The notes below the pieces were generated by a model. That model made no database searches. It was not told the origin of the DNA and saw nothing but the letters and a program-made list of their open reading frames with translations. The position numbers and the translations under genes were made by a program. From a virus: 52,296 bases of DNA. Positions 1 to 52,296 of the stretch are shown here, one piece after another; the first letter of the stretch is position 1, and every line of letters starts with the position of its first letter. The DNA is taken from IMG/VR virus record IMGVR_UViG_3300044639_004171, positions 1-52,296 of that record; one strand, 5' to 3'.

Positions 1-54
1 TCTGATGACTTAGAAGAATCTGATGATTTGGAAGAATCAGATGACTTAGACGAG
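1..54 (+). repeat. Three 18-bp acidic repeats (SDDLEE) in the scaffold gene
   Basis: Three consecutive 18-base units encode SDDLEE, SDDLEE and SDDLDE. The array touches the window edge, so the copy number is a minimum. Synonymous third-position differences between the units show that it is not a recent perfect slippage product. Confidence 0.85.
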
Positions 55-933
55 GGTAATTGGGAAGAATCTATAGAGGAGTCTTACAATCACAAGAAAG
101 CGATAAAACCTAAAGGTGTTGGAATTGGCAAAGGTCCGAAATTCTCATATAAAACCACTACTAAAGGTGGTTTCAGTGAGGACAAAAAAGAAGGTCCTAA
201 AACTATGGGAACTGGAAAGGCTAAATTCGAATACAAGAAAGGTGCTAATATGGAAGGTAAATCCAAAAAAGTTGAAACCAAAGAAGGTCGTCAGGGATAT
301 AAGGATAAAGAGGATGAAAAGTTGGGTATGAAGCATGGCAAAACTGCAATGAAACATCTCAAAGGTTCACACTCAAAAAAAGAAAAATCCCGCAGGGACG
401 ATGCAGGTTTTGAGAAGAGAGAAACTAAAGAAGCGGCTAGAACATACGGTATGGGTTCCAAAGAAGGTAGAGGCCTCAGAAAGGGCATTACCAACAACAG
501 AAACTTCGTATATAGTGATAGCGGTGTAAAGGTAGAATCTCTTGAAGCAGAAGTTAGTATGTTGAGAGAAAAAAATGATGAGTATAGAAAAGCATTAAAT
601 GTTTTCAGAGAAAAATTGAATGAAGTTGCAATTTTCAATTCAAACTTAGCATATGCTACTAGACTTTTCACAGAACATTCAACAACTAAAAAAGAAAAAA
701 TAAACATTCTCAGAAGATTTGATGGAGTTGAAACTTTGAAAGAATCAAAAAATCTTTACAAAGCAATCAAGGACGAATTATCTACTGAGGAAACAAAACC
801 AATAACTGAAGCTGTAGAAACAAAATTAAATAAAACAGTTTCTTCGGGTTCAGCAGTGAATCTTATTGAATCAAAAACTTATGAAAATCCTCAATTTTTG
901 AGAATGAAAGATTTGATGAGTAAGATAAACTAA
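1..933 (+). CDS. Prohead core scaffold protein, gp22-like (5' end outside window)
   Basis: The reading frame is open to the first base of the window, so the true start lies upstream. The visible 310 codons have three parts. First is an acidic segment of three SDDLEE-type repeats. Next is a roughly 130-residue Lys/Gly-rich basic region. Last is a helical, coiled-coil-like part (begins near base 530) with the pattern LEAEVSMLREKNDEYRKALN followed by an 'IFNSNLAYATRLFTEH' segment. That last pattern resembles the T4 gp22 scaffold family, which forms the inner core of the prohead and is later degraded by the gp21 protease. The gene lies 29 bp upstream of the major capsid gene, the T4 order 22-23. 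One candidate protease site (ITE|A) lies near residue 271. The charge-segregated N-terminal half is not something I know from T4 gp22; it could be a fused core protein. No promoter is visible before the capsid gene, so the two are probably co-transcribed. Confidence 0.7.
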   Translation, partial: SDDLEESDDLEESDDLDEGNWEESIEESYNHKKAIKPKGVGIGKGPKFSYKTTTKGGFSEDKKEGPKTMGTGKAKFEYKKGANMEGKSKKVETKEGRQGYKDKEDEKLGMKHGKTAMKHLKGSHSKKEKSRRDDAGFEKRETKEAARTYGMGSKEGRGLRKGITNNRNFVYSDSGVKVESLEAEVSMLREKNDEYRKALNVFREKLNEVAIFNSNLAYATRLFTEHSTTKKEKINILRRFDGVETLKESKNLYKAIKDELSTEETKPITEAVETKLNKTVSSGSAVNLIESKTYENPQFLRMKDLMSKIN

Positions 934-962
934 AAATAAATTAAAACAAAAATAATACTACA

Positions 963-2777
963 ATGGGAGCATTATTAGAATCAGGTCTTGTTGGTAATAT
1001 CGGTCTAAAACACCTTAAAGTTATCAAAGAAGACACAATCGGAAAATGGGACAAATTAGGATTCTTAGAGGGTCTTAAAGGTCACATGAGAGAAAACATC
1101 GCTCAGCTTTATGAAAACCAAGCTAGCTATTTAATAAACGAAGCTTCAACTACATCTGATACAGGTGCATTTGAAACTGTGGTTTTCCCTATCGTTAGAA
1201 GAGTATTCTCTAAATTGTTAGCTAACGATATCGTATCAGTACAGGCAATGAACTTACCTATTGGTAAATTGTTCTACTTTGTACCTAACATCCAGAACTA
1301 TACAGATACTCCAACACTTGCTGGTGCTTCTGAGCACTACGCACCTTATGGAGCACCTAATGGTCCTGCAACACCTAACGAAGGGTATAATTACAACAAT
1401 GGTAGAGACCTTTATGATAGATTTTATGAAGGTAATGAACCAGCGTTAGACCCACCAGGTTTGTTCGATTATTCGAAAGGTTCGTTTTCAACGATTACAT
1501 CTGCTGTAACTTCAGTTGTAACTGCACAGTGGAATAACACAACGTTGAATCTTGAACCTGCTGCTTATGCTACTGATAACTACAGAAAAGTATTAGTAAT
1601 CATGAGTGGTTTTGCAAATGCTGCAGCTGGTAAATTGATTGGACCAGACGGTAACCCAATCGATACAGAATCATTCTTGTCTGATTTAACAATTTATGGT
1701 GTTTCGGCAAACCCAACCACTGCAGGTGGTGGTCCTTACTTATTCAGAGTTGTTACTCAAAGATATGGTAAAGGTATAGTTCAGTATGGTGATAATAACG
1801 ACACATTAGTGTGGCCTAATTCACTTACGGATGGTGGTCAATATGACAACATTTGTGATGTGAATGGTGACATTTATTTGGAAATCGACCTTCAAGTACC
1901 TGTATGTATTACATGTGGTAACTCAATGGACGGTTACACAGGGTCTACATTTTCTTCTACAACTGCGAACAACGCAGCTTTCTCAGCTACTTACAGATTG
2001 TATAAGAACTTGGAATTCGAAGATAAAATTGGTGAAGTTTCATTTGACCTTATGTCTGTAACAGTTTCAGTTACTGAAAGAAAGTTGAGAGCACAATGGT
2101 CACCTGAAATGGCACAAGACGTTGCGGCATTCCACAATATTGATGCTGAAGCTGAATTGACAGCTTTATTGTCTGAGCAAGTTGCTGCTGAAATCGATAG
2201 AGAAATCTTGAGAGACCTTAGAAAAGGTGCGGCATGGAACTTGAGATGGGACTACAACGGATGGAAGAGATTAGGTAATGGTACTGGTGCTGTTTCATAC
2301 ACTCAAAAAGACTGGAATCAAACTTTGATTACTGCAATCAACCAATTGTCAGCACAAATCCACAAATCAACTTTGAGAGGTGGTGCTAACTGGATTGTTG
2401 TGTCTTCTGAAGTTTCAGCAATTTTTGATGATTTGGAATATTTCCACGTATCAAACGCGGCACCTGAGCAAGACCAATACAACATGGGTATTGAAAGAGT
2501 AGGTACTTTAGCTGGTAGATACCAAGTTTATAGAGACCCTTACTTCCCACCAAACCAAGTATTGATTGGTCACAAAGGAACATCGCTTCTTGACACTGGT
2601 TACATTTACGCACCATATGTACCTTTACAACTTACTCCAACAATGTATAACCCATTCAACTTCACACCTATCAAGGGTATCATGACTAGATACGCTAAGA
2701 AAATGGTTAATAACCGTTTCTATGGTAGAATCACAGTTGATGGAGTTAGAACATTCGATTTGAAAGAGTTGAGATAA
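963..2777 (+). CDS. 23: Major capsid protein, gp23-like
   Basis: This 604-residue protein is the expected major head subunit of a T4-like virion (T4 gp23 is 521 residues). The N-terminal part resembles the gp23 delta region: a 'LYENQ' segment near residue 50, then LINE|A at residues 57-61, which fits the gp21 prohead protease consensus (L/I)-x-E|(A/G). T4 gp23 is cut at almost the same place (E65|A66). The segment around residues 80-100 (PIVRRVFSKLLANDIVSVQAM, then NLPIGKLF) parallels the T4 'VRRAIPNLIAFDICGVQPMNSPTG' block. The C-terminal half is rich in aromatic and beta-type sequence, as expected for the HK97 fold. The start ATG follows an A-rich leader without a Shine-Dalgarno sequence. 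It lies directly downstream of the gp22-like scaffold and ends 20 bases before a strong terminator, which fits a highly expressed late gene. Extra length versus T4 lies in the middle (about residues 115-310), a possible surface insertion. Confidence 0.93.
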   Translation: MGALLESGLVGNIGLKHLKVIKEDTIGKWDKLGFLEGLKGHMRENIAQLYENQASYLINEASTTSDTGAFETVVFPIVRRVFSKLLANDIVSVQAMNLPIGKLFYFVPNIQNYTDTPTLAGASEHYAPYGAPNGPATPNEGYNYNNGRDLYDRFYEGNEPALDPPGLFDYSKGSFSTITSAVTSVVTAQWNNTTLNLEPAAYATDNYRKVLVIMSGFANAAAGKLIGPDGNPIDTESFLSDLTIYGVSANPTTAGGGPYLFRVVTQRYGKGIVQYGDNNDTLVWPNSLTDGGQYDNICDVNGDIYLEIDLQVPVCITCGNSMDGYTGSTFSSTTANNAAFSATYRLYKNLEFEDKIGEVSFDLMSVTVSVTERKLRAQWSPEMAQDVAAFHNIDAEAELTALLSEQVAAEIDREILRDLRKGAAWNLRWDYNGWKRLGNGTGAVSYTQKDWNQTLITAINQLSAQIHKSTLRGGANWIVVSSEVSAIFDDLEYFHVSNAAPEQDQYNMGIERVGTLAGRYQVYRDPYFPPNQVLIGHKGTSLLDTGYIYAPYVPLQLTPTMYNPFNFTPIKGIMTRYAKKMVNNRFYGRITVDGVRTFDLKELR

Positions 2778-2797
2778 TATGGTCTAACCGAAAATAT

Positions 2798-2825
2798 AAA
2801 AGGGTCCTCAGGGACCCTTTTTTTA
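2798..2825. terminator. Bidirectional rho-independent terminator after the capsid gene
   Basis: A 10-bp perfect stem (AAAAGGGTCC / GGACCCTTTT) with a 4-base loop is followed by a T run on the + strand. On the - strand the same hairpin is followed by TTTTATATTTT. It lies between the convergent capsid gene and the small - strand gene ending at 2823, so it can stop transcription from both sides. Confidence 0.9.
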
Positions 2826-3047
2826 TTTTTTAGATATTTCAGAGTTCAAAACCGATAGTGATTTGGAAATAAGTTCGGTTTCAATCATTGTAAATGCTCC
2901 TTTATCATACGCATACTCTAGTGATTTAGTAATAAAAATGATTGATTGTTCTAGTGTTAAATCGTTTATTAAATTTCTTAAATCTACAGGAGAATTATAT
3001 CCAATAGATTGAAACAGGTATCCGATTGGTTGATTGTTAGCTTCCAT
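2823..3047 (-). CDS. Small hypothetical protein (74 aa)
   Basis: I do not recognise this protein. It starts MEANNQPIGYLF and is predicted mostly helical, with segments such as LRNLINDLTLEQSIIFITKSLEYAYD. It has no Cys pairs, signal peptide or membrane span. It is the last gene of the leftward block and ends immediately beside the bidirectional terminator. A TATTTATAAATA sequence about 20 bases upstream of its ATG is nearly palindromic and could serve both this gene and the divergent gene at 3088. The intact frame, ATG start and boundaries matching regulatory signals support a real gene. Confidence 0.6.
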   Translation of the reverse strand: MEANNQPIGYLFQSIGYNSPVDLRNLINDLTLEQSIIFITKSLEYAYDKGAFTMIETELISKSLSVLNSEISKK

Positions 3048-3062
3048 ATTAAAATTATGAGA

Positions 3063-3074
3063 TATTTATAAATA
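3063..3074. promoter_or_regulatory. Candidate late promoter (TATTTATAAATA), divergent
   Basis: The 12-base sequence contains an exact T4 late-promoter box TATAAATA (3067-3074) on the + strand and a TATTTATA core readable on either strand. It lies between the divergent starts at 3047 (-) and 3088 (+). A gp55-like sigma factor, the class that recognises TATAAATA in T4, is encoded at 10374-11123. Confidence 0.6.
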
Positions 3075-3087
3075 ATAATTGATTTCA

Positions 3088-3786
3088 ATGAGAAAAACAA
3101 TAAAAGAAGCTACAACATCTGCTAGTTCAGGTAAATTCAAAGTACCTGTGGTTTTAGCGCCTCAGATTTGGAACGATAAACAATTAGGTCCTTTCACTAA
3201 CAAAGTTTATGATTATGATAATGCGGAATTGGCTTATGAGGAAGCGGATGGTGATTATTTAGAATCTCCCGAAGAACGAGAAAGGATTGAGAGAAATACG
3301 GATAAAATTTCTCAGGTTGATATGTATTTAAAAAAATTTTATACTGGTCAAAATGATGAAGAAGGTTCGGCTCTAAATCCTACAATGTCGGGTCTTCCCC
3401 CTGAGGATGTAGATTTTATAAATCAATCGTTGGGAGAACAATTGATTAGAGAAGATTTAGCCGTTTGGTTTGGAACTAAAAAAAAACCAAAAGGTAGTAA
3501 TCAACCTAAAGGGCCTTGGGTCAATATATGTAGAAAAGAAAATGGTAAACATCCTCCTTGTGGTAGAAAAAACGCCTCATCAAAGGGTTATCCCAAGTGC
3601 AGAGCAGTTCATGTTGCATCAAAAATGAGTGCGTCACAAAAAAGAGCCGCATGTCAACAAAAACGTAAAGCCGAAAAAAGTGACCCTAAAGTTGGTAAAG
3701 GTAACAAACCAACCATGACATCTTACAAACCAAGAAAAGAATCCTTGGAAAGATTGATTAGAAAAATTATAAGGGAGAATTTTTAG
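3088..3786 (+). CDS. Basic Cys/Lys-rich DUF5872-like protein, likely internal virion protein
   Basis: The protein has 232 residues from the ATG at 3088; a TTG three codons earlier is possible but less likely. The N-terminus reads MRKTIKEATTS, with IKE|A fitting the gp21 prohead-protease consensus, as in T4 internal proteins with a short N-terminal capsid-targeting sequence. The C-terminal half (from about residue 130) has the pattern WFGTKKKPKGS...PWVNICRK...HPPCGR...GYPKCR, then a Lys-rich stretch ending KPTMTSYKPR. I recognise this as a DUF5872-type Cys/basic domain seen in phages and large viruses, function unknown, plausibly metal- or DNA-binding. The last residues (ESLERLIRKIIRENF) form an amphipathic helix like the LTExD...VIKE motif of its neighbour. 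It stands alone on the + strand with its own TATAAATA box, and its 3' end overlaps the convergent gene by 20 bp. Confidence 0.7.
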   Translation: MRKTIKEATTSASSGKFKVPVVLAPQIWNDKQLGPFTNKVYDYDNAELAYEEADGDYLESPEERERIERNTDKISQVDMYLKKFYTGQNDEEGSALNPTMSGLPPEDVDFINQSLGEQLIREDLAVWFGTKKKPKGSNQPKGPWVNICRKENGKHPPCGRKNASSKGYPKCRAVHVASKMSASQKRAACQQKRKAEKSDPKVGKGNKPTMTSYKPRKESLERLIRKIIRENF

Positions 3787-4192
3787 TTGTTTTTTTCAAA
3801 ATATTCTCTAAAGAGTGTTGGATATTACTTCTCATTTCTTTTTCGAGGGACTCTCTTCGATTTTCTAATTCCATATCGAACAAGTCTAACAATTCGTTGT
3901 ACAATTCGGAATTTTCTATATAAACACTATAACTGTAAACGTGGTTGATTAGGAATAGTGTTCTTTGATGAATAACAACGAACATTCCAAAATTATCGTT
4001 TTTTATAAACCTTTTCAATGACCGTGGAGCGAAGGTCAATCTAGAGTCCGATTCTTTAATCAAATTTTTACAAATACCTATAGAGGTTTTTTCTTCGTAG
4101 GTTACTTCTGGTCTTGGGTCAAATTTTTCTTGAAGATATAGATAAACTTTATAAAGAAGTTTGGGTAAGTATCCGACAATTTTCTTTTCCAT
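3767..4192 (-). CDS. Hypothetical protein (141 aa)
   Basis: I do not recognise the family. I chose the ATG at 4192 (MEKKIVGYLPKLL) over a TTG nine codons upstream. The protein is mixed alpha/beta with a hydrophobic core strand 'NFGMFVVIHQRTLFLINHVYSYSVYI' in the middle and a charged helical C-terminus (MELENRRESLEKEMRS). There are no catalytic motifs. It is the penultimate gene of the leftward structural block, 27 bp downstream of the Lys/Cys-rich gene at 4220, and its 3' end overlaps the convergent DUF5872-like gene by 20 bp. Confidence 0.6.
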   Translation of the reverse strand: MEKKIVGYLPKLLYKVYLYLQEKFDPRPEVTYEEKTSIGICKNLIKESDSRLTFAPRSLKRFIKNDNFGMFVVIHQRTLFLINHVYSYSVYIENSELYNELLDLFDMELENRRESLEKEMRSNIQHSLENILKKTTKNSPL

Positions 4193-4219
4193 ACAACAAA
4201 AATAAGGTGAAAAAATCAA

Positions 4220-4678
4220 TTAACAATAAGAACCTGAACAATGTTTTTTTCCGTCCAAACCTGGCATTTTTCCTTGACATACTTGGACGGCATAACCGTT
4301 CGAATATGCTGAGGGGTAAACTTTGAATTTCGATTTTGCCGCTGCTTTACCTCTTGCACAAAGTTTTGTACCTGTTTTTTTTCTACCCTCATTCAAACTT
4401 GGTTCTATGTTGCTAGATGTCTTTGTCTGGTTCATCATGAAATCGAATACTTGGTCCATATTCTCTTTTGCAACAGTTATATGGTCATCTGCCCAATCGT
4501 GACCTGACATAAGAATCTCGTCAACCACTGCAGGGTCTAAATCTAATAACAAATCGGCTTGTCTTTTTATTTGTTCTAAATTGCTATAGAACATATAATT
4601 AGTGGACTCTTGTTCCTTTATAACTTTATTTACTAATTTTTTTATATCTTTTTCTGTTAGTTTAATTATACGTTTCAT
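4220..4678 (-). CDS. Small basic protein with LTEKDI..VIKE N-terminal helix and Cys-rich tail
   Basis: The 152-residue protein begins MKRIIKLTEKDIKKLVNKVIKEQ, an amphipathic helix of a type I have seen at the start of many small phage proteins. The middle is acidic and helical. The C-terminal 50 residues are basic and Cys-containing (GTKLCARGKAAAKSKFKVYP, then SAYSNGYAVQVCQGK, ending CSGSYC). The junction SLNE|G just before that tail fits the gp21 protease consensus, so maturation could release a small basic peptide inside the head. It overlaps the upstream structural gene by 4 bp (ATGA-type coupling). Together with the DUF5872-like protein it forms a pair of Cys/Lys-rich candidates for head-internal, DNA-binding roles; this is inference. 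Confidence 0.6.
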   Translation of the reverse strand: MKRIIKLTEKDIKKLVNKVIKEQESTNYMFYSNLEQIKRQADLLLDLDPAVVDEILMSGHDWADDHITVAKENMDQVFDFMMNQTKTSSNIEPSLNEGRKKTGTKLCARGKAAAKSKFKVYPSAYSNGYAVQVCQGKMPGLDGKKHCSGSYC

Positions 4679-6183
4679 TTTACATTCACTATATTAAAAG
4701 TTAATTGTTTCTTATAAGTATCTTTCTCTCCTGAAGTATTCACTTGGATGTCCACATAATATTGGTTCGGTATTTTGTCTCTCATATCAAATATAAAATA
4801 GTATTCGTTGGGAGTTCTATTTATGGGGGTCCAATCTTGTACCTGTACTTCTGTTGTTCCTTCTTTTACATAAACCCTATAAAATGCCGAAATGTTTTCC
4901 AATAAAACTTGACCTGTAAAAGCCTTTTTGATTGTTACACCTACCTTTCTAATATCGGTGTTCAAGATTTGTTCGTTTTGTAGGATACCGTAAAAATCAA
5001 AACCATATATAGAGGGTTCTTTTGATTGTGAACCTATTTGTATTCCGGCACTATATTGTTGTAATATAAATTGATTGGTCACATTAGGAATTGATTGTCC
5101 GTTTATAGTTAAACCTGACCATATGTCAAAATATTCACAAGGTGTGGCACCTGTAAATCCGTCGGGTATGATTACCTCATATACACCTTTGGTTCTTAAA
5201 CAAGTTGACAGAGAAGCCATACCACTAACAGCAACTCCAAGTCTATCTTCAATCCTAACGAACGGAAGTGTATCTAAATTCGATAAATCTCCATTTTGAT
5301 ATACATAGAGATATAATTTATTTTGTTGGTTTTTTAAGAAGATATTTCTATCATCCTTGATGTAGTCATCGTAGTTGGTTAAAAGGTATGGTTGATAAAA
5401 TGTTTGAGTATGTCTTGAGAAAAAAGCGACGGAATAACTGTCCGTCAAACCTGTTATATTTTCGACCTGTGGAAAATAAGCTATACCCCATCCAGTGACC
5501 CCTGTTATAGTTCCATCTAAAATTCCATTTATTTCAGATGTCATGTCCATGTTTATATCTTCATTTCCAAATTCAAAGTGTTGTTGGTCTATAATTGTTA
5601 GTGCTGAGAAATTCACAAGACCAAGATTCCGGTTATTATAAACTCCAGGTTCAGACCAATCATCTATTGTTGTTGTCTGGTACCAATTTGAAGGTCTTGT
5701 AGAAAAAGCTCTAGGGTCAACATAGGTTAGAGGGTTTGCTCCCCCTTGTGCACTATTTTGATTCAGATTGAAATCATTATAATCATATCCCACTCCTTCG
5801 TCCCAAGACTGTGTGGAACCCGTAGTTCCACTAAAAAGTGGTATTCTGAACAAAAATAAGTCAAATGAGCTAGCCCTTCTCCTTTCGTTTGACATGAACG
5901 TATTTAACAATTCATTATCAAATGATGAAGTATTTGTCATTTTAAGAGTATGTGTCAAACCACTTATACCTGGTGTACAACCCGTGGATATAACTCCACT
6001 TTGTATATTTGAAATTAAAAGAGATAAATCCAAGTCAAATAAAAATCTTGTAAATCCGTAGTTAGGTATTACAAAATCAGATGCTCCGAAATTTAATTCA
6101 ACTACAGGATTTCTTCCTGTGTTTACATAAGAGTTGGAAATAATAGTATTATTTTTATCAATATAGGACCTTAAAATTGACAT
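4675..6183 (-). CDS. Virion structural protein (502 aa), baseplate region
   Basis: The protein is rich in Asn, Thr, Ser, Gly and aromatic residues, predicted nearly all beta, with no enzymatic motif. It opens MSILRSYIDKNNTIISNSYVNTGRNPVVELNFG and closes with Ig-like strands (NQYYVDIQVN...KQLTFNIVNVK). Such composition is typical of a tail, baseplate or fibre-attachment protein. It lies just downstream of the gp5-like hub gene and overlaps the next gene by 4 bp. A TATTTATAAAG sequence 11 bases before the ATG suggests its own late promoter. I cannot assign a T4 homologue. Confidence 0.6.
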   Translation of the reverse strand: MSILRSYIDKNNTIISNSYVNTGRNPVVELNFGASDFVIPNYGFTRFLFDLDLSLLISNIQSGVISTGCTPGISGLTHTLKMTNTSSFDNELLNTFMSNERRRASSFDLFLFRIPLFSGTTGSTQSWDEGVGYDYNDFNLNQNSAQGGANPLTYVDPRAFSTRPSNWYQTTTIDDWSEPGVYNNRNLGLVNFSALTIIDQQHFEFGNEDINMDMTSEINGILDGTITGVTGWGIAYFPQVENITGLTDSYSVAFFSRHTQTFYQPYLLTNYDDYIKDDRNIFLKNQQNKLYLYVYQNGDLSNLDTLPFVRIEDRLGVAVSGMASLSTCLRTKGVYEVIIPDGFTGATPCEYFDIWSGLTINGQSIPNVTNQFILQQYSAGIQIGSQSKEPSIYGFDFYGILQNEQILNTDIRKVGVTIKKAFTGQVLLENISAFYRVYVKEGTTEVQVQDWTPINRTPNEYYFIFDMRDKIPNQYYVDIQVNTSGEKDTYKKQLTFNIVNVK

Positions 6184-6201
6184 TACTTTTCTTTATAAAT
6201 A

Positions 6202-7716
6202 TCAATTCAATCGAATATTTGAGTTCAATATTTTTCGTCTTGCACTTTGCATCATTCGGTCCAAATCTTCCACCTGAATTCCTGATTGAGTTTTTGATAC
6301 AGGGGTTAGTCCTGGATATGCGTGAGTATGGGACACTAAGAAATTATAAATCAAATTTATAAGTTCTAATAATTCTTCACCCCTTACCATACTTGAAGTA
6401 TTTGCTTGAATGTTTTCTGTGAAGGCTGATTCAGGGATTCCATATATCGTATTTGCAAAATTTATTTTTTGTTTTCCTTCAATGTCTGAATCTTGTGATA
6501 ATAAATAAATTTTTTGACCTCCCAAAGCAGCGAGTGTGTTGGGTTGATACACGAAATTACTAGTTTTCACTTCTTGAATTTGAACTTTAGATGGTAAACC
6601 GACAGTGTCCTTTTTCCAAATTAAACCATAACCACCAGGGTCTGCTGTGTTCAATTTAGTCCCATTATAAACTATTTTTAAATTTTTCTTGGAGTTTACA
6701 TTTACGTTTGATAGACCTGAAGATGGATTTATAATGTTATACATCTCAATAGTAGGTCTAAAGAAAATTGGAAATTTATTTATTGATTCAGAAAATAGTT
6801 GAGCTCCTGTTCTACTTACATTACTGTCGTTACACGTTCTTATATAGGAATTTATAAATTCTATAGTATCAATCATAGAAAGTTGGGTGAAATTTTCAGT
6901 GTCGATTAAAAATTTATCCGCAATTGAAACTTCTGAAGTTATGGTAAAATTATCAGTATTGTATTTAACTGATGGTTTTAGTGAATACAGATATACGGAA
7001 CCATTAAATTTATTCGCATTATTTTCAGGATTTGTTATGACCCATTCTATCAAGTAATTTATTAAAAGTGTTATTGGAGTGGTAGATATAATTTTTTGAG
7101 TTTCTTCACCTGACTTTGTTCTATCGAAATTTGAAAGTTGCAAGAAAGCTCTGTTAGAGTTAGAGACCGCAACAGTGTTTGATTGGGGTGGCTCCGAGAA
7201 TTTACCTGCACGTAAAATCAATTCATTTTTTTTGACAATCAAATCCGCACTACCTCTACCTAAAAGTGCGTTATCTAAAGGTTCGGGATAAATTCCAGCT
7301 TCAGTTGGGTCATCCCAATTTCCATCTTTCTTTTTTAAATTTCTCGGCGGTTTGACTTGAAAGCCTGTGCCTGTGTTATAAGAACCCGAAGCATTGTAAG
7401 TAAAAAAGGTTGAGCTTGGAGAGAAAAAATTACTTTGTATGTAAAATTGATTTTGAAATTTAAAATCAAAATTCATAAACATAATCTGAATGAGCTCACC
7501 TACTTCGGGTACTTGATATAAAAAATAAGGTATTAAAGGAGTAAAAATTAGAGGGTCTTTTTCAGTCCATGCATCCGCAGAATTACTCCAATTCTCAACA
7601 CTTTTAAGTGTATCAGGTAAATTTATAGTGTTGATTTTAGCCCTAATCCTACCAAGCATAAGTGGGTCCTTGTTGTCCAAAACCGTTCCTTGATATAGTA
7701 TAGATTGACTAGACAT
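6202..7716 (-). CDS. gp5-like baseplate hub/spike OB-fold protein
   Basis: The first about 100 residues read like the OB-fold domain of the gp5/VgrG family: LYQGTVLDNKDPLMLGRIRA, then 'WTEKDPLIFTPLIPYFLYQVPEVGELIQIMF'. In T4, gp5 sits at the tip of the tail tube in the baseplate centre. The 504-residue protein has no recognisable lysozyme domain, unlike T4 gp5. A C-terminal 'VSHTHAYPG' segment occurs in several baseplate proteins and may coordinate metal or mark the start of a spike. The gene overlaps the small coiled-coil gene upstream by 7 bp and is followed 18 bp later by a large beta-rich structural gene, consistent with a baseplate module. Confidence 0.7.
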   Translation of the reverse strand: MSSQSILYQGTVLDNKDPLMLGRIRAKINTINLPDTLKSVENWSNSADAWTEKDPLIFTPLIPYFLYQVPEVGELIQIMFMNFDFKFQNQFYIQSNFFSPSSTFFTYNASGSYNTGTGFQVKPPRNLKKKDGNWDDPTEAGIYPEPLDNALLGRGSADLIVKKNELILRAGKFSEPPQSNTVAVSNSNRAFLQLSNFDRTKSGEETQKIISTTPITLLINYLIEWVITNPENNANKFNGSVYLYSLKPSVKYNTDNFTITSEVSIADKFLIDTENFTQLSMIDTIEFINSYIRTCNDSNVSRTGAQLFSESINKFPIFFRPTIEMYNIINPSSGLSNVNVNSKKNLKIVYNGTKLNTADPGGYGLIWKKDTVGLPSKVQIQEVKTSNFVYQPNTLAALGGQKIYLLSQDSDIEGKQKINFANTIYGIPESAFTENIQANTSSMVRGEELLELINLIYNFLVSHTHAYPGLTPVSKTQSGIQVEDLDRMMQSARRKILNSNIRLN

Positions 7717-7915
7717 TTCCTCTTGATTGGTATTCTTTTAAAAATTTATTATATAGGCCCTCTACCGAATCCAACTCATAAGTAAGTGTAAGAATTTGAT
7801 TTTTTATTTTTTCAAATTCATTAGACAAATTAGACAAATGTTCGATTAAACTTGCATTTGAAAGTTCTTTCAAACGTAGGGCATCATTTGTAATATTTTC
7901 TTTAATTTGTTCCAT
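7709..7915 (-). CDS. Small coiled-coil protein (68 aa)
   Basis: I chose the ATG at 7915, two bases after the stop of the preceding gene; a TTG seven codons upstream would force an overlap. The protein is a single predicted coiled coil (MEQIKENITNDALRLKELSN followed by heptad-like Leu/Ile spacing). It has no Cys and no membrane segment. Its place between a large baseplate-type protein and the gp5-like hub suggests a small baseplate component or chaperone, but nothing in the sequence proves this. Confidence 0.55.
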   Translation of the reverse strand: MEQIKENITNDALRLKELSNASLIEHLSNLSNEFEKIKNQILTLTYELDSVEGLYNKFLKEYQSRGNV

Positions 7916-7917
7916 AG

Positions 7918-9984
7918 TTATCTCGGAATACTCCAACAGAAACCGTTAAAACAGTAGGTATCATTTACACCTTGTTCTATCTGATTTTTTCTTTTTCCTC
8001 TATGTGTTGCATAGTTATAGAGTAACATCAAATTTGGTGTTCCATCAGGTAAGGCATCTGTTGGTAGTCCTATCTCTTGAAGATATTCTATTGTGTTTAT
8101 GAAAGCACCCTCCGCAGATTCACCTGGTAGAAAATCAGACAAAATTGCCAATGCTAAAGGTATTTTACGCCTTTTTCCCGGTAGTTTTCTTATTATGTTT
8201 ATGATGTTTCTGATTTCATCAATAAGAGATTTACATTTCGTATAATCAAAAATTCCTTGTGTTATTTGAGCCGCTATGTCTATTCCTGCCTGTACTAAAG
8301 CTTTTGTTTGTGCTGTTGAATCTTTTAATCTGTTTGCAACAATTTCATTCACAACTATTTTTATTATATTTATTAATTCTCTTTTTAAAGTTTCAAATAA
8401 AACTTTTATAAAAATTCCACCAATTCTTGATACAACTTTTATAACGAAACTTGTAAATTTTTTGATAAAATCTACCGAGTCTGTTATGATATTTGTATTA
8501 GCTGTGTTGACTTGATTTATTTGGGTTACGGCTTGGTTATAAGATAAATTCTTTTCACTTTCAACAACACTCAATAAAATAAACACGGGTAAAAGAACTT
8601 TCGGGCTAAGAGCAGCGCATGCCACAGCTATAGCCATGTTTTTTATTATTCCCTCTGAAATTGTAGCTTCAGCGTTGAAACTTGCCGGTAGATATATTTT
8701 CCAATCAGGATTCTCAGACAAACTGTCTATGATGTTTTCCATAGTAGTAATTTGTTCTTCAAAAGTCTGACCTGAGACGGTATTTTTAAAATCTAAGCAT
8801 TGATTTGTTAGATTATTGAAATCCACAGGAAGTTTCACGTTTTCACAATCGGCAAATTCTATAACGTTATTCTGAACATTATTCACCTCGTTTTGTATTT
8901 GTCTCAAATCCTGTTCAGTAAATTCAAAAAATCTATCGTCAACTCCATCAAGTTCTGCAACTTTAGAAAGTCCACTTACGTCAATTTCCTCTTTGGAATC
9001 AAAACACAAACCTAAAATTCTAGCAAGTAGTGTATAAAATTTTGATTGACTATCTATCGGACCTGATGATGCGGGAACTTTCATGTTCATAAATTGAGAT
9101 ATGAAATTCAATACTTGTGGTATAAGTTCTGTTGTATCAAAAAGTTTTATTGTAGAATAATAATCTTCTAAAAATTCACCAACTTTGTTTACTTCTGAAG
9201 CAATTCCTTCTCTGTCAATGAGTGCGACTCTGTAATAATTTCCTGTTACACCAAATTCGTTTGTTGTTGTATATTTTATATTGAATAATTTTTGACCACT
9301 ACTTCCTTGATAAAATTTACCATTTTCCTCAAAAAAACTTCTATTGTTATTATTTAATAAACCACTTAAAGTTCTGTTGAAAGGAAAAGGAACCTCACCT
9401 CCGTATGGTCTCATGATATTGTCTGCTACTGTAGGGGGGTAACTTTCGTATAAAATTTTCCCAATGGGTTGGTCAATATTTTGTTTCAACATTCCATTTG
9501 CCAATGTAATTGCGTCTAAAGACTGAACGGGTATAAAAATTGTGGAGTTGACGGGTAATAAATCTATATTTTGTGCACTTATTGCTGTGTTGGCTTTATA
9601 AATTTGTTCTTGAGAACAACCTAAAGATTTCAATGCTTCCTCAGCTATAATTTTTTTAACTTCAGATTCTGCTTGGACCGCTGACCTTAGTATTAGATTT
9701 CTGATTGCTTTTTTACTAGGTCCACCAGTACCTCTTGTCAAACCAATCAAATCATTCAGAGCATCCATGGAGGTTGGAACTTTCCTTTGGAACCTCTTTT
9801 GTTGTTTGTTGATTTTATTTAGTTGTGAAGTGGTCTGATTTAGAGATTTAGTCAATGGATTTGTTTGACTTTTTTCTAAATCTTTCTGTGCTTTTAAACT
9901 TTCTATAAATGCGTTTACAGCACTGATTCCTTTACCAGTTTCTTTTGTGGAATTTGAGAGGTCTAAATTTCCTAATTCTGCCAT
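7918..9984 (-). CDS. Large virion/baseplate structural protein (688 aa)
   Basis: The protein has 688 residues in three visible parts. The N-terminus is polar and coiled-coil prone, up to about residue 75 (MAELGNLDLSNSTKETG...). A central mixed region of about 350 residues follows. Next comes a strongly helical hydrophobic part, about residues 450-600, including IKNMAIAVACAALSPKVLLP and 'FTSFVIKVVSRIGGIFIKVLFE'. The last 80 residues contain RGKRK and a Cys-containing end (YCFNGFCWSIPR). The hydrophobic helices could be membrane-active during DNA injection or simply buried. It precedes the small coiled-coil gene and the gp5-like hub, so baseplate or tail-tip is the best guess. No T4 counterpart is recognised. 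Confidence 0.55.
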   Translation of the reverse strand: MAELGNLDLSNSTKETGKGISAVNAFIESLKAQKDLEKSQTNPLTKSLNQTTSQLNKINKQQKRFQRKVPTSMDALNDLIGLTRGTGGPSKKAIRNLILRSAVQAESEVKKIIAEEALKSLGCSQEQIYKANTAISAQNIDLLPVNSTIFIPVQSLDAITLANGMLKQNIDQPIGKILYESYPPTVADNIMRPYGGEVPFPFNRTLSGLLNNNNRSFFEENGKFYQGSSGQKLFNIKYTTTNEFGVTGNYYRVALIDREGIASEVNKVGEFLEDYYSTIKLFDTTELIPQVLNFISQFMNMKVPASSGPIDSQSKFYTLLARILGLCFDSKEEIDVSGLSKVAELDGVDDRFFEFTEQDLRQIQNEVNNVQNNVIEFADCENVKLPVDFNNLTNQCLDFKNTVSGQTFEEQITTMENIIDSLSENPDWKIYLPASFNAEATISEGIIKNMAIAVACAALSPKVLLPVFILLSVVESEKNLSYNQAVTQINQVNTANTNIITDSVDFIKKFTSFVIKVVSRIGGIFIKVLFETLKRELINIIKIVVNEIVANRLKDSTAQTKALVQAGIDIAAQITQGIFDYTKCKSLIDEIRNIINIIRKLPGKRRKIPLALAILSDFLPGESAEGAFINTIEYLQEIGLPTDALPDGTPNLMLLYNYATHRGKRKNQIEQGVNDTYCFNGFCWSIPR

Positions 9985-9989
9985 CCGAG

Positions 9990-10358
9990 TTACATTTTAT
10001 ATAGGCCATCATCAGTGGAAACATCTTTCTCAATTAAATTTTGTATCATTTCATCATCCAAATCTAAATCAGTCAATTTGAATGATTCATTTGATGAATT
10101 TGATTTTTCCCAAATGGTAGATTGAAGTTTAGAAAGACTCAATTTTTTTTCGACACAATCATTTACAATTTTTTGTTGTTTTTCTATTACAGGCCCTATA
10201 GTGGTCATGTCTTCAGGGTCTTTTAACATTGTCAACATTTTGTTTTGAATTCTTATTGCAGTATTTCTTTGTTCTACAAGTTCATTATAAATTTCTTGCA
10301 TCAACGCTAAAATTGAATCTTTAGTAAAATTTATTTCTTTTTTTTGCGGCCGTGGCAT
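9990..10358 (-). CDS. Small coiled-coil protein (122 aa)
   Basis: It starts MPRPQKKEINFTKDSILALM and is almost entirely predicted helix with heptad character, ending in an acidic segment (LTDLDLDDEMIQNLIEKD). It has no known catalytic motif. The sequence TATTTATTGTT lies immediately before its ATG (four bases between box and start), the same arrangement as for the + strand gene at 40893. It lies 15 bp downstream of the sigma factor gene and 5 bp upstream of the large structural gene. A baseplate assembly or tail accessory role is plausible but unproven. Confidence 0.55.
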   Translation of the reverse strand: MPRPQKKEINFTKDSILALMQEIYNELVEQRNTAIRIQNKMLTMLKDPEDMTTIGPVIEKQQKIVNDCVEKKLSLSKLQSTIWEKSNSSNESFKLTDLDLDDEMIQNLIEKDVSTDDGLYKM

Positions 10359-10362
10359 AACA

Positions 10363-10369
10363 ATAAATA
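10363..10369 (-). promoter_or_regulatory. TATTTAT motif before the 10358 start
   Basis: The coding strand reads AGTATTTATTGTTATG, with the box four bases before the ATG. The same string TATTTATTGTTATG occurs before the unrelated gene at 40893, which argues for a shared control element and against chance. Confidence 0.45.
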
Positions 10370-10373
10370 CTTT

Positions 10374-11123
10374 TTAATCGTTTTTCATTTTAGTTTGAAT
10401 GGAGACGTACAATTTTTTAAATTTTTTTATTGAACCCCTTATTTCTTTTGTGCTCAGATTGGTCATTTCTCTTAGAGAAAGAAGAATAATGTTTTTGTTA
10501 AATTTGTTATTTTCTCTTCCCGTGAAAATTGTTTCATAGTTATAAAATAGGTCAATAAGTGCGTACCCTAATTTTTTTTCATTATCCGTCAAAACTTCAC
10601 AATCAACATATTCTTTTAGTTTTTCTAAGTAGGTTGATATTACTAAATTTGTATCCAAGTGGTCTTCATCTATTCGATAAATCATATCAGGACGTTCCTC
10701 GATTGTTGAAGATATGTCTTCGTATGATATCTTCCTATTTGTTTCTTTTTGGTCTTTTATTATTTGACCCATCAGATAATTTTTACAAATAGTACCGAAA
10801 TATGAATAAGCCTTTTTGTTTTTAGAAGGTTTAAATTTATCAACCTTTGTCATCAGAAAAGAATGAGTGTCGATATGAATTTCTTCAAAATCCATATCTT
10901 TTCGATAGAGCTTATATCTTCTAATAATAGAAGAAATCATTTTATCGAGAGGTGCTCTTAAAAACTCATTATAGATTTTATTTTTTTCTTCGGATGATTC
11001 TGCAATTAGAAATTTTCTTACTGCAGTTTCTTCTCGAACATCAAAATAATTTTCTTTTACGGCCTTTCTACCTCTTTTTTTTAACGAAACATCTTCTGTC
11101 TTACCTGAAATGGTTTCGGACAT
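10374..11123 (-). CDS. 55: Late-transcription RNA polymerase sigma factor, gp55-like
   Basis: The central segment (residues about 75-135) matches sigma region 2 of the T4 gp55 class: MDFEEIHIDTHSFLMTKVDKF, then KAYSYFGTICKNYLMGQIIK and KETNRKISYEDI. In T4, gp55 directs host RNA polymerase to TATAAATA late promoters. At 249 residues it is longer than T4 gp55 (185), with an N-terminal basic extension (KKRGRK) and a C-terminal helical part that could correspond to a rudimentary region 4 (LSLREMTNLSTKEIRGSIKK resembles a helix-turn-helix). TATAAATA/TATTTAT boxes occur in front of many genes here. Its start codon shares one base with the stop of the glycosyltransferase gene upstream. Confidence 0.75.
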   Translation of the reverse strand: MSETISGKTEDVSLKKRGRKAVKENYFDVREETAVRKFLIAESSEEKNKIYNEFLRAPLDKMISSIIRRYKLYRKDMDFEEIHIDTHSFLMTKVDKFKPSKNKKAYSYFGTICKNYLMGQIIKDQKETNRKISYEDISSTIEERPDMIYRIDEDHLDTNLVISTYLEKLKEYVDCEVLTDNEKKLGYALIDLFYNYETIFTGRENNKFNKNIILLSLREMTNLSTKEIRGSIKKFKKLYVSIQTKMKND

Positions 11124-11929
11124 TATTCATTTGTTGATTCATATTTTATGGCTCTGTCATCAACAAAAAAATATTCTTGTTTAGCCGTTTTTATCCAAAA
11201 TCTTACTTCATCTTCTAACATTTTATCCTCACCATATTTGTAATTCCAAAATAAAGAACCCTCTCTCAAATTTGTATGTTTATAACCTAACTTAGGTATG
11301 GTCATTATTACTGCTGAGTTATAAGTAAGTCTCAAAAGGAATTCATAAACAAAAGTTAGTTTCATTGAAGGTTTCATATACCCAAAATCTTCCAATATTT
11401 GTTTTTTGATAACACTTCCAGAAGTTTGAAAATTTTGGTACTCCTGTAGAGTATCGTTTGTTAGAAACCCAATTTCTTGTGTAAAGTTAGCTGCGAAAGT
11501 TGCTTCATTAGTAAAACCCGCAAACACACCCTTTTCATCAGTTTCAACTACTACAGGTAAAAACACTTGTACTTCAGGAAATGAATCGATGTATTTTTTT
11601 ACATTGTCAAACCAAATATTGGAATATTCATCATCAAATTCAAAAATAGAAATCCATTTACCACTACTCTCCTTTATACCTTGATTTAATTGAGATGCGA
11701 AGTTTGGTGTTTTTTCCCAAACTATAAGTTTTACATTCAAGTTTCCGAAATCATAGGATTTTAAAAGAGTAACTAATTGTTCTTCGGCTGTGTGAACAAT
11801 GACCAACTCTTCAATTTCGGTTTTTTGATTTTTCAAAGATGTTATTGCTTTACCAAAGTATTCGTCAAAATCTTTAGCCTTGGCAGATTTGATTGGTAAG
11901 ATTACAGATACAGATATTTTGTTACTCAT
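11123..11929 (-). CDS. Glycosyltransferase family 2-like (GT-A)
   Basis: The 268-residue protein begins with a GT-A Rossmann-like strand (ISVSVILPIKS). It has a DXD-type acidic motif at about residue 98 (ISIFEFDDEYS) after the typical 'LNQGIKESSGKW' segment that precedes the nucleotide-sugar site in GT2 enzymes. It should transfer a sugar from a nucleotide donor; the acceptor is unknown. It is the last gene of the glycan cassette before the sigma factor, 3 bp after a GT-B gene. No signal peptide or membrane helix is present, so it acts in the cytoplasm, which fits modification of virion protein more than of a lipid carrier. Confidence 0.75.
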   Translation of the reverse strand: MSNKISVSVILPIKSAKAKDFDEYFGKAITSLKNQKTEIEELVIVHTAEEQLVTLLKSYDFGNLNVKLIVWEKTPNFASQLNQGIKESSGKWISIFEFDDEYSNIWFDNVKKYIDSFPEVQVFLPVVVETDEKGVFAGFTNEATFAANFTQEIGFLTNDTLQEYQNFQTSGSVIKKQILEDFGYMKPSMKLTFVYEFLLRLTYNSAVIMTIPKLGYKHTNLREGSLFWNYKYGEDKMLEDEVRFWIKTAKQEYFFVDDRAIKYESTNE

Positions 11930-11932
11930 ATA

Positions 11933-12979
11933 TTAAAGTTTTGAAATTTGTTCTTCTAATTGATTTGCTCTGGTAGTCAAGTAATTATCGAAAAGGTTTA
12001 TCACATCAGTTGTAAATTTTTCTTTACTTTTGAATTGTTCTACGGTTTTATCCATGTTTTCATAAAGTTCAGGTTTGATATTGTCCTCTAACCAATTTTG
12101 AATGAAGTCCGCAATAAAATCGGTAATCAATGTCAAATCTGTAATCCAAACACCGTTTTCTTGTGTCATCCAAGATGGTTGTAAATCAGGAATTTTACCC
12201 AATACAGGTACTCCACACGCCATACTTTCCAAGGGGAAAGTACCAAAACCACTTTTGGTATCTACCCAAACACTGAGGAAACAATCTTTAAGTGTCTTAG
12301 CAAATTCTTTTTCACTCAAACCTCGGAGGTCTCTGAAGGTAAACCATCTGTATTGAGGAAATCTTAAATAAAAAGTTTTGATGATAGAAATTGCATCTTC
12401 TTGTTCACGAGTATGTACCCCAATAATCGGCATCGGTGGAACACCTTTTTTCGTGAATGATTCTGATATTACAGGTTCTAAAATATCTACTGAAGCTTGT
12501 CTCATTACCTTTTCAATATATTCTTTTTGAGTTTGACAGGTTGTTATACATTTATACACACCGTGTTGAGACCAAGATTGACCGGGTTGTAGTGTTTCGA
12601 GCATGTAAGCATATGATTGTGTAAGAACAATTTTTGCACAAGGAAGATTTTTTACTTGTTCCATCACGAAACCGAATAGTTCAGGAATCACCAAAAAGTC
12701 CTCGGGTGCAATTTGAAGATTTTGATTCTCAATCGATTGATGAGGTATTGTCATAAATTCTGCATCTAACCATTTATCCACACCCATATAATCATTTTTT
12801 TCATGTAAAATTATAGGGTTGAAATTAGAGTTTTTTAACTCCATTGCAATTTGATAAATGTATCTAACAGATGCTCTTGCATTTCCTTTTGTATCTTGTA
12901 CAAAAAAATAAATCTTTGATTTCTTTTCCTTCAGATTTGTTATTGAGGCTAAAACCTTTTCTTTGGAGATATTTTCCAT
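11933..12979 (-). CDS. GT-B glycosyltransferase (GT4-like)
   Basis: The 348-residue protein is two-domain GT-B in layout. The C-terminal half has the conserved GFGTFPLESMACGVPVLG motif, the acidic E-x7-E type element of retaining GT4 enzymes that contacts the donor sugar. The N-terminal half has KIYFFVQDTKGNARASVRYI. The sequence supports nucleotide-sugar transfer; donor and acceptor cannot be read from it. It lies between a small unknown gene (1 bp gap) and the GT2 gene (3 bp gap) in the glycan cassette. It lacks membrane segments. Confidence 0.75.
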   Translation of the reverse strand: MENISKEKVLASITNLKEKKSKIYFFVQDTKGNARASVRYIYQIAMELKNSNFNPIILHEKNDYMGVDKWLDAEFMTIPHQSIENQNLQIAPEDFLVIPELFGFVMEQVKNLPCAKIVLTQSYAYMLETLQPGQSWSQHGVYKCITTCQTQKEYIEKVMRQASVDILEPVISESFTKKGVPPMPIIGVHTREQEDAISIIKTFYLRFPQYRWFTFRDLRGLSEKEFAKTLKDCFLSVWVDTKSGFGTFPLESMACGVPVLGKIPDLQPSWMTQENGVWITDLTLITDFIADFIQNWLEDNIKPELYENMDKTVEQFKSKEKFTTDVINLFDNYLTTRANQLEEQISKL

Positions 12980-12980
12980 A

Positions 12981-13259
12981 TTAGTAATGATTGATTAACT
13001 TTTTATTTAATAAACTATTGAATGCTAATTTGAAAGGAACGCTTAAATTGTTTGAACTTTTCAAACCTAATTTATCGTCCATCTCTTCATTTTCAGATAA
13101 AACTACTTCCATGAGCATTTTAACGATTTCAAATTTCACAATGTTGACTCTTGTTTCGGTAAATCCACTAGATGATTCTGAACTTACCTCATAGATATCC
13201 AAGTACCTTTCCAACTCATCCAAATCAACAAAGTAATTTTCGTTTAATATTTTTAACAT
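12981..13259 (-). CDS. Hypothetical small acidic protein (92 aa)
   Basis: It begins MLKILNENYFVDLDELERYLDIYE, then a Ser/Glu-rich loop and two helical segments (FEIVKMLMEVVLS; PFKLAFNSLLNKKLI). I do not recognise a function. The gene overlaps the HAD-like gene upstream by 7 bp and is 1 bp from the GT-B gene downstream, so it is part of the same transcript. Confidence 0.6.
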   Translation of the reverse strand: MLKILNENYFVDLDELERYLDIYEVSSESSSGFTETRVNIVKFEIVKMLMEVVLSENEEMDDKLGLKSSNNLSVPFKLAFNSLLNKKLINHY

Positions 13260-13843
13260 ATTTCTTGTAATTTATTTTTTAGGTCTTTTATAGATTTTAT
13301 TTTGTGAATTATTTCTGTATCTGAATTATAAGAAGTTTCATACTTTATTAAAGTTTTGTTTTCAGGATGATTCAACAATAATTTTGGATTAGCGGTTACT
13401 AATATATCAACATTAGACCATAAGTTATCGATTGTTATTTCACTATAAAATAAAACGTGTTCAATAAGACTTCCAAATTTAGATATAAAAAAAAGAGATG
13501 CGGGTTTTGATTTACCAATTTCATCTGATACGATTATAAATTCATGTTCATCCCGAAGTTCCAAATATAAATTATTCAAATCCAAAAGTCCATTAGGCTC
13601 TACTGAACCTGCGTGACCGAAGATTTCCATAGTGTGTTCTTTATACAGAAAATTATAAAGTTCATCGTTATCTTTGAAAGCTAAATGTTCTGAAATATTC
13701 AAACTCGTAACGTCCGATTTAACTTGATATTCAAACTCTGACTCTTCCTTGAATGGATTATCAATATACCACTTTTGATATTCTTGTTGAATTTTTCCAA
13801 GTGTATTTCGTAAAACACCATTTATTTCAACTCCGATTTTCAT
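13253..13843 (-). CDS. HAD-superfamily-like protein with altered catalytic motif
   Basis: The N-terminus MKIGVEINGVLRNT matches HAD motif I (DxDGVL), but the two catalytic aspartates are replaced by Glu6 and Asn8. A Ser after a hydrophobic strand (IIVSDEIGKS) corresponds to motif II and 'DILVTANPKLL' to the motif IV region of 5'-nucleotidase-like (NT5C/Cdc24-type) HAD proteins. At 196 residues the length fits a nucleotidase-like HAD. Loss of the Asp nucleophile predicts no phosphatase activity, so a binding or regulatory role is more likely. The gene overlaps phoH by 4 bp. Confidence 0.55.
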   Translation of the reverse strand: MKIGVEINGVLRNTLGKIQQEYQKWYIDNPFKEESEFEYQVKSDVTSLNISEHLAFKDNDELYNFLYKEHTMEIFGHAGSVEPNGLLDLNNLYLELRDEHEFIIVSDEIGKSKPASLFFISKFGSLIEHVLFYSEITIDNLWSNVDILVTANPKLLLNHPENKTLIKYETSYNSDTEIIHKIKSIKDLKNKLQEIC

Positions 13844-14571
13844 TCTTCGTATCTTTTTAATATTTGTGTTATTAAAGGGTTTCTTACAACATCAGTGTCT
13901 TTAAATTCATGAATTCCTACATCAGTAAAATCTCTAAATTTTTTCATCGCATCCCATAAACCTGTTTGAGTTTTGTCTTTGTGTCTATCAAACTGTTCTA
14001 AATCCCCTGAAATAAAAAATTTAGAATTGAAACCTATTCTTGTTAGAAGAAGTTTCATTTGACTTGGAGTAGAATTTTGAGCTTCTTCAAAAATTAAAAT
14101 CGAATTGTCAATATTCATACCCCTCATATAAGCCAATGCAAAGACCTCAATGGCTTCAATCTCTTTTAATTTTTCTCGTAATTCTTTTCCTATGATTTTA
14201 TTTAAAAGATAGTATGAGGGGAAAATATAAGGGTCAAGTTTTTCTTCTACGCCACCCGGTAAACTACCTAATTTTTCTTCGGCTTCTACCGCTGGTCTTA
14301 CGATTATAATTTTTTCAAAAGGGGTTTCTGGGTCAAATAATAAATCAACCGCACATTTCATTGCAATATAACTCTTACCAACTCCTGCAGGACCCGAACA
14401 GATTGTAATCTGATTATTTGATAACTTCTCGTAATACTCTTTTTGACTTTCTGATAAAAATTTTTGTTTTGTTTTCTTTTTTAAAATTGAAGTTATGTAC
14501 TCTTTTTTTGTTTTGTAATTGGAACTTTCTAAAGTTGGGGTAGGAGCTGGATTTTTTTTAGTTCTACTCAT
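13840..14571 (-). CDS. phoH: PhoH-like P-loop ATPase
   Basis: The 243-residue protein has the PhoH core: Walker A GPAGVGKS at residues 60-67, the PhoH hallmark 'IIIVRPAVEAEEKLGSLPG', Walker B ILIFEEAQN, and 'LLLTRIG...FISGDLEQFD' sensor motif. PhoH proteins are ATPases, some with RNA helicase/nuclease domains, and are widespread auxiliary genes of aquatic T4-like phages; the in-phage function is unsettled. The short Lys/Pro-rich N-terminus has no PIN domain. It is translationally coupled to the GDP-mannose epimerase gene upstream and the HAD-like gene downstream, each by 4-bp overlaps. Confidence 0.92.
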   Translation of the reverse strand: MSRTKKNPAPTPTLESSNYKTKKEYITSILKKKTKQKFLSESQKEYYEKLSNNQITICSGPAGVGKSYIAMKCAVDLLFDPETPFEKIIIVRPAVEAEEKLGSLPGGVEEKLDPYIFPSYYLLNKIIGKELREKLKEIEAIEVFALAYMRGMNIDNSILIFEEAQNSTPSQMKLLLTRIGFNSKFFISGDLEQFDRHKDKTQTGLWDAMKKFRDFTDVGIHEFKDTDVVRNPLITQILKRYEE

Positions 14572-15689
14572 TTAACTTTGATTTTTTTTGTTTTTTGGGG
14601 TTCTCGTTTATAAACCGTTTTTCCACCATCGGGACTTTCATAAATCCACGGTGTTTCTTTTTCTAATGTATCTATTTGTGATTTAATCCAATTGAACGTT
14701 TTTTTCAATCCTATGGATAGAGGTTGACTGACTTCCCAACCAATTTTTTCTCTATATAGTTTATTGTCTGAGTTTCTACCTTTAACACCTAATGGACATT
14801 TGAAACCATACTTCGAAAGGAATTCATCCCCTTCTATGTTTCTTATTTTAATATTTTTTCCTGAAAATTCAATAGCCATTCGTGCTAATTGGTTGATTGT
14901 CACCATTTCTTCACTTCCTATATTGACGGGACCAGTGAATTTAGAATTCATCAATCTTAGAACAGCTTCAACACACTCATCGACATATAGAAAAGACCTG
15001 GTTTGTTGACCATTCCCCCAAACTTCTAACTCTTCACCGTCGTTTAGTTCTGCGGCTTTTCTACACATCGCTGCGGGAGATTTTTCACGTCCGCCTGTCC
15101 ATGTCCCCTGTGGTCCAAATATGTTATGGAATCTGGCTATTCTGACATCTAAACCATAATTTCTGTGATAAGCCAAATAAATTCTTTCTGAAAAAAGTTT
15201 TTCCCATCCGTATTCAGAATCAGGATTTGCGGGGTATGCAGAACTTTCTTCACAATTTGGATTATTGGGGTCTAGTTGGTTGTGTTCTGGATACATACAT
15301 GCCGATGAGGAATAGAAAACTTTTTTTACTTTTTTCTTAACACATTCATTGGCAACATTCAAATTTATCAAAGAGGAATTGTGCATTAAATTTGCATCAT
15401 TTTCGCCTGTGAAAATATACAAAGCACCTCCCATATCGGCTGCTAGTTGATATAATTCATCGACATCCTGTTCGATGACCAAGTCAACAACTTTAGGGTC
15501 AGTTAAATCCCCCAAAATGAATTCGTGACAAATTTCATCTTGAAAAAAATATTCGTGTTTTTTTATATCACAAATTCTAACGTGATTTCCTTCCTCTTTT
15601 AATCTTTTAGCTAAGTGTCCTCCTATGAAGCCACCGCCACCAAGAACAACTATTTTTTTACCTATTGATTGATTCTTCTGCAACTTCAT
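14568..15689 (-). CDS. GDP-mannose 3,5-epimerase (GME)
   Basis: This extended-SDR enzyme should convert GDP-D-mannose to GDP-L-galactose (and GDP-L-gulose). It shows the NAD-binding GGGGFIGG at residues 17-24, SSSACMYPE around Cys131, YGWEK with Tyr160 and Lys164, RFHNIFGPQGTWTGGREKSP with Lys203, and 'RGRNSDN'. The catalytic residues of Arabidopsis GME (Cys145, Tyr174, Lys178, Lys217) map at a constant offset of 14, so the active site is fully preserved. A C-terminal tail (about residues 345-373, with YESPDGGKTVYKRE) extends beyond the plant enzyme. The start overlaps the FkbM-like gene by 32 bp; no closer in-frame ATG keeps the Rossmann strand. It sits among fucosyltransferase-family genes, suggesting a GDP-L-galactose donor supply. 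Confidence 0.9.
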   Translation of the reverse strand: MKLQKNQSIGKKIVVLGGGGFIGGHLAKRLKEEGNHVRICDIKKHEYFFQDEICHEFILGDLTDPKVVDLVIEQDVDELYQLAADMGGALYIFTGENDANLMHNSSLINLNVANECVKKKVKKVFYSSSACMYPEHNQLDPNNPNCEESSAYPANPDSEYGWEKLFSERIYLAYHRNYGLDVRIARFHNIFGPQGTWTGGREKSPAAMCRKAAELNDGEELEVWGNGQQTRSFLYVDECVEAVLRLMNSKFTGPVNIGSEEMVTINQLARMAIEFSGKNIKIRNIEGDEFLSKYGFKCPLGVKGRNSDNKLYREKIGWEVSQPLSIGLKKTFNWIKSQIDTLEKETPWIYESPDGGKTVYKREPQKTKKIKVK

Positions 15690-16293
15690 ATATAATATTC
15701 ATTTTTTCAAAAATTTTATCGCAACTAATTTGATTACAGCTCCAAGAATTTATAACCGATTCCTCAAAATATTTGGGGGATATCCACCAATCTTCAAAAT
15801 ACATTTCTGGATGTCTTGAGTGAGAGATATCACCACAAATTAATTTGTAACCTTTGGACTCCAACAGTTGTCTTTGTGGTAATCTTTCTGCCTCGTTAAA
15901 ACGGTTTCCTAAATAAGCATCGTGTTCAATTGTTATGATTTTAAATTTGTAGTTGCTGTCAATTATTTTTTGGAGTAATTTAAATCTGTCTCCACAGCCT
16001 TCCATATCCAAGGTTAGATAATCAATAACTTCATTGTCATAATAATCCTTTAGTAATTGATTATAGTCTTGATTGAGACAATCTGCTTGAATGAACTTAC
16101 ATCTGCGTTCTTTCCATTGGTTACTGAAATTGATAATATCCAAAGAAATACCGTCCCACCCATTTAATTCGAGTAAGTAAGTGTTGTTAATTTTTTTTGG
16201 TAGGGAGCACCCTAAATCGAGAAACTTACCTGGTTTACCTTGACTTATATTATAAACAAATAAATCTTGACCACATTGGGAATATGATTTCAT
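15658..16293 (-). CDS. FkbM-family-like methyltransferase
   Basis: The start is set at ATG 16293 (MKSYSQCGQDLFVYN), 11 bp after the stop of the preceding gene; a longer frame would overlap that gene by 76 bp. 'SQCGQDLF' and 'GKFLDLGCSLPKKINNT' followed by 'WDGISLDII' and a 'DYLTLDMEGCGDRF' segment fit the FkbM class of SAM-dependent O-methyltransferases, which often methylate sugars. The protein has 211 residues. It lies in the glycan cassette directly upstream of the GDP-mannose epimerase, so the acceptor is likely a phage-made sugar. Confidence 0.7.
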   Translation of the reverse strand: MKSYSQCGQDLFVYNISQGKPGKFLDLGCSLPKKINNTYLLELNGWDGISLDIINFSNQWKERRCKFIQADCLNQDYNQLLKDYYDNEVIDYLTLDMEGCGDRFKLLQKIIDSNYKFKIITIEHDAYLGNRFNEAERLPQRQLLESKGYKLICGDISHSRHPEMYFEDWWISPKYFEESVINSWSCNQISCDKIFEKMNIIYEVAEESINR

Positions 16294-16304
16294 TTTTTTG
16301 TATT

Positions 16305-16913
16305 TTATTTTGAGATTATTTTTCCTTTTTTTCTCAGAATAGTGAGACCATGGTTTATGGGTATTGTCATCCACTCCCATTTATTTTTATCTAACTCTTC
16401 AACCGCTCTATATGGTCCACCAAGACCCCATTCACTTTTTTCAGGATAATTGATAGGATAGAAAAAATTTGGATGGCAACTATGACCCATCAAATCGTGT
16501 AGTAATATTATTGTGTTTTCATCACTAATCCTATCAATTTCTTCTAATTCTGTTTTTACGTGAGGGTAACTGTGCCAATCATCAACATAGATAATATCGT
16601 ATTTTTCGGTATTTTTTTTCAAAAATTCTATGGCGTCAGATTGTACAAAGGTTTGATATCTCGCCAAGTCCTCAGGAGCTTTCCAAACGTATTTTGAAAT
16701 GTCTACTGACGTTAAATGACCACCCAATACTTTACAGGCAACTAAAAAAGGATAACTAGAACCACCATCTCTTACTCCAAGTTCCAAGATTTTTTTAGCA
16801 TTCATTTGAAGAGCGATAGAGAAAAAAGTTAAGACGTGTTCAAAATATTGTTTTCCTCCGTCGTTTTTAGTTTTCAAAGTTCTATTCATCAATTCGACTA
16901 AATAATTTTCCAT
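16305..16913 (-). CDS. Class I SAM methyltransferase (TylF/CmcI-like)
   Basis: The SAM-binding Rossmann motif is 'AKKILELGVRDGGSSYPFL' at about residues 38-56, followed by 'LTSVDIS', 'YDIIYVDDWHSY' and 'IILLHDL'. The pattern of paired Asp/His residues (DDWH, HDL) resembles metal-assisted TylF/CmcI-type O-methyltransferases. The 202-residue protein shares one base with the stop of the epimerase gene upstream. The substrate is not readable; the context points to sugar hydroxyl methylation. Confidence 0.7.
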   Translation of the reverse strand: MENYLVELMNRTLKTKNDGGKQYFEHVLTFFSIALQMNAKKILELGVRDGGSSYPFLVACKVLGGHLTSVDISKYVWKAPEDLARYQTFVQSDAIEFLKKNTEKYDIIYVDDWHSYPHVKTELEEIDRISDENTIILLHDLMGHSCHPNFFYPINYPEKSEWGLGGPYRAVEELDKNKWEWMTIPINHGLTILRKKGKIISK

Positions 16914-17722
16914 TAAATTTTTTTTAGAATTTTATTTATACCTTCTTTCAGAGATATTTTTGGTTTCCAATAATTTAAAATGTATGGGTCGGGTTCATTT
17001 TTTTTATTTTTCTGTACATCATCAGTTTCTGTAGAAGCTAATATTTCACAAGGTATATATTCTCGAATTATTTCAGCAACTTCTAAGATTGAATTCCATT
17101 CAAAACTAGTAATGTGAAGGTTTTTATTTCTATCTATATCATTGTAATTTAAAGATAATATTTCTAAAGCATTAGAACAGTCTTCAGCATGTAAAAATTG
17201 TCTCAACTCGGAACCGTCAGTCAACATTTCTATTTTTCCTTGTTTAGCTTTGAGAATAAAATCGGTTATTACATGTGATTTTTCCAAATCATGTTCAGGT
17301 CCGTATACATTCCAAAATTTTACAGTAAGACCATTTAAAGCTGTGGCGCAAATTTCACCCATAGATTTCAAAAGTCCATATGGCGAATAGGACATGTTTG
17401 CCATTTGTGAGGAGGCAAAAATAAAAGGTTTATTGAATTTTTTGATTGATTTGAATGTATGAAGAGTTAGTGCTAAATTGTTTTCAACAAATTCATATGT
17501 GTGTTGATACTTTTTTAAGTATCTTGAACCACCTACATCAAAGGCCAAAAACATCACGAAGTCGACATCTTTCATTATTGTATCAAGAACATCAGGAATT
17601 CTGAGGTCTTGTTTAGGGTCTTTGATGATGTCAAACTCGACCACCTCATGACCTTTATTTTTAAGATATTGACATAATTCTAATCCTATTTGTCCTTCGG
17701 AACCTAAAACCAAATATTTCAT
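16913..17722 (-). CDS. NAD-dependent epimerase/dehydratase (extended SDR)
   Basis: A 269-residue SDR with the dinucleotide motif GSEGQIG at residues 7-13, 'FIFASSQMANMSYSPYGLLK' supplying the Ser and the YxxxK catalytic pair, and 'VKFWNVYGPEHD' typical of sugar-nucleotide epimerases. The family acts on nucleotide-linked hexoses; the exact reaction is unknown. One option to test is a 3,5-epimerase/4-reductase-type step acting with the GME. The first glycine motif (GxxGxxG) is intact. It is 3 bp from the upstream methyltransferase gene. Confidence 0.75.
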   Translation of the reverse strand: MKYLVLGSEGQIGLELCQYLKNKGHEVVEFDIIKDPKQDLRIPDVLDTIMKDVDFVMFLAFDVGGSRYLKKYQHTYEFVENNLALTLHTFKSIKKFNKPFIFASSQMANMSYSPYGLLKSMGEICATALNGLTVKFWNVYGPEHDLEKSHVITDFILKAKQGKIEMLTDGSELRQFLHAEDCSNALEILSLNYNDIDRNKNLHITSFEWNSILEVAEIIREYIPCEILASTETDDVQKNKKNEPDPYILNYWKPKISLKEGINKILKKI

Positions 17723-17725
17723 AAT

Positions 17726-18343
17726 TTATCTTTGAACAAAAATTCCACCCATAGAACCTCCATGGGTAATTTCAAATTTATAGTTGTATTTAATTATCCA
17801 TTCAGTAAACGCTAATCTTTCATGTTCGTCAAAATCTTTGTTTCCTCCATGCCAATCATCAAATCTGATATATAATTTATTCCAATCACACTTTGTTACA
17901 AACTCTAAAGCTGACACCGTTGGTTCGTAAATGTCAACATCTATGTTGACTAAACTTATTTTCGAAATTTCGTAGTCTGATGGTTTAGTCAGTTTATGAA
18001 CATCACTGACAATCATTTTTACATTTTTGTATGGTGATAGTTTTTTTAAGGCCTCTTCCTTATTTTTTGGAATTCTATTGTTGTTAGCAAAAAGAGGATT
18101 TGATAAACTGAACATCCCTTCGGACCAATCTGCTGTTTCAGGTAAGGTTTTGTTAGATTTTTCTAAACCCTCAAAATGGTCTACTGTGAATATTGTCTTA
18201 TTCGGAAACGATTGAGAAAGTAAAATTGCTGATTCACAACTGAAGGTACCGAACTCCAATACGTCCCCTTGTGTTTCAAATTTTTTTACAAAACTAGATA
18301 AATCGCTTAAAGAGCAGGATTGTTTGTTTGGACTGGTGTTCAT
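17726..18343 (-). CDS. TylF-like SAM O-methyltransferase
   Basis: The motifs VLEFGTFSCESAILLSQSF (SAM site), 'TVDHFEGL', 'SLVNIDVDIYEPT' and 'YIRFDDWHGG' are those of macrocin O-methyltransferase (TylF) relatives, which methylate sugar hydroxyls with a metal bound by Asp residues. The protein has 205 residues with all expected motifs. It overlaps the GT10-like gene upstream by 4 bp. The context supports methylation of a transferred deoxysugar or L-galactose-type residue. Confidence 0.75.
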   Translation of the reverse strand: MNTSPNKQSCSLSDLSSFVKKFETQGDVLEFGTFSCESAILLSQSFPNKTIFTVDHFEGLEKSNKTLPETADWSEGMFSLSNPLFANNNRIPKNKEEALKKLSPYKNVKMIVSDVHKLTKPSDYEISKISLVNIDVDIYEPTVSALEFVTKCDWNKLYIRFDDWHGGNKDFDEHERLAFTEWIIKYNYKFEITHGGSMGGIFVQR

Positions 18344-19173
18344 AGATTTTTAAGATAATTTTCGTAAATATAATCCTCAGCAATTTGAAGAGACATAGCA
18401 GCTTCAAAATTTTTTTGAATGTGAGGCATCATCGAATCATACTTTTCTCTTGACAGAGAAGACAATGTTGGGTCATCCTCCAAAAATATAACTCCTCTTG
18501 GGTCAAAGTATTTTTCAACCACTTTTCTGGACCCCCAATAAACAGGAACTGTTCCCACAGCGAAACAATCGGTTAATTTTTCTGTGAAATAAGTGTCTGA
18601 GTTATCGTTTTCTATTGCCACTGAGAACATATAGTCAACTAAACCATCCTCTTTGTTATTCAACTGATGAGGTCTTCCTGTACCAAATAGGTCAACTTTA
18701 TCTTTTAATTTTTCAACCCAATTCAATCTGTTTTGGTGACCTCTTAACCATCCTTTTGTGGAGGATATCATTGAAACCAATTTGGTTTTTTCATGAATTT
18801 TTCTATTACGTTCCCAAATCCAAGGTACTGCGTTTGAAATTGTATAAGTGAAAGGGGCTCCGAGCTCTATCAAACTATCCACACAAGTGAAAATATACTT
18901 GTAATGTTCCTTCACCATGGGCAAATTCTCTAATAGAAATTTAATAGTTCCTTCATTCATTTGAGGTGATTCTAACAACCATCCAATTTTCTCTCTTGAT
19001 GGGTCATTAAATCCCCAATCTTTGATGTAGTTATCCACATATACTGAAATCTTATATGGGTCTTGGGTGTCTCTTGACAACCATTTTAACGTTTTGGGAT
19101 TATTTCTAGCTGAAGAACAATCGTAGTCCCCCCACCAATCTGATACTTTTCTAATTTTAGGTAATTCGCTCAT
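18340..19173 (-). CDS. GT10-like (alpha-1,3-fucosyltransferase family) glycosyltransferase
   Basis: The C-terminal half carries the GT10 donor-binding signature: YMFSVAIENDNSDTYFTEKL followed by 'TDCFAVGTVPVYWGS' (residues about 181-215) and 'FDPRGVIFL'. GT10 enzymes transfer L-fucose from GDP-fucose, and some accept GDP-L-galactose. The 277-residue protein has no membrane anchor. It lies next to a GT11-type gene (3 bp gap) and a methyltransferase (4-bp overlap), and shares the cassette with a GDP-mannose epimerase that could supply the donor. Confidence 0.75.
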   Translation of the reverse strand: MSELPKIRKVSDWWGDYDCSSARNNPKTLKWLSRDTQDPYKISVYVDNYIKDWGFNDPSREKIGWLLESPQMNEGTIKFLLENLPMVKEHYKYIFTCVDSLIELGAPFTYTISNAVPWIWERNRKIHEKTKLVSMISSTKGWLRGHQNRLNWVEKLKDKVDLFGTGRPHQLNNKEDGLVDYMFSVAIENDNSDTYFTEKLTDCFAVGTVPVYWGSRKVVEKYFDPRGVIFLEDDPTLSSLSREKYDSMMPHIQKNFEAAMSLQIAEDYIYENYLKNL

Positions 19174-19176
19174 AAT

Positions 19177-19995
19177 TTAATTTTTTGGTTTCAGTTCACC
19201 GTTTATATATTCTACTTCTATTTTATTCCAATCAGGTTGAAACATATCCATGTAGTTTTGTGGTCCACTTGGTCCAAACCATACAGATGGAACAAAAACT
19301 TTTTTATTTGGATTTTGGTTTAGCAAAGCCGCCCACCAAGAAAATGTAGAATTGGAAATGATATTTGATTTACAAAGTGACATTATCCACATATCGATGT
19401 AATCTTCCTCATTTATAAGTGTCACATTATCACTCTTGAAATTTTCTAATAACCAGTTTTTATCATCTCCGAAAAGAAATAGATGGTCGTAATTTCCGAT
19501 AATGGTAAGTGCTTTGTCAATATATTCTTTGGAAACACTGGGATGAATGTGGGGGTTTTGTTTATAATCACCAAATCTCACGTGTATTGAAACTGTGTTT
19601 TCTTGATTAAGTTGAGGATACTTCTCCTTAATTTGTTTGATGAATTCTTCCGTTGGTCCAAAATATTCAATAATGTTTTTGTCGAATCCCAAAAAGTTTT
19701 TTCCGCTTTGGAAGTATCCTTCAAACACAGTGTTGCCTTCTACAGGATTCACATCAGAAAATTCCCATGGACCTTCGTGAACTTTTGTAAATCCATCTAA
19801 ACTATCTATAAATTTAAGTTTTCTGAATACGTTGTCTCGATAGTTCGAAGCGTCTCTACCTTGCATGGGTGTCCACGATTTGGGTAAAAAAACTGCCTCT
19901 CTATGATGTTTCCAAGCTTGACAAAGGGCGTGAGCGGCTTGGAACATTTGATTTCCAAGTCCACCCATCAGATTACAAGAAATTAAATTATTCAT
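19177..19995 (-). CDS. GT11 alpha-1,2-fucosyltransferase-like glycosyltransferase
   Basis: The start ATG at 19995 (MNNLISCNLMGGLGNQMFQ) overlaps the stop of the preceding gene as ATGA; a longer frame is less likely. The GT11 hallmarks are all visible: GGLGNQMF at residues 11-18, SIHVRFGDY around residues 136-144 (the HxRRGDY motif, with Phe in place of the second Arg) and NSTFSWWAALL. Family members transfer L-fucose in alpha-1,2 linkage from GDP-fucose. The protein has 272 residues and is complete. It sits beside a GT10-like gene; the donor might be GDP-fucose from the host or GDP-L-galactose made by the GME. Confidence 0.85.
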   Translation of the reverse strand: MNNLISCNLMGGLGNQMFQAAHALCQAWKHHREAVFLPKSWTPMQGRDASNYRDNVFRKLKFIDSLDGFTKVHEGPWEFSDVNPVEGNTVFEGYFQSGKNFLGFDKNIIEYFGPTEEFIKQIKEKYPQLNQENTVSIHVRFGDYKQNPHIHPSVSKEYIDKALTIIGNYDHLFLFGDDKNWLLENFKSDNVTLINEEDYIDMWIMSLCKSNIISNSTFSWWAALLNQNPNKKVFVPSVWFGPSGPQNYMDMFQPDWNKIEVEYINGELKPKN

Positions 19996-20618
19996 TTTTG
20001 AAATGTTGTGTTTTCCCAAGATTCCCAAACAAATGGATATTCCCATTTAAGTTTGAAACCAATTTGAGTTAATCCCTCTTGAATTTTTTTATGTCTCTCT
20101 TCATAGTTTTCACCCATTCTGTGGTACTGAACTTGAATATAGTTGAACTTTTGTAAAATACCTGACTTAATCCATTCTTCCATAAGAGGGTACTCCTCCC
20201 CCTCGATATTAACCTGCATCAAATCTACCTTATCAATATTGTGTTTATCCAAATAATATTCTAAGGTGTGACATTTAACGGTTTGAAGGTTATTAGAATT
20301 CAAATAAGCGGATGTCGCATCACCATCAACCGCAAAAGACAACTCTTTTTCTTCTGTGGAAATACCAGCATTTTCAGTTTTGATTTTGTCTCTATTGTTT
20401 TTGAGGTAATAATCAAATTCTACAATCATTTTGTCGTAAAATTCTTTTATTGGTTCAATGACCAAAACATTACAATTGAATTTAGTTGAAACTCTTTTAG
20501 TCCAAAGACCGTGAAAACCACCAAGTTCAATGACTTGAGAATTTTCATTTAAGGGATAATCTAATACGAGAATATCGTCTCCTTTATCTGCTCTCCATTT
20601 TGCGTGTATTTCTGACAT
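19992..20618 (-). CDS. FkbM-family methyltransferase
   Basis: Visible are 'SQVIELGGFHGLWTKRV' (SAM-binding), 'NVLVIEPIKEFYDKM' and 'VDLMQVNIEGEEYPLMEEW', the FkbM pattern of an acidic residue after strand 2 and the N/D-IEGEE motif. The family O-methylates sugars or polyketides. It has 208 residues, is complete, and is coupled to the GT11 gene by a 4-bp overlap. It is one of four methyltransferases in the cassette. Confidence 0.75.
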   Translation of the reverse strand: MSEIHAKWRADKGDDILVLDYPLNENSQVIELGGFHGLWTKRVSTKFNCNVLVIEPIKEFYDKMIVEFDYYLKNNRDKIKTENAGISTEEKELSFAVDGDATSAYLNSNNLQTVKCHTLEYYLDKHNIDKVDLMQVNIEGEEYPLMEEWIKSGILQKFNYIQVQYHRMGENYEERHKKIQEGLTQIGFKLKWEYPFVWESWENTTFQK

Positions 20619-20621
20619 TAA

Positions 20622-21332
20622 TTATAATTTTTTATAAGGTGTTTTATTTCTGATTTTATTTGTTGTCTTCATGACATTTGCCATATTAACTTTATGGTCA
20701 TTAATCGGATTAGATTCGTTGTAAATGTATAAAATATCTGTCAAAAATCTATAATGTTCCTCTCCTGACATTTCAAACATAGGAAACATAAATGCCAAGT
20801 CGCCGGCAACACTCCAAAAATTACCATCTTCATCTTTCAAATCAGAATCTTCAATTTTCTTCCACAGCCATGATTTCCATGTTCTCATATGTGAAAGAGT
20901 AAATGTTTGTTTTCTAACATCTGAAAATTGTTGTGGTGGTTTGGCAAATCCTGGCCTACCATCGTGATACCTGAAGGAACCACTTGTCATCCAAATTTCG
21001 GAGTCTTTATAAGTTTCATTTATTGAATCAAAAACATTTGAGTTTGGTAGCCAATCGTCACCGTCAACTTCTATACAAATTTCATCATCAGGTATGTTTA
21101 ATCCTCTTATAATTTGGTCGTAATTTCCAGGTTGAAACTTTTTTGTATTGTTTTCAACTAAAATAAATCTTTTGTCATTATAGATTGTCTTCTTTATTAC
21201 TTCTCGGGTAAAATCAGTTGATAAATCATCTGTTATATAACATGTAAAATTTTTGTGTGTTTGTCCCATAATACTGAACAAACATCTTTCGATAAAAGTT
21301 TGACAATTGTATGTGGTTGTCAGTATAATCAT
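20622..21332 (-). CDS. Glycosyltransferase family 2 (GT-A)
   Basis: The 236-residue protein opens MIILTTTYNCQTFIERCLFS and has 'CYITDDLSTDFTREVI', then 'EICIEVDGDDWLPN', the DXD motif of GT2 enzymes. It transfers a sugar from a nucleotide donor, probably in inverting fashion as is usual for GT2. No membrane segment is present. It overlaps the two-domain glycosyltransferase gene upstream by 4 bp. Confidence 0.85.
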   Translation of the reverse strand: MIILTTTYNCQTFIERCLFSIMGQTHKNFTCYITDDLSTDFTREVIKKTIYNDKRFILVENNTKKFQPGNYDQIIRGLNIPDDEICIEVDGDDWLPNSNVFDSINETYKDSEIWMTSGSFRYHDGRPGFAKPPQQFSDVRKQTFTLSHMRTWKSWLWKKIEDSDLKDEDGNFWSVAGDLAFMFPMFEMSGEEHYRFLTDILYIYNESNPINDHKVNMANVMKTTNKIRNKTPYKKL

Positions 21333-22960
21333 GAAATAATTTTTATATATTCTTCTTTGATTTGTTTAGCCACGTTTGTAGTAAAATATTTTTCGATATC
21401 AGAAGGTGGGTCAAATTTTTCTTTTGAAGTTATCACACCCAAGGAATCTACCTTATAAATCCAACCTGGTTTACCCGACAACCAACCTTCAATAGTTGTT
21501 CTTCCAAGTTGTATCCCTGCTGTTTCTGAACAACCTTTCAAATACTTTTCAATATTCCAAGTTGCTGGAAAATATTTAACATTTGATTCTCTTTGTAATG
21601 CGTCTAAAAAGTTACCTTTGTTTTCTCCAACAATCCACAATTCTTTACCTATTTTTTGTGTGTATTCAATTAGGTCCATTAAAGTTTCTCTTCTGAGATA
21701 ATCCAAAGTTCCAACAAATAGAACATAACCTGATTCATCTAACTCAGATTTTGTGAATTTTGACTCATCGATTGGATTATAAATTATTTCAATATCATTT
21801 TCTGAAATTTGAAATTTTGTAATAAGATAATCTTTTATCTCGGGTCTTATTGCAATATATTTTTTTATTGATGGATGTATCATCGGATTTTCTAATTCGA
21901 TTATTTCCGAATGGATTGAACAAATTTTATCAATTTCGGGATAAAAATTTAAAATTCTTTCAGCAACAGGTTTGTGTTGGATGTGAATTATATCAAAGTT
22001 TACTTCCGAAACCCTATACATCATGTTCACTTGAGAAACTTTATATCCATTCCCGTCGTCGAACCCCCATTTACCATCTCCTAATTTGAAACCAGGGGCT
22101 TGTTCAAACGATAAACATTTGATTCCATTCTTCCTTGCTAAATCCGTAAGTGGTCCACCGATTTGTGACATTACAGTCACTTCACAATTCAATTTTTTAA
22201 GACCTCTGGCCAATTCATAAACATACAACTCAGAACCAGTGAAAGTTCTAAAATTTAAACAACTTAGAAGAACATTTATTTTATCTTTCTCTCTATCAAA
22301 CAAAATTTTTTGAGGAAGATTTGAAGAATATTTTTGTATGAATAATTGCCGATTAGATTCCCATTTCTCATTTGTCATACCGATAGATTGATGAGTGATT
22401 CTAATGTTAGTGATTACCCCAACTTTAACTCCTTCTAAATAATTTTCAAAACAAAATGGAATATCGTAAAAATGAAACCCTTTGAAATCTTCATTAAAGT
22501 TTTTTCTTATTCTTTTTTTGTGAATTGCTATGAATAGTCCATCTACAACAACAACAGGTTTTATATCGTTACCAAATGGTTCTGAGTACTTAGATTCCCA
22601 TTTTTTTGTTCCTTGTTGATGGTTTACTATTCCATACATTTTTCTTCTGTTTTGCCACCACTGTCCACTTTCAGGCATATGAGTTGTGCCCGCAACACCA
22701 AGAATACCGAAGTCTGAATTGTTAAAATGATTGATTAATTTAGGATACCATGCAGAAGTATCAAATGTTATATCGTCATGACAAAGAACTACAATATCCG
22801 TAGTTGCCTCTCTCAAAATTTCATTGTAGATTTCTGAGAGAGATTTTTCTCCATTGTTTACTTTCTCTATAACGAGATTTTTTTTAAAACCAGAGCTTTT
22901 GATAAAATATTCTTTGAGCTTTGGATTAGATTCTCTAGTTGAATATCCTATTGTAATCAT
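21329..22960 (-). CDS. Two-domain glycosyltransferase: GT-A N-terminus fused to GT-B (GT4) C-terminus
   Basis: Residues 1-215 are GT-A-like: MITIGYSTRESNPKLKEYF, 'TTDIVVLCHDDITFD' with the acidic motif, 'VDGLFIAIHKKRI' and 'FHFYDIPFCFENYLEGVKVG'. Residues about 230-543 are a GT4-type GT-B domain starting 'INVLLSCLNFRTFTGSELYV', with 'VLFVGTLDYLRRETL' and 'GIQLGRTTIEGWLSGKPGW'. The 543 residues are therefore two enzymes in one chain, able in principle to add two successive sugars. The frame is uninterrupted, so the fusion is not an obvious assembly error. Flanking genes overlap by 1 and 4 bp. Confidence 0.8.
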   Translation of the reverse strand: MITIGYSTRESNPKLKEYFIKSSGFKKNLVIEKVNNGEKSLSEIYNEILREATTDIVVLCHDDITFDTSAWYPKLINHFNNSDFGILGVAGTTHMPESGQWWQNRRKMYGIVNHQQGTKKWESKYSEPFGNDIKPVVVVDGLFIAIHKKRIRKNFNEDFKGFHFYDIPFCFENYLEGVKVGVITNIRITHQSIGMTNEKWESNRQLFIQKYSSNLPQKILFDREKDKINVLLSCLNFRTFTGSELYVYELARGLKKLNCEVTVMSQIGGPLTDLARKNGIKCLSFEQAPGFKLGDGKWGFDDGNGYKVSQVNMMYRVSEVNFDIIHIQHKPVAERILNFYPEIDKICSIHSEIIELENPMIHPSIKKYIAIRPEIKDYLITKFQISENDIEIIYNPIDESKFTKSELDESGYVLFVGTLDYLRRETLMDLIEYTQKIGKELWIVGENKGNFLDALQRESNVKYFPATWNIEKYLKGCSETAGIQLGRTTIEGWLSGKPGWIYKVDSLGVITSKEKFDPPSDIEKYFTTNVAKQIKEEYIKIIS

Positions 22961-23130
22961 TATTCTAATCTTTTTTTCTTAGATTCTTTAATTATTTCAT
23001 GTATGGTCTTACTGGGTTCTTTTTTTGCTAATGATATACAATCTATAATAAATTCTGCAAGTACATTCTTTTTTTCTAATTTTTTTATTAGTCCGATAAG
23101 AGTGTCTAAGTTTTCATAGTATTTTCCCAT
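22960..23130 (-). CDS. Small hypothetical protein (56 aa)
   Basis: I chose ATG 23130 (MGKYYENLDTLIGLIKKLEK), 10 bp after the dUTPase stop; a longer frame would overlap dut by 68 bp. The protein is helical and Lys-rich, ending IIKESKKKRLE. The stop shares a base with the next start. No function can be assigned. Confidence 0.5.
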   Translation of the reverse strand: MGKYYENLDTLIGLIKKLEKKNVLAEFIIDCISLAKKEPSKTIHEIIKESKKKRLE

Positions 23131-23140
23131 ACAAAAAGTT

Positions 23141-23746
23141 TTAAATACCAGTACTTCCGAATCCGTTATCACCACGGTCAGTTTCTTCAAAAGTGTCAAC
23201 TTCCTCAATTTTTACGAAAAGACCATTTACCACAGGACAAAGTACGGCTTGGGCAACTTTCATATTTTTTTTAATTGTGAAAGATGAAGGATTGGTGTTA
23301 AAAATAGGAACTTTTATTTCCCCCGAATATCCTTGGTCTACGGTACCTGGTGAATTCAGAACCATGATTCCTTGATTGATAGCCAATCCACTTTTTGTTC
23401 TGATTTGGATTTCATATCCCTCAGAAAATTGGAAACTTAAACCTGTGGGAATTAAAGCTCTTCCTAAGGCAGGAATTACTATTTCCTCTGTGGAGTATAA
23501 GTCAAAACCAGAATCTGAAGGGTAATTGTATGATGGTAAAATTGCGTCAGAGTTTATCTTTTTAACCTTTAAAAGTTTTGTTTTTGATTCTTTTATAAAT
23601 TCTTGACTCAGGTCATCAAATGACATCGAGACTAGAGAATCTAACTCGTCTTCGGATTGAGCGTCCATCGATTTAGAGTTTGCTTCTGATGTTAGTTTTT
23701 CTAATAACTGCAAAAGTTCAGAAAATTCTTTGTTATCCTCACTCAT
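23141..23746 (-). CDS. dut: dUTP diphosphatase with N-terminal extension
   Basis: All five trimeric-dUTPase motifs are present: PSDSGFDLY (76-84), RTKSG (116-120), GTVDQGYSGEI (134-144), the KKNMKVAQAV region, and the C-terminal P-loop-like RGDNGFGSTG (191-200). The enzyme hydrolyses dUTP to dUMP, keeping uracil out of phage DNA and feeding thymidylate synthesis. About 60 acidic, helical residues precede the core, an extension not needed for catalysis, perhaps for partner binding. It is coupled by a 4-bp overlap to an exonuclease gene, and both lie unusually inside the glycan cassette. Confidence 0.95.
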   Translation of the reverse strand: MSEDNKEFSELLQLLEKLTSEANSKSMDAQSEDELDSLVSMSFDDLSQEFIKESKTKLLKVKKINSDAILPSYNYPSDSGFDLYSTEEIVIPALGRALIPTGLSFQFSEGYEIQIRTKSGLAINQGIMVLNSPGTVDQGYSGEIKVPIFNTNPSSFTIKKNMKVAQAVLCPVVNGLFVKIEEVDTFEETDRGDNGFGSTGI

Positions 23747-24444
23747 TTTAATTGATTTAATTTTTTTATAACGTTTATCAAAGATAAAACATCCGCTTCA
23801 CAATAATTTTTTATACCGTCGTAATCTTTCTTTATCCAAAAGGCTTCATGAACTTTATTACCTGTAACCTCCATAGTTTTAGGTGAGGGTACTCCTAAAC
23901 AAACACACATCAATTCTAATGATGCAATTGAGCCATACCCTCCGTATTGCCAAACTTCTTTGGTGTCAAGAGCTTTAATTTCCCATGGCTTAGTGTCGTG
24001 ACCTGGTAGAATTTTCGGAGGTAAAATTCCATTTATTATCATCCTTTTAGCTAATACAGGAATGTCAAACCCTTTGACATTGTGTCCACATAAATGAAAA
24101 CCGAGCTCTCCTACTTTATATAAAATTTTTTGAACTTCTAGTAATAATTTTTTTTCGTCAACATCATTATGTGATTCAATTTTTACTTCACCTTTTTTGT
24201 TTATAAATGCAACACTTACACAAACAATTCTATTAAATTCAGGCACAAGAGCAGCCCTATTGATAAACATTTCAGATATGGGTTTGTTTGCATCCTCAGG
24301 AAACCTTTTTTGAAACCAATCAAAGTAGTTTTCAAACTGAAAAGAGAGAGGTTCGTTATTTTTCTGAAGGGATTCCCAATCTTTTTCAACACCAACGGTT
24401 TCGATGTCTAAAAATAGTAATTTGTCAATAGGGGTGTTTATCAT
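23743..24444 (-). CDS. 3'-5' exonuclease, DEDDy (PolB-exonuclease-like)
   Basis: Exo I is 'LLFLDIETVG' with Asp13 and Glu15, exo II is 'HLCGHNVKGFDIPVLAKRM', and exo III is 'NYCEADVLSLINV' near the C-terminus (Tyr-x3-Asp). These are the four acidic residues and Tyr of DEDDy nucleases. At 233 residues it is a stand-alone exonuclease similar to the proofreading domain of family B polymerases. The phage polymerase at 42637 keeps its own proofreading motifs, so this enzyme probably serves repair, recombination or host DNA turnover. It overlaps both neighbours by 4 bp. Confidence 0.85.
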   Translation of the reverse strand: MINTPIDKLLFLDIETVGVEKDWESLQKNNEPLSFQFENYFDWFQKRFPEDANKPISEMFINRAALVPEFNRIVCVSVAFINKKGEVKIESHNDVDEKKLLLEVQKILYKVGELGFHLCGHNVKGFDIPVLAKRMIINGILPPKILPGHDTKPWEIKALDTKEVWQYGGYGSIASLELMCVCLGVPSPKTMEVTGNKVHEAFWIKKDYDGIKNYCEADVLSLINVIKKLNQLK

Positions 24445-25652
24445 ACAAGTGATTTATAAAATTCAGCTCTTTGTTTGGTAACAACTCTCAAGTCGTATTT
24501 ATCTTTTACAGTCTCATAAAGTCTTTCACCTAAGTCTTTTACCCAATTGGGATTTTTTTGAAGTTTTTCAATATACTTAGCCCAATCTGAGTGATTTCTG
24601 TTTTCATCTACGAGAAGTGCATTACCATCCACAAAATTACCATTTTGAAGTGAATGTACCAAATCTATTGTGTAAGGTCCTAAATTAGAGGCAATTATTG
24701 CTTTTTTATAAAAACCCGCCTCGATTACCTTTAATTGAGATTTCATCCTATTAAACATAGTATTTTTAATAGGGGCCAAGGATACGTCAAACTTTGAGTA
24801 ATTTTTTGCGTAAGACTGAACAGGTTTTGTCCAAACACGAACATATGATTCACTAGTCTCACTTGTATATTCTACTTGGGTGAAGTCTAATAAGTATTTT
24901 TTATATGTTTCTGAAACTATTGAATAATTCTGCGTGAAGATTTTTTCATAATTAGCCCAAACCGTTTCATGTGGTAAAATATTTCTTTTCTTGTGTTCAC
25001 CATTTTGAGGGTTGATTTCTGTGATAGTACCTCTTGTGTCAAATCCACAAAGTACAAATTGTAGGTTTTTGGATATAGAGGTTAGTTTACTAAACGAACC
25101 ATCCAATAATTGAATATCGTGTAAATGTGATGAGCCTCCAAGCCAACCAATTCTCAGTCTGTCTGATTCTGAAGTTTTTTCTTTGAATTGAGATTCATCG
25201 GGATTTATTGCATTTGGAAAAACAATTACGTTCTTGTTTATTTTTTTAATTTCATCTGCAAATAGGGAAGTTGTTGTTGTTACGTATTTTGCTTCTCTAA
25301 GATTTGCAACAATTTTTTCGTTTATCTTATTAAATCTGATTATGTCGTGTATTGGATGTTCTTTGCCTGGCATCCAATAATCATCGATATCATCAATTGT
25401 GATAACATCAGTAGACTGTAATTTTTTTAACATGTCATTTGATTTCTCAAAATCAGGATTCAAACTTCTGTGAAATGCAACAATTTGATATTTTTTGAAA
25501 AATTCAATGTCCTCAATAGGTACATCGTAGATTATATCTACATGAAAATCATCAGGATAAAGATTTTGTAAAAAAATGTGAGGGTCAACAGACCTAAATT
25601 TACCAACCCCTGTACGGTCGGAAGGAATAACAAGAACATTGATTTTTGACAT
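24441..25652 (-). CDS. GT-B glycosyltransferase (GT4-like)
   Basis: The 403-residue protein has a GT-B layout. The N-terminus is INVLVIPSDRTGVGKFRSVD, the domain junction has 'VIVFPNAINPDESQF', the donor domain starts 'LRIGWLGGSSHLHD', and a 'QLKVIEAGFYKKAIIASNLGPY' segment corresponds to the conserved Glu motif. It is the first gene of the glycan cassette, preceded by a 54-bp gap, and overlaps the exonuclease gene by 4 bp. Donor and acceptor are unknown. Confidence 0.75.
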   Translation of the reverse strand: MSKINVLVIPSDRTGVGKFRSVDPHIFLQNLYPDDFHVDIIYDVPIEDIEFFKKYQIVAFHRSLNPDFEKSNDMLKKLQSTDVITIDDIDDYWMPGKEHPIHDIIRFNKINEKIVANLREAKYVTTTTSLFADEIKKINKNVIVFPNAINPDESQFKEKTSESDRLRIGWLGGSSHLHDIQLLDGSFSKLTSISKNLQFVLCGFDTRGTITEINPQNGEHKKRNILPHETVWANYEKIFTQNYSIVSETYKKYLLDFTQVEYTSETSESYVRVWTKPVQSYAKNYSKFDVSLAPIKNTMFNRMKSQLKVIEAGFYKKAIIASNLGPYTIDLVHSLQNGNFVDGNALLVDENRNHSDWAKYIEKLQKNPNWVKDLGERLYETVKDKYDLRVVTKQRAEFYKSLV

Positions 25653-25706
25653 AAAGTTTTAGTATATTCGAGAAATATAATACTTTAAGTCTAATAAGAA
25701 AAGTTG
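25653..25706. other. 54-bp intergenic gap with imperfect inverted repeat
   Basis: The gap separates the virion-type genes (25707-28244) from the glycan cassette. It holds an imperfect inverted repeat (AGTATATT ... AATATAATACT) about 10 bases upstream of the GT-B start at 25652. This could be a promoter or operator. The TATTTAT box seen elsewhere is absent. Confidence 0.3.
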
Positions 25707-26297
25707 TTAAACTATTTTTTTAACTTTTGTAACTTTACCTTCAAAAACGTGTTTACCAACCTTAAAAGTAAATTGTTCGTTAGTTTTCTCTGTCGATTCA
25801 ATCAATAAATTGTTTTTTCTCAAAGCCTTATTTACCGCTTCTTCAATCATTTCTTGAACCATACCGTAGTCTATTGAGGGTGATTGTGGCTTAGAAACCT
25901 TTTCTTTTGCACTTTCAGTAATATAGTTACTATCTTGTTTTCTCATCAATCTTGAAGCTTTCTCAACTAATTCATCAGAGATAGTCATTTGAGATTGTTG
26001 TGGTTGGGCTATTGGGTGTTCAATCATCAATCTTTTTATTTCGTCGGGTAGTTTTGAATTTTTGATTGCTTCCACGGTTGGAACACCTACGGGCTTTGTA
26101 TTTTCCCGAGCAACCACATTTTGAGGTGTTTGATTTTCATGTAAAAATTCCTCGGGTATATTGTATTTTGCTGCAGGAACATCAAAATTTTGAACCATGT
26201 TCATAGGTAAATTATCAGAATGATTCCCTCTTTTCATATTATTAGTAGCATCCATTATAGCTTTGGATTTCATAAGTTTCTGCATCAATTGGTCCAT
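25707..26297 (-). CDS. Hypothetical phage protein, probable virion accessory (196 aa)
   Basis: It opens MDQLMQKLMKSKAIMDATNN, has a Pro/Gln-rich disordered middle, an 'MVQEMIEEAVNKALRKNNLL' helix and ends in a compact basic beta segment 'FTFKVGKHVFEGKVTKVKK'. I have seen this kind of C-terminal segment in uncharacterised T4-like phage proteins but cannot name it. It is 2 bp downstream of the WYL-like gene. The disorder and lack of catalytic motifs suggest a scaffold or structural role. Confidence 0.5.
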   Translation of the reverse strand: MDQLMQKLMKSKAIMDATNNMKRGNHSDNLPMNMVQNFDVPAAKYNIPEEFLHENQTPQNVVARENTKPVGVPTVEAIKNSKLPDEIKRLMIEHPIAQPQQSQMTISDELVEKASRLMRKQDSNYITESAKEKVSKPQSPSIDYGMVQEMIEEAVNKALRKNNLLIESTEKTNEQFTFKVGKHVFEGKVTKVKKIV

Positions 26298-26299
26298 AA

Positions 26300-26683
26300 T
26301 TAAAAATTTGCAATAAATTTTATATCTGAGGCTCTTTTGTCTCCATTCGGATTGAAACCTGGCCTCATTTCATCAAAGGTTTCTCCTGTAGGGTTCCAAG
26401 ATAAAATTTTGTCCAATCTAAATAATCTCCAACCCGGCAAAACTCCATCTCCCACCGCCACTTTATGAGATGCCCCTTCTCTTTCCCAAGCACATAAGTT
26501 TAAGTTACCACTGTCTTTGTGTACAAATAAACAAACGGGTTCAACTGACCTTAGTCCTGGTCCTCCAGGTACATCTCCATCATAATAGATAGAAATAACC
26601 TTTTTATCGTCAATAGCATTACCAATTTCTTCCATTGAAGCTATTTCCAATATTAAAGATTTAAAAATCTTACTAAGTTTCAT
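26300..26683 (-). CDS. WYL-domain-like small protein
   Basis: The 127-residue protein shows a WYL-type pattern: 'IGNAIDDKKVISIYYDG', then RSVEPVCLFVHKDSGNLNLC, 'AW', and 'GWRLFRLDKILSW...ETFD'. WYL domains are small beta-barrel modules that bind nucleic acid or nucleotide ligands and are found in transcription regulators, including those linked to phage defence. Here the domain stands alone without a helix-turn-helix. The N-terminal MKLSKIFKSLILEIASMEE is an amphipathic helix. It overlaps the next gene by 4 bp. Assignment is by pattern only. Confidence 0.45.
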   Translation of the reverse strand: MKLSKIFKSLILEIASMEEIGNAIDDKKVISIYYDGDVPGGPGLRSVEPVCLFVHKDSGNLNLCAWEREGASHKVAVGDGVLPGWRLFRLDKILSWNPTGETFDEMRPGFNPNGDKRASDIKFIANF

Positions 26684-26979
26684 ATCTGAAAGTTCGGATA
26701 TTGATTACTTGAATTGTATCTGTTTGTTTTTATTCCGTTTCTACGTTCAGCTATATCATCTATAGTTCCCGCAGCAGGGTTATAAACATCTAAAAATATA
26801 CCTGTTCCCCTACCCAATCTGTCACCGTCTGCTAAGGCGTCTTGATTAGTCGCGGAATACGGATTACCAACACCGTTGTAATCATTTTTAGGAATAAGTT
26901 TTGCTCTTTCTAACTCAGCGATTGCTGTTAGCTGATTAGGAACATCTTGAGATAAATCAATAGGAAGGTCAGTTGCCAT
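26680..26979 (-). CDS. Hypothetical small virion-type protein (99 aa)
   Basis: It is rich in Asn, Asp, Gly and Tyr, with 'NPYSATNQDALADGDRLGRG' and 'FLDVYNPAAGTIDDI', predicted largely unstructured or extended. No family is recognised. It is translationally coupled (4-bp overlap) to the WYL-like gene and 4 bp from the gene upstream. The composition suits a small structural protein. Confidence 0.5.
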   Translation of the reverse strand: MATDLPIDLSQDVPNQLTAIAELERAKLIPKNDYNGVGNPYSATNQDALADGDRLGRGTGIFLDVYNPAAGTIDDIAERRNGIKTNRYNSSNQYPNFQI

Positions 26980-26983
26980 AAAA

Positions 26984-27451
26984 TTAAATTTTCGAAATTA
27001 AATCGTTTATTTTTTTTAGACTTTCCGTCACGGCCACATCATATTTTTCTCTTGTGGACAAGTGTTTTTGAGAAGGTCTAACATTTGTGAAATCCTTTTT
27101 TTCATGAGGTTTTATAAATTGATTCTGCATTCCCGTTTCCATTTTGTTTTTCTTCACCGCTTCGGGATTTCTTCTCATAAAATCCAACTCATAATTTACC
27201 CAATTTTTCATAGGGAAACCACCGTTCAATACAAATGAAGGTTCTTTGTCTGAACCCTTGAAATTGTCAAAAAAATTTTTGATTCTTTTGAGTTGTTTGT
27301 AAGTGATATAATTTTTATTCTGAAGTTCTTTGTTTCTTTTATATCCTTCGTCATTTTCATTAAAATCCTTCACCTTGTAGAAACAAATTTTCAAATGTTT
27401 CCTCAGGTGTTCTGGAAATTCAATTTCTTTATCGTATAAATTTTTATTCAC
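26984..27451 (-). CDS. Hypothetical basic protein (155 aa)
   Basis: It is a Lys/Asn-rich, helical protein starting MNKNLYDKEIEFPEHLRKHL and ending 'VTESLKKINDLISKI'. The middle 'SFVLNGGFPMKNWVNYELDFMRRNP' looks folded. There is no known motif. It overlaps the gene upstream by 8 bp. Confidence 0.55.
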   Translation of the reverse strand: MNKNLYDKEIEFPEHLRKHLKICFYKVKDFNENDEGYKRNKELQNKNYITYKQLKRIKNFFDNFKGSDKEPSFVLNGGFPMKNWVNYELDFMRRNPEAVKKNKMETGMQNQFIKPHEKKDFTNVRPSQKHLSTREKYDVAVTESLKKINDLISKI

Positions 27452-28244
27452 TTTTTAAAAGTTTTACTAAAGAGGAAATTGATATTCCTTCTCTCTCCGC
27501 TTGTCTTTTTAAAGATTTAAGATTTTTTTTCAAAATTTTTGAAACGGTAATTTCTTTTTTGTTTACATCAGAACTAACAGAATCTTTTGATTTCATCAAA
27601 ATGTCTTCCAACATTTTGAAAACCTTTTGTTTTCTCAATTCCTCGATTCTCTGTTTTTCGACTAACCTGATTCTCATTTTACTACCAGGTTTTTTACCTT
27701 TATTTATTTTGACTGTTTTACCGAATTCATTTGCTCTCTCTTTTGCGTTATCAACACCCATGTCCTTCAAAATTTTAATTGTATCTTCTGGTGTTTTGCC
27801 TGAAGTTTCTTCATATCCAAAAGCTTTAGATAAATCTACTTCGTCTACTTCAACAGATTCCCCATAATAAGTTCTATAACCACGAGCAATTGGGTCGTTT
27901 GTGATTCTTGAGGCGGCAACAGTTTGGTCCATAGTCTTTTTTGGATGTAATGCTGGGTCCAATATTGGAATTTTGGAAAGAGACATCACACCATCAGAAT
28001 CTACCAATTCTTCAATTTCTTTTTTTACATCAGAGGTTTTTTTTGGAGATTTTTTTTTGGTCACTTTATTTATGTATCTTTTTACGGCTTCAACTTTGTC
28101 TTTAGGTACCTTGACCATAACATCATTATTTTTTGCTTCGGAAATAGTATTTTCTACCGCAATATATAATGAATAATCTTTTCCCTTGTTTTTCAAGAAA
28201 AAATAATAAGGGGATGAATAATATTCCAAACCTTCTGTAATCAT
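27444..28244 (-). CDS. Hypothetical phage protein with MITE|G N-terminus (266 aa)
   Basis: The N-terminus MITEGLEYYSSPYYFFLKNK includes ITE|G, a fit to the gp21 prohead-protease site; cleavage there would leave a 4-residue leader. A conserved-looking middle reads 'ILDPALHPKKTMDQTVAASR', then 'RGYRTYYGESV' and 'LSKAFGYEETSGKTPED'. The C-terminal 100 residues are Lys-rich helix. I believe similar proteins exist in T4-like phages, but the function is unknown; an internal or neck-associated virion protein is my guess. It is the first gene of the leftward block, with a TATTTATAGAATAAA box 17 bases before the ATG. Confidence 0.55.
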   Translation of the reverse strand: MITEGLEYYSSPYYFFLKNKGKDYSLYIAVENTISEAKNNDVMVKVPKDKVEAVKRYINKVTKKKSPKKTSDVKKEIEELVDSDGVMSLSKIPILDPALHPKKTMDQTVAASRITNDPIARGYRTYYGESVEVDEVDLSKAFGYEETSGKTPEDTIKILKDMGVDNAKERANEFGKTVKINKGKKPGSKMRIRLVEKQRIEELRKQKVFKMLEDILMKSKDSVSSDVNKKEITVSKILKKNLKSLKRQAEREGISISSLVKLLKSE

Positions 28245-28260
28245 CTTTTGAGTTTTATTC

Positions 28261-28288
28261 TATAAATACTCGTTGGTAATGTATTTAT
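28261..28288. promoter_or_regulatory. Divergent promoter region with TATAAATA and TATTTAT boxes
   Basis: An exact TATAAATA lies at 28261-28268 (+), which on the - strand reads TATTTATAGAATAAA before the 28244 start. TATTTAT at 28282-28288 (+) lies 9 bases before the ATG at 28298. The region drives divergent transcription of the leftward block and the rightward fibre block. Confidence 0.55.
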
Positions 28289-28297
28289 CATTAGTTT

Positions 28298-30511
28298 ATG
28301 TCTTATCAGAATATTAATCAATACAATTTCCAAAAATGGAGACTAATCCCCTTTAATGAGGTTACAGATTTATGTCTTGCTAGCGATGAAAAAGATTACG
28401 ACCAAGAAGTGGTTTTTTCTCCATTACTGATAGGGGAGGATGATGGTAATAGAATGCCTTTCAAATTTGATTTTGATTCAACAGGTACAACAATATGTCA
28501 AAATAATGATTGTCATTTTAGTAGTGATACAATTGTTTCACAAAATTATTGGAATCCATCTGATATTGACCCGAATTTATGTCCTTCAGCATCTACTCTT
28601 TGTGATGTTGGTCTTACGGGAATTGATAATGGGTTAGTAGAGAAAATGTCAGGAGAAACGATTGAAATTACAACTGGGTTATACACAAATATTTCTGATA
28701 AGTTCAGTAGGTACAAGTATGATAGAAGGATGAAACTACATCCAATAACGGGTTTTACAACAACTCAGAATAGATTATGGAACGATGACTCATATACATA
28801 TCAGTTGGAATATGCCTATGAAAACGCATCTGTAGGTTATGTTGCAGATTTATTCGGTGGATTTTTTCAAGGGTTTTATAAAATACCCGGTTATGATTAT
28901 CAGGTATTTCCTGAAAGGGTTAGTTTAGGATGGACTGCCGAATTTATGTTAAAACATAGATGGTGGGGGGACACCTACGTTGGATTGAATAAAAGATATC
29001 CTGAAAACAAGGGTACATTTTTTTATATGGGGGCAAGAGCCGAAAACAAATTTTATCACTATGCAGACGGCTCACCAAAACAAGATACAGGTTACACAAG
29101 GGTTACTTCAGGATTGACATGTATGCATACTTGTGAGTGTTTGAACACTGGTATTACTGCCGAGCATTCGTGTATTCCTGTTTATCAACCATCGGGTGTA
29201 ACATCTTATACCTGTTTGTGTGGTTGTGGTCAACCGACAGCAGAAGCATCTGTACCTGAATTGGACCCGTTATATGATGGAATTTCTAATGCTCTATCAG
29301 TCAGACTATCTGGAGATAGCGGTAATCCAAGAATATGTGTGAAAACTTATACAATCACAGGTGCTTGCGAATTTACGGGCGTCTGTACCTCGGCACAAAC
29401 TTATGTTACGGGAACCTCGGTAAACGAATGGTGTTCGACAAGGGGTATTTTTCATGATTGCGACAATACAAATTATATACTTCAGGAAAATTGGGTTCAA
29501 GTTGACGTTGTTTTTAGAAGACGAGAATATTTTGAGGGATGTGATTTGTTGGATTTGGGAGGATTGGGATTATTGGTTTCGGAACAATACACCGCAACAA
29601 CTGCCAACAATAGCTTGAGTTTGATAGAACCACCTCTTACACATAGAGAAGTTTATGACCCAGCAACAACTGAAATTGTAAAATTCAAAGATTCTTGGAT
29701 GGAAGAGAAAAATTTCAGAATCGGTGACTTGGAAATTTATATAAATGGTAGATTGTTTATGGTCATTTTGGATTTTGAAGAAATAATTCCGAGACTTTTA
29801 AATACACCAAGAGAGAAACAAATTGGTGTTGGTTATAATATTTCTATTGGGGGAGGAACTCAAGGGTTACATGACAATTTAACTTTCTCGGGTGGGTGTC
29901 CGCCAACAATTGATGATATCGTTTATCAACAAGACCCTGAATGTTTGACCACTGAAGATTTGAATAATACAATTTATTCGGGACTTACAACAAACATTAG
30001 ACTAGAGGAATTATTTGCTGGTAGTTTTATAGGTAATATAAGTGCCTTTAGAATGTATACTGAACCATTGAATGCTGCGCAGGTTGCACACAATTTCAGG
30101 GTTTTGAAAAATAGATATAATTTATTAGACCCAAATTGTCCGAATTGTATAGTTCCACCGCCGTCTCAAACGCCTACACCACCTGTAACTCCTACAAATA
30201 CACCTACTCCACCTGTAACTCCTACAAATACACCTACTCCATCAATTACACCACAAGTAGTTTATTCAGATAATTTATGGACAGATTCTGTTTGGAATAA
30301 TGCTTGTTCGATGGCGGGATATGGACCCGCTAATGTACAAATATATTCATTTGTACCATGGACAGAATTACAACCAGGGGATTTTGTTTATGGTAACTTA
30401 CTTTGTAGCATACCCCCAATAGGTTCAGAAAGTATTATAACTGATGGTGGTAAATTTATTCAAATAGACCCTGGTACTGGTTTGATTGTAAACATAGGAT
30501 TATGTCCATAA
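28298..30511 (+). CDS. Large surface/fibre protein with lectin-like region and PTP linker (737 aa)
   Basis: The first about 600 residues are beta-rich and include a LamG/concanavalin-like stretch ('LGWTAEFMLKHRWWG', 'GTFFYMGARAENKFYHYADG', and near residue 560 'NISAFRMYTEPLNAAQVAHN'). A Cys-rich insertion follows residue about 270 (CMHTCECLNTG ... CLCGCG), suggesting disulphides or metal. A Thr/Pro linker (two copies of TPTPPVTPTN) leads to a C-terminal 85-residue domain. The layout fits an exposed fibre or head decoration that binds carbohydrate. It is the first gene of the rightward fibre block and lacks the N-terminal module of its downstream neighbours, though it shares their PTP linkers. 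Confidence 0.65.
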   Translation: MSYQNINQYNFQKWRLIPFNEVTDLCLASDEKDYDQEVVFSPLLIGEDDGNRMPFKFDFDSTGTTICQNNDCHFSSDTIVSQNYWNPSDIDPNLCPSASTLCDVGLTGIDNGLVEKMSGETIEITTGLYTNISDKFSRYKYDRRMKLHPITGFTTTQNRLWNDDSYTYQLEYAYENASVGYVADLFGGFFQGFYKIPGYDYQVFPERVSLGWTAEFMLKHRWWGDTYVGLNKRYPENKGTFFYMGARAENKFYHYADGSPKQDTGYTRVTSGLTCMHTCECLNTGITAEHSCIPVYQPSGVTSYTCLCGCGQPTAEASVPELDPLYDGISNALSVRLSGDSGNPRICVKTYTITGACEFTGVCTSAQTYVTGTSVNEWCSTRGIFHDCDNTNYILQENWVQVDVVFRRREYFEGCDLLDLGGLGLLVSEQYTATTANNSLSLIEPPLTHREVYDPATTEIVKFKDSWMEEKNFRIGDLEIYINGRLFMVILDFEEIIPRLLNTPREKQIGVGYNISIGGGTQGLHDNLTFSGGCPPTIDDIVYQQDPECLTTEDLNNTIYSGLTTNIRLEELFAGSFIGNISAFRMYTEPLNAAQVAHNFRVLKNRYNLLDPNCPNCIVPPPSQTPTPPVTPTNTPTPPVTPTNTPTPSITPQVVYSDNLWTDSVWNNACSMAGYGPANVQIYSFVPWTELQPGDFVYGNLLCSIPPIGSESIITDGGKFIQIDPGTGLIVNIGLCP

Positions 30512-30530
30512 TTCCAAATTTATTTTGGAA
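30512..30530 (+). terminator. Weak hairpin after the 28298 gene
   Basis: A 7-bp stem (TTCCAAA / TTTGGAA) with a 5-base loop begins one base after the stop codon. No T run follows, so termination would be weak; it may instead protect the mRNA 3' end. Confidence 0.3.
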
Positions 30531-30536
30531 ATAAAG

Positions 30537-30548
30537 TATTTATAAATA
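30537..30548 (+). promoter_or_regulatory. Candidate late promoter (TATTTATAAATA) before the 30556 gene
   Basis: It contains exact TATAAATA (30541-30548), seven bases before the ATG, embedded in the same 12-base sequence as at 3063. The same TATAAATA plus A-run plus ATG arrangement recurs at 35003. Confidence 0.6.
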
Positions 30549-30555
30549 AAAAAAT

Positions 30556-30834
30556 ATGGCCTGTAGTAAACTATCTCTAACTAACACCGGTAGTACAGTT
30601 GTTTCTTTCAACTATCAAGAATGCAGTAATTCAGAATGGGAATATCAAGTTCAGTTGAATCCCAACGAAACAAAAAATATTTGGTGTGTGACAAGTACAT
30701 TTTCTTATGCTGCGGGTTTCAATATTATTATTTCCGAAACAACATTCCCTCCAACACCAACACCAAGTAATACACCCGAACCCACTCCTACACCAACACC
30801 AACACCAACACCAACACCATCGTCAGCCCCTTAA
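30556..30834 (+). CDS. Short PTP protein: N-terminal module plus Thr/Pro tail (92 aa)
   Basis: Residues 1-65 form the module shared with the genes at 30844, 35017 and 41284: MACSKLSLTNTGSTVVSFNY, then 'SEWEYQVQLNPNETKNIW'. The rest is a Thr/Pro tail (PTPTP repeats) ending SSAP. No C-terminal domain follows, so this is either a minimal family member or a remnant of a longer fibre whose distal part was lost. Its stop is 9 bp before the next paralogue. The module likely attaches the fibre to the virion; that is inference. Confidence 0.7.
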   Translation: MACSKLSLTNTGSTVVSFNYQECSNSEWEYQVQLNPNETKNIWCVTSTFSYAAGFNIIISETTFPPTPTPSNTPEPTPTPTPTPTPTPSSAP

Positions 30835-30843
30835 ATAAAAAAA

Positions 30844-33800
30844 ATGAATTGTGTTAAATATAGTATAAAAAATAGTGGTACTACCGTAGTCACTTTCAGT
30901 TATCAAAGATGTGATAATTCCGAATTCGAATCACAGGTCAAACTTGCTCCAAATCAAAATAAAACAATTTGGGCAATAAAAGATACTTTGAATATCCCAA
31001 ATTTTTTTTCCAACACAACATCAGTTGAGGAGGTTTTAGAGACTATACCAGAGTGTGTTACCTTAGTCAATATTTTTGGTGTGGGAACTTTCTATTACAA
31101 TCCCTCAACAAATATTAGGGGTCCTCAAATGGTTATACCAAATGATATTACACAATCGTTAGATGTTGCACATTCACAAGAAAAACTTTGGAAATTATAT
31201 AACCCTGCACCTTTTACTTATGTTATTAGAGAATGGAGTCTGTTAGGTGACCCACCTTACCAAGTCTCTTCAACTTACAGGGATTTGACTTTTCCGAATA
31301 ATATTGTTATCACTGCTCCTGCTAGCCCTGGTCTTTGTCAAGCACCGAATGGTGATTTGGTATTCATTGATTTTGAAAGGAACGTTTGGGAGCTTACAAT
31401 ACCAACAGCACCGTCTACACTCATGACAGGAACGTTGAAATATCAACTACCCCCGGGTTATTTTGTGGGTGGTGATTTTTTGGTCACCGTAAATAGTAAA
31501 TTATTGGTTGCTTCAGATAAAGAAATAGGAGGAGTTCCATATATTGTATTATATCAATTCGATTATAATACAGGTAATTTTGAATTTGAAAGTAAAACTG
31601 TTGCGATAGATAACCTTACTGGTACGGGAGGTATTGCAATATTCAACAACGAAATATACATTTATGGTGTTTATGTTTATAAAATGGATAAGACATCACC
31701 GTATGGTGGTGTGAGGATATCGAATTTAGGTGCGCAGGGAGCATCATCGACTATAAAATGTAATACCGCATTTATGATTGGTTCAGAGACTCCCACACCT
31801 ACTCCAACACCGACAACAACACCAACTGTTACGCCAACAACTTTTACGGGAGTTACACCCACCGCAACTTCAACAGTGCCTGTAACTCCAACTCCAACAC
31901 CTACTTCACAACTATGTTATTCATATGCTTCATTCGATATTGACTGTAATAATTCTGTAATTGAGTATATCGATTGTTGTGGAAACTGTGATTATTCAGG
32001 ACCTTATACTATAGGAACAGGTTATACGTTGACAGGTGTTTGTATTCAAAATGAATCTATAACAGGACAACACGTTTCTAATATTGTGTATAGTGGGTCA
32101 TGTATTTGTGATATAACACCTACACCTACTCCTACAGTAACAAATACGGCTACACCTGGTGTAACACCTTCTTGTACTCCAACAGAGTCTGAAACACCTA
32201 CTCCTACTCCAACCGCTACAGAAACTCAAGCAGCTGAAACACCTACTCCTACTCCAACCGCTACAGAAACTCAAGCAGCTGAAACACCTACTCCTACTCC
32301 AACTAATACAGAAACTCAGGTTGCTGAGACACCTACTCCTACTCCAACCGCTACAGAAACTCAAGCAGCTGAAACACCTACTCCTACACCAACCGCTACA
32401 GAAACTCAAGCAGCTGAAACACCTACTCCTACTCCAACCGCTACAGAAACTCAAGCAGCTGAGACACCTACACCAACTCCTACTGTGACAAAAACTTGCA
32501 CACCAACTTTAACTGAGACACCTACACCTACTCCAACTAATACAGAAACTCAGGTTGCTGAGACACCTACACCAACTCCTACTGTGACAAAAACTTGCAC
32601 ACCAACTTTAACTGAGACACCAACTTGTACACCGACATTCACACCAACCTCTACAAAAACATGTTGTGAAATTAATATTCTAACAAACTCATCTCTTGAC
32701 GTTAGCATAGAGGGCGTCACAATAAATGGAAGTTCGGCTACTTATGTTTCGGGTCAACCGTTACCTAACACACCAGGTAATGGAACATTCTTGTGTTCGA
32801 CTACTGTTGGTACCGTAGACGTTAGAGTTTCTGTATTCAACTCTGTTGCCGCACAAAAAATAACACTAACAGACAGTTTTGGTAACGTTTATTGTTCAAA
32901 TATAACAGGTACAGGTCCTTCAAATTATGATTTCAATGGTATAACATTCAATTGTGAAACGGCTCTGACTATCTTGGCGGAGGATGGTTCATGTACTCCA
33001 CTACCTGAGACTTCCACTCCTACACCGACTGAAACACCAACACCAACACCTACAGCAACAAGCAGTGAAACTCCCACAAATACACCAACTCCTACAGCAA
33101 CGGAAACCCAAGCCGCTGAAACACCTACACCAACACCAACTCCTACGGCTACAGATTTAAGTACTATAACTACATATACAATTTCAGGATGTACTAATCT
33201 AAATGTTTTAGTTGTCGATTTAGGACCAGGATTAATAGTTCCTGGAGATGTAAACTATTACACATTCACAGGAGCAACACCAAGTGGATGTTATTCAGTC
33301 ATTGGTAAGATAAATGCTCCGATAGACGACGCGTTTACCGCATCATTTGGATATGGTGGATGTAATGATTGTGAGATTTCTAATATAACTCCAACCCCAA
33401 CTAATACACCAAGTGAAACTCCAACTAATACACCTACTGAAACAGCAACTAACACACCAACTGAAACTTTAACATCTACTCCTACACCAACAAATACCGA
33501 AACATCAACCTCTACACCTACACCAACAAACACATCAACACAAACTCCAACTCCATCACCAATTTTAAACTGTGAAACATTTACTTTCATAGGTAACAAT
33601 GCTACAACAACAAGTAATAGTGCGATAAATGATGGAACATCAGGATGGGATTCATCGGCATATTCTTTAGAGACATTTACTGGTCCTGTTTCCGTAACCT
33701 TCCAAACTTCTGCGAATGGTAATATTTTAATGGGTGGATTCTCTTACAACCCAACCGCTACCCCTGGCAGCACATATGAGGATACGTCATATGGTATTTA

Positions 33801-34959
33801 CCTGTATAATAGTGACCAAATTGAAATATATGAAAACGGTGGTCAAGTTGCCGTTTTAAATGTCGGTACTGTTGTTTCATCATCTGATGTGTGGAAAGTG
33901 GATTATGATGGAATAAGTGTAAAGTATTATTATAATTCAACTTTAATTTACACATCAACCAACGCTGTAACACAACCATTACATGTATTCTTCCCTCTTT
34001 TCACTCCTAATGAAGGGGCTGTTGATATTTGTGTTATAGGAACATTATCACCAACACCTACCCCTACACCAACTTTAACTCAAACACCAACTACAACAAT
34101 AACTGAAACCCCAAGTGAAACACCTAGTGAAACACCAACGAACACACCAACACCAACTACAACTGACTTAAGTTCGGTTACTACATACACAATTTCGGGA
34201 TGTACCACTTTGAACGTATTAGTTGCTGATTTAGGACCATCGACATTAGCATCTGGTGACGTATTCAATTTCACATTCACAGGAGGAACACCAAGTGGAT
34301 GTTATAGAATTGTTGAGAAGACCGTGGCAACTCCAACAGACGGTGCAACACCACTTCTTTTCTATGTTAACTGTGCAGCATGTGAGGCAACTTTAGTAAC
34401 ACCTACACCAACAACTACAAGTACGCCAACACCAAGTGTAACTAATACTGGAACACCATCAGTTACTCCAACATTAACGCCAACACCAAGTGTTACACCT
34501 GAACCAGTAACAGGATATTCATTTAATTTAATTGTATTACCATACAATTTTCCAACAACGGGTAATACAATTATGAATAGTGCTCCTTCAATCACTTCAG
34601 GAAGTACAAATCCAAATGAATTGACAACAAGTGGTAGAGGAATATATTGGAACTCAATTGACACTGATGGAATTGATAGAACAAATTATTTCTCACAATT
34701 TACAGGTCAAAGTATTACAATTACAATGACTCAAACAGGAAGTACCGCGATTTACTCTGGTGATACAAACGCATTCAAATATTGGTCAGCTAATACAGGA
34801 ACACCTCCAGGTGTTGCGGGCGATGGATTTGTGTTCGGTACAGGAATCAGTGTTCCGCCAATTACAGGGAACACAGGTAACGCTGTTTTGATTCAATCAG
34901 CATCAACTAGTTGGAACACAGGGCAGACTGTTTACATAAGTGCAGTTCTGAACGTTTAA
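30844..34959 (+). CDS. Giant mucin-like Thr/Pro-repeat fibre protein (1371 aa)
   Basis: The order of parts is: shared N-terminal module (1-55); a beta-propeller-like domain (about 60-310) homologous to that of the gene at 41284 (ending 'MDKTSPYGGVRI...GASS'); PTP linker; a Cys-rich domain (SYASFDIDCNNSVIEYIDCC); a repeat array of TPTPTPTATETQAAE units (about residues 450-590); a beta domain; further PTP linkers separating two copies of an 'TYTISGC..LNVLV.DLGP' domain; a lectin-like domain (near 920-1060); and a C-terminal domain (SFNLIVLPYNF...). The extended Thr/Pro stretches resemble mucin stalks, rich in O-glycosylation acceptor Thr. Neighbouring glycosyltransferases include a GT60 member. 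This is probably a long exposed fibre. No autotransporter or signal sequence is present. Confidence 0.75.
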   Translation: MNCVKYSIKNSGTTVVTFSYQRCDNSEFESQVKLAPNQNKTIWAIKDTLNIPNFFSNTTSVEEVLETIPECVTLVNIFGVGTFYYNPSTNIRGPQMVIPNDITQSLDVAHSQEKLWKLYNPAPFTYVIREWSLLGDPPYQVSSTYRDLTFPNNIVITAPASPGLCQAPNGDLVFIDFERNVWELTIPTAPSTLMTGTLKYQLPPGYFVGGDFLVTVNSKLLVASDKEIGGVPYIVLYQFDYNTGNFEFESKTVAIDNLTGTGGIAIFNNEIYIYGVYVYKMDKTSPYGGVRISNLGAQGASSTIKCNTAFMIGSETPTPTPTPTTTPTVTPTTFTGVTPTATSTVPVTPTPTPTSQLCYSYASFDIDCNNSVIEYIDCCGNCDYSGPYTIGTGYTLTGVCIQNESITGQHVSNIVYSGSCICDITPTPTPTVTNTATPGVTPSCTPTESETPTPTPTATETQAAETPTPTPTATETQAAETPTPTPTNTETQVAETPTPTPTATETQAAETPTPTPTATETQAAETPTPTPTATETQAAETPTPTPTVTKTCTPTLTETPTPTPTNTETQVAETPTPTPTVTKTCTPTLTETPTCTPTFTPTSTKTCCEINILTNSSLDVSIEGVTINGSSATYVSGQPLPNTPGNGTFLCSTTVGTVDVRVSVFNSVAAQKITLTDSFGNVYCSNITGTGPSNYDFNGITFNCETALTILAEDGSCTPLPETSTPTPTETPTPTPTATSSETPTNTPTPTATETQAAETPTPTPTPTATDLSTITTYTISGCTNLNVLVVDLGPGLIVPGDVNYYTFTGATPSGCYSVIGKINAPIDDAFTASFGYGGCNDCEISNITPTPTNTPSETPTNTPTETATNTPTETLTSTPTPTNTETSTSTPTPTNTSTQTPTPSPILNCETFTFIGNNATTTSNSAINDGTSGWDSSAYSLETFTGPVSVTFQTSANGNILMGGFSYNPTATPGSTYEDTSYGIYLYNSDQIEIYENGGQVAVLNVGTVVSSSDVWKVDYDGISVKYYYNSTLIYTSTNAVTQPLHVFFPLFTPNEGAVDICVIGTLSPTPTPTPTLTQTPTTTITETPSETPSETPTNTPTPTTTDLSSVTTYTISGCTTLNVLVADLGPSTLASGDVFNFTFTGGTPSGCYRIVEKTVATPTDGATPLLFYVNCAACEATLVTPTPTTTSTPTPSVTNTGTPSVTPTLTPTPSVTPEPVTGYSFNLIVLPYNFPTTGNTIMNSAPSITSGSTNPNELTTSGRGIYWNSIDTDGIDRTNYFSQFTGQSITITMTQTGSTAIYSGDTNAFKYWSANTGTPPGVAGDGFVFGTGISVPPITGNTGNAVLIQSASTSWNTGQTVYISAVLNV
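32191..32613 (+). repeat. Tandem 45-bp (15-residue) Thr/Pro repeat array with 54-bp variants
   Basis: Six consecutive 45-base units (32191-32460) encode E-TPTPTPTATETQAA with small variants (NTETQVA). They are followed by a 54-base unit (TPTPTPTVTKTCTPTLT), another 45-base unit and a second, nearly identical 54-base unit. The near-identity at DNA level indicates recent unit duplication, and copy number is likely to vary between relatives. Confidence 0.9.
33151..34400 (+). repeat. Duplicated 75-80-residue beta domain within the giant fibre
   Basis: Two segments, about 33151-33385 and 34162-34400, encode homologous domains that share TTYTISGC, LNVLV, DLGP, GDV, TFTG and TPSGCY, each with four Cys. 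They flank a different, lectin-like domain. The duplication shows modular growth of the fibre. Confidence 0.8.
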
Positions 34960-35002
34960 AATATTCATTTGGAACTATGACAAAAATTAAAATTTCGGAT
35001 TA

Positions 35003-35010
35003 TATAAATA
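35003..35010 (+). promoter_or_regulatory. Candidate late promoter TATAAATA before the 35017 gene
   Basis: An exact TATAAATA, followed by six A and the ATG. The arrangement matches that before the paralogue at 30556. Confidence 0.6.
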
Positions 35011-35016
35011 AAAAAA

Positions 35017-36249
35017 ATGAATTGTTTTAAATACACCCTGAAAAATACAGGAGATACTCTTGTCACTTTTAATTATCAGAAATGTGTTACCGCAGAGTGG
35101 GAATATCAGGTGAAAGTTTTACCTAATGAAACCAAAAGAGTCTGGGCTATCTCGGACACTTTTGCGATTCCATCATTTTTTTTACAGAATGTAGATATAC
35201 AAACAGAAAACTTTTTTAGAGGGGCGGAAAATTGCACAACCTGTAATACCATAAATACACCCTGTAACGGTCAGGTTGTTGTTAGTAACGGTATATCAAT
35301 AACAGGTCTTTCACAAAATGCAAACTGTGCAACAAATACTTTCACATACGGTCCAAACAACTACCCATGTCAGGGAGTTCCAATCACAATTGGGCCTGGA
35401 CCTGGTGGCGTGAGTTCTTTTGCTTCGGGTTCAACAATAGTTTTTATTTTTAGTCAACCACTAAACTCTCTGATGTTTAATTCAGGTGTGTGGAATGGTG
35501 ATGCTTCAAACGGAGACAGATTATATATAACAACGAACGCGGGAACTCCAAATATTGCTCAATGTGCGGGTTGTCCTATGCAGATTGGTAATGGAGTAAT
35601 AACTGCTGTCAATACTGATGGGTTAGCCAGATTTATTGTTGAAACAACCACACCTTTTACCCAAATAACATTTTCTCAGGGACCAAGCATTCAATATCAA
35701 GGTGTTAGAATTAGTTTATGTGCATTGAGTGCGGCGCCACCACCTACGCCATCACCAACCCCGACAACTACAATCACACCGACAAAAACCCCTACCAATA
35801 CCCCTACACCAACTGTCACTCCAACAACCACGCTTACGCCAAGTCCTACTAGTACTAACACACCAACACCTTCAATAACCGCTACAAATACAGTGACACC
35901 TACACCAACATCAACAATACCAGCAACACCAAGTGTGACTCCGACTAATACAGAAACTCCAACCGTCACACCGACTAATACCGTAACACCAAGTGTAACT
36001 CCAACTAACACTGAAACACCAACTTCAACACCCACACCTTCTCTAACATCAGGACTTCCAAGTTGTAGTGGATATACTTTAAGTGCCGGTGTTGGTGGAG
36101 GTTCAATAGAATGGATTGGTTGTGATGGTAATCCTTATTCTCATTTCATTCCTGACGCATCATCTTATTCTATCTGTACAGACGGGACTGAGTATGTTGT
36201 GACTGGAGGATTGATAAATCAAGATTCGGGACCATATAGTTGTACGTAG
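35017..36249 (+). CDS. PTP fibre paralogue (410 aa)
   Basis: It begins with the shared module ([20 protein letters not shown] ... [21 protein letters not shown]). A Cys-containing beta domain follows (about 70-235: [16 protein letters not shown] ... 'YQGVRISLC'). Next is a 110-residue Thr/Pro stretch (about 240-345) and a compact C-terminal domain ([20 protein letters not shown]). It differs from the two propeller-bearing paralogues in its second domain, so domain shuffling between a common base and variable heads is visible. A terminator follows 25 bp after the stop. Confidence 0.75.
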
Positions 36250-36274
36250 AAAAAATTTATTTAAATAAAATATC

Positions 36275-36305
36275 AACCCTCCACTTTCACGGGAGGTTTT
36301 TTATT
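36275..36305 (+). terminator. Rho-independent terminator
   Basis: A CCTCC/GGAGG stem, extended by AA/TT beyond one mismatch, with a 9-base loop, is followed by TTTTTTATTTTT. It separates the fibre gene ending at 36249 from the glycosyltransferase operon starting at 36325. Confidence 0.75.
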
Positions 36306-36324
36306 TTTATACCAAATATAATTT

Positions 36325-37590
36325 ATGAGTAAAATTTTTATACAAATTGCATCTTACAGAGACCCACAACTTGTTCATACAATAAAAGATATGTTATCCA
36401 ATGCAAAAAAACCTGAAAATTTAGTTTTAGGAATTGCTAGACAATATTCAGAAACTGATGGTTTCGATAATTTAGACGAATGGAGAAATGATGAGAGGTT
36501 TAGAATTTTAGACATTCCATATCAAGAAGCTAAAGGGGTTTGTTGGGCAAGACATTTAGTACAACAATTGTATAAAAATGAAAAATACACATTGCAGATT
36601 GATTCTCACATGAGGTTTGTAAAAGATTGGGATGATATCCTAATCAAAATGATAAAGGGTCTACAAAAGGATGGGTATAAAAAACCTCTACTTACGGGTT
36701 ATGTACCCTCCTTTGACCCTGATAATGACCCACAAGGAAGAGCTCAAGATGCTTGGAGAATGGCGTTTGATAGATTTATTCCTGAGGGTGCAGTATTCTT
36801 TCTACCTGAAACAATTCCCGGTTGGAGAGAAATGAAAAAGCCAGTTCCTGCAAGATTTTATTCTGCACATTTTTGTTTTACATTAGGTTCTTTCGCAAAA
36901 GAGGTACAACACAATCCTGAATATTATTTTCACGGTGAAGAAATATCAATTGCCGCCAGAGCTTATACTTGGGGTTATGATTTATTTCACCCACATATTC
37001 CTGTAATCTATCACGAGTATACTCGTAAAGGTAGGACTAAACAATGGGATGATGATAAAACATGGGGAGATAAAAATAGACATTCACATCTTACCAATAG
37101 AAAGTTATTTGGTATGGATGGTGAAAAACAAGAGGGGCACGATGGTCCATATGGTTTTGGACCCATAAGAACACTAAGAGAGTATGAAAAATATTCAGGT
37201 CTTTTATTTGAAAAAAGAGCTGTAGACAGATGGTGTTTAGATAAAAACTATCCTCCAAGTCCTAATATTGAATCGGAAGAAGATTGGAAAAAATCCTTTT
37301 GTACTGTCTATAAACATTGTATTGATGTTGGTTATTCTTCAGTTCCTGAAAAGGACTATGATTTTTGGGTGGTTGCGTTTCATGGACCTAATGACGAAAC
37401 TTTGTATAGAAAAGATGCCGACAAGTCTGAAATTTCTAGACTTATGAATGACCCTGACAAATATTGTAAAATTTGGAGAGAGTTCCAAACTGATGTATTA
37501 CCTAAATATTGGGTTGTTTGGCCACATTCAGAATCAAAAGGTTGGTGTGACAGACTAACAGGACAATTATCTCATAATCATGTAAGCTAA
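36325..37590 (+). CDS. GT60-family (polypeptide/Skp1-type GlcNAc transferase) glycosyltransferase
   Basis: The protein has the PF11397 pattern: IFIQIASYRDPQLVHTI at the N-terminus, 'AKGVCWARHLVQQLY' (about 69-83), the donor motif QIDSHMRFVKDWD (91-103, with Asp93 and His95 as likely metal ligands), 'FHGEEISIAARAYTWGYDLF' and a 'IPVIYHEY' His. In eukaryotes this family adds alpha-GlcNAc to hydroxyproline of Skp1 (Dictyostelium) or to Thr of mucins (trypanosomes). It is 421 residues, complete, with a unique C-terminal 100 residues. It sits between mucin-like Thr/Pro fibre genes and overlaps the next glycosyltransferase by 1 bp, so those fibres are the obvious substrate. No prolyl hydroxylase is seen in this window. 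Confidence 0.8.
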   Translation: MSKIFIQIASYRDPQLVHTIKDMLSNAKKPENLVLGIARQYSETDGFDNLDEWRNDERFRILDIPYQEAKGVCWARHLVQQLYKNEKYTLQIDSHMRFVKDWDDILIKMIKGLQKDGYKKPLLTGYVPSFDPDNDPQGRAQDAWRMAFDRFIPEGAVFFLPETIPGWREMKKPVPARFYSAHFCFTLGSFAKEVQHNPEYYFHGEEISIAARAYTWGYDLFHPHIPVIYHEYTRKGRTKQWDDDKTWGDKNRHSHLTNRKLFGMDGEKQEGHDGPYGFGPIRTLREYEKYSGLLFEKRAVDRWCLDKNYPPSPNIESEEDWKKSFCTVYKHCIDVGYSSVPEKDYDFWVVAFHGPNDETLYRKDADKSEISRLMNDPDKYCKIWREFQTDVLPKYWVVWPHSESKGWCDRLTGQLSHNHVS

Positions 37591-38333
37591 TGAAGTTTCA
37601 AGAGTTACCTAAGTTTGTAATAAACTTGGAATCAAGGCCTGATAGATTATTAGATATAAAGTCTGAGTTAGAATATGTCGGTTGGGATTTCGAGTTATTT
37701 AATGCAATAAACAGAAATAGTTACATGGGATGTACATTATCTCATTTAGAAATTTTGAGAATATCTGAGAAGAGAGGGTATGAAAAGGTTATGATTATTG
37801 AGGATGATTGTCAATTCATGCCATATTGTAAATCATTACTTCAGGACATTGAGTCACAAATATCGGACATTGAATTCGGTGTTATGAATTTAGCACCGAC
37901 ACTCAATAGACCCGTGAATATTAGCTCGAAATATAATTTGCTGTTGGATATAACTAATCTCCCTCCAAAACCAAATGATAGATTGACAGAAATATTTGCA
38001 ACGAATATTTTGATTTATGATTTAAAAGTTTTAGATGCCGTGAGGTCAATAAAAGATTATGCTTTCCATAGTGGTGATTATGTTCTTCCAATAGACGAAC
38101 ACTTAGTCAAAAATGTGTATCCCAAATTTCAATCATATACTCCAATTTTACCAATAGCACCACAAAAAAATTCATATTCGGATGTTTCACATGGGATGTA
38201 TAATAATTTTTATACTCAAACATATAATTGGAATCTATATTCCCCTGTGAAAATACACCATAAATTCATGAATCAAGAAATAAATAATAAATTCAAAGAA
38301 GAAAAAAAACATTTTCACTATAATGAAAATTAA
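37590..38333 (+). CDS. GT25-family glycosyltransferase
   Basis: The GT25 pattern is clear: 'KFVINLESRPDRLLDI' (residues about 8-23), 'GCTLSHLEILRI' and 'VMIIEDDCQFMP', the last supplying the DXD-like acidic motif. The family includes LPS galactosyltransferases of bacteria and collagen (hydroxylysine) galactosyltransferases. The protein has 247 residues. It overlaps the next gene by 11 bp and the GT60 gene by 1 bp, forming a four-gene glycosyltransferase operon that interrupts the fibre genes. Confidence 0.85.
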   Translation: MKFQELPKFVINLESRPDRLLDIKSELEYVGWDFELFNAINRNSYMGCTLSHLEILRISEKRGYEKVMIIEDDCQFMPYCKSLLQDIESQISDIEFGVMNLAPTLNRPVNISSKYNLLLDITNLPPKPNDRLTEIFATNILIYDLKVLDAVRSIKDYAFHSGDYVLPIDEHLVKNVYPKFQSYTPILPIAPQKNSYSDVSHGMYNNFYTQTYNWNLYSPVKIHHKFMNQEINNKFKEEKKHFHYNEN

Positions 38334-39210
38334 ATTTATAACAGCAATCTATAGTGATTTGAATGGTACTGAATTAGGCGGTAGACCTGCCCGAGGAACT
38401 CATTATAGGTATAGTCTTCTATCTCTTTTGAAAATGACAAACTCAGATTTTTTATGTTATACATCTGAAAGAGAATTGGAATCATTGAAAAATTTTTTCT
38501 ACGAGGAAAACAAAATATCAGAAGAAAAGTTAAAGTTTCAGGTTTTTGATTTGAACAATTGTAAGTTCAAAGATTTAATAAATCTTAGAAAAAACGTTGA
38601 AGAAATTAAAAGGGGTGATAGGTGTATTGAAATTCAATATTCAAAGTTTTCTTGGTGGTGGAACGAAGATAGGTCGTATGATTATTACTACTGGATTGAT
38701 GCAGGACTTTCACATTGCGGTCTCATACCTTTGAAATATTTGAATTTTCCACATGGTATGAGAAGATTTTATGAAAGTACCCTGTTCAATAATTCATTCT
38801 CAGATAATTTAATTATAGACTCAAGTGATAAATTTTTAATTCTGGGGAAAGAGAATGAAAGAAATTACTGGTCAGGTACTGTTGACCAAAAATGGTACAC
38901 AAACTACATAAGACAAATTCACATTATTGGTGGGTTGTTTGGAGGACATAAAGATAAGTGGGATAACATGGTTAGTATTTTTGAAGATTATGTTGTAAAA
39001 ATTTTGTCAGACGATTCTTGTAAATTTTTGCCACATGAAGAACAAATAATGACATTGATGTTTTACAATCACAACGATTTATTTGTGAGGAAACACTTTG
39101 ATATTTGGTGGTGTAGGGATAATGCACCTCAAGGTACGAGTGAAGAATTATTTTTGAAAAACAAAAGTTTTTATAAAATTTTAGAAGAGTTTAATAGAAT
39201 ATATGAATAA
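38323..39210 (+). CDS. HtrL/YibB-like putative glycosyltransferase
   Basis: 'IKFITAIYSDLNGTELGGR', 'HYRYSLLSLLKM' and 'YYYWIDAGLSHCGLIP' match the HtrL/YibB family pattern (a family of unproven glycosyltransferases linked to LPS and capsule loci). The acidic-Gly-Leu element (WIDAGL) corresponds to the probable metal/donor site. At 295 residues it is a single-domain member, followed with an 8-bp overlap by a two-domain relative. Confidence 0.65.
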   Translation: MKIKFITAIYSDLNGTELGGRPARGTHYRYSLLSLLKMTNSDFLCYTSERELESLKNFFYEENKISEEKLKFQVFDLNNCKFKDLINLRKNVEEIKRGDRCIEIQYSKFSWWWNEDRSYDYYYWIDAGLSHCGLIPLKYLNFPHGMRRFYESTLFNNSFSDNLIIDSSDKFLILGKENERNYWSGTVDQKWYTNYIRQIHIIGGLFGGHKDKWDNMVSIFEDYVVKILSDDSCKFLPHEEQIMTLMFYNHNDLFVRKHFDIWWCRDNAPQGTSEELFLKNKSFYKILEEFNRIYE

Positions 39211-40876
39211 TATTACTTTAGTAACAGGTATTTGGGATATAGGCAGGTCTGAATTAAATGGAGGTTGGAAAAGACCTTATGAACACTATTTAGAAAAATT
39301 TGATTCCCTTCTGAATGTTTCTGAAAACTTGATTATTTTTGGAGACGAAAGTCTTGAAGAGTTCGTTTTCAAAAAAAGAACTAAAGAAAATACACAATTT
39401 ATCAGAAGACCGCTATCTTGGTTTAGAGAAAATGAGTTTTTTGAAAAAATCCAATTGATAAGAAACAATGAAAATTGGAAAAATCTTGCAGGTTGGCTCA
39501 GAGATTCAACTCAATCAAAATTGGAAAACTATAACCCTTTGGTTATGTCAAAAGTTTTTCTACTTCATGACGCGAAAATTATGGACCAATTTAACTCTGA
39601 GTATATGTTTTGGATTGATGGAGGTATAACAAACACAGTACACCCAGGATATTTTACACACGACAAAGTCCTAAATAATCTTTCTAAATATATTTCGAAA
39701 TTTTCTTTTATTTGTTTTCCATATGAGGCGGATAATGAAATTCACGGTTTTGAATATTCAAAACTAAATGAGATTGCAGGTGATAAAGTGGACAAAGTTG
39801 CAAGAGGTGGTTTTTTCGGAGGTCCAAAATATACAATAGGTGAAATAAATTCTATTTATTATGGTTTATTGAAATCTACCTTGGACATGGGTTTGATGGG
39901 AACAGAAGAATCTATTTTCAGTATTATGTGTTACAAACACTCAGATTTGATAAATTATTTTGAAATAGAAGGTAATGGTCTCATAGGTAAATTTTTTGAG
40001 GATTTAAAAAATAATGAATTACAAGTAAAATCTGAAAGTGGTTTTGTTTCTCAAGAATCCTTAGATACAAACAAGGTAGGTTTGTATGTCATTTCATTCA
40101 ATAGTCCGGAACAATTTGAAACCCTAATACAATCAATGAATTCTTATGATAAAGATTTTTTATTGAAAACAAAAAAATTTCTTTTGAATAATTCGACTGA
40201 TAGGACAACAGATTCAACTTATAGTCAATTATGTGACGAGTATGATTTTGAAGAAATAAAAAAGGACAACTTAGGAATTTGTGGTGGGAGACAATGGATT
40301 GCAGAACACTTTGATAAAGAAACCGAATTAGATTACTATCTTTTTTTTGAAGATGATATGTTTTTCTATCCAAATCAAGAAGTTTGTAAAAATGGTTTCA
40401 ATAGGTTCACAGATAATCTATATTCTAAATCTTTAGAAATTGTTAAAAAAGAAAATTTCGATTTTTTAAAATTAAATTTTTCAGAATTTTTCGGTGATAA
40501 TAGTACTCAATGGTCTTGGTATAATGTACCTCAAGATGTGAGATTAAAATTTTGGCCTGAAAAACCTCGTCTTCCAAATATGGGATTAGACCCAAATGCA
40601 CCCAAAACAAAATTCACCAAAATTGATTCACATAAGGGTATACCATATGCGACAGGTGAAATATACTATTGTAATTGGCCCCAAATAGTTTCAAGACCGG
40701 GTAATAAAAAAATGTTTTTGGAAACAACTTGGGCACACCCATTTGAACAAACATGGATGAGTTATATGTATCAACAGACTGTTACAGGTAAACTCAAACC
40801 CGGCTTGCTTCTTATGACACCAACCGAACATAATAGGTTCGACCACTACGATAGAAAGTTACGTAAAGAGTCATAA
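39203..40876 (+). CDS. Two-domain glycosyltransferase: HtrL/YibB-like plus GT-A
   Basis: Residues 1-270 match HtrL/YibB: ITLVTGIWDIGRSELNGGW, 'HYLEKFDSLL', 'LSWFRENEFFEKI', 'YMFWIDGGITNTVHPGYF' and 'GGFFGGPKYTI'. Residues about 290-557 form a GT2-like GT-A domain with 'VGLYVISFNSPEQFETLIQS', 'NLGICGGRQWIAEHF' and the acidic motif 'YYLFFEDDMFFYP'. The N-terminal half is paralogous to the preceding gene. The fusion predicts two linked sugar additions. It ends 16 bp before the structural gene at 40893. Confidence 0.7.
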   Translation: MNNITLVTGIWDIGRSELNGGWKRPYEHYLEKFDSLLNVSENLIIFGDESLEEFVFKKRTKENTQFIRRPLSWFRENEFFEKIQLIRNNENWKNLAGWLRDSTQSKLENYNPLVMSKVFLLHDAKIMDQFNSEYMFWIDGGITNTVHPGYFTHDKVLNNLSKYISKFSFICFPYEADNEIHGFEYSKLNEIAGDKVDKVARGGFFGGPKYTIGEINSIYYGLLKSTLDMGLMGTEESIFSIMCYKHSDLINYFEIEGNGLIGKFFEDLKNNELQVKSESGFVSQESLDTNKVGLYVISFNSPEQFETLIQSMNSYDKDFLLKTKKFLLNNSTDRTTDSTYSQLCDEYDFEEIKKDNLGICGGRQWIAEHFDKETELDYYLFFEDDMFFYPNQEVCKNGFNRFTDNLYSKSLEIVKKENFDFLKLNFSEFFGDNSTQWSWYNVPQDVRLKFWPEKPRLPNMGLDPNAPKTKFTKIDSHKGIPYATGEIYYCNWPQIVSRPGNKKMFLETTWAHPFEQTWMSYMYQQTVTGKLKPGLLLMTPTEHNRFDHYDRKLRKES

Positions 40877-40881
40877 CAGTA

Positions 40882-40888
40882 TATTTAT
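40882..40888 (+). promoter_or_regulatory. TATTTAT motif before the 40893 start
   Basis: The sequence reads GTATATTTATTGTTATG, with the box four bases before the ATG, in the 16-bp gap after the glycosyltransferase operon. The identical TATTTATTGTTATG occurs before 10358 on the other strand. Confidence 0.45.
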
Positions 40889-40892
40889 TGTT

Positions 40893-41270
40893 ATGGAATT
40901 TTTCATCAAAAAAAATGCCACTTTACCACTTCTCAAAATGCAAGTTGTAAAAGATGGCAGAGCAGGATATTTGGAGCTAATGGAGGCTTTACCAATCTCA
41001 ACAATTTATTTTACCATGATAAACGTCGAGACTGGTATACCCAAAGTTGTCTCTGCTCCTTGTTACATAACTTCCATTACTCTCCCTTTGGGTGCTACAC
41101 CAGAATACTATGTTTATTTTAGATTCACTTCACGAGATACAAATACAGTAGGTAGATTTCAAGGTCAATTTCTTATCAAGAATGATGAGGGAAATTTAAT
41201 ATTACCAATCAGAGAGGAATTATATATAAACGTACAAGATAGTTTCATTTCCGAGACAGGATGTTGTTAA
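40893..41270 (+). CDS. Conserved virion protein, baseplate/fibre-linker type (125 aa)
   Basis: It opens 'MEFFIKKNATLPLLKMQVVK' and contains 'IYFTMINVETGIPKVVSAPC', 'YYVYFRFTSRDTNTVGRFQG' and 'ILPIREELYINVQDSF'. Such sequences resemble small beta-sandwich modules (like BppU-type N-terminal domains) that anchor receptor-binding proteins to a baseplate or fibre. No enzyme motif is present. It lies directly upstream of the fourth PTP paralogue (13 bp), which suggests that the two proteins work together. Confidence 0.6.
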   Translation: MEFFIKKNATLPLLKMQVVKDGRAGYLELMEALPISTIYFTMINVETGIPKVVSAPCYITSITLPLGATPEYYVYFRFTSRDTNTVGRFQGQFLIKNDEGNLILPIREELYINVQDSFISETGCC

Positions 41271-41283
41271 ATACATTTTCGAT

Positions 41284-42570
41284 ATGAGTTGTAAAAAAAT
41301 TAAAATATCGAATACAGGTGACAATATAATTACGTTCAATTATCAAAAATGTTTTACCTCTGAGTGGGAATATCAAGTACCTTTGAACCCAAACCAATCA
41401 AAATCTTTTTGGGTTTTAGATGAAACACTTTCTTACTCTAATTTTTTTGAAAATTCTATTTTTATCGAAACAATTTTTTCAACATTACCTGATTGTGTTT
41501 TAATTACATTGAATAATTTTGGACAGACTTACTATTATAATCCATTGTTGGATATAAGTGTAAACTTTCAAGTCCCAAATAGTGGTGGTGGTTTAAATCC
41601 ATGGCAAGTCGCTCATACAAATGATAATTTATGGTTATTATATCCCGCGCCATTTGGTTTTAGATATACTATTAGGGAATGGAATATTTCTGGACAGCCA
41701 CCATATACAATTTCTCCGAATTACAGGTTGTTGGATTTTCCTTCAAATGTTCCAATTTTAAATAATTCTTGGGGTTTAAGTGTTGCCGGCCCAAACAAAT
41801 TAGTTTTCGTGGATTATGATTGGAATGTATGGGAATTATCAATCCCGGCACCACCCCAAACCCAGATGAGTGGGACTATAAAATTTACACTTCCACAGAA
41901 TTCAAATTGGACTTTTATGATAACAAGTGATGGTAAATTTCTAAATGGTTGGTTCCAAGAGATTTCTGGAGTCTATTATATAGGAATAGACCAGTACGAT
42001 TACAATACAGGTAATTTTGAATTTAGAAGTCAAATTCAATCAGTTTCAAATAGTTCGTTTAATAATCCATTAGGGATTGCACAGTTTGAAGGAAAAACAT
42101 ACCTTTTTACCCTTTTGGGAATTTATAAATTTGAAATGAATTCTCCTTTTGGTGGTTCATTTGTTCATAATACTCAATTTGTGGGTGCGTCCTCCTTAGT
42201 CTCTTGTTCTTTTTCTTCATATCCATCCGTGACACCAACTCCAACCATTACACCAACCCAAACTAACACACCTACGCCAACACCTACAATTACACCATCT
42301 AATACTCCGGCATCCGCACCATATAATATTTCCTCAGGTGATTCCGTATTACCTTTATGTGACCCAAAAACACTTACTCAAACAATATATTCATCAGAGC
42401 TCGGTTGGTTCGATGTGATAGTAGGTGTTACTATTTTTTATACAGATAGTAGTTTAACTACTCCATTTGATGGTGGAAACCTTTGGTATACTAATAGTAC
42501 AGATTCTTTGACGGGGTATTACCGTGTTGATAATTCAGGTCTTGTAATTGAATATGAAGGTCCATGTTAA
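41284..42570 (+). CDS. PTP fibre paralogue with propeller-like domain (428 aa)
   Basis: It begins with the shared module (MSCKKIKISNTGDNIITFNY ... TSEWEYQVPLNPNQSKSFW). Residues about 60-310 form a beta-propeller-like domain clearly homologous to that of the 1371-residue fibre: both have 'YYYNP', 'VAH.....LW.LY.PAPF', 'YTIREW', 'GQPPY' or 'GDPPY', 'LVF(V/I)D' and 'QYDYNTGNFEF' or 'QFDYNTGNFEF'. A short PTP linker (TPTPTITPTQTNTPTPTPT) and a 90-residue C-terminal domain follow. It is a shorter version of the giant fibre, duplicated 6 kb away. Confidence 0.75.
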   Translation: MSCKKIKISNTGDNIITFNYQKCFTSEWEYQVPLNPNQSKSFWVLDETLSYSNFFENSIFIETIFSTLPDCVLITLNNFGQTYYYNPLLDISVNFQVPNSGGGLNPWQVAHTNDNLWLLYPAPFGFRYTIREWNISGQPPYTISPNYRLLDFPSNVPILNNSWGLSVAGPNKLVFVDYDWNVWELSIPAPPQTQMSGTIKFTLPQNSNWTFMITSDGKFLNGWFQEISGVYYIGIDQYDYNTGNFEFRSQIQSVSNSSFNNPLGIAQFEGKTYLFTLLGIYKFEMNSPFGGSFVHNTQFVGASSLVSCSFSSYPSVTPTPTITPTQTNTPTPTPTITPSNTPASAPYNISSGDSVLPLCDPKTLTQTIYSSELGWFDVIVGVTIFYTDSSLTTPFDGGNLWYTNSTDSLTGYYRVDNSGLVIEYEGPC

Positions 42571-42597
42571 AGTTTGATTGTGTTCTTTTTTTTCCTA

Positions 42598-42641
42598 TAT
42601 TTATGGCTGAATGAGTAAGGTAAACTTCACAATATTGTGAA
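42598..42641 (+). promoter_or_regulatory. DNA polymerase leader: TATTTAT box, two chained mini-ORFs, 16-bp palindrome over the start
   Basis: TATTTAT lies at 42598-42604. A 3-codon ORF (42603-42614, MAE) ends in TGA that overlaps the ATG of a 9-codon ORF (42611-42640, MSKVNFTIL). Its TGA in turn overlaps the GTG start of the polymerase (GTGA, 42637-42640). The perfect palindrome TTCACAATATTGTGAA (42626-42641) covers that start and could form an RNA hairpin with a 4-base loop, or a DNA operator. T4 gp43 represses its own translation through a hairpin near its start, so autoregulation is an attractive but unproven reading. Confidence 0.5.
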
Positions 42642-45465
42642 AGCCAATAAACCACTCGTAAGTTATATGATTAGTAATCAAGAGATTGAATCATTCCTAC
42701 AAGGAAATGACCCCGAAGAATTTATCGTCGCCATTGAGTTTGATTATGTTTCAAACTCTATTTTCAAAATTAAAGAGATACCTAATAAAGGTAAAGAAAT
42801 TAGAAAGGACACATTTATTCCCTTTGCTTGGGTCGGTGATTTACGTGGACTAAAGTTTTACAACGATTCCAAAATAGCACAGAAAGAAGCTATGTCAAAA
42901 TATGGAATTGTTATTGAAAAGTTAGAAACCAAGGATAACGAACGATTACAAAATGGTCTGACATTCATGGTCAAATCCTTGAAAGGATATAGAGAGTTGA
43001 TTCAATTTTTCCGTGATGGTGGTTGTGACCCGTGGGGTGAAAAAACAAAAGATAAAATTTTAGTTTTACCTCCCGTAGAACAATATCTAATTTCCAAAGA
43101 GAAAAGATTATTCAAAGGGTTCCTCGATTACGATGACGTAACAAGGTTAGTTTTTGACTTGGAAACAAATGCGTTGGACCCAAAACAAGGTAGAATTTTT
43201 ATGATTGGTATCAAAACCAATAAAGGATATCACCGAGTTATAGAATGTTTAGAAGAAAAAGATGAAAAAAACGCTATCTTAGAATTCTTCAAAGTCATAG
43301 ATGAAATTAAACCAAGTATCATCGGTGGTTATAATTCCGCGAACTTCGATTGGGATTGGATATTTCAAAGAAGTCAGATTTTGGGAATTGATTTGAGAAA
43401 GTCAATAAAATCCTTACACCCCCAACATTCTTACACAAGAAAAGAATCCATTCTCAAACTAGCCAACGAAGTTGAGGATTATTTACAAACATCAATATGG
43501 GGTTATAACGTAATTGACATTATTCATGCTGTTAGGAGAGCTCAAGCAATCAATTCTAATATCAAGGCCGCAGGTCTTAAATACATTACTAAATTTATCG
43601 GTAAAGAGTCTGCGGACCGTGTTTATATTGAACACACTGATATTGGAAAAATGTATGAGAAAAAAGAAGAATATTGGTTGAATACACAAAATGGAAAGTA
43701 TAAAAAATCAGGCTTAGATACTGAAATAGATAATGCTTGTTCCAAAAGACCTGACATTTATATAAAAACAACCGGAGATAACCTTGTTGAAAGATACCTC
43801 GATGATGACCTTGAGGAAACTTTGGCGGTTGATAAAGAATTCAACCAAGCTTCATTCCTACTGGCGTCAATGATTCCCACAACTTATGAGAGAGTTGCCA
43901 CTATGGGTACCGCTACTCTTTGGAAAATGTTGATGTTGGCTTGGTCATATAAACACAAGTTAGCCATTCCAGAAAAACAATCTAAAACAGACTTCGTAGG
44001 AGGTCTTTCCCGACTACTTAAGGTAGGATATAGTAAGAATGTATTGAAGTTAGACTTCTCCTCTCTATACCCTTCTATTCAGCTTGTACACGATGTTTTT
44101 CCCGATTGTGATGTCACAGGTGCAATGAAAGGAATGTTAAAATATTTTCGAGACACCCGTATCCGTTATAAACAACTTGCCGAAGAATTTGAGAAGACTG
44201 ACCCACAAAAATCAGCATCCTATTCGAATAAACAATTACCAATTAAAATCTTCATCAATTCAATGTTCGGGGCTCTATCCGCACCTCAGGTTTTTGCTTG
44301 GGGTGATATGTACATGGGTGAACAGATTACTTGTACAGGTCGTCAGTATCTACGGCAGATGATTAAATTTTTTATGTCTCGGGGTTATACTCCATTAGTT
44401 ATGGATACTGATGGTGTGAACTTCTCTAGTCCTGATGATGTAGATAAACATAGGTACATAGGTCGAGGTTTGAATTGGAAGGTAAAAGTTGGTAAAGAAT
44501 ATACAGGACCCGAAGCAGACGTTGCGGAGTATAATGATATTTTCATGAGGGGTGAAATGGCTTTAGATACCGATGGTGTTTGGCCTTCGTGTATCAATTT
44601 GGCAAGGAAGAACTATGCTGTGATGGATGCCAAGGGTAAAATAAAACTTACGGGTAATTCCATCAAATCAAAAAAACTCCCTCTTTATATTGAAACTTTC
44701 TTGGACAAAGGAATCAAACTTTTGTTAGAAGGTAAGGGTAAAGATTTCATTGAATATTATTATGAATATCTTCAAATAATTTTCGACCAAAAAATTCCAT
44801 TGTCTCAAATCGCTCAGAGAGCAAAAGTGAAGTTGACCTTAGATGAGTATAGAAAAAGATTGACACAAAAGACCAAAGCTGGTAATAGTATGTCAAGAAT
44901 GGCCCACATGGAGTTAGCAATACAAGAAGGTTTAAACGTGAATCTTGGTGACGTTATAATGTATGTAAACAACGGAAAAAAGGCATCTCAAGGAGATGTA
45001 CAAAAAATGACTGCAAAACAAATCAAAGATTTGAATGAATACAATCGTGTACAAAATCCAAATTTAAAACCCATAGAAGATGGTGTGATTGTTAACTGTT
45101 ATATGTTGAAGGGTGATATTTTGGACAATAATCCAAACCTGACAGGTGAGTACAACGTTCCAAGAGCAATTGTTACTTTTAACAAAAGAATCGAACCTTT
45201 GTTAGTAGTCTTCCAACAAGAAGTACGTGATAATTTGCTAGTGACTGACCCAGAACAGAGAGGTATATTCACAACCGCTCAATGCGAACTGATAAATGGT
45301 ATGCCATTCGAAGAAGGCGACCAAGACAAATTAAAAGAAGATGTTCTGGATATTACTGAACAAGAAATAAATTATTGGGATAGAAGGGGTCTAAGTCCAG
45401 AATATATTTACGAATTAGCGGAAGAAAATTGGAAAGACCAATTAGGAGTTCTTGAGTCCGTCTGA
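42637..45465 (+). CDS. 43: Family B DNA polymerase, gp43-like
   Basis: The 942-residue replicative polymerase has all core motifs: exo I LVFDLETNAL (Asp174, Glu176), exo II GGYNSANFD (Asn233 to Asp238), motif A KLDFSSLYPS (Asp473), motif B KIFINSMFGA (Lys537, Asn541, Gly545) and motif C VMDTDGVN (Asp590, Asp592). Length fits T4 gp43 (898). Both proofreading and polymerase sites look active. I keep the GTG start at 42637 because upstream mini-ORFs couple to it; an ATG ten codons later (42667) is an alternative that would still keep the fold. The C-terminus overlaps the convergent gene by 24 bp. Confidence 0.95.
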   Translation: MKANKPLVSYMISNQEIESFLQGNDPEEFIVAIEFDYVSNSIFKIKEIPNKGKEIRKDTFIPFAWVGDLRGLKFYNDSKIAQKEAMSKYGIVIEKLETKDNERLQNGLTFMVKSLKGYRELIQFFRDGGCDPWGEKTKDKILVLPPVEQYLISKEKRLFKGFLDYDDVTRLVFDLETNALDPKQGRIFMIGIKTNKGYHRVIECLEEKDEKNAILEFFKVIDEIKPSIIGGYNSANFDWDWIFQRSQILGIDLRKSIKSLHPQHSYTRKESILKLANEVEDYLQTSIWGYNVIDIIHAVRRAQAINSNIKAAGLKYITKFIGKESADRVYIEHTDIGKMYEKKEEYWLNTQNGKYKKSGLDTEIDNACSKRPDIYIKTTGDNLVERYLDDDLEETLAVDKEFNQASFLLASMIPTTYERVATMGTATLWKMLMLAWSYKHKLAIPEKQSKTDFVGGLSRLLKVGYSKNVLKLDFSSLYPSIQLVHDVFPDCDVTGAMKGMLKYFRDTRIRYKQLAEEFEKTDPQKSASYSNKQLPIKIFINSMFGALSAPQVFAWGDMYMGEQITCTGRQYLRQMIKFFMSRGYTPLVMDTDGVNFSSPDDVDKHRYIGRGLNWKVKVGKEYTGPEADVAEYNDIFMRGEMALDTDGVWPSCINLARKNYAVMDAKGKIKLTGNSIKSKKLPLYIETFLDKGIKLLLEGKGKDFIEYYYEYLQIIFDQKIPLSQIAQRAKVKLTLDEYRKRLTQKTKAGNSMSRMAHMELAIQEGLNVNLGDVIMYVNNGKKASQGDVQKMTAKQIKDLNEYNRVQNPNLKPIEDGVIVNCYMLKGDILDNNPNLTGEYNVPRAIVTFNKRIEPLLVVFQQEVRDNLLVTDPEQRGIFTTAQCELINGMPFEEGDQDKLKEDVLDITEQEINYWDRRGLSPEYIYELAEENWKDQLGVLESV

Positions 45466-45777
45466 AGAAAGTATATACCAGGTGTCCCTTATAAATTTAA
45501 ATTCTACACAGGCAAATTTGTCCAAATCAACTTCATCATATTCTTCATCAATCTTATTGATGTCGGGTTTTACTTTCAAGTTTGTCATAGATTTAACAAC
45601 AACGTGGTCTGATGTCATAGAGTCCAAAGTTAGAGTTGCATTAGGCACTCCTCTTACGACAATTACCGCTTCTCCAGTTACTTTATAATCTTTTTCAGTC
45701 ACAACAGAACTATCTGAAGTTTCTATTGCAAACCCGTTTATAATTCTCTTTGATGGTATATTTTTTACGATTGCCAT
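45442..45777 (-). CDS. Hypothetical beta-rich virion-type protein (111 aa)
   Basis: It starts MAIVKNIPSKRIINGFAIET and is mostly alternating hydrophobic beta sequence (VTGEAVIVVRGVPNATLTLD), ending 'FKFIRDTWYILSSDGLKNS'. I do not recognise a family; the look is that of a head or tail decoration protein. Its ATG overlaps the stop of the gp13-like gene (TAATG), and its 3' end overlaps the convergent polymerase gene by 24 bp. Confidence 0.55.
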   Translation of the reverse strand: MAIVKNIPSKRIINGFAIETSDSSVVTEKDYKVTGEAVIVVRGVPNATLTLDSMTSDHVVVKSMTNLKVKPDINKIDEEYDEVDLDKFACVEFKFIRDTWYILSSDGLKNS

Positions 45778-46910
45778 TATATTACGTATATTTGTCGAGG
45801 CATTGCCCTGAATTTCATTTGTTTATTCAAATTTTCTGCTATTTGAGCTTCTCTTTCCATAACTTTTTCAGGTCTTAGTCTTGTGAGCCATCCTTCAGCA
45901 CCAATCAACTCTTCCAATAGTTTAGATTTTTCATCTTTAGCTTCTGTTTGAAGTATTTGATAATCCATAATCAACTCAGAATCAGGTGTCTTTAGATTTC
46001 CACTATACTTTCCTCTGACCCTTGATAAAGTCTCTTTTGCATAAGCTGTGAACCATCTTCTCACCCATTGTTGACCCGGAACATTCAACTCTTCCCAACT
46101 CAATTCAGAAATTGGTACGTCAGTAGGTAGTTTAATTATGTCAGGGTTTGCTTTGAGACAATCGGCTCTATCATCAGGACCTACGTCGTAGTACCAATAC
46201 CATACGGCCTTACCCTCATATAAACTGTAATTACTCCAATTAAAACGACCTCCAGGAGTGTTGTATAAAAATATATTTTTCTTACCGTCCGGTAATCCTG
46301 TAATTCTATATGTCAGAGAACCGCCCAATATTCTGTTTAGAATATTTGCTTCTTGCATCCTAATCAAGTAATCAAAACCACTCATCATAAAATAAGAACC
46401 TTGATAACCTAATTGAGCGTAACCAGCTTCGTTAGCACCTAAACCGATACCCCCAAAACCAAATCCACCAATACCACCTAATCCAAAAGCGGTCCACGGT
46501 TGATTGGAAAACCATAATAATTCATTTACCTCTCTACCTGCAGGAATTTCATAATTTTGTTTGTTTCTTTCTAAAACGAAATAGTCTTTCTTTAAAACCC
46601 AAGGCCCCATTGTTTGTAAACCAACAATTTTTGAATATGAGTACGCGAATTGTTGTTCAAAATCCATGGTTCTTGTTACCAATGCTCTTGCCACAGATTT
46701 TTCATTCATGTTTAAATTGACTAAGTTTACCCATTGACTATCAATTAGCCATTGTAAAACATATTCTTCATAATCTCCAATAGATAGTTCCATCAAAGAA
46801 TCCAACATTTCATCCGTCAATTCAACACTTCTTAAAGGTGCTCCTAATTGATGTTTAATTCTTGTATATATTCTACTTCTTTCTGGTTCAGGGATTACTG
46901 CCATAGACAA
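45777..46910 (-). CDS. 13: Neck protein, gp13-like
   Basis: Residues about 10-45 (RIYTRIKHQLGAPLRSVELT, then DEMLDSLMELSIGDYEEYV) match the N-terminal signature of T4 gp13 and cyanophage homologues (LGAP...VELT...). In T4, gp13 and gp14 complete the head and form the neck to which the tail binds. The protein is 377 residues (T4: 309) with an extra Gly-rich stretch (FGLGGIGGFGFGGIGLG, near 140-156) and a C-terminal helical region. A TATTTATAAAATAAAC box lies 9 bases before the ATG. gp14- and gp15-like candidates lie at 50628 and 51552. Confidence 0.7.
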   Translation of the reverse strand: MSMAVIPEPERSRIYTRIKHQLGAPLRSVELTDEMLDSLMELSIGDYEEYVLQWLIDSQWVNLVNLNMNEKSVARALVTRTMDFEQQFAYSYSKIVGLQTMGPWVLKKDYFVLERNKQNYEIPAGREVNELLWFSNQPWTAFGLGGIGGFGFGGIGLGANEAGYAQLGYQGSYFMMSGFDYLIRMQEANILNRILGGSLTYRITGLPDGKKNIFLYNTPGGRFNWSNYSLYEGKAVWYWYYDVGPDDRADCLKANPDIIKLPTDVPISELSWEELNVPGQQWVRRWFTAYAKETLSRVRGKYSGNLKTPDSELIMDYQILQTEAKDEKSKLLEELIGAEGWLTRLRPEKVMEREAQIAENLNKQMKFRAMPRQIYVI

Positions 46911-46918
46911 GTTTATTT

Positions 46919-46926
46919 TATAAATA
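46919..46926. promoter_or_regulatory. TATTTATA box before the gp13-like gene
   Basis: On the coding (-) strand this reads TATTTATAAAATAAAC, with the TATTTAT core 9 bases before the ATG at 46910. The + strand shows TATAAATA, but no + gene follows. Confidence 0.45.
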
Positions 46927-48420
46927 TCATACTAAGGTATAAATCAAACTACTGACAGGGAATATGTAAGCGTTACTACCAAACGTTGTGGCATTATTTT
47001 CTAAAATTATTGTTTCGAATTTATTGGTGAAAATCATCCAATCTTGTTCATAAGGTAAAATTTTACCGGTGGTTTCTACGTAAACTAAATCATCAACTAT
47101 TTTGTAATTTGTTAATGGCTTGATTTGAAAAGTATTTATTTTTTCATTTTTGAAAATTTGACCGTCTGTCCCTTGATTATCACTTTCGGAACCAAACTCA
47201 CTTTGAATATCTACATTTTCTAATCCGAATTCATTCTCCAATCTTTTTTTCGTTTGATTTTCTACCTTGTCCCCTTTTGTCTTACTATTACTCAAGTTTG
47301 ACATAATCTTTTGAAAGAAAGGGGAATCCTCAACAAATATTTTACTGGAGTATTTTTTTAAAATTGATGTGAGTTTTTTTACTGCGAGCACTTGTTCTTT
47401 TGGTGTTCTGTTTTGAAAATGTAATATATCACGATTATTATCTTTGAGTAATCTGTTTACACTTTTGGTAATTAGACAAAAAGCTCTGTAGTTACCTGCT
47501 AAATAACTGATGTTGTGCCTTTCTCCATTTTTGTAAAATCCTTGCATTATATTTTTTTCAGGGTCTTTAGGTTTAAATTCTAACCAATCTACTTGTTTAA
47601 GGGCGGCATAGATTCCCATTCCATATAATTTACTTATTTCATTGTCTTTCATCAAATTTTGAAAAAATTTTTCGTCCTCTGTTGAACAATCCACAATATA
47701 AGATTTACCTTCTGTCATTATTTGTTTGGATATTTTATTTTCTAATAACTTTGTTTGTGTTTTCAATTCAAACAATTTACTAACAAAATCCCAATTCACT
47801 ACTTTCCAAAAATTAGAAATGTATTCATCGCGTTTATTTTTATATTTCAAATAATATGCGTGTTCCCAAAGGTCAAGACCTAATAAAGGAAAACCACCAC
47901 CTTCAATAATGTTCATTAGAGGGTTGTCCTGATTAGGGGTTGACATTATCTTGAGTTTATTGTTCTTTGTTAGAACCAACCAAACCCATCCTGAACCAAA
48001 TCTTTCTTTGGCAATAAGTTCAAATTTTTTCTTAAAATTTGTAAATGTTTTAAATTCAGAAAAAATTTTCTTTTGTAGTTCGCCCTTTAATCTAACGGGT
48101 GTGGGTGTCAACATGTTCCAAAAAAGTGCGTGGTTAAATGCCCCACCTGCGTTGTTTCTGACTGTTTTGTCGTATCTACTAATATTTTTTATAATTTTTT
48201 CTAAATCCCAATCCCCCATTTTCTTTTTCGATAAAGCCTGATTTAATTTGTCTACATATCCCTTATAATGTTTATTATAATGGAAATCCATAGTTTCGGC
48301 ATCAATAAAGGGTTTCAGAGCTGAGTAGGAGTATGGTAATTTTTCAATTCCGATTTTTTTCATTTCCTCAATCAATATTTCTCTTTGTGATTCGGATTTG
48401 TTTTCGTTCTTTACATTCAT
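46927..48420 (-). CDS. Mn-type superoxide dismutase fused to a nuclease-like C-terminal domain
   Basis: Residues about 27-220 are an Fe/Mn superoxide dismutase, which turns superoxide into oxygen and peroxide. All four metal ligands are present: His47 (FHYNKHY), His97 (FNHALFWN), Asp183 and His187 (GLDLWEHAYY). 'NNAGGAFNH' and Gln164 in STPNQDNPLM match Mn-type rather than Fe-type enzymes. Residues about 235-497 are an added domain of unknown family. Its end has a PD-(D/E)XK-like spacing: Glu387 in a helix, GTDGQIF (Asp419) and FQIK (Gln432-x-Lys434), suggesting a nuclease fold, possibly inactive. A MTE|G sequence at the domain junction is close to the gp21 protease consensus. It lies between the gp13-like gene and the Snf2 helicase, with a TATTTATAG box 12 bases upstream. 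Confidence 0.85.
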   Translation of the reverse strand: MNVKNENKSESQREILIEEMKKIGIEKLPYSYSALKPFIDAETMDFHYNKHYKGYVDKLNQALSKKKMGDWDLEKIIKNISRYDKTVRNNAGGAFNHALFWNMLTPTPVRLKGELQKKIFSEFKTFTNFKKKFELIAKERFGSGWVWLVLTKNNKLKIMSTPNQDNPLMNIIEGGGFPLLGLDLWEHAYYLKYKNKRDEYISNFWKVVNWDFVSKLFELKTQTKLLENKISKQIMTEGKSYIVDCSTEDEKFFQNLMKDNEISKLYGMGIYAALKQVDWLEFKPKDPEKNIMQGFYKNGERHNISYLAGNYRAFCLITKSVNRLLKDNNRDILHFQNRTPKEQVLAVKKLTSILKKYSSKIFVEDSPFFQKIMSNLSNSKTKGDKVENQTKKRLENEFGLENVDIQSEFGSESDNQGTDGQIFKNEKINTFQIKPLTNYKIVDDLVYVETTGKILPYEQDWMIFTNKFETIILENNATTFGSNAYIFPVSSLIYTLV

Positions 48421-48431
48421 AGAGTTTTTTC

Positions 48432-48439
48432 TATAAATA
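48432..48439. promoter_or_regulatory. TATTTATA box before the superoxide dismutase fusion gene
   Basis: The coding (-) strand reads TTATTTATAGAAAAAAC, with the core 12 bases before the ATG at 48420. The + strand reads exact TATAAATA. Confidence 0.45.
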
Positions 48440-48445
48440 ATGAGA

Positions 48446-50194
48446 TTATCTCATTTCGTTGATTCTTTGGAGAATTTCTTCAACATAGTCTGCGGAGTTG
48501 TTATTATCACCCAATACGGTAGAGATAACTTGTTTTTTTTTATTCAATATATCATATATAATTCCTTCGATAGTGTTTTCAAAGATGGGATAGTAAACTA
48601 ACACATTACTTTTTTGACCATATCTATATGCTCTATCCTCAGCCTGTGAATGGTCCGAAGGTAAAAAAGATAAATCATTCATTATTACAGCCTCAGCTGA
48701 GGTAAGGGTAATTCCAACTCCCGCGGCTTTTATATTTCCCACAAAAACTTTTATTTTTTCATTTTCTTGGAATTGGTCTACTGAAAATTGTCTCTCAGTT
48801 TTGGACATAGAACCATCAAGTTTGACAGCAGTTTTTCCGAAATGTTCTAAAATTTTATTTAAAGAGTTTGTAAAATTACAAAAAATTATAACCTTTTTAT
48901 CTTGTTCAATTATGTTTTCCGCTAGCTCTATTGTTTGTGTTATTTTTTCGTCTGCAATTATTTGTCTGACTTTGGTGAGCTTAGTAAATTGAACTGTAAG
49001 TGATTTAGATTCTTCAGGATTTTTCTCGTACCAATTATAATATTCACCCATTACTTCTTCATATTCCTTGGATTTTAATCTCAGATAAATTGGAGTAATG
49101 ATTTTGTCAGGTAAATCAAGTACGTCTTCCTTCAATCGCCTCAATGTTAGGTTTGAGGTTCTGTCTCTAAGCTCCTCCAAATTTGAAGCACCCATGACAT
49201 TCCAAACCTTTCTTGGGCCGACCCTAAATTGATATCCACTACAATATCTTATTACGTAAGCCATCCAATTTTTTGCAACAGGTGAATCAACCAAACTCAA
49301 AAGATTATAATAATCTATGGGTCTCGAGGTCATAGGTGTTCCTGTCAACAACCAAATTCTATCAACTTTTTTAACAATATCATTTATTAGTTTGGTTCTT
49401 TGTGCTTGAGCATTCTTGATATAGTGTGCTTCATCAACAATAACCAAATCAAAATTGGCGCTAATAATTTGCGATTCATCTTTTCTTTTAGTGTCATGGA
49501 AATTTTTTATTATGTCGTAGTTTATTATTACAAAATCGTAATTAGGGTCAAAGTTTTTACCTTCTGCGATATAGATAGATTTTTTTGAATAATTTTCTAT
49601 TTCACGTTTCCAATTTATTTTTAGAGTTGCTGGACATATTATCAATACTTTTTTTGCCCCGCATTCCAAAGATGCAATTATGGTTGAGGTGGTTTTACCC
49701 AAACCCATATCGTCAGCTAAAATATATTTTTTGTTCTCAACTAATTTTTGAATTGCTTCTTTCTGATGAGATAAAGGCGGTCTATTAGAATATTTTTCGA
49801 AATCTAAAACAACATCTTTAACCGTGTTGTCTTTAATCATTGCTGCTTTAGGAATCCAAAATTCATTCAATTGGTCTGTCTCAAAAAATCTACCCCATAT
49901 GTGATAAGCTTTTTCTTTTTCTGCTAATAATTTTTCCACCCAAATTTTTTCCGGAATTTGATGAAGTAACCTATCATCCGCAAATTTTTGTGCGAAATAA
50001 GCATCAAGTATAACCCATTTTTTGGCAACTTTGGGTTGTTTGTCAAAGTTATTTATAATGTACTCGGCCTGACTTCTTGTTGGGTAAAACTTTTTATTTA
50101 TCTCAGATTTCCTTTTGAGTTCTAAGATATAATTATTAGCCCCATCGTAGGTTTCTAATAATGAAATTGCTTTTGATTCTAAAGTGTTCGACAA
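48446..50194 (-). CDS. Snf2-family DNA helicase/translocase
   Basis: The motifs are Walker A ILADDMGLGKTTS (about 158-170), 'VLIICPATLKINW' (Ia), 'LVIVDEAHYIKN' (DEAH at 254-257), 'IWLLTGTPMTSRP' (III) and the C-terminal lobe with 'VFVGNIKAAGVGITLTSAEAV' and QAEDRAYRYGQ (VI). These are Snf2 hallmarks, nearest to the SMARCAL1-like group that remodels branched DNA. The protein has 582 residues and no accessory domain. In T4 a comparable role in fork regression is taken by UvsW, a different SF2 type. The start is TTG at 50194, the first possible start after an upstream stop, so it is likely genuine. Confidence 0.85.
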   Translation of the reverse strand: MSNTLESKAISLLETYDGANNYILELKRKSEINKKFYPTRSQAEYIINNFDKQPKVAKKWVILDAYFAQKFADDRLLHQIPEKIWVEKLLAEKEKAYHIWGRFFETDQLNEFWIPKAAMIKDNTVKDVVLDFEKYSNRPPLSHQKEAIQKLVENKKYILADDMGLGKTTSTIIASLECGAKKVLIICPATLKINWKREIENYSKKSIYIAEGKNFDPNYDFVIINYDIIKNFHDTKRKDESQIISANFDLVIVDEAHYIKNAQAQRTKLINDIVKKVDRIWLLTGTPMTSRPIDYYNLLSLVDSPVAKNWMAYVIRYCSGYQFRVGPRKVWNVMGASNLEELRDRTSNLTLRRLKEDVLDLPDKIITPIYLRLKSKEYEEVMGEYYNWYEKNPEESKSLTVQFTKLTKVRQIIADEKITQTIELAENIIEQDKKVIIFCNFTNSLNKILEHFGKTAVKLDGSMSKTERQFSVDQFQENEKIKVFVGNIKAAGVGITLTSAEAVIMNDLSFLPSDHSQAEDRAYRYGQKSNVLVYYPIFENTIEGIIYDILNKKKQVISTVLGDNNNSADYVEEILQRINEMR

Positions 50195-50205
50195 TATAAA
50201 TTCAA

Positions 50206-50571
50206 TTAAAATTTAACACCATTTCCATAATCTATAAAAAGTTCTTCACCAACTTTAATTTTTCTCAAAGATTTAAAAACAAAAACATTTCTATCTGTGT
50301 CAGAATCCCAACTTACGTTTGGAACCTCATTGTGATTGTAATATGAACCGTATCCTAAAACTAAAACATGGTTTATCCAATTTTCTGATTTAGGCCAACA
50401 AAAAGCATAATTTTGAAAAAAGGGTAATTTTTCTTGTCTTCTATGAGGAAATAGTAGAAAGGGACAGGTATCTATAATTTCATCATACTGAATCTCTTCC
50501 GAACAAAAAACACCTAATCCGTGTAACGGGCTGTCTTTGAGATATATTTTACTTGGTGGACGTATTTCCAT
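50206..50571 (-). CDS. Minimal SET-domain protein (putative lysine methyltransferase)
   Basis: The 121-residue protein is almost only a SET domain: 'KDSPLHGLGVFCSEEI' (HGLGVF at 17-22), 'YYNHNEVPNVSW' (the N-H-x-x-x-P-N SAM/active-site segment at 79-85) and 'VGEELFIDYGN' (GEExxxDYG with the catalytic-type Tyr115). SET proteins methylate lysine side chains. No pre-SET or post-SET Cys cluster is present. It is followed 11 bp later by the Snf2 helicase start. Possible targets are a host or phage protein; host nucleoid or ribosomal proteins, or virion proteins, are all possible. The function in a phage is unknown to me. Confidence 0.75.
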   Translation of the reverse strand: MEIRPPSKIYLKDSPLHGLGVFCSEEIQYDEIIDTCPFLLFPHRRQEKLPFFQNYAFCWPKSENWINHVLVLGYGSYYNHNEVPNVSWDSDTDRNVFVFKSLRKIKVGEELFIDYGNGVKF

Positions 50572-50614
50572 TGGTTCTGAAAATTTTTTACTTGTAATAT
50601 AATAAAACTCAAAC

Positions 50615-50621
50615 TATTTAT
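50615..50621 (+). promoter_or_regulatory. TATTTAT motif before the 50628 gene
   Basis: It reads CTATTTATCAATATATG, six bases before the ATG, in the 56-bp divergent gap between the SET gene and the neck-type gene. Confidence 0.4.
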
Positions 50622-50627
50622 CAATAT

Positions 50628-51140
50628 ATGCAAAAGTTGGTTCCTATAACAAGGTTAGGTAAATTTTTCGGTGGGGAGGATTTTGCTTTAGATATTGACA
50701 TGGGTGAAGAGTGGTTGATTGGTGATATGAATTTTACTGTTGTGTTATACAGAATTGATAGATATAAAACTAAAACTGATGATGTCTATGGGGAGGTTTT
50801 GGAGGATGGTATTCAGTTTATGGCTCCTGTAGAATTGAAAGGGTTGGTACAAATATTAGCTCCAACAAATAAATTATTAGGAACTTCAAGAGTCAAACAA
50901 CAAGAGCCGGGAAGTATGAAATTCTCCATTTATCAAAAAACGTTAGATGATTTACAGGTTGAGGTAAATATGGGAGATTATTTTGGTTATTATGAAACAG
51001 AGGACCGAGTAAGATATTATACGGTCATAAACGATGGAAGAGTAAAATCTGATAATAAACATACGTACGCTGGCTATAAGCCCTTCTATAGAACTATAGA
51101 GGCGACTTGGGTTAGTGAAAATGAATTTAGAGGAATATAA
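50628..51140 (+). CDS. Probable neck protein, gp14-like (170 aa)
   Basis: No strong motif is visible. The arrangement 'YRIDRYKTKTDDVYGEVLED' followed by 'PVELKGLVQIL', then 'KQQEPGSMKFSIYQKTL', 'VEVNMGDYFGYYETEDRVRY' parallels the order of T4 gp14 (a YVPRE segment, then an 'EPKEGDLIYFP' type segment), though the protein is shorter (T4 gp14 is 256). Position supports it: a gp13-like gene lies at 45777 and a gp15-like gene at 51552. It shares one base with the next start. An alternative is an unrelated head-completion protein. Confidence 0.4.
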   Translation: MQKLVPITRLGKFFGGEDFALDIDMGEEWLIGDMNFTVVLYRIDRYKTKTDDVYGEVLEDGIQFMAPVELKGLVQILAPTNKLLGTSRVKQQEPGSMKFSIYQKTLDDLQVEVNMGDYFGYYETEDRVRYYTVINDGRVKSDNKHTYAGYKPFYRTIEATWVSENEFRGI

Positions 51141-51550
51141 TGAAATTGATAATTACAGAGTCACAGTTTGACTCATTATTTATGGGACAACGAGTTATGG
51201 TTTACTATAACTTAAACAGAGAAACATTTTCGATTTCATATTTGGGAAAAGTTATTATGCATGCTGATTATGTGAAACTTAAAGACGTTGAGTTCCGAGT
51301 TAGACCTGGCGGTAAAGAAAGAGTCAGAGATGAAAAAAGAAAAAATGTTCATGCTTTTGTTATAGGAACTCTTTTAGATTTTTGTGAATTTCCATGTGAT
51401 AGAATTGAAGAACCATATAGTGATTTAATTGTAACTTACAATCCATATGTGAATGATACGTTTGTTTTAAAAGGTACAAACAAGCCAATATATTTTGCTG
51501 AGGAAGTTGAAATGGTGAACATGAGAAATAAAATTTACATAACTCAGTAA
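51140..51550 (+). CDS. Hypothetical protein with MKLIITESQ N-terminus (136 aa)
   Basis: It begins MKLIITESQFDSLF, similar in style to the LTExD leader motifs of other small genes here. The rest is mixed beta ('RVMVYYNLNRETFSISYLGK', 'ADYVKLKDVEFRVRPGG'). The family is unknown. It lies between the two putative neck/tail genes and shares one base with the first. Its stop is one base before the next start. ITE|S is near, but not equal to, the gp21 protease consensus. Confidence 0.55.
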   Translation: MKLIITESQFDSLFMGQRVMVYYNLNRETFSISYLGKVIMHADYVKLKDVEFRVRPGGKERVRDEKRKNVHAFVIGTLLDFCEFPCDRIEEPYSDLIVTYNPYVNDTFVLKGTNKPIYFAEEVEMVNMRNKIYITQ

Positions 51551-51551
51551 T

Positions 51552-52296
51552 ATGCCGCTACCCAAACAAGTAAAACCAACACTGCCGTTAGTTCCCAAAA
51601 AAACTTTATATTCAAGAAGGGAAGAACTTTTGGAATATATAAACAAGGATGGAACTTATTTACCTAAGTCTGTTTTACATGCTGACTTAGATAGGGGTAT
51701 GTTGGATTTTGTTAAAAATGAACTCAAAGTAGTTACCGCAGGAAAAACTATACCTGTATTAGATATTATATTGACCACACAGAATTGGTCTCAATACGTT
51801 GAAACATGGAAGTTTGTAGATTTGGACAATAATCCTGAGCCACCTTTTATTACTGTCGTTAGAACACCCGAAGTAAAATACGGTACAAATCCAGCACTTA
51901 GATGGAACATACCAAACAGAAAACAATTTTATTATGCTTCGGTACCTACATGGGATGGAAACATGCAAGGTATGGATATATATACGATTCCACAACCTGT
52001 CCCCGTTGATGTCACATATTCTGTAAAAATAATTTGTAACAGAATGAGGGAGTTAAACCAACTCAATAAAGGTGTTCTTCAAACTTTTGCTTCTAGACAA
52101 GCATATACTTTTATCAAAGGTCAATATGTTCCAATAATAATGCAGAATATTTCTGATGAATCACAACTAAATATTGATTCAAGAAAATTTTATATCCAAT
52201 CATATGAATTTATAATGATGGGATATTTGATAGATGAAGAAGAATTTGAAGTTAAACCGGCCATCCAAAGAATGGCACAGGTTTTTGAAATAGATA
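51552..52296 (+). CDS. Tail completion/sheath stabiliser-like protein, gp15-like (3' end outside window)
   Basis: About 248 codons are visible and the frame continues past the window. 'VPVDVTYSVKIICNRMRELN', 'ASRQAYTFIKGQYVPIIMQN', 'LNIDSRKFYIQSYEFIMMGY' and 'LIDEEEFEVKP' follow the order of T4 gp15 (a 'YELSIFTRYEDDM' segment, an 'IPFKRDIKIVL' segment, then 'RRRIEWSLTFEVNGWMYPP'). T4 gp15 caps the tail sheath and tube and joins the neck. The N-terminal half (MPLPKQVKPTLPLVPKKTLY, then a 'LTTQNWSQYVETWKFVD' segment) also fits the gp15 pattern loosely. Assignment is by pattern and by synteny with gp13- and gp14-like genes. Confidence 0.45.
   Translation, partial: MPLPKQVKPTLPLVPKKTLYSRREELLEYINKDGTYLPKSVLHADLDRGMLDFVKNELKVVTAGKTIPVLDIILTTQNWSQYVETWKFVDLDNNPEPPFITVVRTPEVKYGTNPALRWNIPNRKQFYYASVPTWDGNMQGMDIYTIPQPVPVDVTYSVKIICNRMRELNQLNKGVLQTFASRQAYTFIKGQYVPIIMQNISDESQLNIDSRKFYIQSYEFIMMGYLIDEEEFEVKPAIQRMAQVFEID

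Follow-up and report, generated by a model that had tools for sequence, protein, structure and literature searches.

A superoxide dismutase fused to a predicted PD-(D/E)XK-type nuclease domain in a lineage of T4-like phages

Superoxide dismutases (SODs) encoded by phages are usually classed among the auxiliary metabolic genes (AMGs) that help the host. Those of the PA5oct-like Pseudomonas phages and Vibrio phage 2.275.O lie, like the one analysed here, in large tailed phage genomes, but they are short stand-alone matches with only 27% identity to it. Several other phage SOD matches lie in short unannotated records that are probably host DNA, and the freshwater 'phage' MW462191 looks like a bacterial contig, with genes for beta-lactamase, LysR and aminotransferase. 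There is a precedent for a virion-packaged SOD in giant viruses (PMC9405923). In phage T4 the internal head proteins are packaged, processed and injected, and even nucleases have been packaged in experiments by fusing them to these proteins; the T4 prohead protease gp21 cuts after L/I-x-E (PMC9026906). Within the open-access literature we found neither a described SOD-nuclease fusion nor a phage virion SOD, and an architecture joining the two domains seems to be undescribed. It has already been deposited in UniProt as A0A6J5L953, a 501 aa 'superoxide dismutase' from an uncultured Caudovirales phage that is 43% identical over the full model, with the C-terminal domain undescribed in the entry.

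We have analysed a stretch of viral DNA of 52,296 nucleotides (IMG/VR record IMGVR_UViG_3300044639_004171; hereafter the window). A preliminary description made from the sequence alone had pointed to a SOD fused to a PD-(D/E)XK-like domain. The gene is a single open reading frame of 497 codons beginning with ATG, and its features and those of other genes in the window are as follows.

46927..48420, minus strand: SOD-nuclease fusion gene, 497 aa, with full-length homologues
48364..48420, minus strand: residues 1-19, an N-terminal helix with (I/L)xE19 as its last residues in 81% of homologues; the motif is observed, a targeting function is inferred from it
47767..48363, minus strand: Mn-type SOD domain, residues 20-218, with ligands H47, H97, D183 and H187, plus Q164 (Pfam, PDB, homologue alignment)
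47686..47766, minus strand: linker, residues 219-245, with low model confidence at 223-238 (model and alignment)
47740..47748, minus strand: residues 225-227, a conserved motif of the form (I/L)-x-E; the window has LLE (I/L in 94%, E227 in 54/54 homologues)
47710..47718, minus strand: residues 235-237, a conserved motif of the form (I/L)-x-E↓G; the window has MTE, and 93% of homologues have I/L-x-E
46930..47685, minus strand: C-terminal PD-(D/E)XK-type domain, residues 246-497, about 250 residues (alignment, model, fold neighbours)
47026..47322, minus strand: predicted nuclease core, residues 367-465, a long helix with E387 and strands with GxD419 and Q432-x-K434 (model and alignment)
48446..50194, minus strand: UvsW-like helicase gene, directly upstream of the fusion and adjacent throughout (phrog_62 DNA helicase, 1.4e-113)
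45777..46910, minus strand: neck or head-completion protein gene (gp14-like), directly downstream of the fusion (phrog_211 head-tail adaptor, 4.2e-9)
45442..45777, minus strand: conserved 111-aa gene (p111), last in the operon (ORF list, locus comparison)
963..2777, plus strand: gp23 major capsid protein (PF07068, 8.4e-72), in which maturation is predicted at LINE↓A, near residue 60 (site aligned)

The SOD half matches PF00081 (2e-25) and PF02777 (5.5e-39) over residues 25-215, both above the curated cut-offs (132.8 and 89.5 bits, against 20.9 and 27). It also matches 162 PDB sequences, with a top value of 3.8e-60, and the best 60 of the 162 are all SODs. The metal ligands H47, H97, D183 and H187 are identical in all 54 members of a homologue set in which sequences are less than 90% identical to each other, and so are the active-site residues H51, Y55 and Q164. 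Q164 lies within NQDNP, a context of this glutamine that is typical of Mn-type SODs. The complete Mn-type SOD of the preliminary description, with four ligands and Gln164, is thus upheld, and judged by its sequence the SOD half is an intact enzyme with all catalytic residues present. The same description had considered the SOD fold as a scaffold, and this is disfavoured because every catalytic residue has been kept. Compared with the bacterial Fe/Mn SODs of the Bacteroidota the protein shares the whole fold, all the metal ligands and the Mn-type Gln164, but adds the N-terminal helix, a conserved linker and the 250-residue C-terminal domain. The closest cellular SODs seen are those of Sphingobacteriaceae, at 48-49% identity.

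At least 595 IMG/VR stretches are related to the full-length query, although this number may include SOD-only relatives. Both domains are found in one frame in 236 fetched locus copies from IMG/VR, comprising 120 distinct ORF sequences. So many distinct fused ORFs at one conserved locus rule out a frameshift, a misassembly or two merged genes, and bear out the earlier proposal that SOD and extra domain form one gene. Separate genes in relatives, with a frameshift in the window, were not seen. Contamination by host genome is ruled out: synteny is constant, and the window also contains genes for gp23, a polymerase, a UvsW-like protein and a neck protein. The architecture, for which the preliminary description had called for a database search, is present in both IMG/VR and UniProt.

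The gene order is fixed, with the UvsW-like helicase (preceded in part of the lineage by a SET gene), the fusion, the neck protein and p111 followed by DNA polymerase gp43 on the opposite strand. The protein of Flavobacterium phage immuto that the neck protein matches is annotated as a 'putative head completion protein'. Helicase, fusion and neck genes probably form one operon, since in the window the fusion is separated from the helicase gene by only 25 nt and from the neck gene by only 16 nt. The SET-domain protein gene (50206-50571, minus strand; PF00856, 4.8e-14) lies upstream of the UvsW-like gene, and a SET-like gene also adjoins a stand-alone nuclease homologue in megaphage LR756501 (L253, 5302-5739).

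Relatives of gp23 are found in Flavobacterium phage immuto, Microcystis phage Mel-JY01 and Rhodothermus phage RM378, which indicates a deep T4-like branch; a Bacteroidota host is plausible, and the gp23 similarity points to Flavobacteriia as plausible hosts. The phages that bear the fusion seem to form a widespread, uncultured, T4-like aquatic lineage in which it is common. The family B DNA polymerase (42637-45465, plus strand) has its nearest annotated relatives in Salinibacter and Nostoc/Anabaena phages (23-29% identity), and not in T4 gp43.

Within the C-terminal domain E387, GxD419 and Q432xK434 are invariant in 54 of 54 homologues. The D-to-Q spacing is 13 in 53 of them, so that the frame E-(32 to 34)-D-(13)-QxK is nearly constant; the spacing to which the preliminary description had drawn attention is a property of the family. 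The motif is conserved far beyond chance, because it is invariant while identity of the domain to that of the window has a median of only 30%, falling to 27% across the family. It contains the acidic...D...(D/E/Q)xK signature of the PD-(D/E)XK superfamily. G383, G410, D414, G417, Y457, C245 and C315 are also invariant in all 54. The two cysteines might be a redox pair, or have a metal-binding or structural role beside a SOD.

An AlphaFold model of the domain built from a 37-sequence alignment has a pLDDT of 90, with a helix (132-163) followed by strands, giving a helix and beta core. When this was compared with the PDB using Foldseek the first sensible neighbour was I-Ssp6803I (probability 0.90, E 0.12), with several Hjc Holliday-junction resolvases next. 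Every sensible neighbour belongs to PD-(D/E)XK, a superfamily with an alpha-beta-beta-beta core, but with E of 0.12 or more none is significant alone. I-Ssp6803I also has Gln before xK. The predicted core fold and the E...D...QxK arrangement resemble those of I-Ssp6803I and the archaeal Hjc enzymes, but the domain has no detectable sequence similarity to them and has an extra, mostly helical N-terminal part, together with the invariant Cys245 and Cys315. Matches in BFVD include proteins named PD(D/E)XK endonuclease and DUF4365 proteins, while a fold search with the full-length model gave mostly SOD-driven or weak matches.

No profile matches the C-terminal domain above its curated cut-off. Below threshold are DUF6602, the restriction enzymes EcoO109I and MjaI, whose weak Pfam matches span the GxD...QxK stretch of family members, and the PADLOC PD_DExK profile, again weak. 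Since all these are sub-threshold we call the domain PD-(D/E)XK-type and assign it to no named family. Pfam DUF6602 and MC4 were rejected as its identity, their matches being sub-threshold and partial, and an ANF_receptor match (E 0.1) is noise. The T4 head nuclease gp4 (TnsA-like; PF08722) is also a nuclease of a T4-like phage, and the fusion adjoins a neck gene, but the domain has no sequence or profile match to the gp4 family (phrog_218) and no profile match to gp2, and homology to T4 gp4 or gp2 was rejected. The PD-(D/E)XK reading of the preliminary description is therefore sustained by motif invariance, fold model, fold neighbours, sub-threshold profiles and nuclease-type paralogues taken together, and not by any one significant match. 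On sequence and model we are rather confident that the domain is of PD-(D/E)XK type, with nuclease activity as a prediction.

The C-terminal domain also occurs without a SOD. A 735-kb megaphage encodes a 290-aa stand-alone homologue that keeps E, GVD and QxK (hhalign 3e-16). A 198-kb relative has two paralogues with E, GxD and QxK kept (hhalign 5e-12 and 2e-7), which suggests a multi-copy nuclease family; their N-terminal parts differ (L265, 3907-4983, and L266, 2601-3608, both minus strand). The domain was not found in T4, immuto, Mel-JY01, RM378 or LR756508. At the locus of the fusion itself nine fetched loci (6 distinct sequences) carry the domain without SOD. In a midpoint-rooted neck-gene tree the five SOD-less members tested form one clade (97/90) nested within the SOD carriers, and for this reason a single loss of SOD is the simplest explanation. 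One 308-kb record of this clade contains no separate SOD gene elsewhere. From the SOD-less clade and the megaphage we conclude that the SOD is dispensable and that the nuclease-type domain is the constant part, which is new here. The earlier idea that redox sensing is coupled to DNA processing finds no direct support, and the nuclease-type domain is kept without SOD in some phages.

Conversely, the domain behind the SOD can change. Between loci L028 and L082 the SOD is 95% identical, and UvsW and the neck protein 88%, but the C-terminal domain only 26-31%. The type found in the window (type A) is one clade (100/100) in the C-terminal domain tree. In the flanking-gene tree the phages that carry it do not group together: two changes are forced and monophyly is seen in 0% of 200 bootstrap trees. 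This scattering means that the nuclease module has been exchanged horizontally while the SOD in front of it was retained. The C-terminal domain trees have long branches; the comparison of L028 and L082 is independent of the tree. On these sequence comparisons, phages exchange the nuclease domain while the SOD in front of it hardly changes, which is also new here. The two domains are known ones, in a seemingly undescribed architecture that has been selectively kept with swapping of modules.

In the disordered linker, residues 223-238 have low model confidence and are mostly variable across homologues, yet contain the two (I/L)xE motifs, in which the x position is variable; this pair of motifs is a further new observation. 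Gly follows residue 237 in 45 of 54 homologues. A third (I/L)xE ends the N-terminal helix at residues 17-19 (81%), and proteins of the SOD-less type have LSE at the position of the joint motif. (I/L)xE is a short motif. In five neighbouring proteins (2182 aa) used as a control there are four conserved (I/L)xE motifs with variable x, none of them close together or paired in a linker. A Poisson estimate from the control rate gives a chance of about 0.001 for the linker motifs, or about 0.02 allowing for the post hoc choice of the linker. The gp21-family protease PF03420 is found above cut-off in 8 of the 12 lineage records searched; these records may be incomplete, and the window is itself a fragment. 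LINE↓A is invariant in gp23 of nine aligned lineage members at the expected maturation position, which we take to be where the maturation cut of T4 gp23 falls.

Taken from these motifs, there is moderate evidence that the fusion is a prohead-protease substrate, and would hence be a head protein. With such conserved sites at the joint, both halves may be packed in the head and delivered to the next host. A virion protein was one option in the preliminary description, and it gains support from these sites and from the neck gene directly downstream. The T4 internal head proteins processed by gp21 (IPI-III and Alt) share the (I/L)xE motif and have a variable mature part behind a conserved front; the fusion differs in having no T4-type capsid-targeting sequence, and its packaging is a proposal. 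Its N-terminal helix has no clear resemblance to the T4 sequence, but residues 1-19 could possibly be a capsid-targeting propeptide, going by the motif. A helix like MKxxxxITExxLxxxIxxVIxE starts several proteins (4220-4678, minus strand, and 51140-51550, plus strand, in the window; L265 6791-7210; L266 1471-2211), and such helices are possible capsid-targeting sequences ending in (I/L)xE.

The best reading, to which we give a probability of about 0.45, is a protease-matured, head-packaged SOD plus a polymorphic nuclease. A T4-like late gene would encode a polyprotein comprising N-terminal targeting helix, active Mn-type SOD, cleavable joint and PD-(D/E)XK-superfamily nuclease, made together with the UvsW-like helicase and the neck protein during head assembly. 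This would enter the prohead, where a gp21-type protease would cut the joint behind (I/L)xE and probably cut behind E19 as well. SOD and nuclease would stay in the head and be carried with the DNA into the next host, where the SOD may limit superoxide damage and the nuclease may act on DNA of the host or of a competitor, or on branched DNA of the phage. More tentatively, targeting helix, working SOD and protease-cut joint might be the conserved carrier of a capsid-delivered 'polymorphic effector', an exchangeable nuclease that the prohead protease would mature and that would be injected along with the genome. The virus would then bring an antioxidant enzyme of its own and a DNA-cutting effector into the cell.

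A purely intracellular role in DNA processing also fits, because the operon includes a helicase. The protein might be an uncleaved bifunctional enzyme of the infected cell. Its nuclease would process branched or packaged DNA, either alongside the UvsW-like helicase or when heads are completed, and would stand in functionally for gp49, the Holliday resolvase, or gp4, the head nuclease; the SOD would be a tethered protective or structural partner. This agrees with the operon, which includes UvsW-like and neck genes in every context seen, with the Hjc-like fold neighbours and with the lack of endonuclease VII matches above cut-off. The gp4 family is unmatched in 20 lineage records, although that search ran without a positive control and so does not establish its absence. 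A fast-evolving, swapped domain is unlike a housekeeping DNA enzyme, however, and with two extra paralogues in one phage and no sequence link to T4 gp4 we consider this enzyme rather unlikely. It is more doubtful still that the SOD is an ordinary AMG for defence against reactive oxygen species (ROS), with an independent C-terminal domain joined by neutral accident in one lineage. ROS-defence genes including SOD are common in freshwater phages (PMC6802176), and the SOD can be lost, but the fusion has been kept though the SODs are down to 61% identical and the nuclease domains have been swapped. As the linker motifs are conserved too, the link between SOD and nuclease has probably been selected.

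The two remaining explanations concern the C-terminal domain. Its nearest PDB fold is a PD-(D/E)XK homing endonuclease and there are free-standing paralogues in the 198-kb relative, as might be expected of a selfish endonuclease attached to a SOD gene. Yet all members occupy one fixed locus, a recent insertion was never seen, and the SOD-less clade retains the domain at the same place, making this very unlikely. We give the least credence to a domain that is no nuclease, either with a coincidental motif or as a dead PD-(D/E)XK fold that binds DNA. The absence of significant PDB or Pfam matches would allow it, but E, GxD and QxK never vary and keep an almost constant spacing at an overall identity of 27-30%, and the same residues recur in the megaphage homologue and the paralogues.

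Should both halves be packaged and injected, as the head-packaging reading proposes, the phage particle would deliver a SOD, and there would be a new modular route for injected nucleases. Here a SOD is joined to a fast-swapping nuclease-type domain, and annotating such genes in viromes as ROS-defence AMGs can miss a nuclease effector.

Elsewhere in the window a long series of genes (11123-25652, minus strand) resembles those for glycosyltransferases, epimerases and other proteins of sugar metabolism, including a nucleotide-sugar epimerase (14568-15689, phrog_540). Three proteins on the plus strand (30844-34959, 35017-36249 and 41284-42570) have a related N-terminal stretch (M[NS]CxK...TFxYQxC...W), and are probably paralogous virion or fibre proteins.
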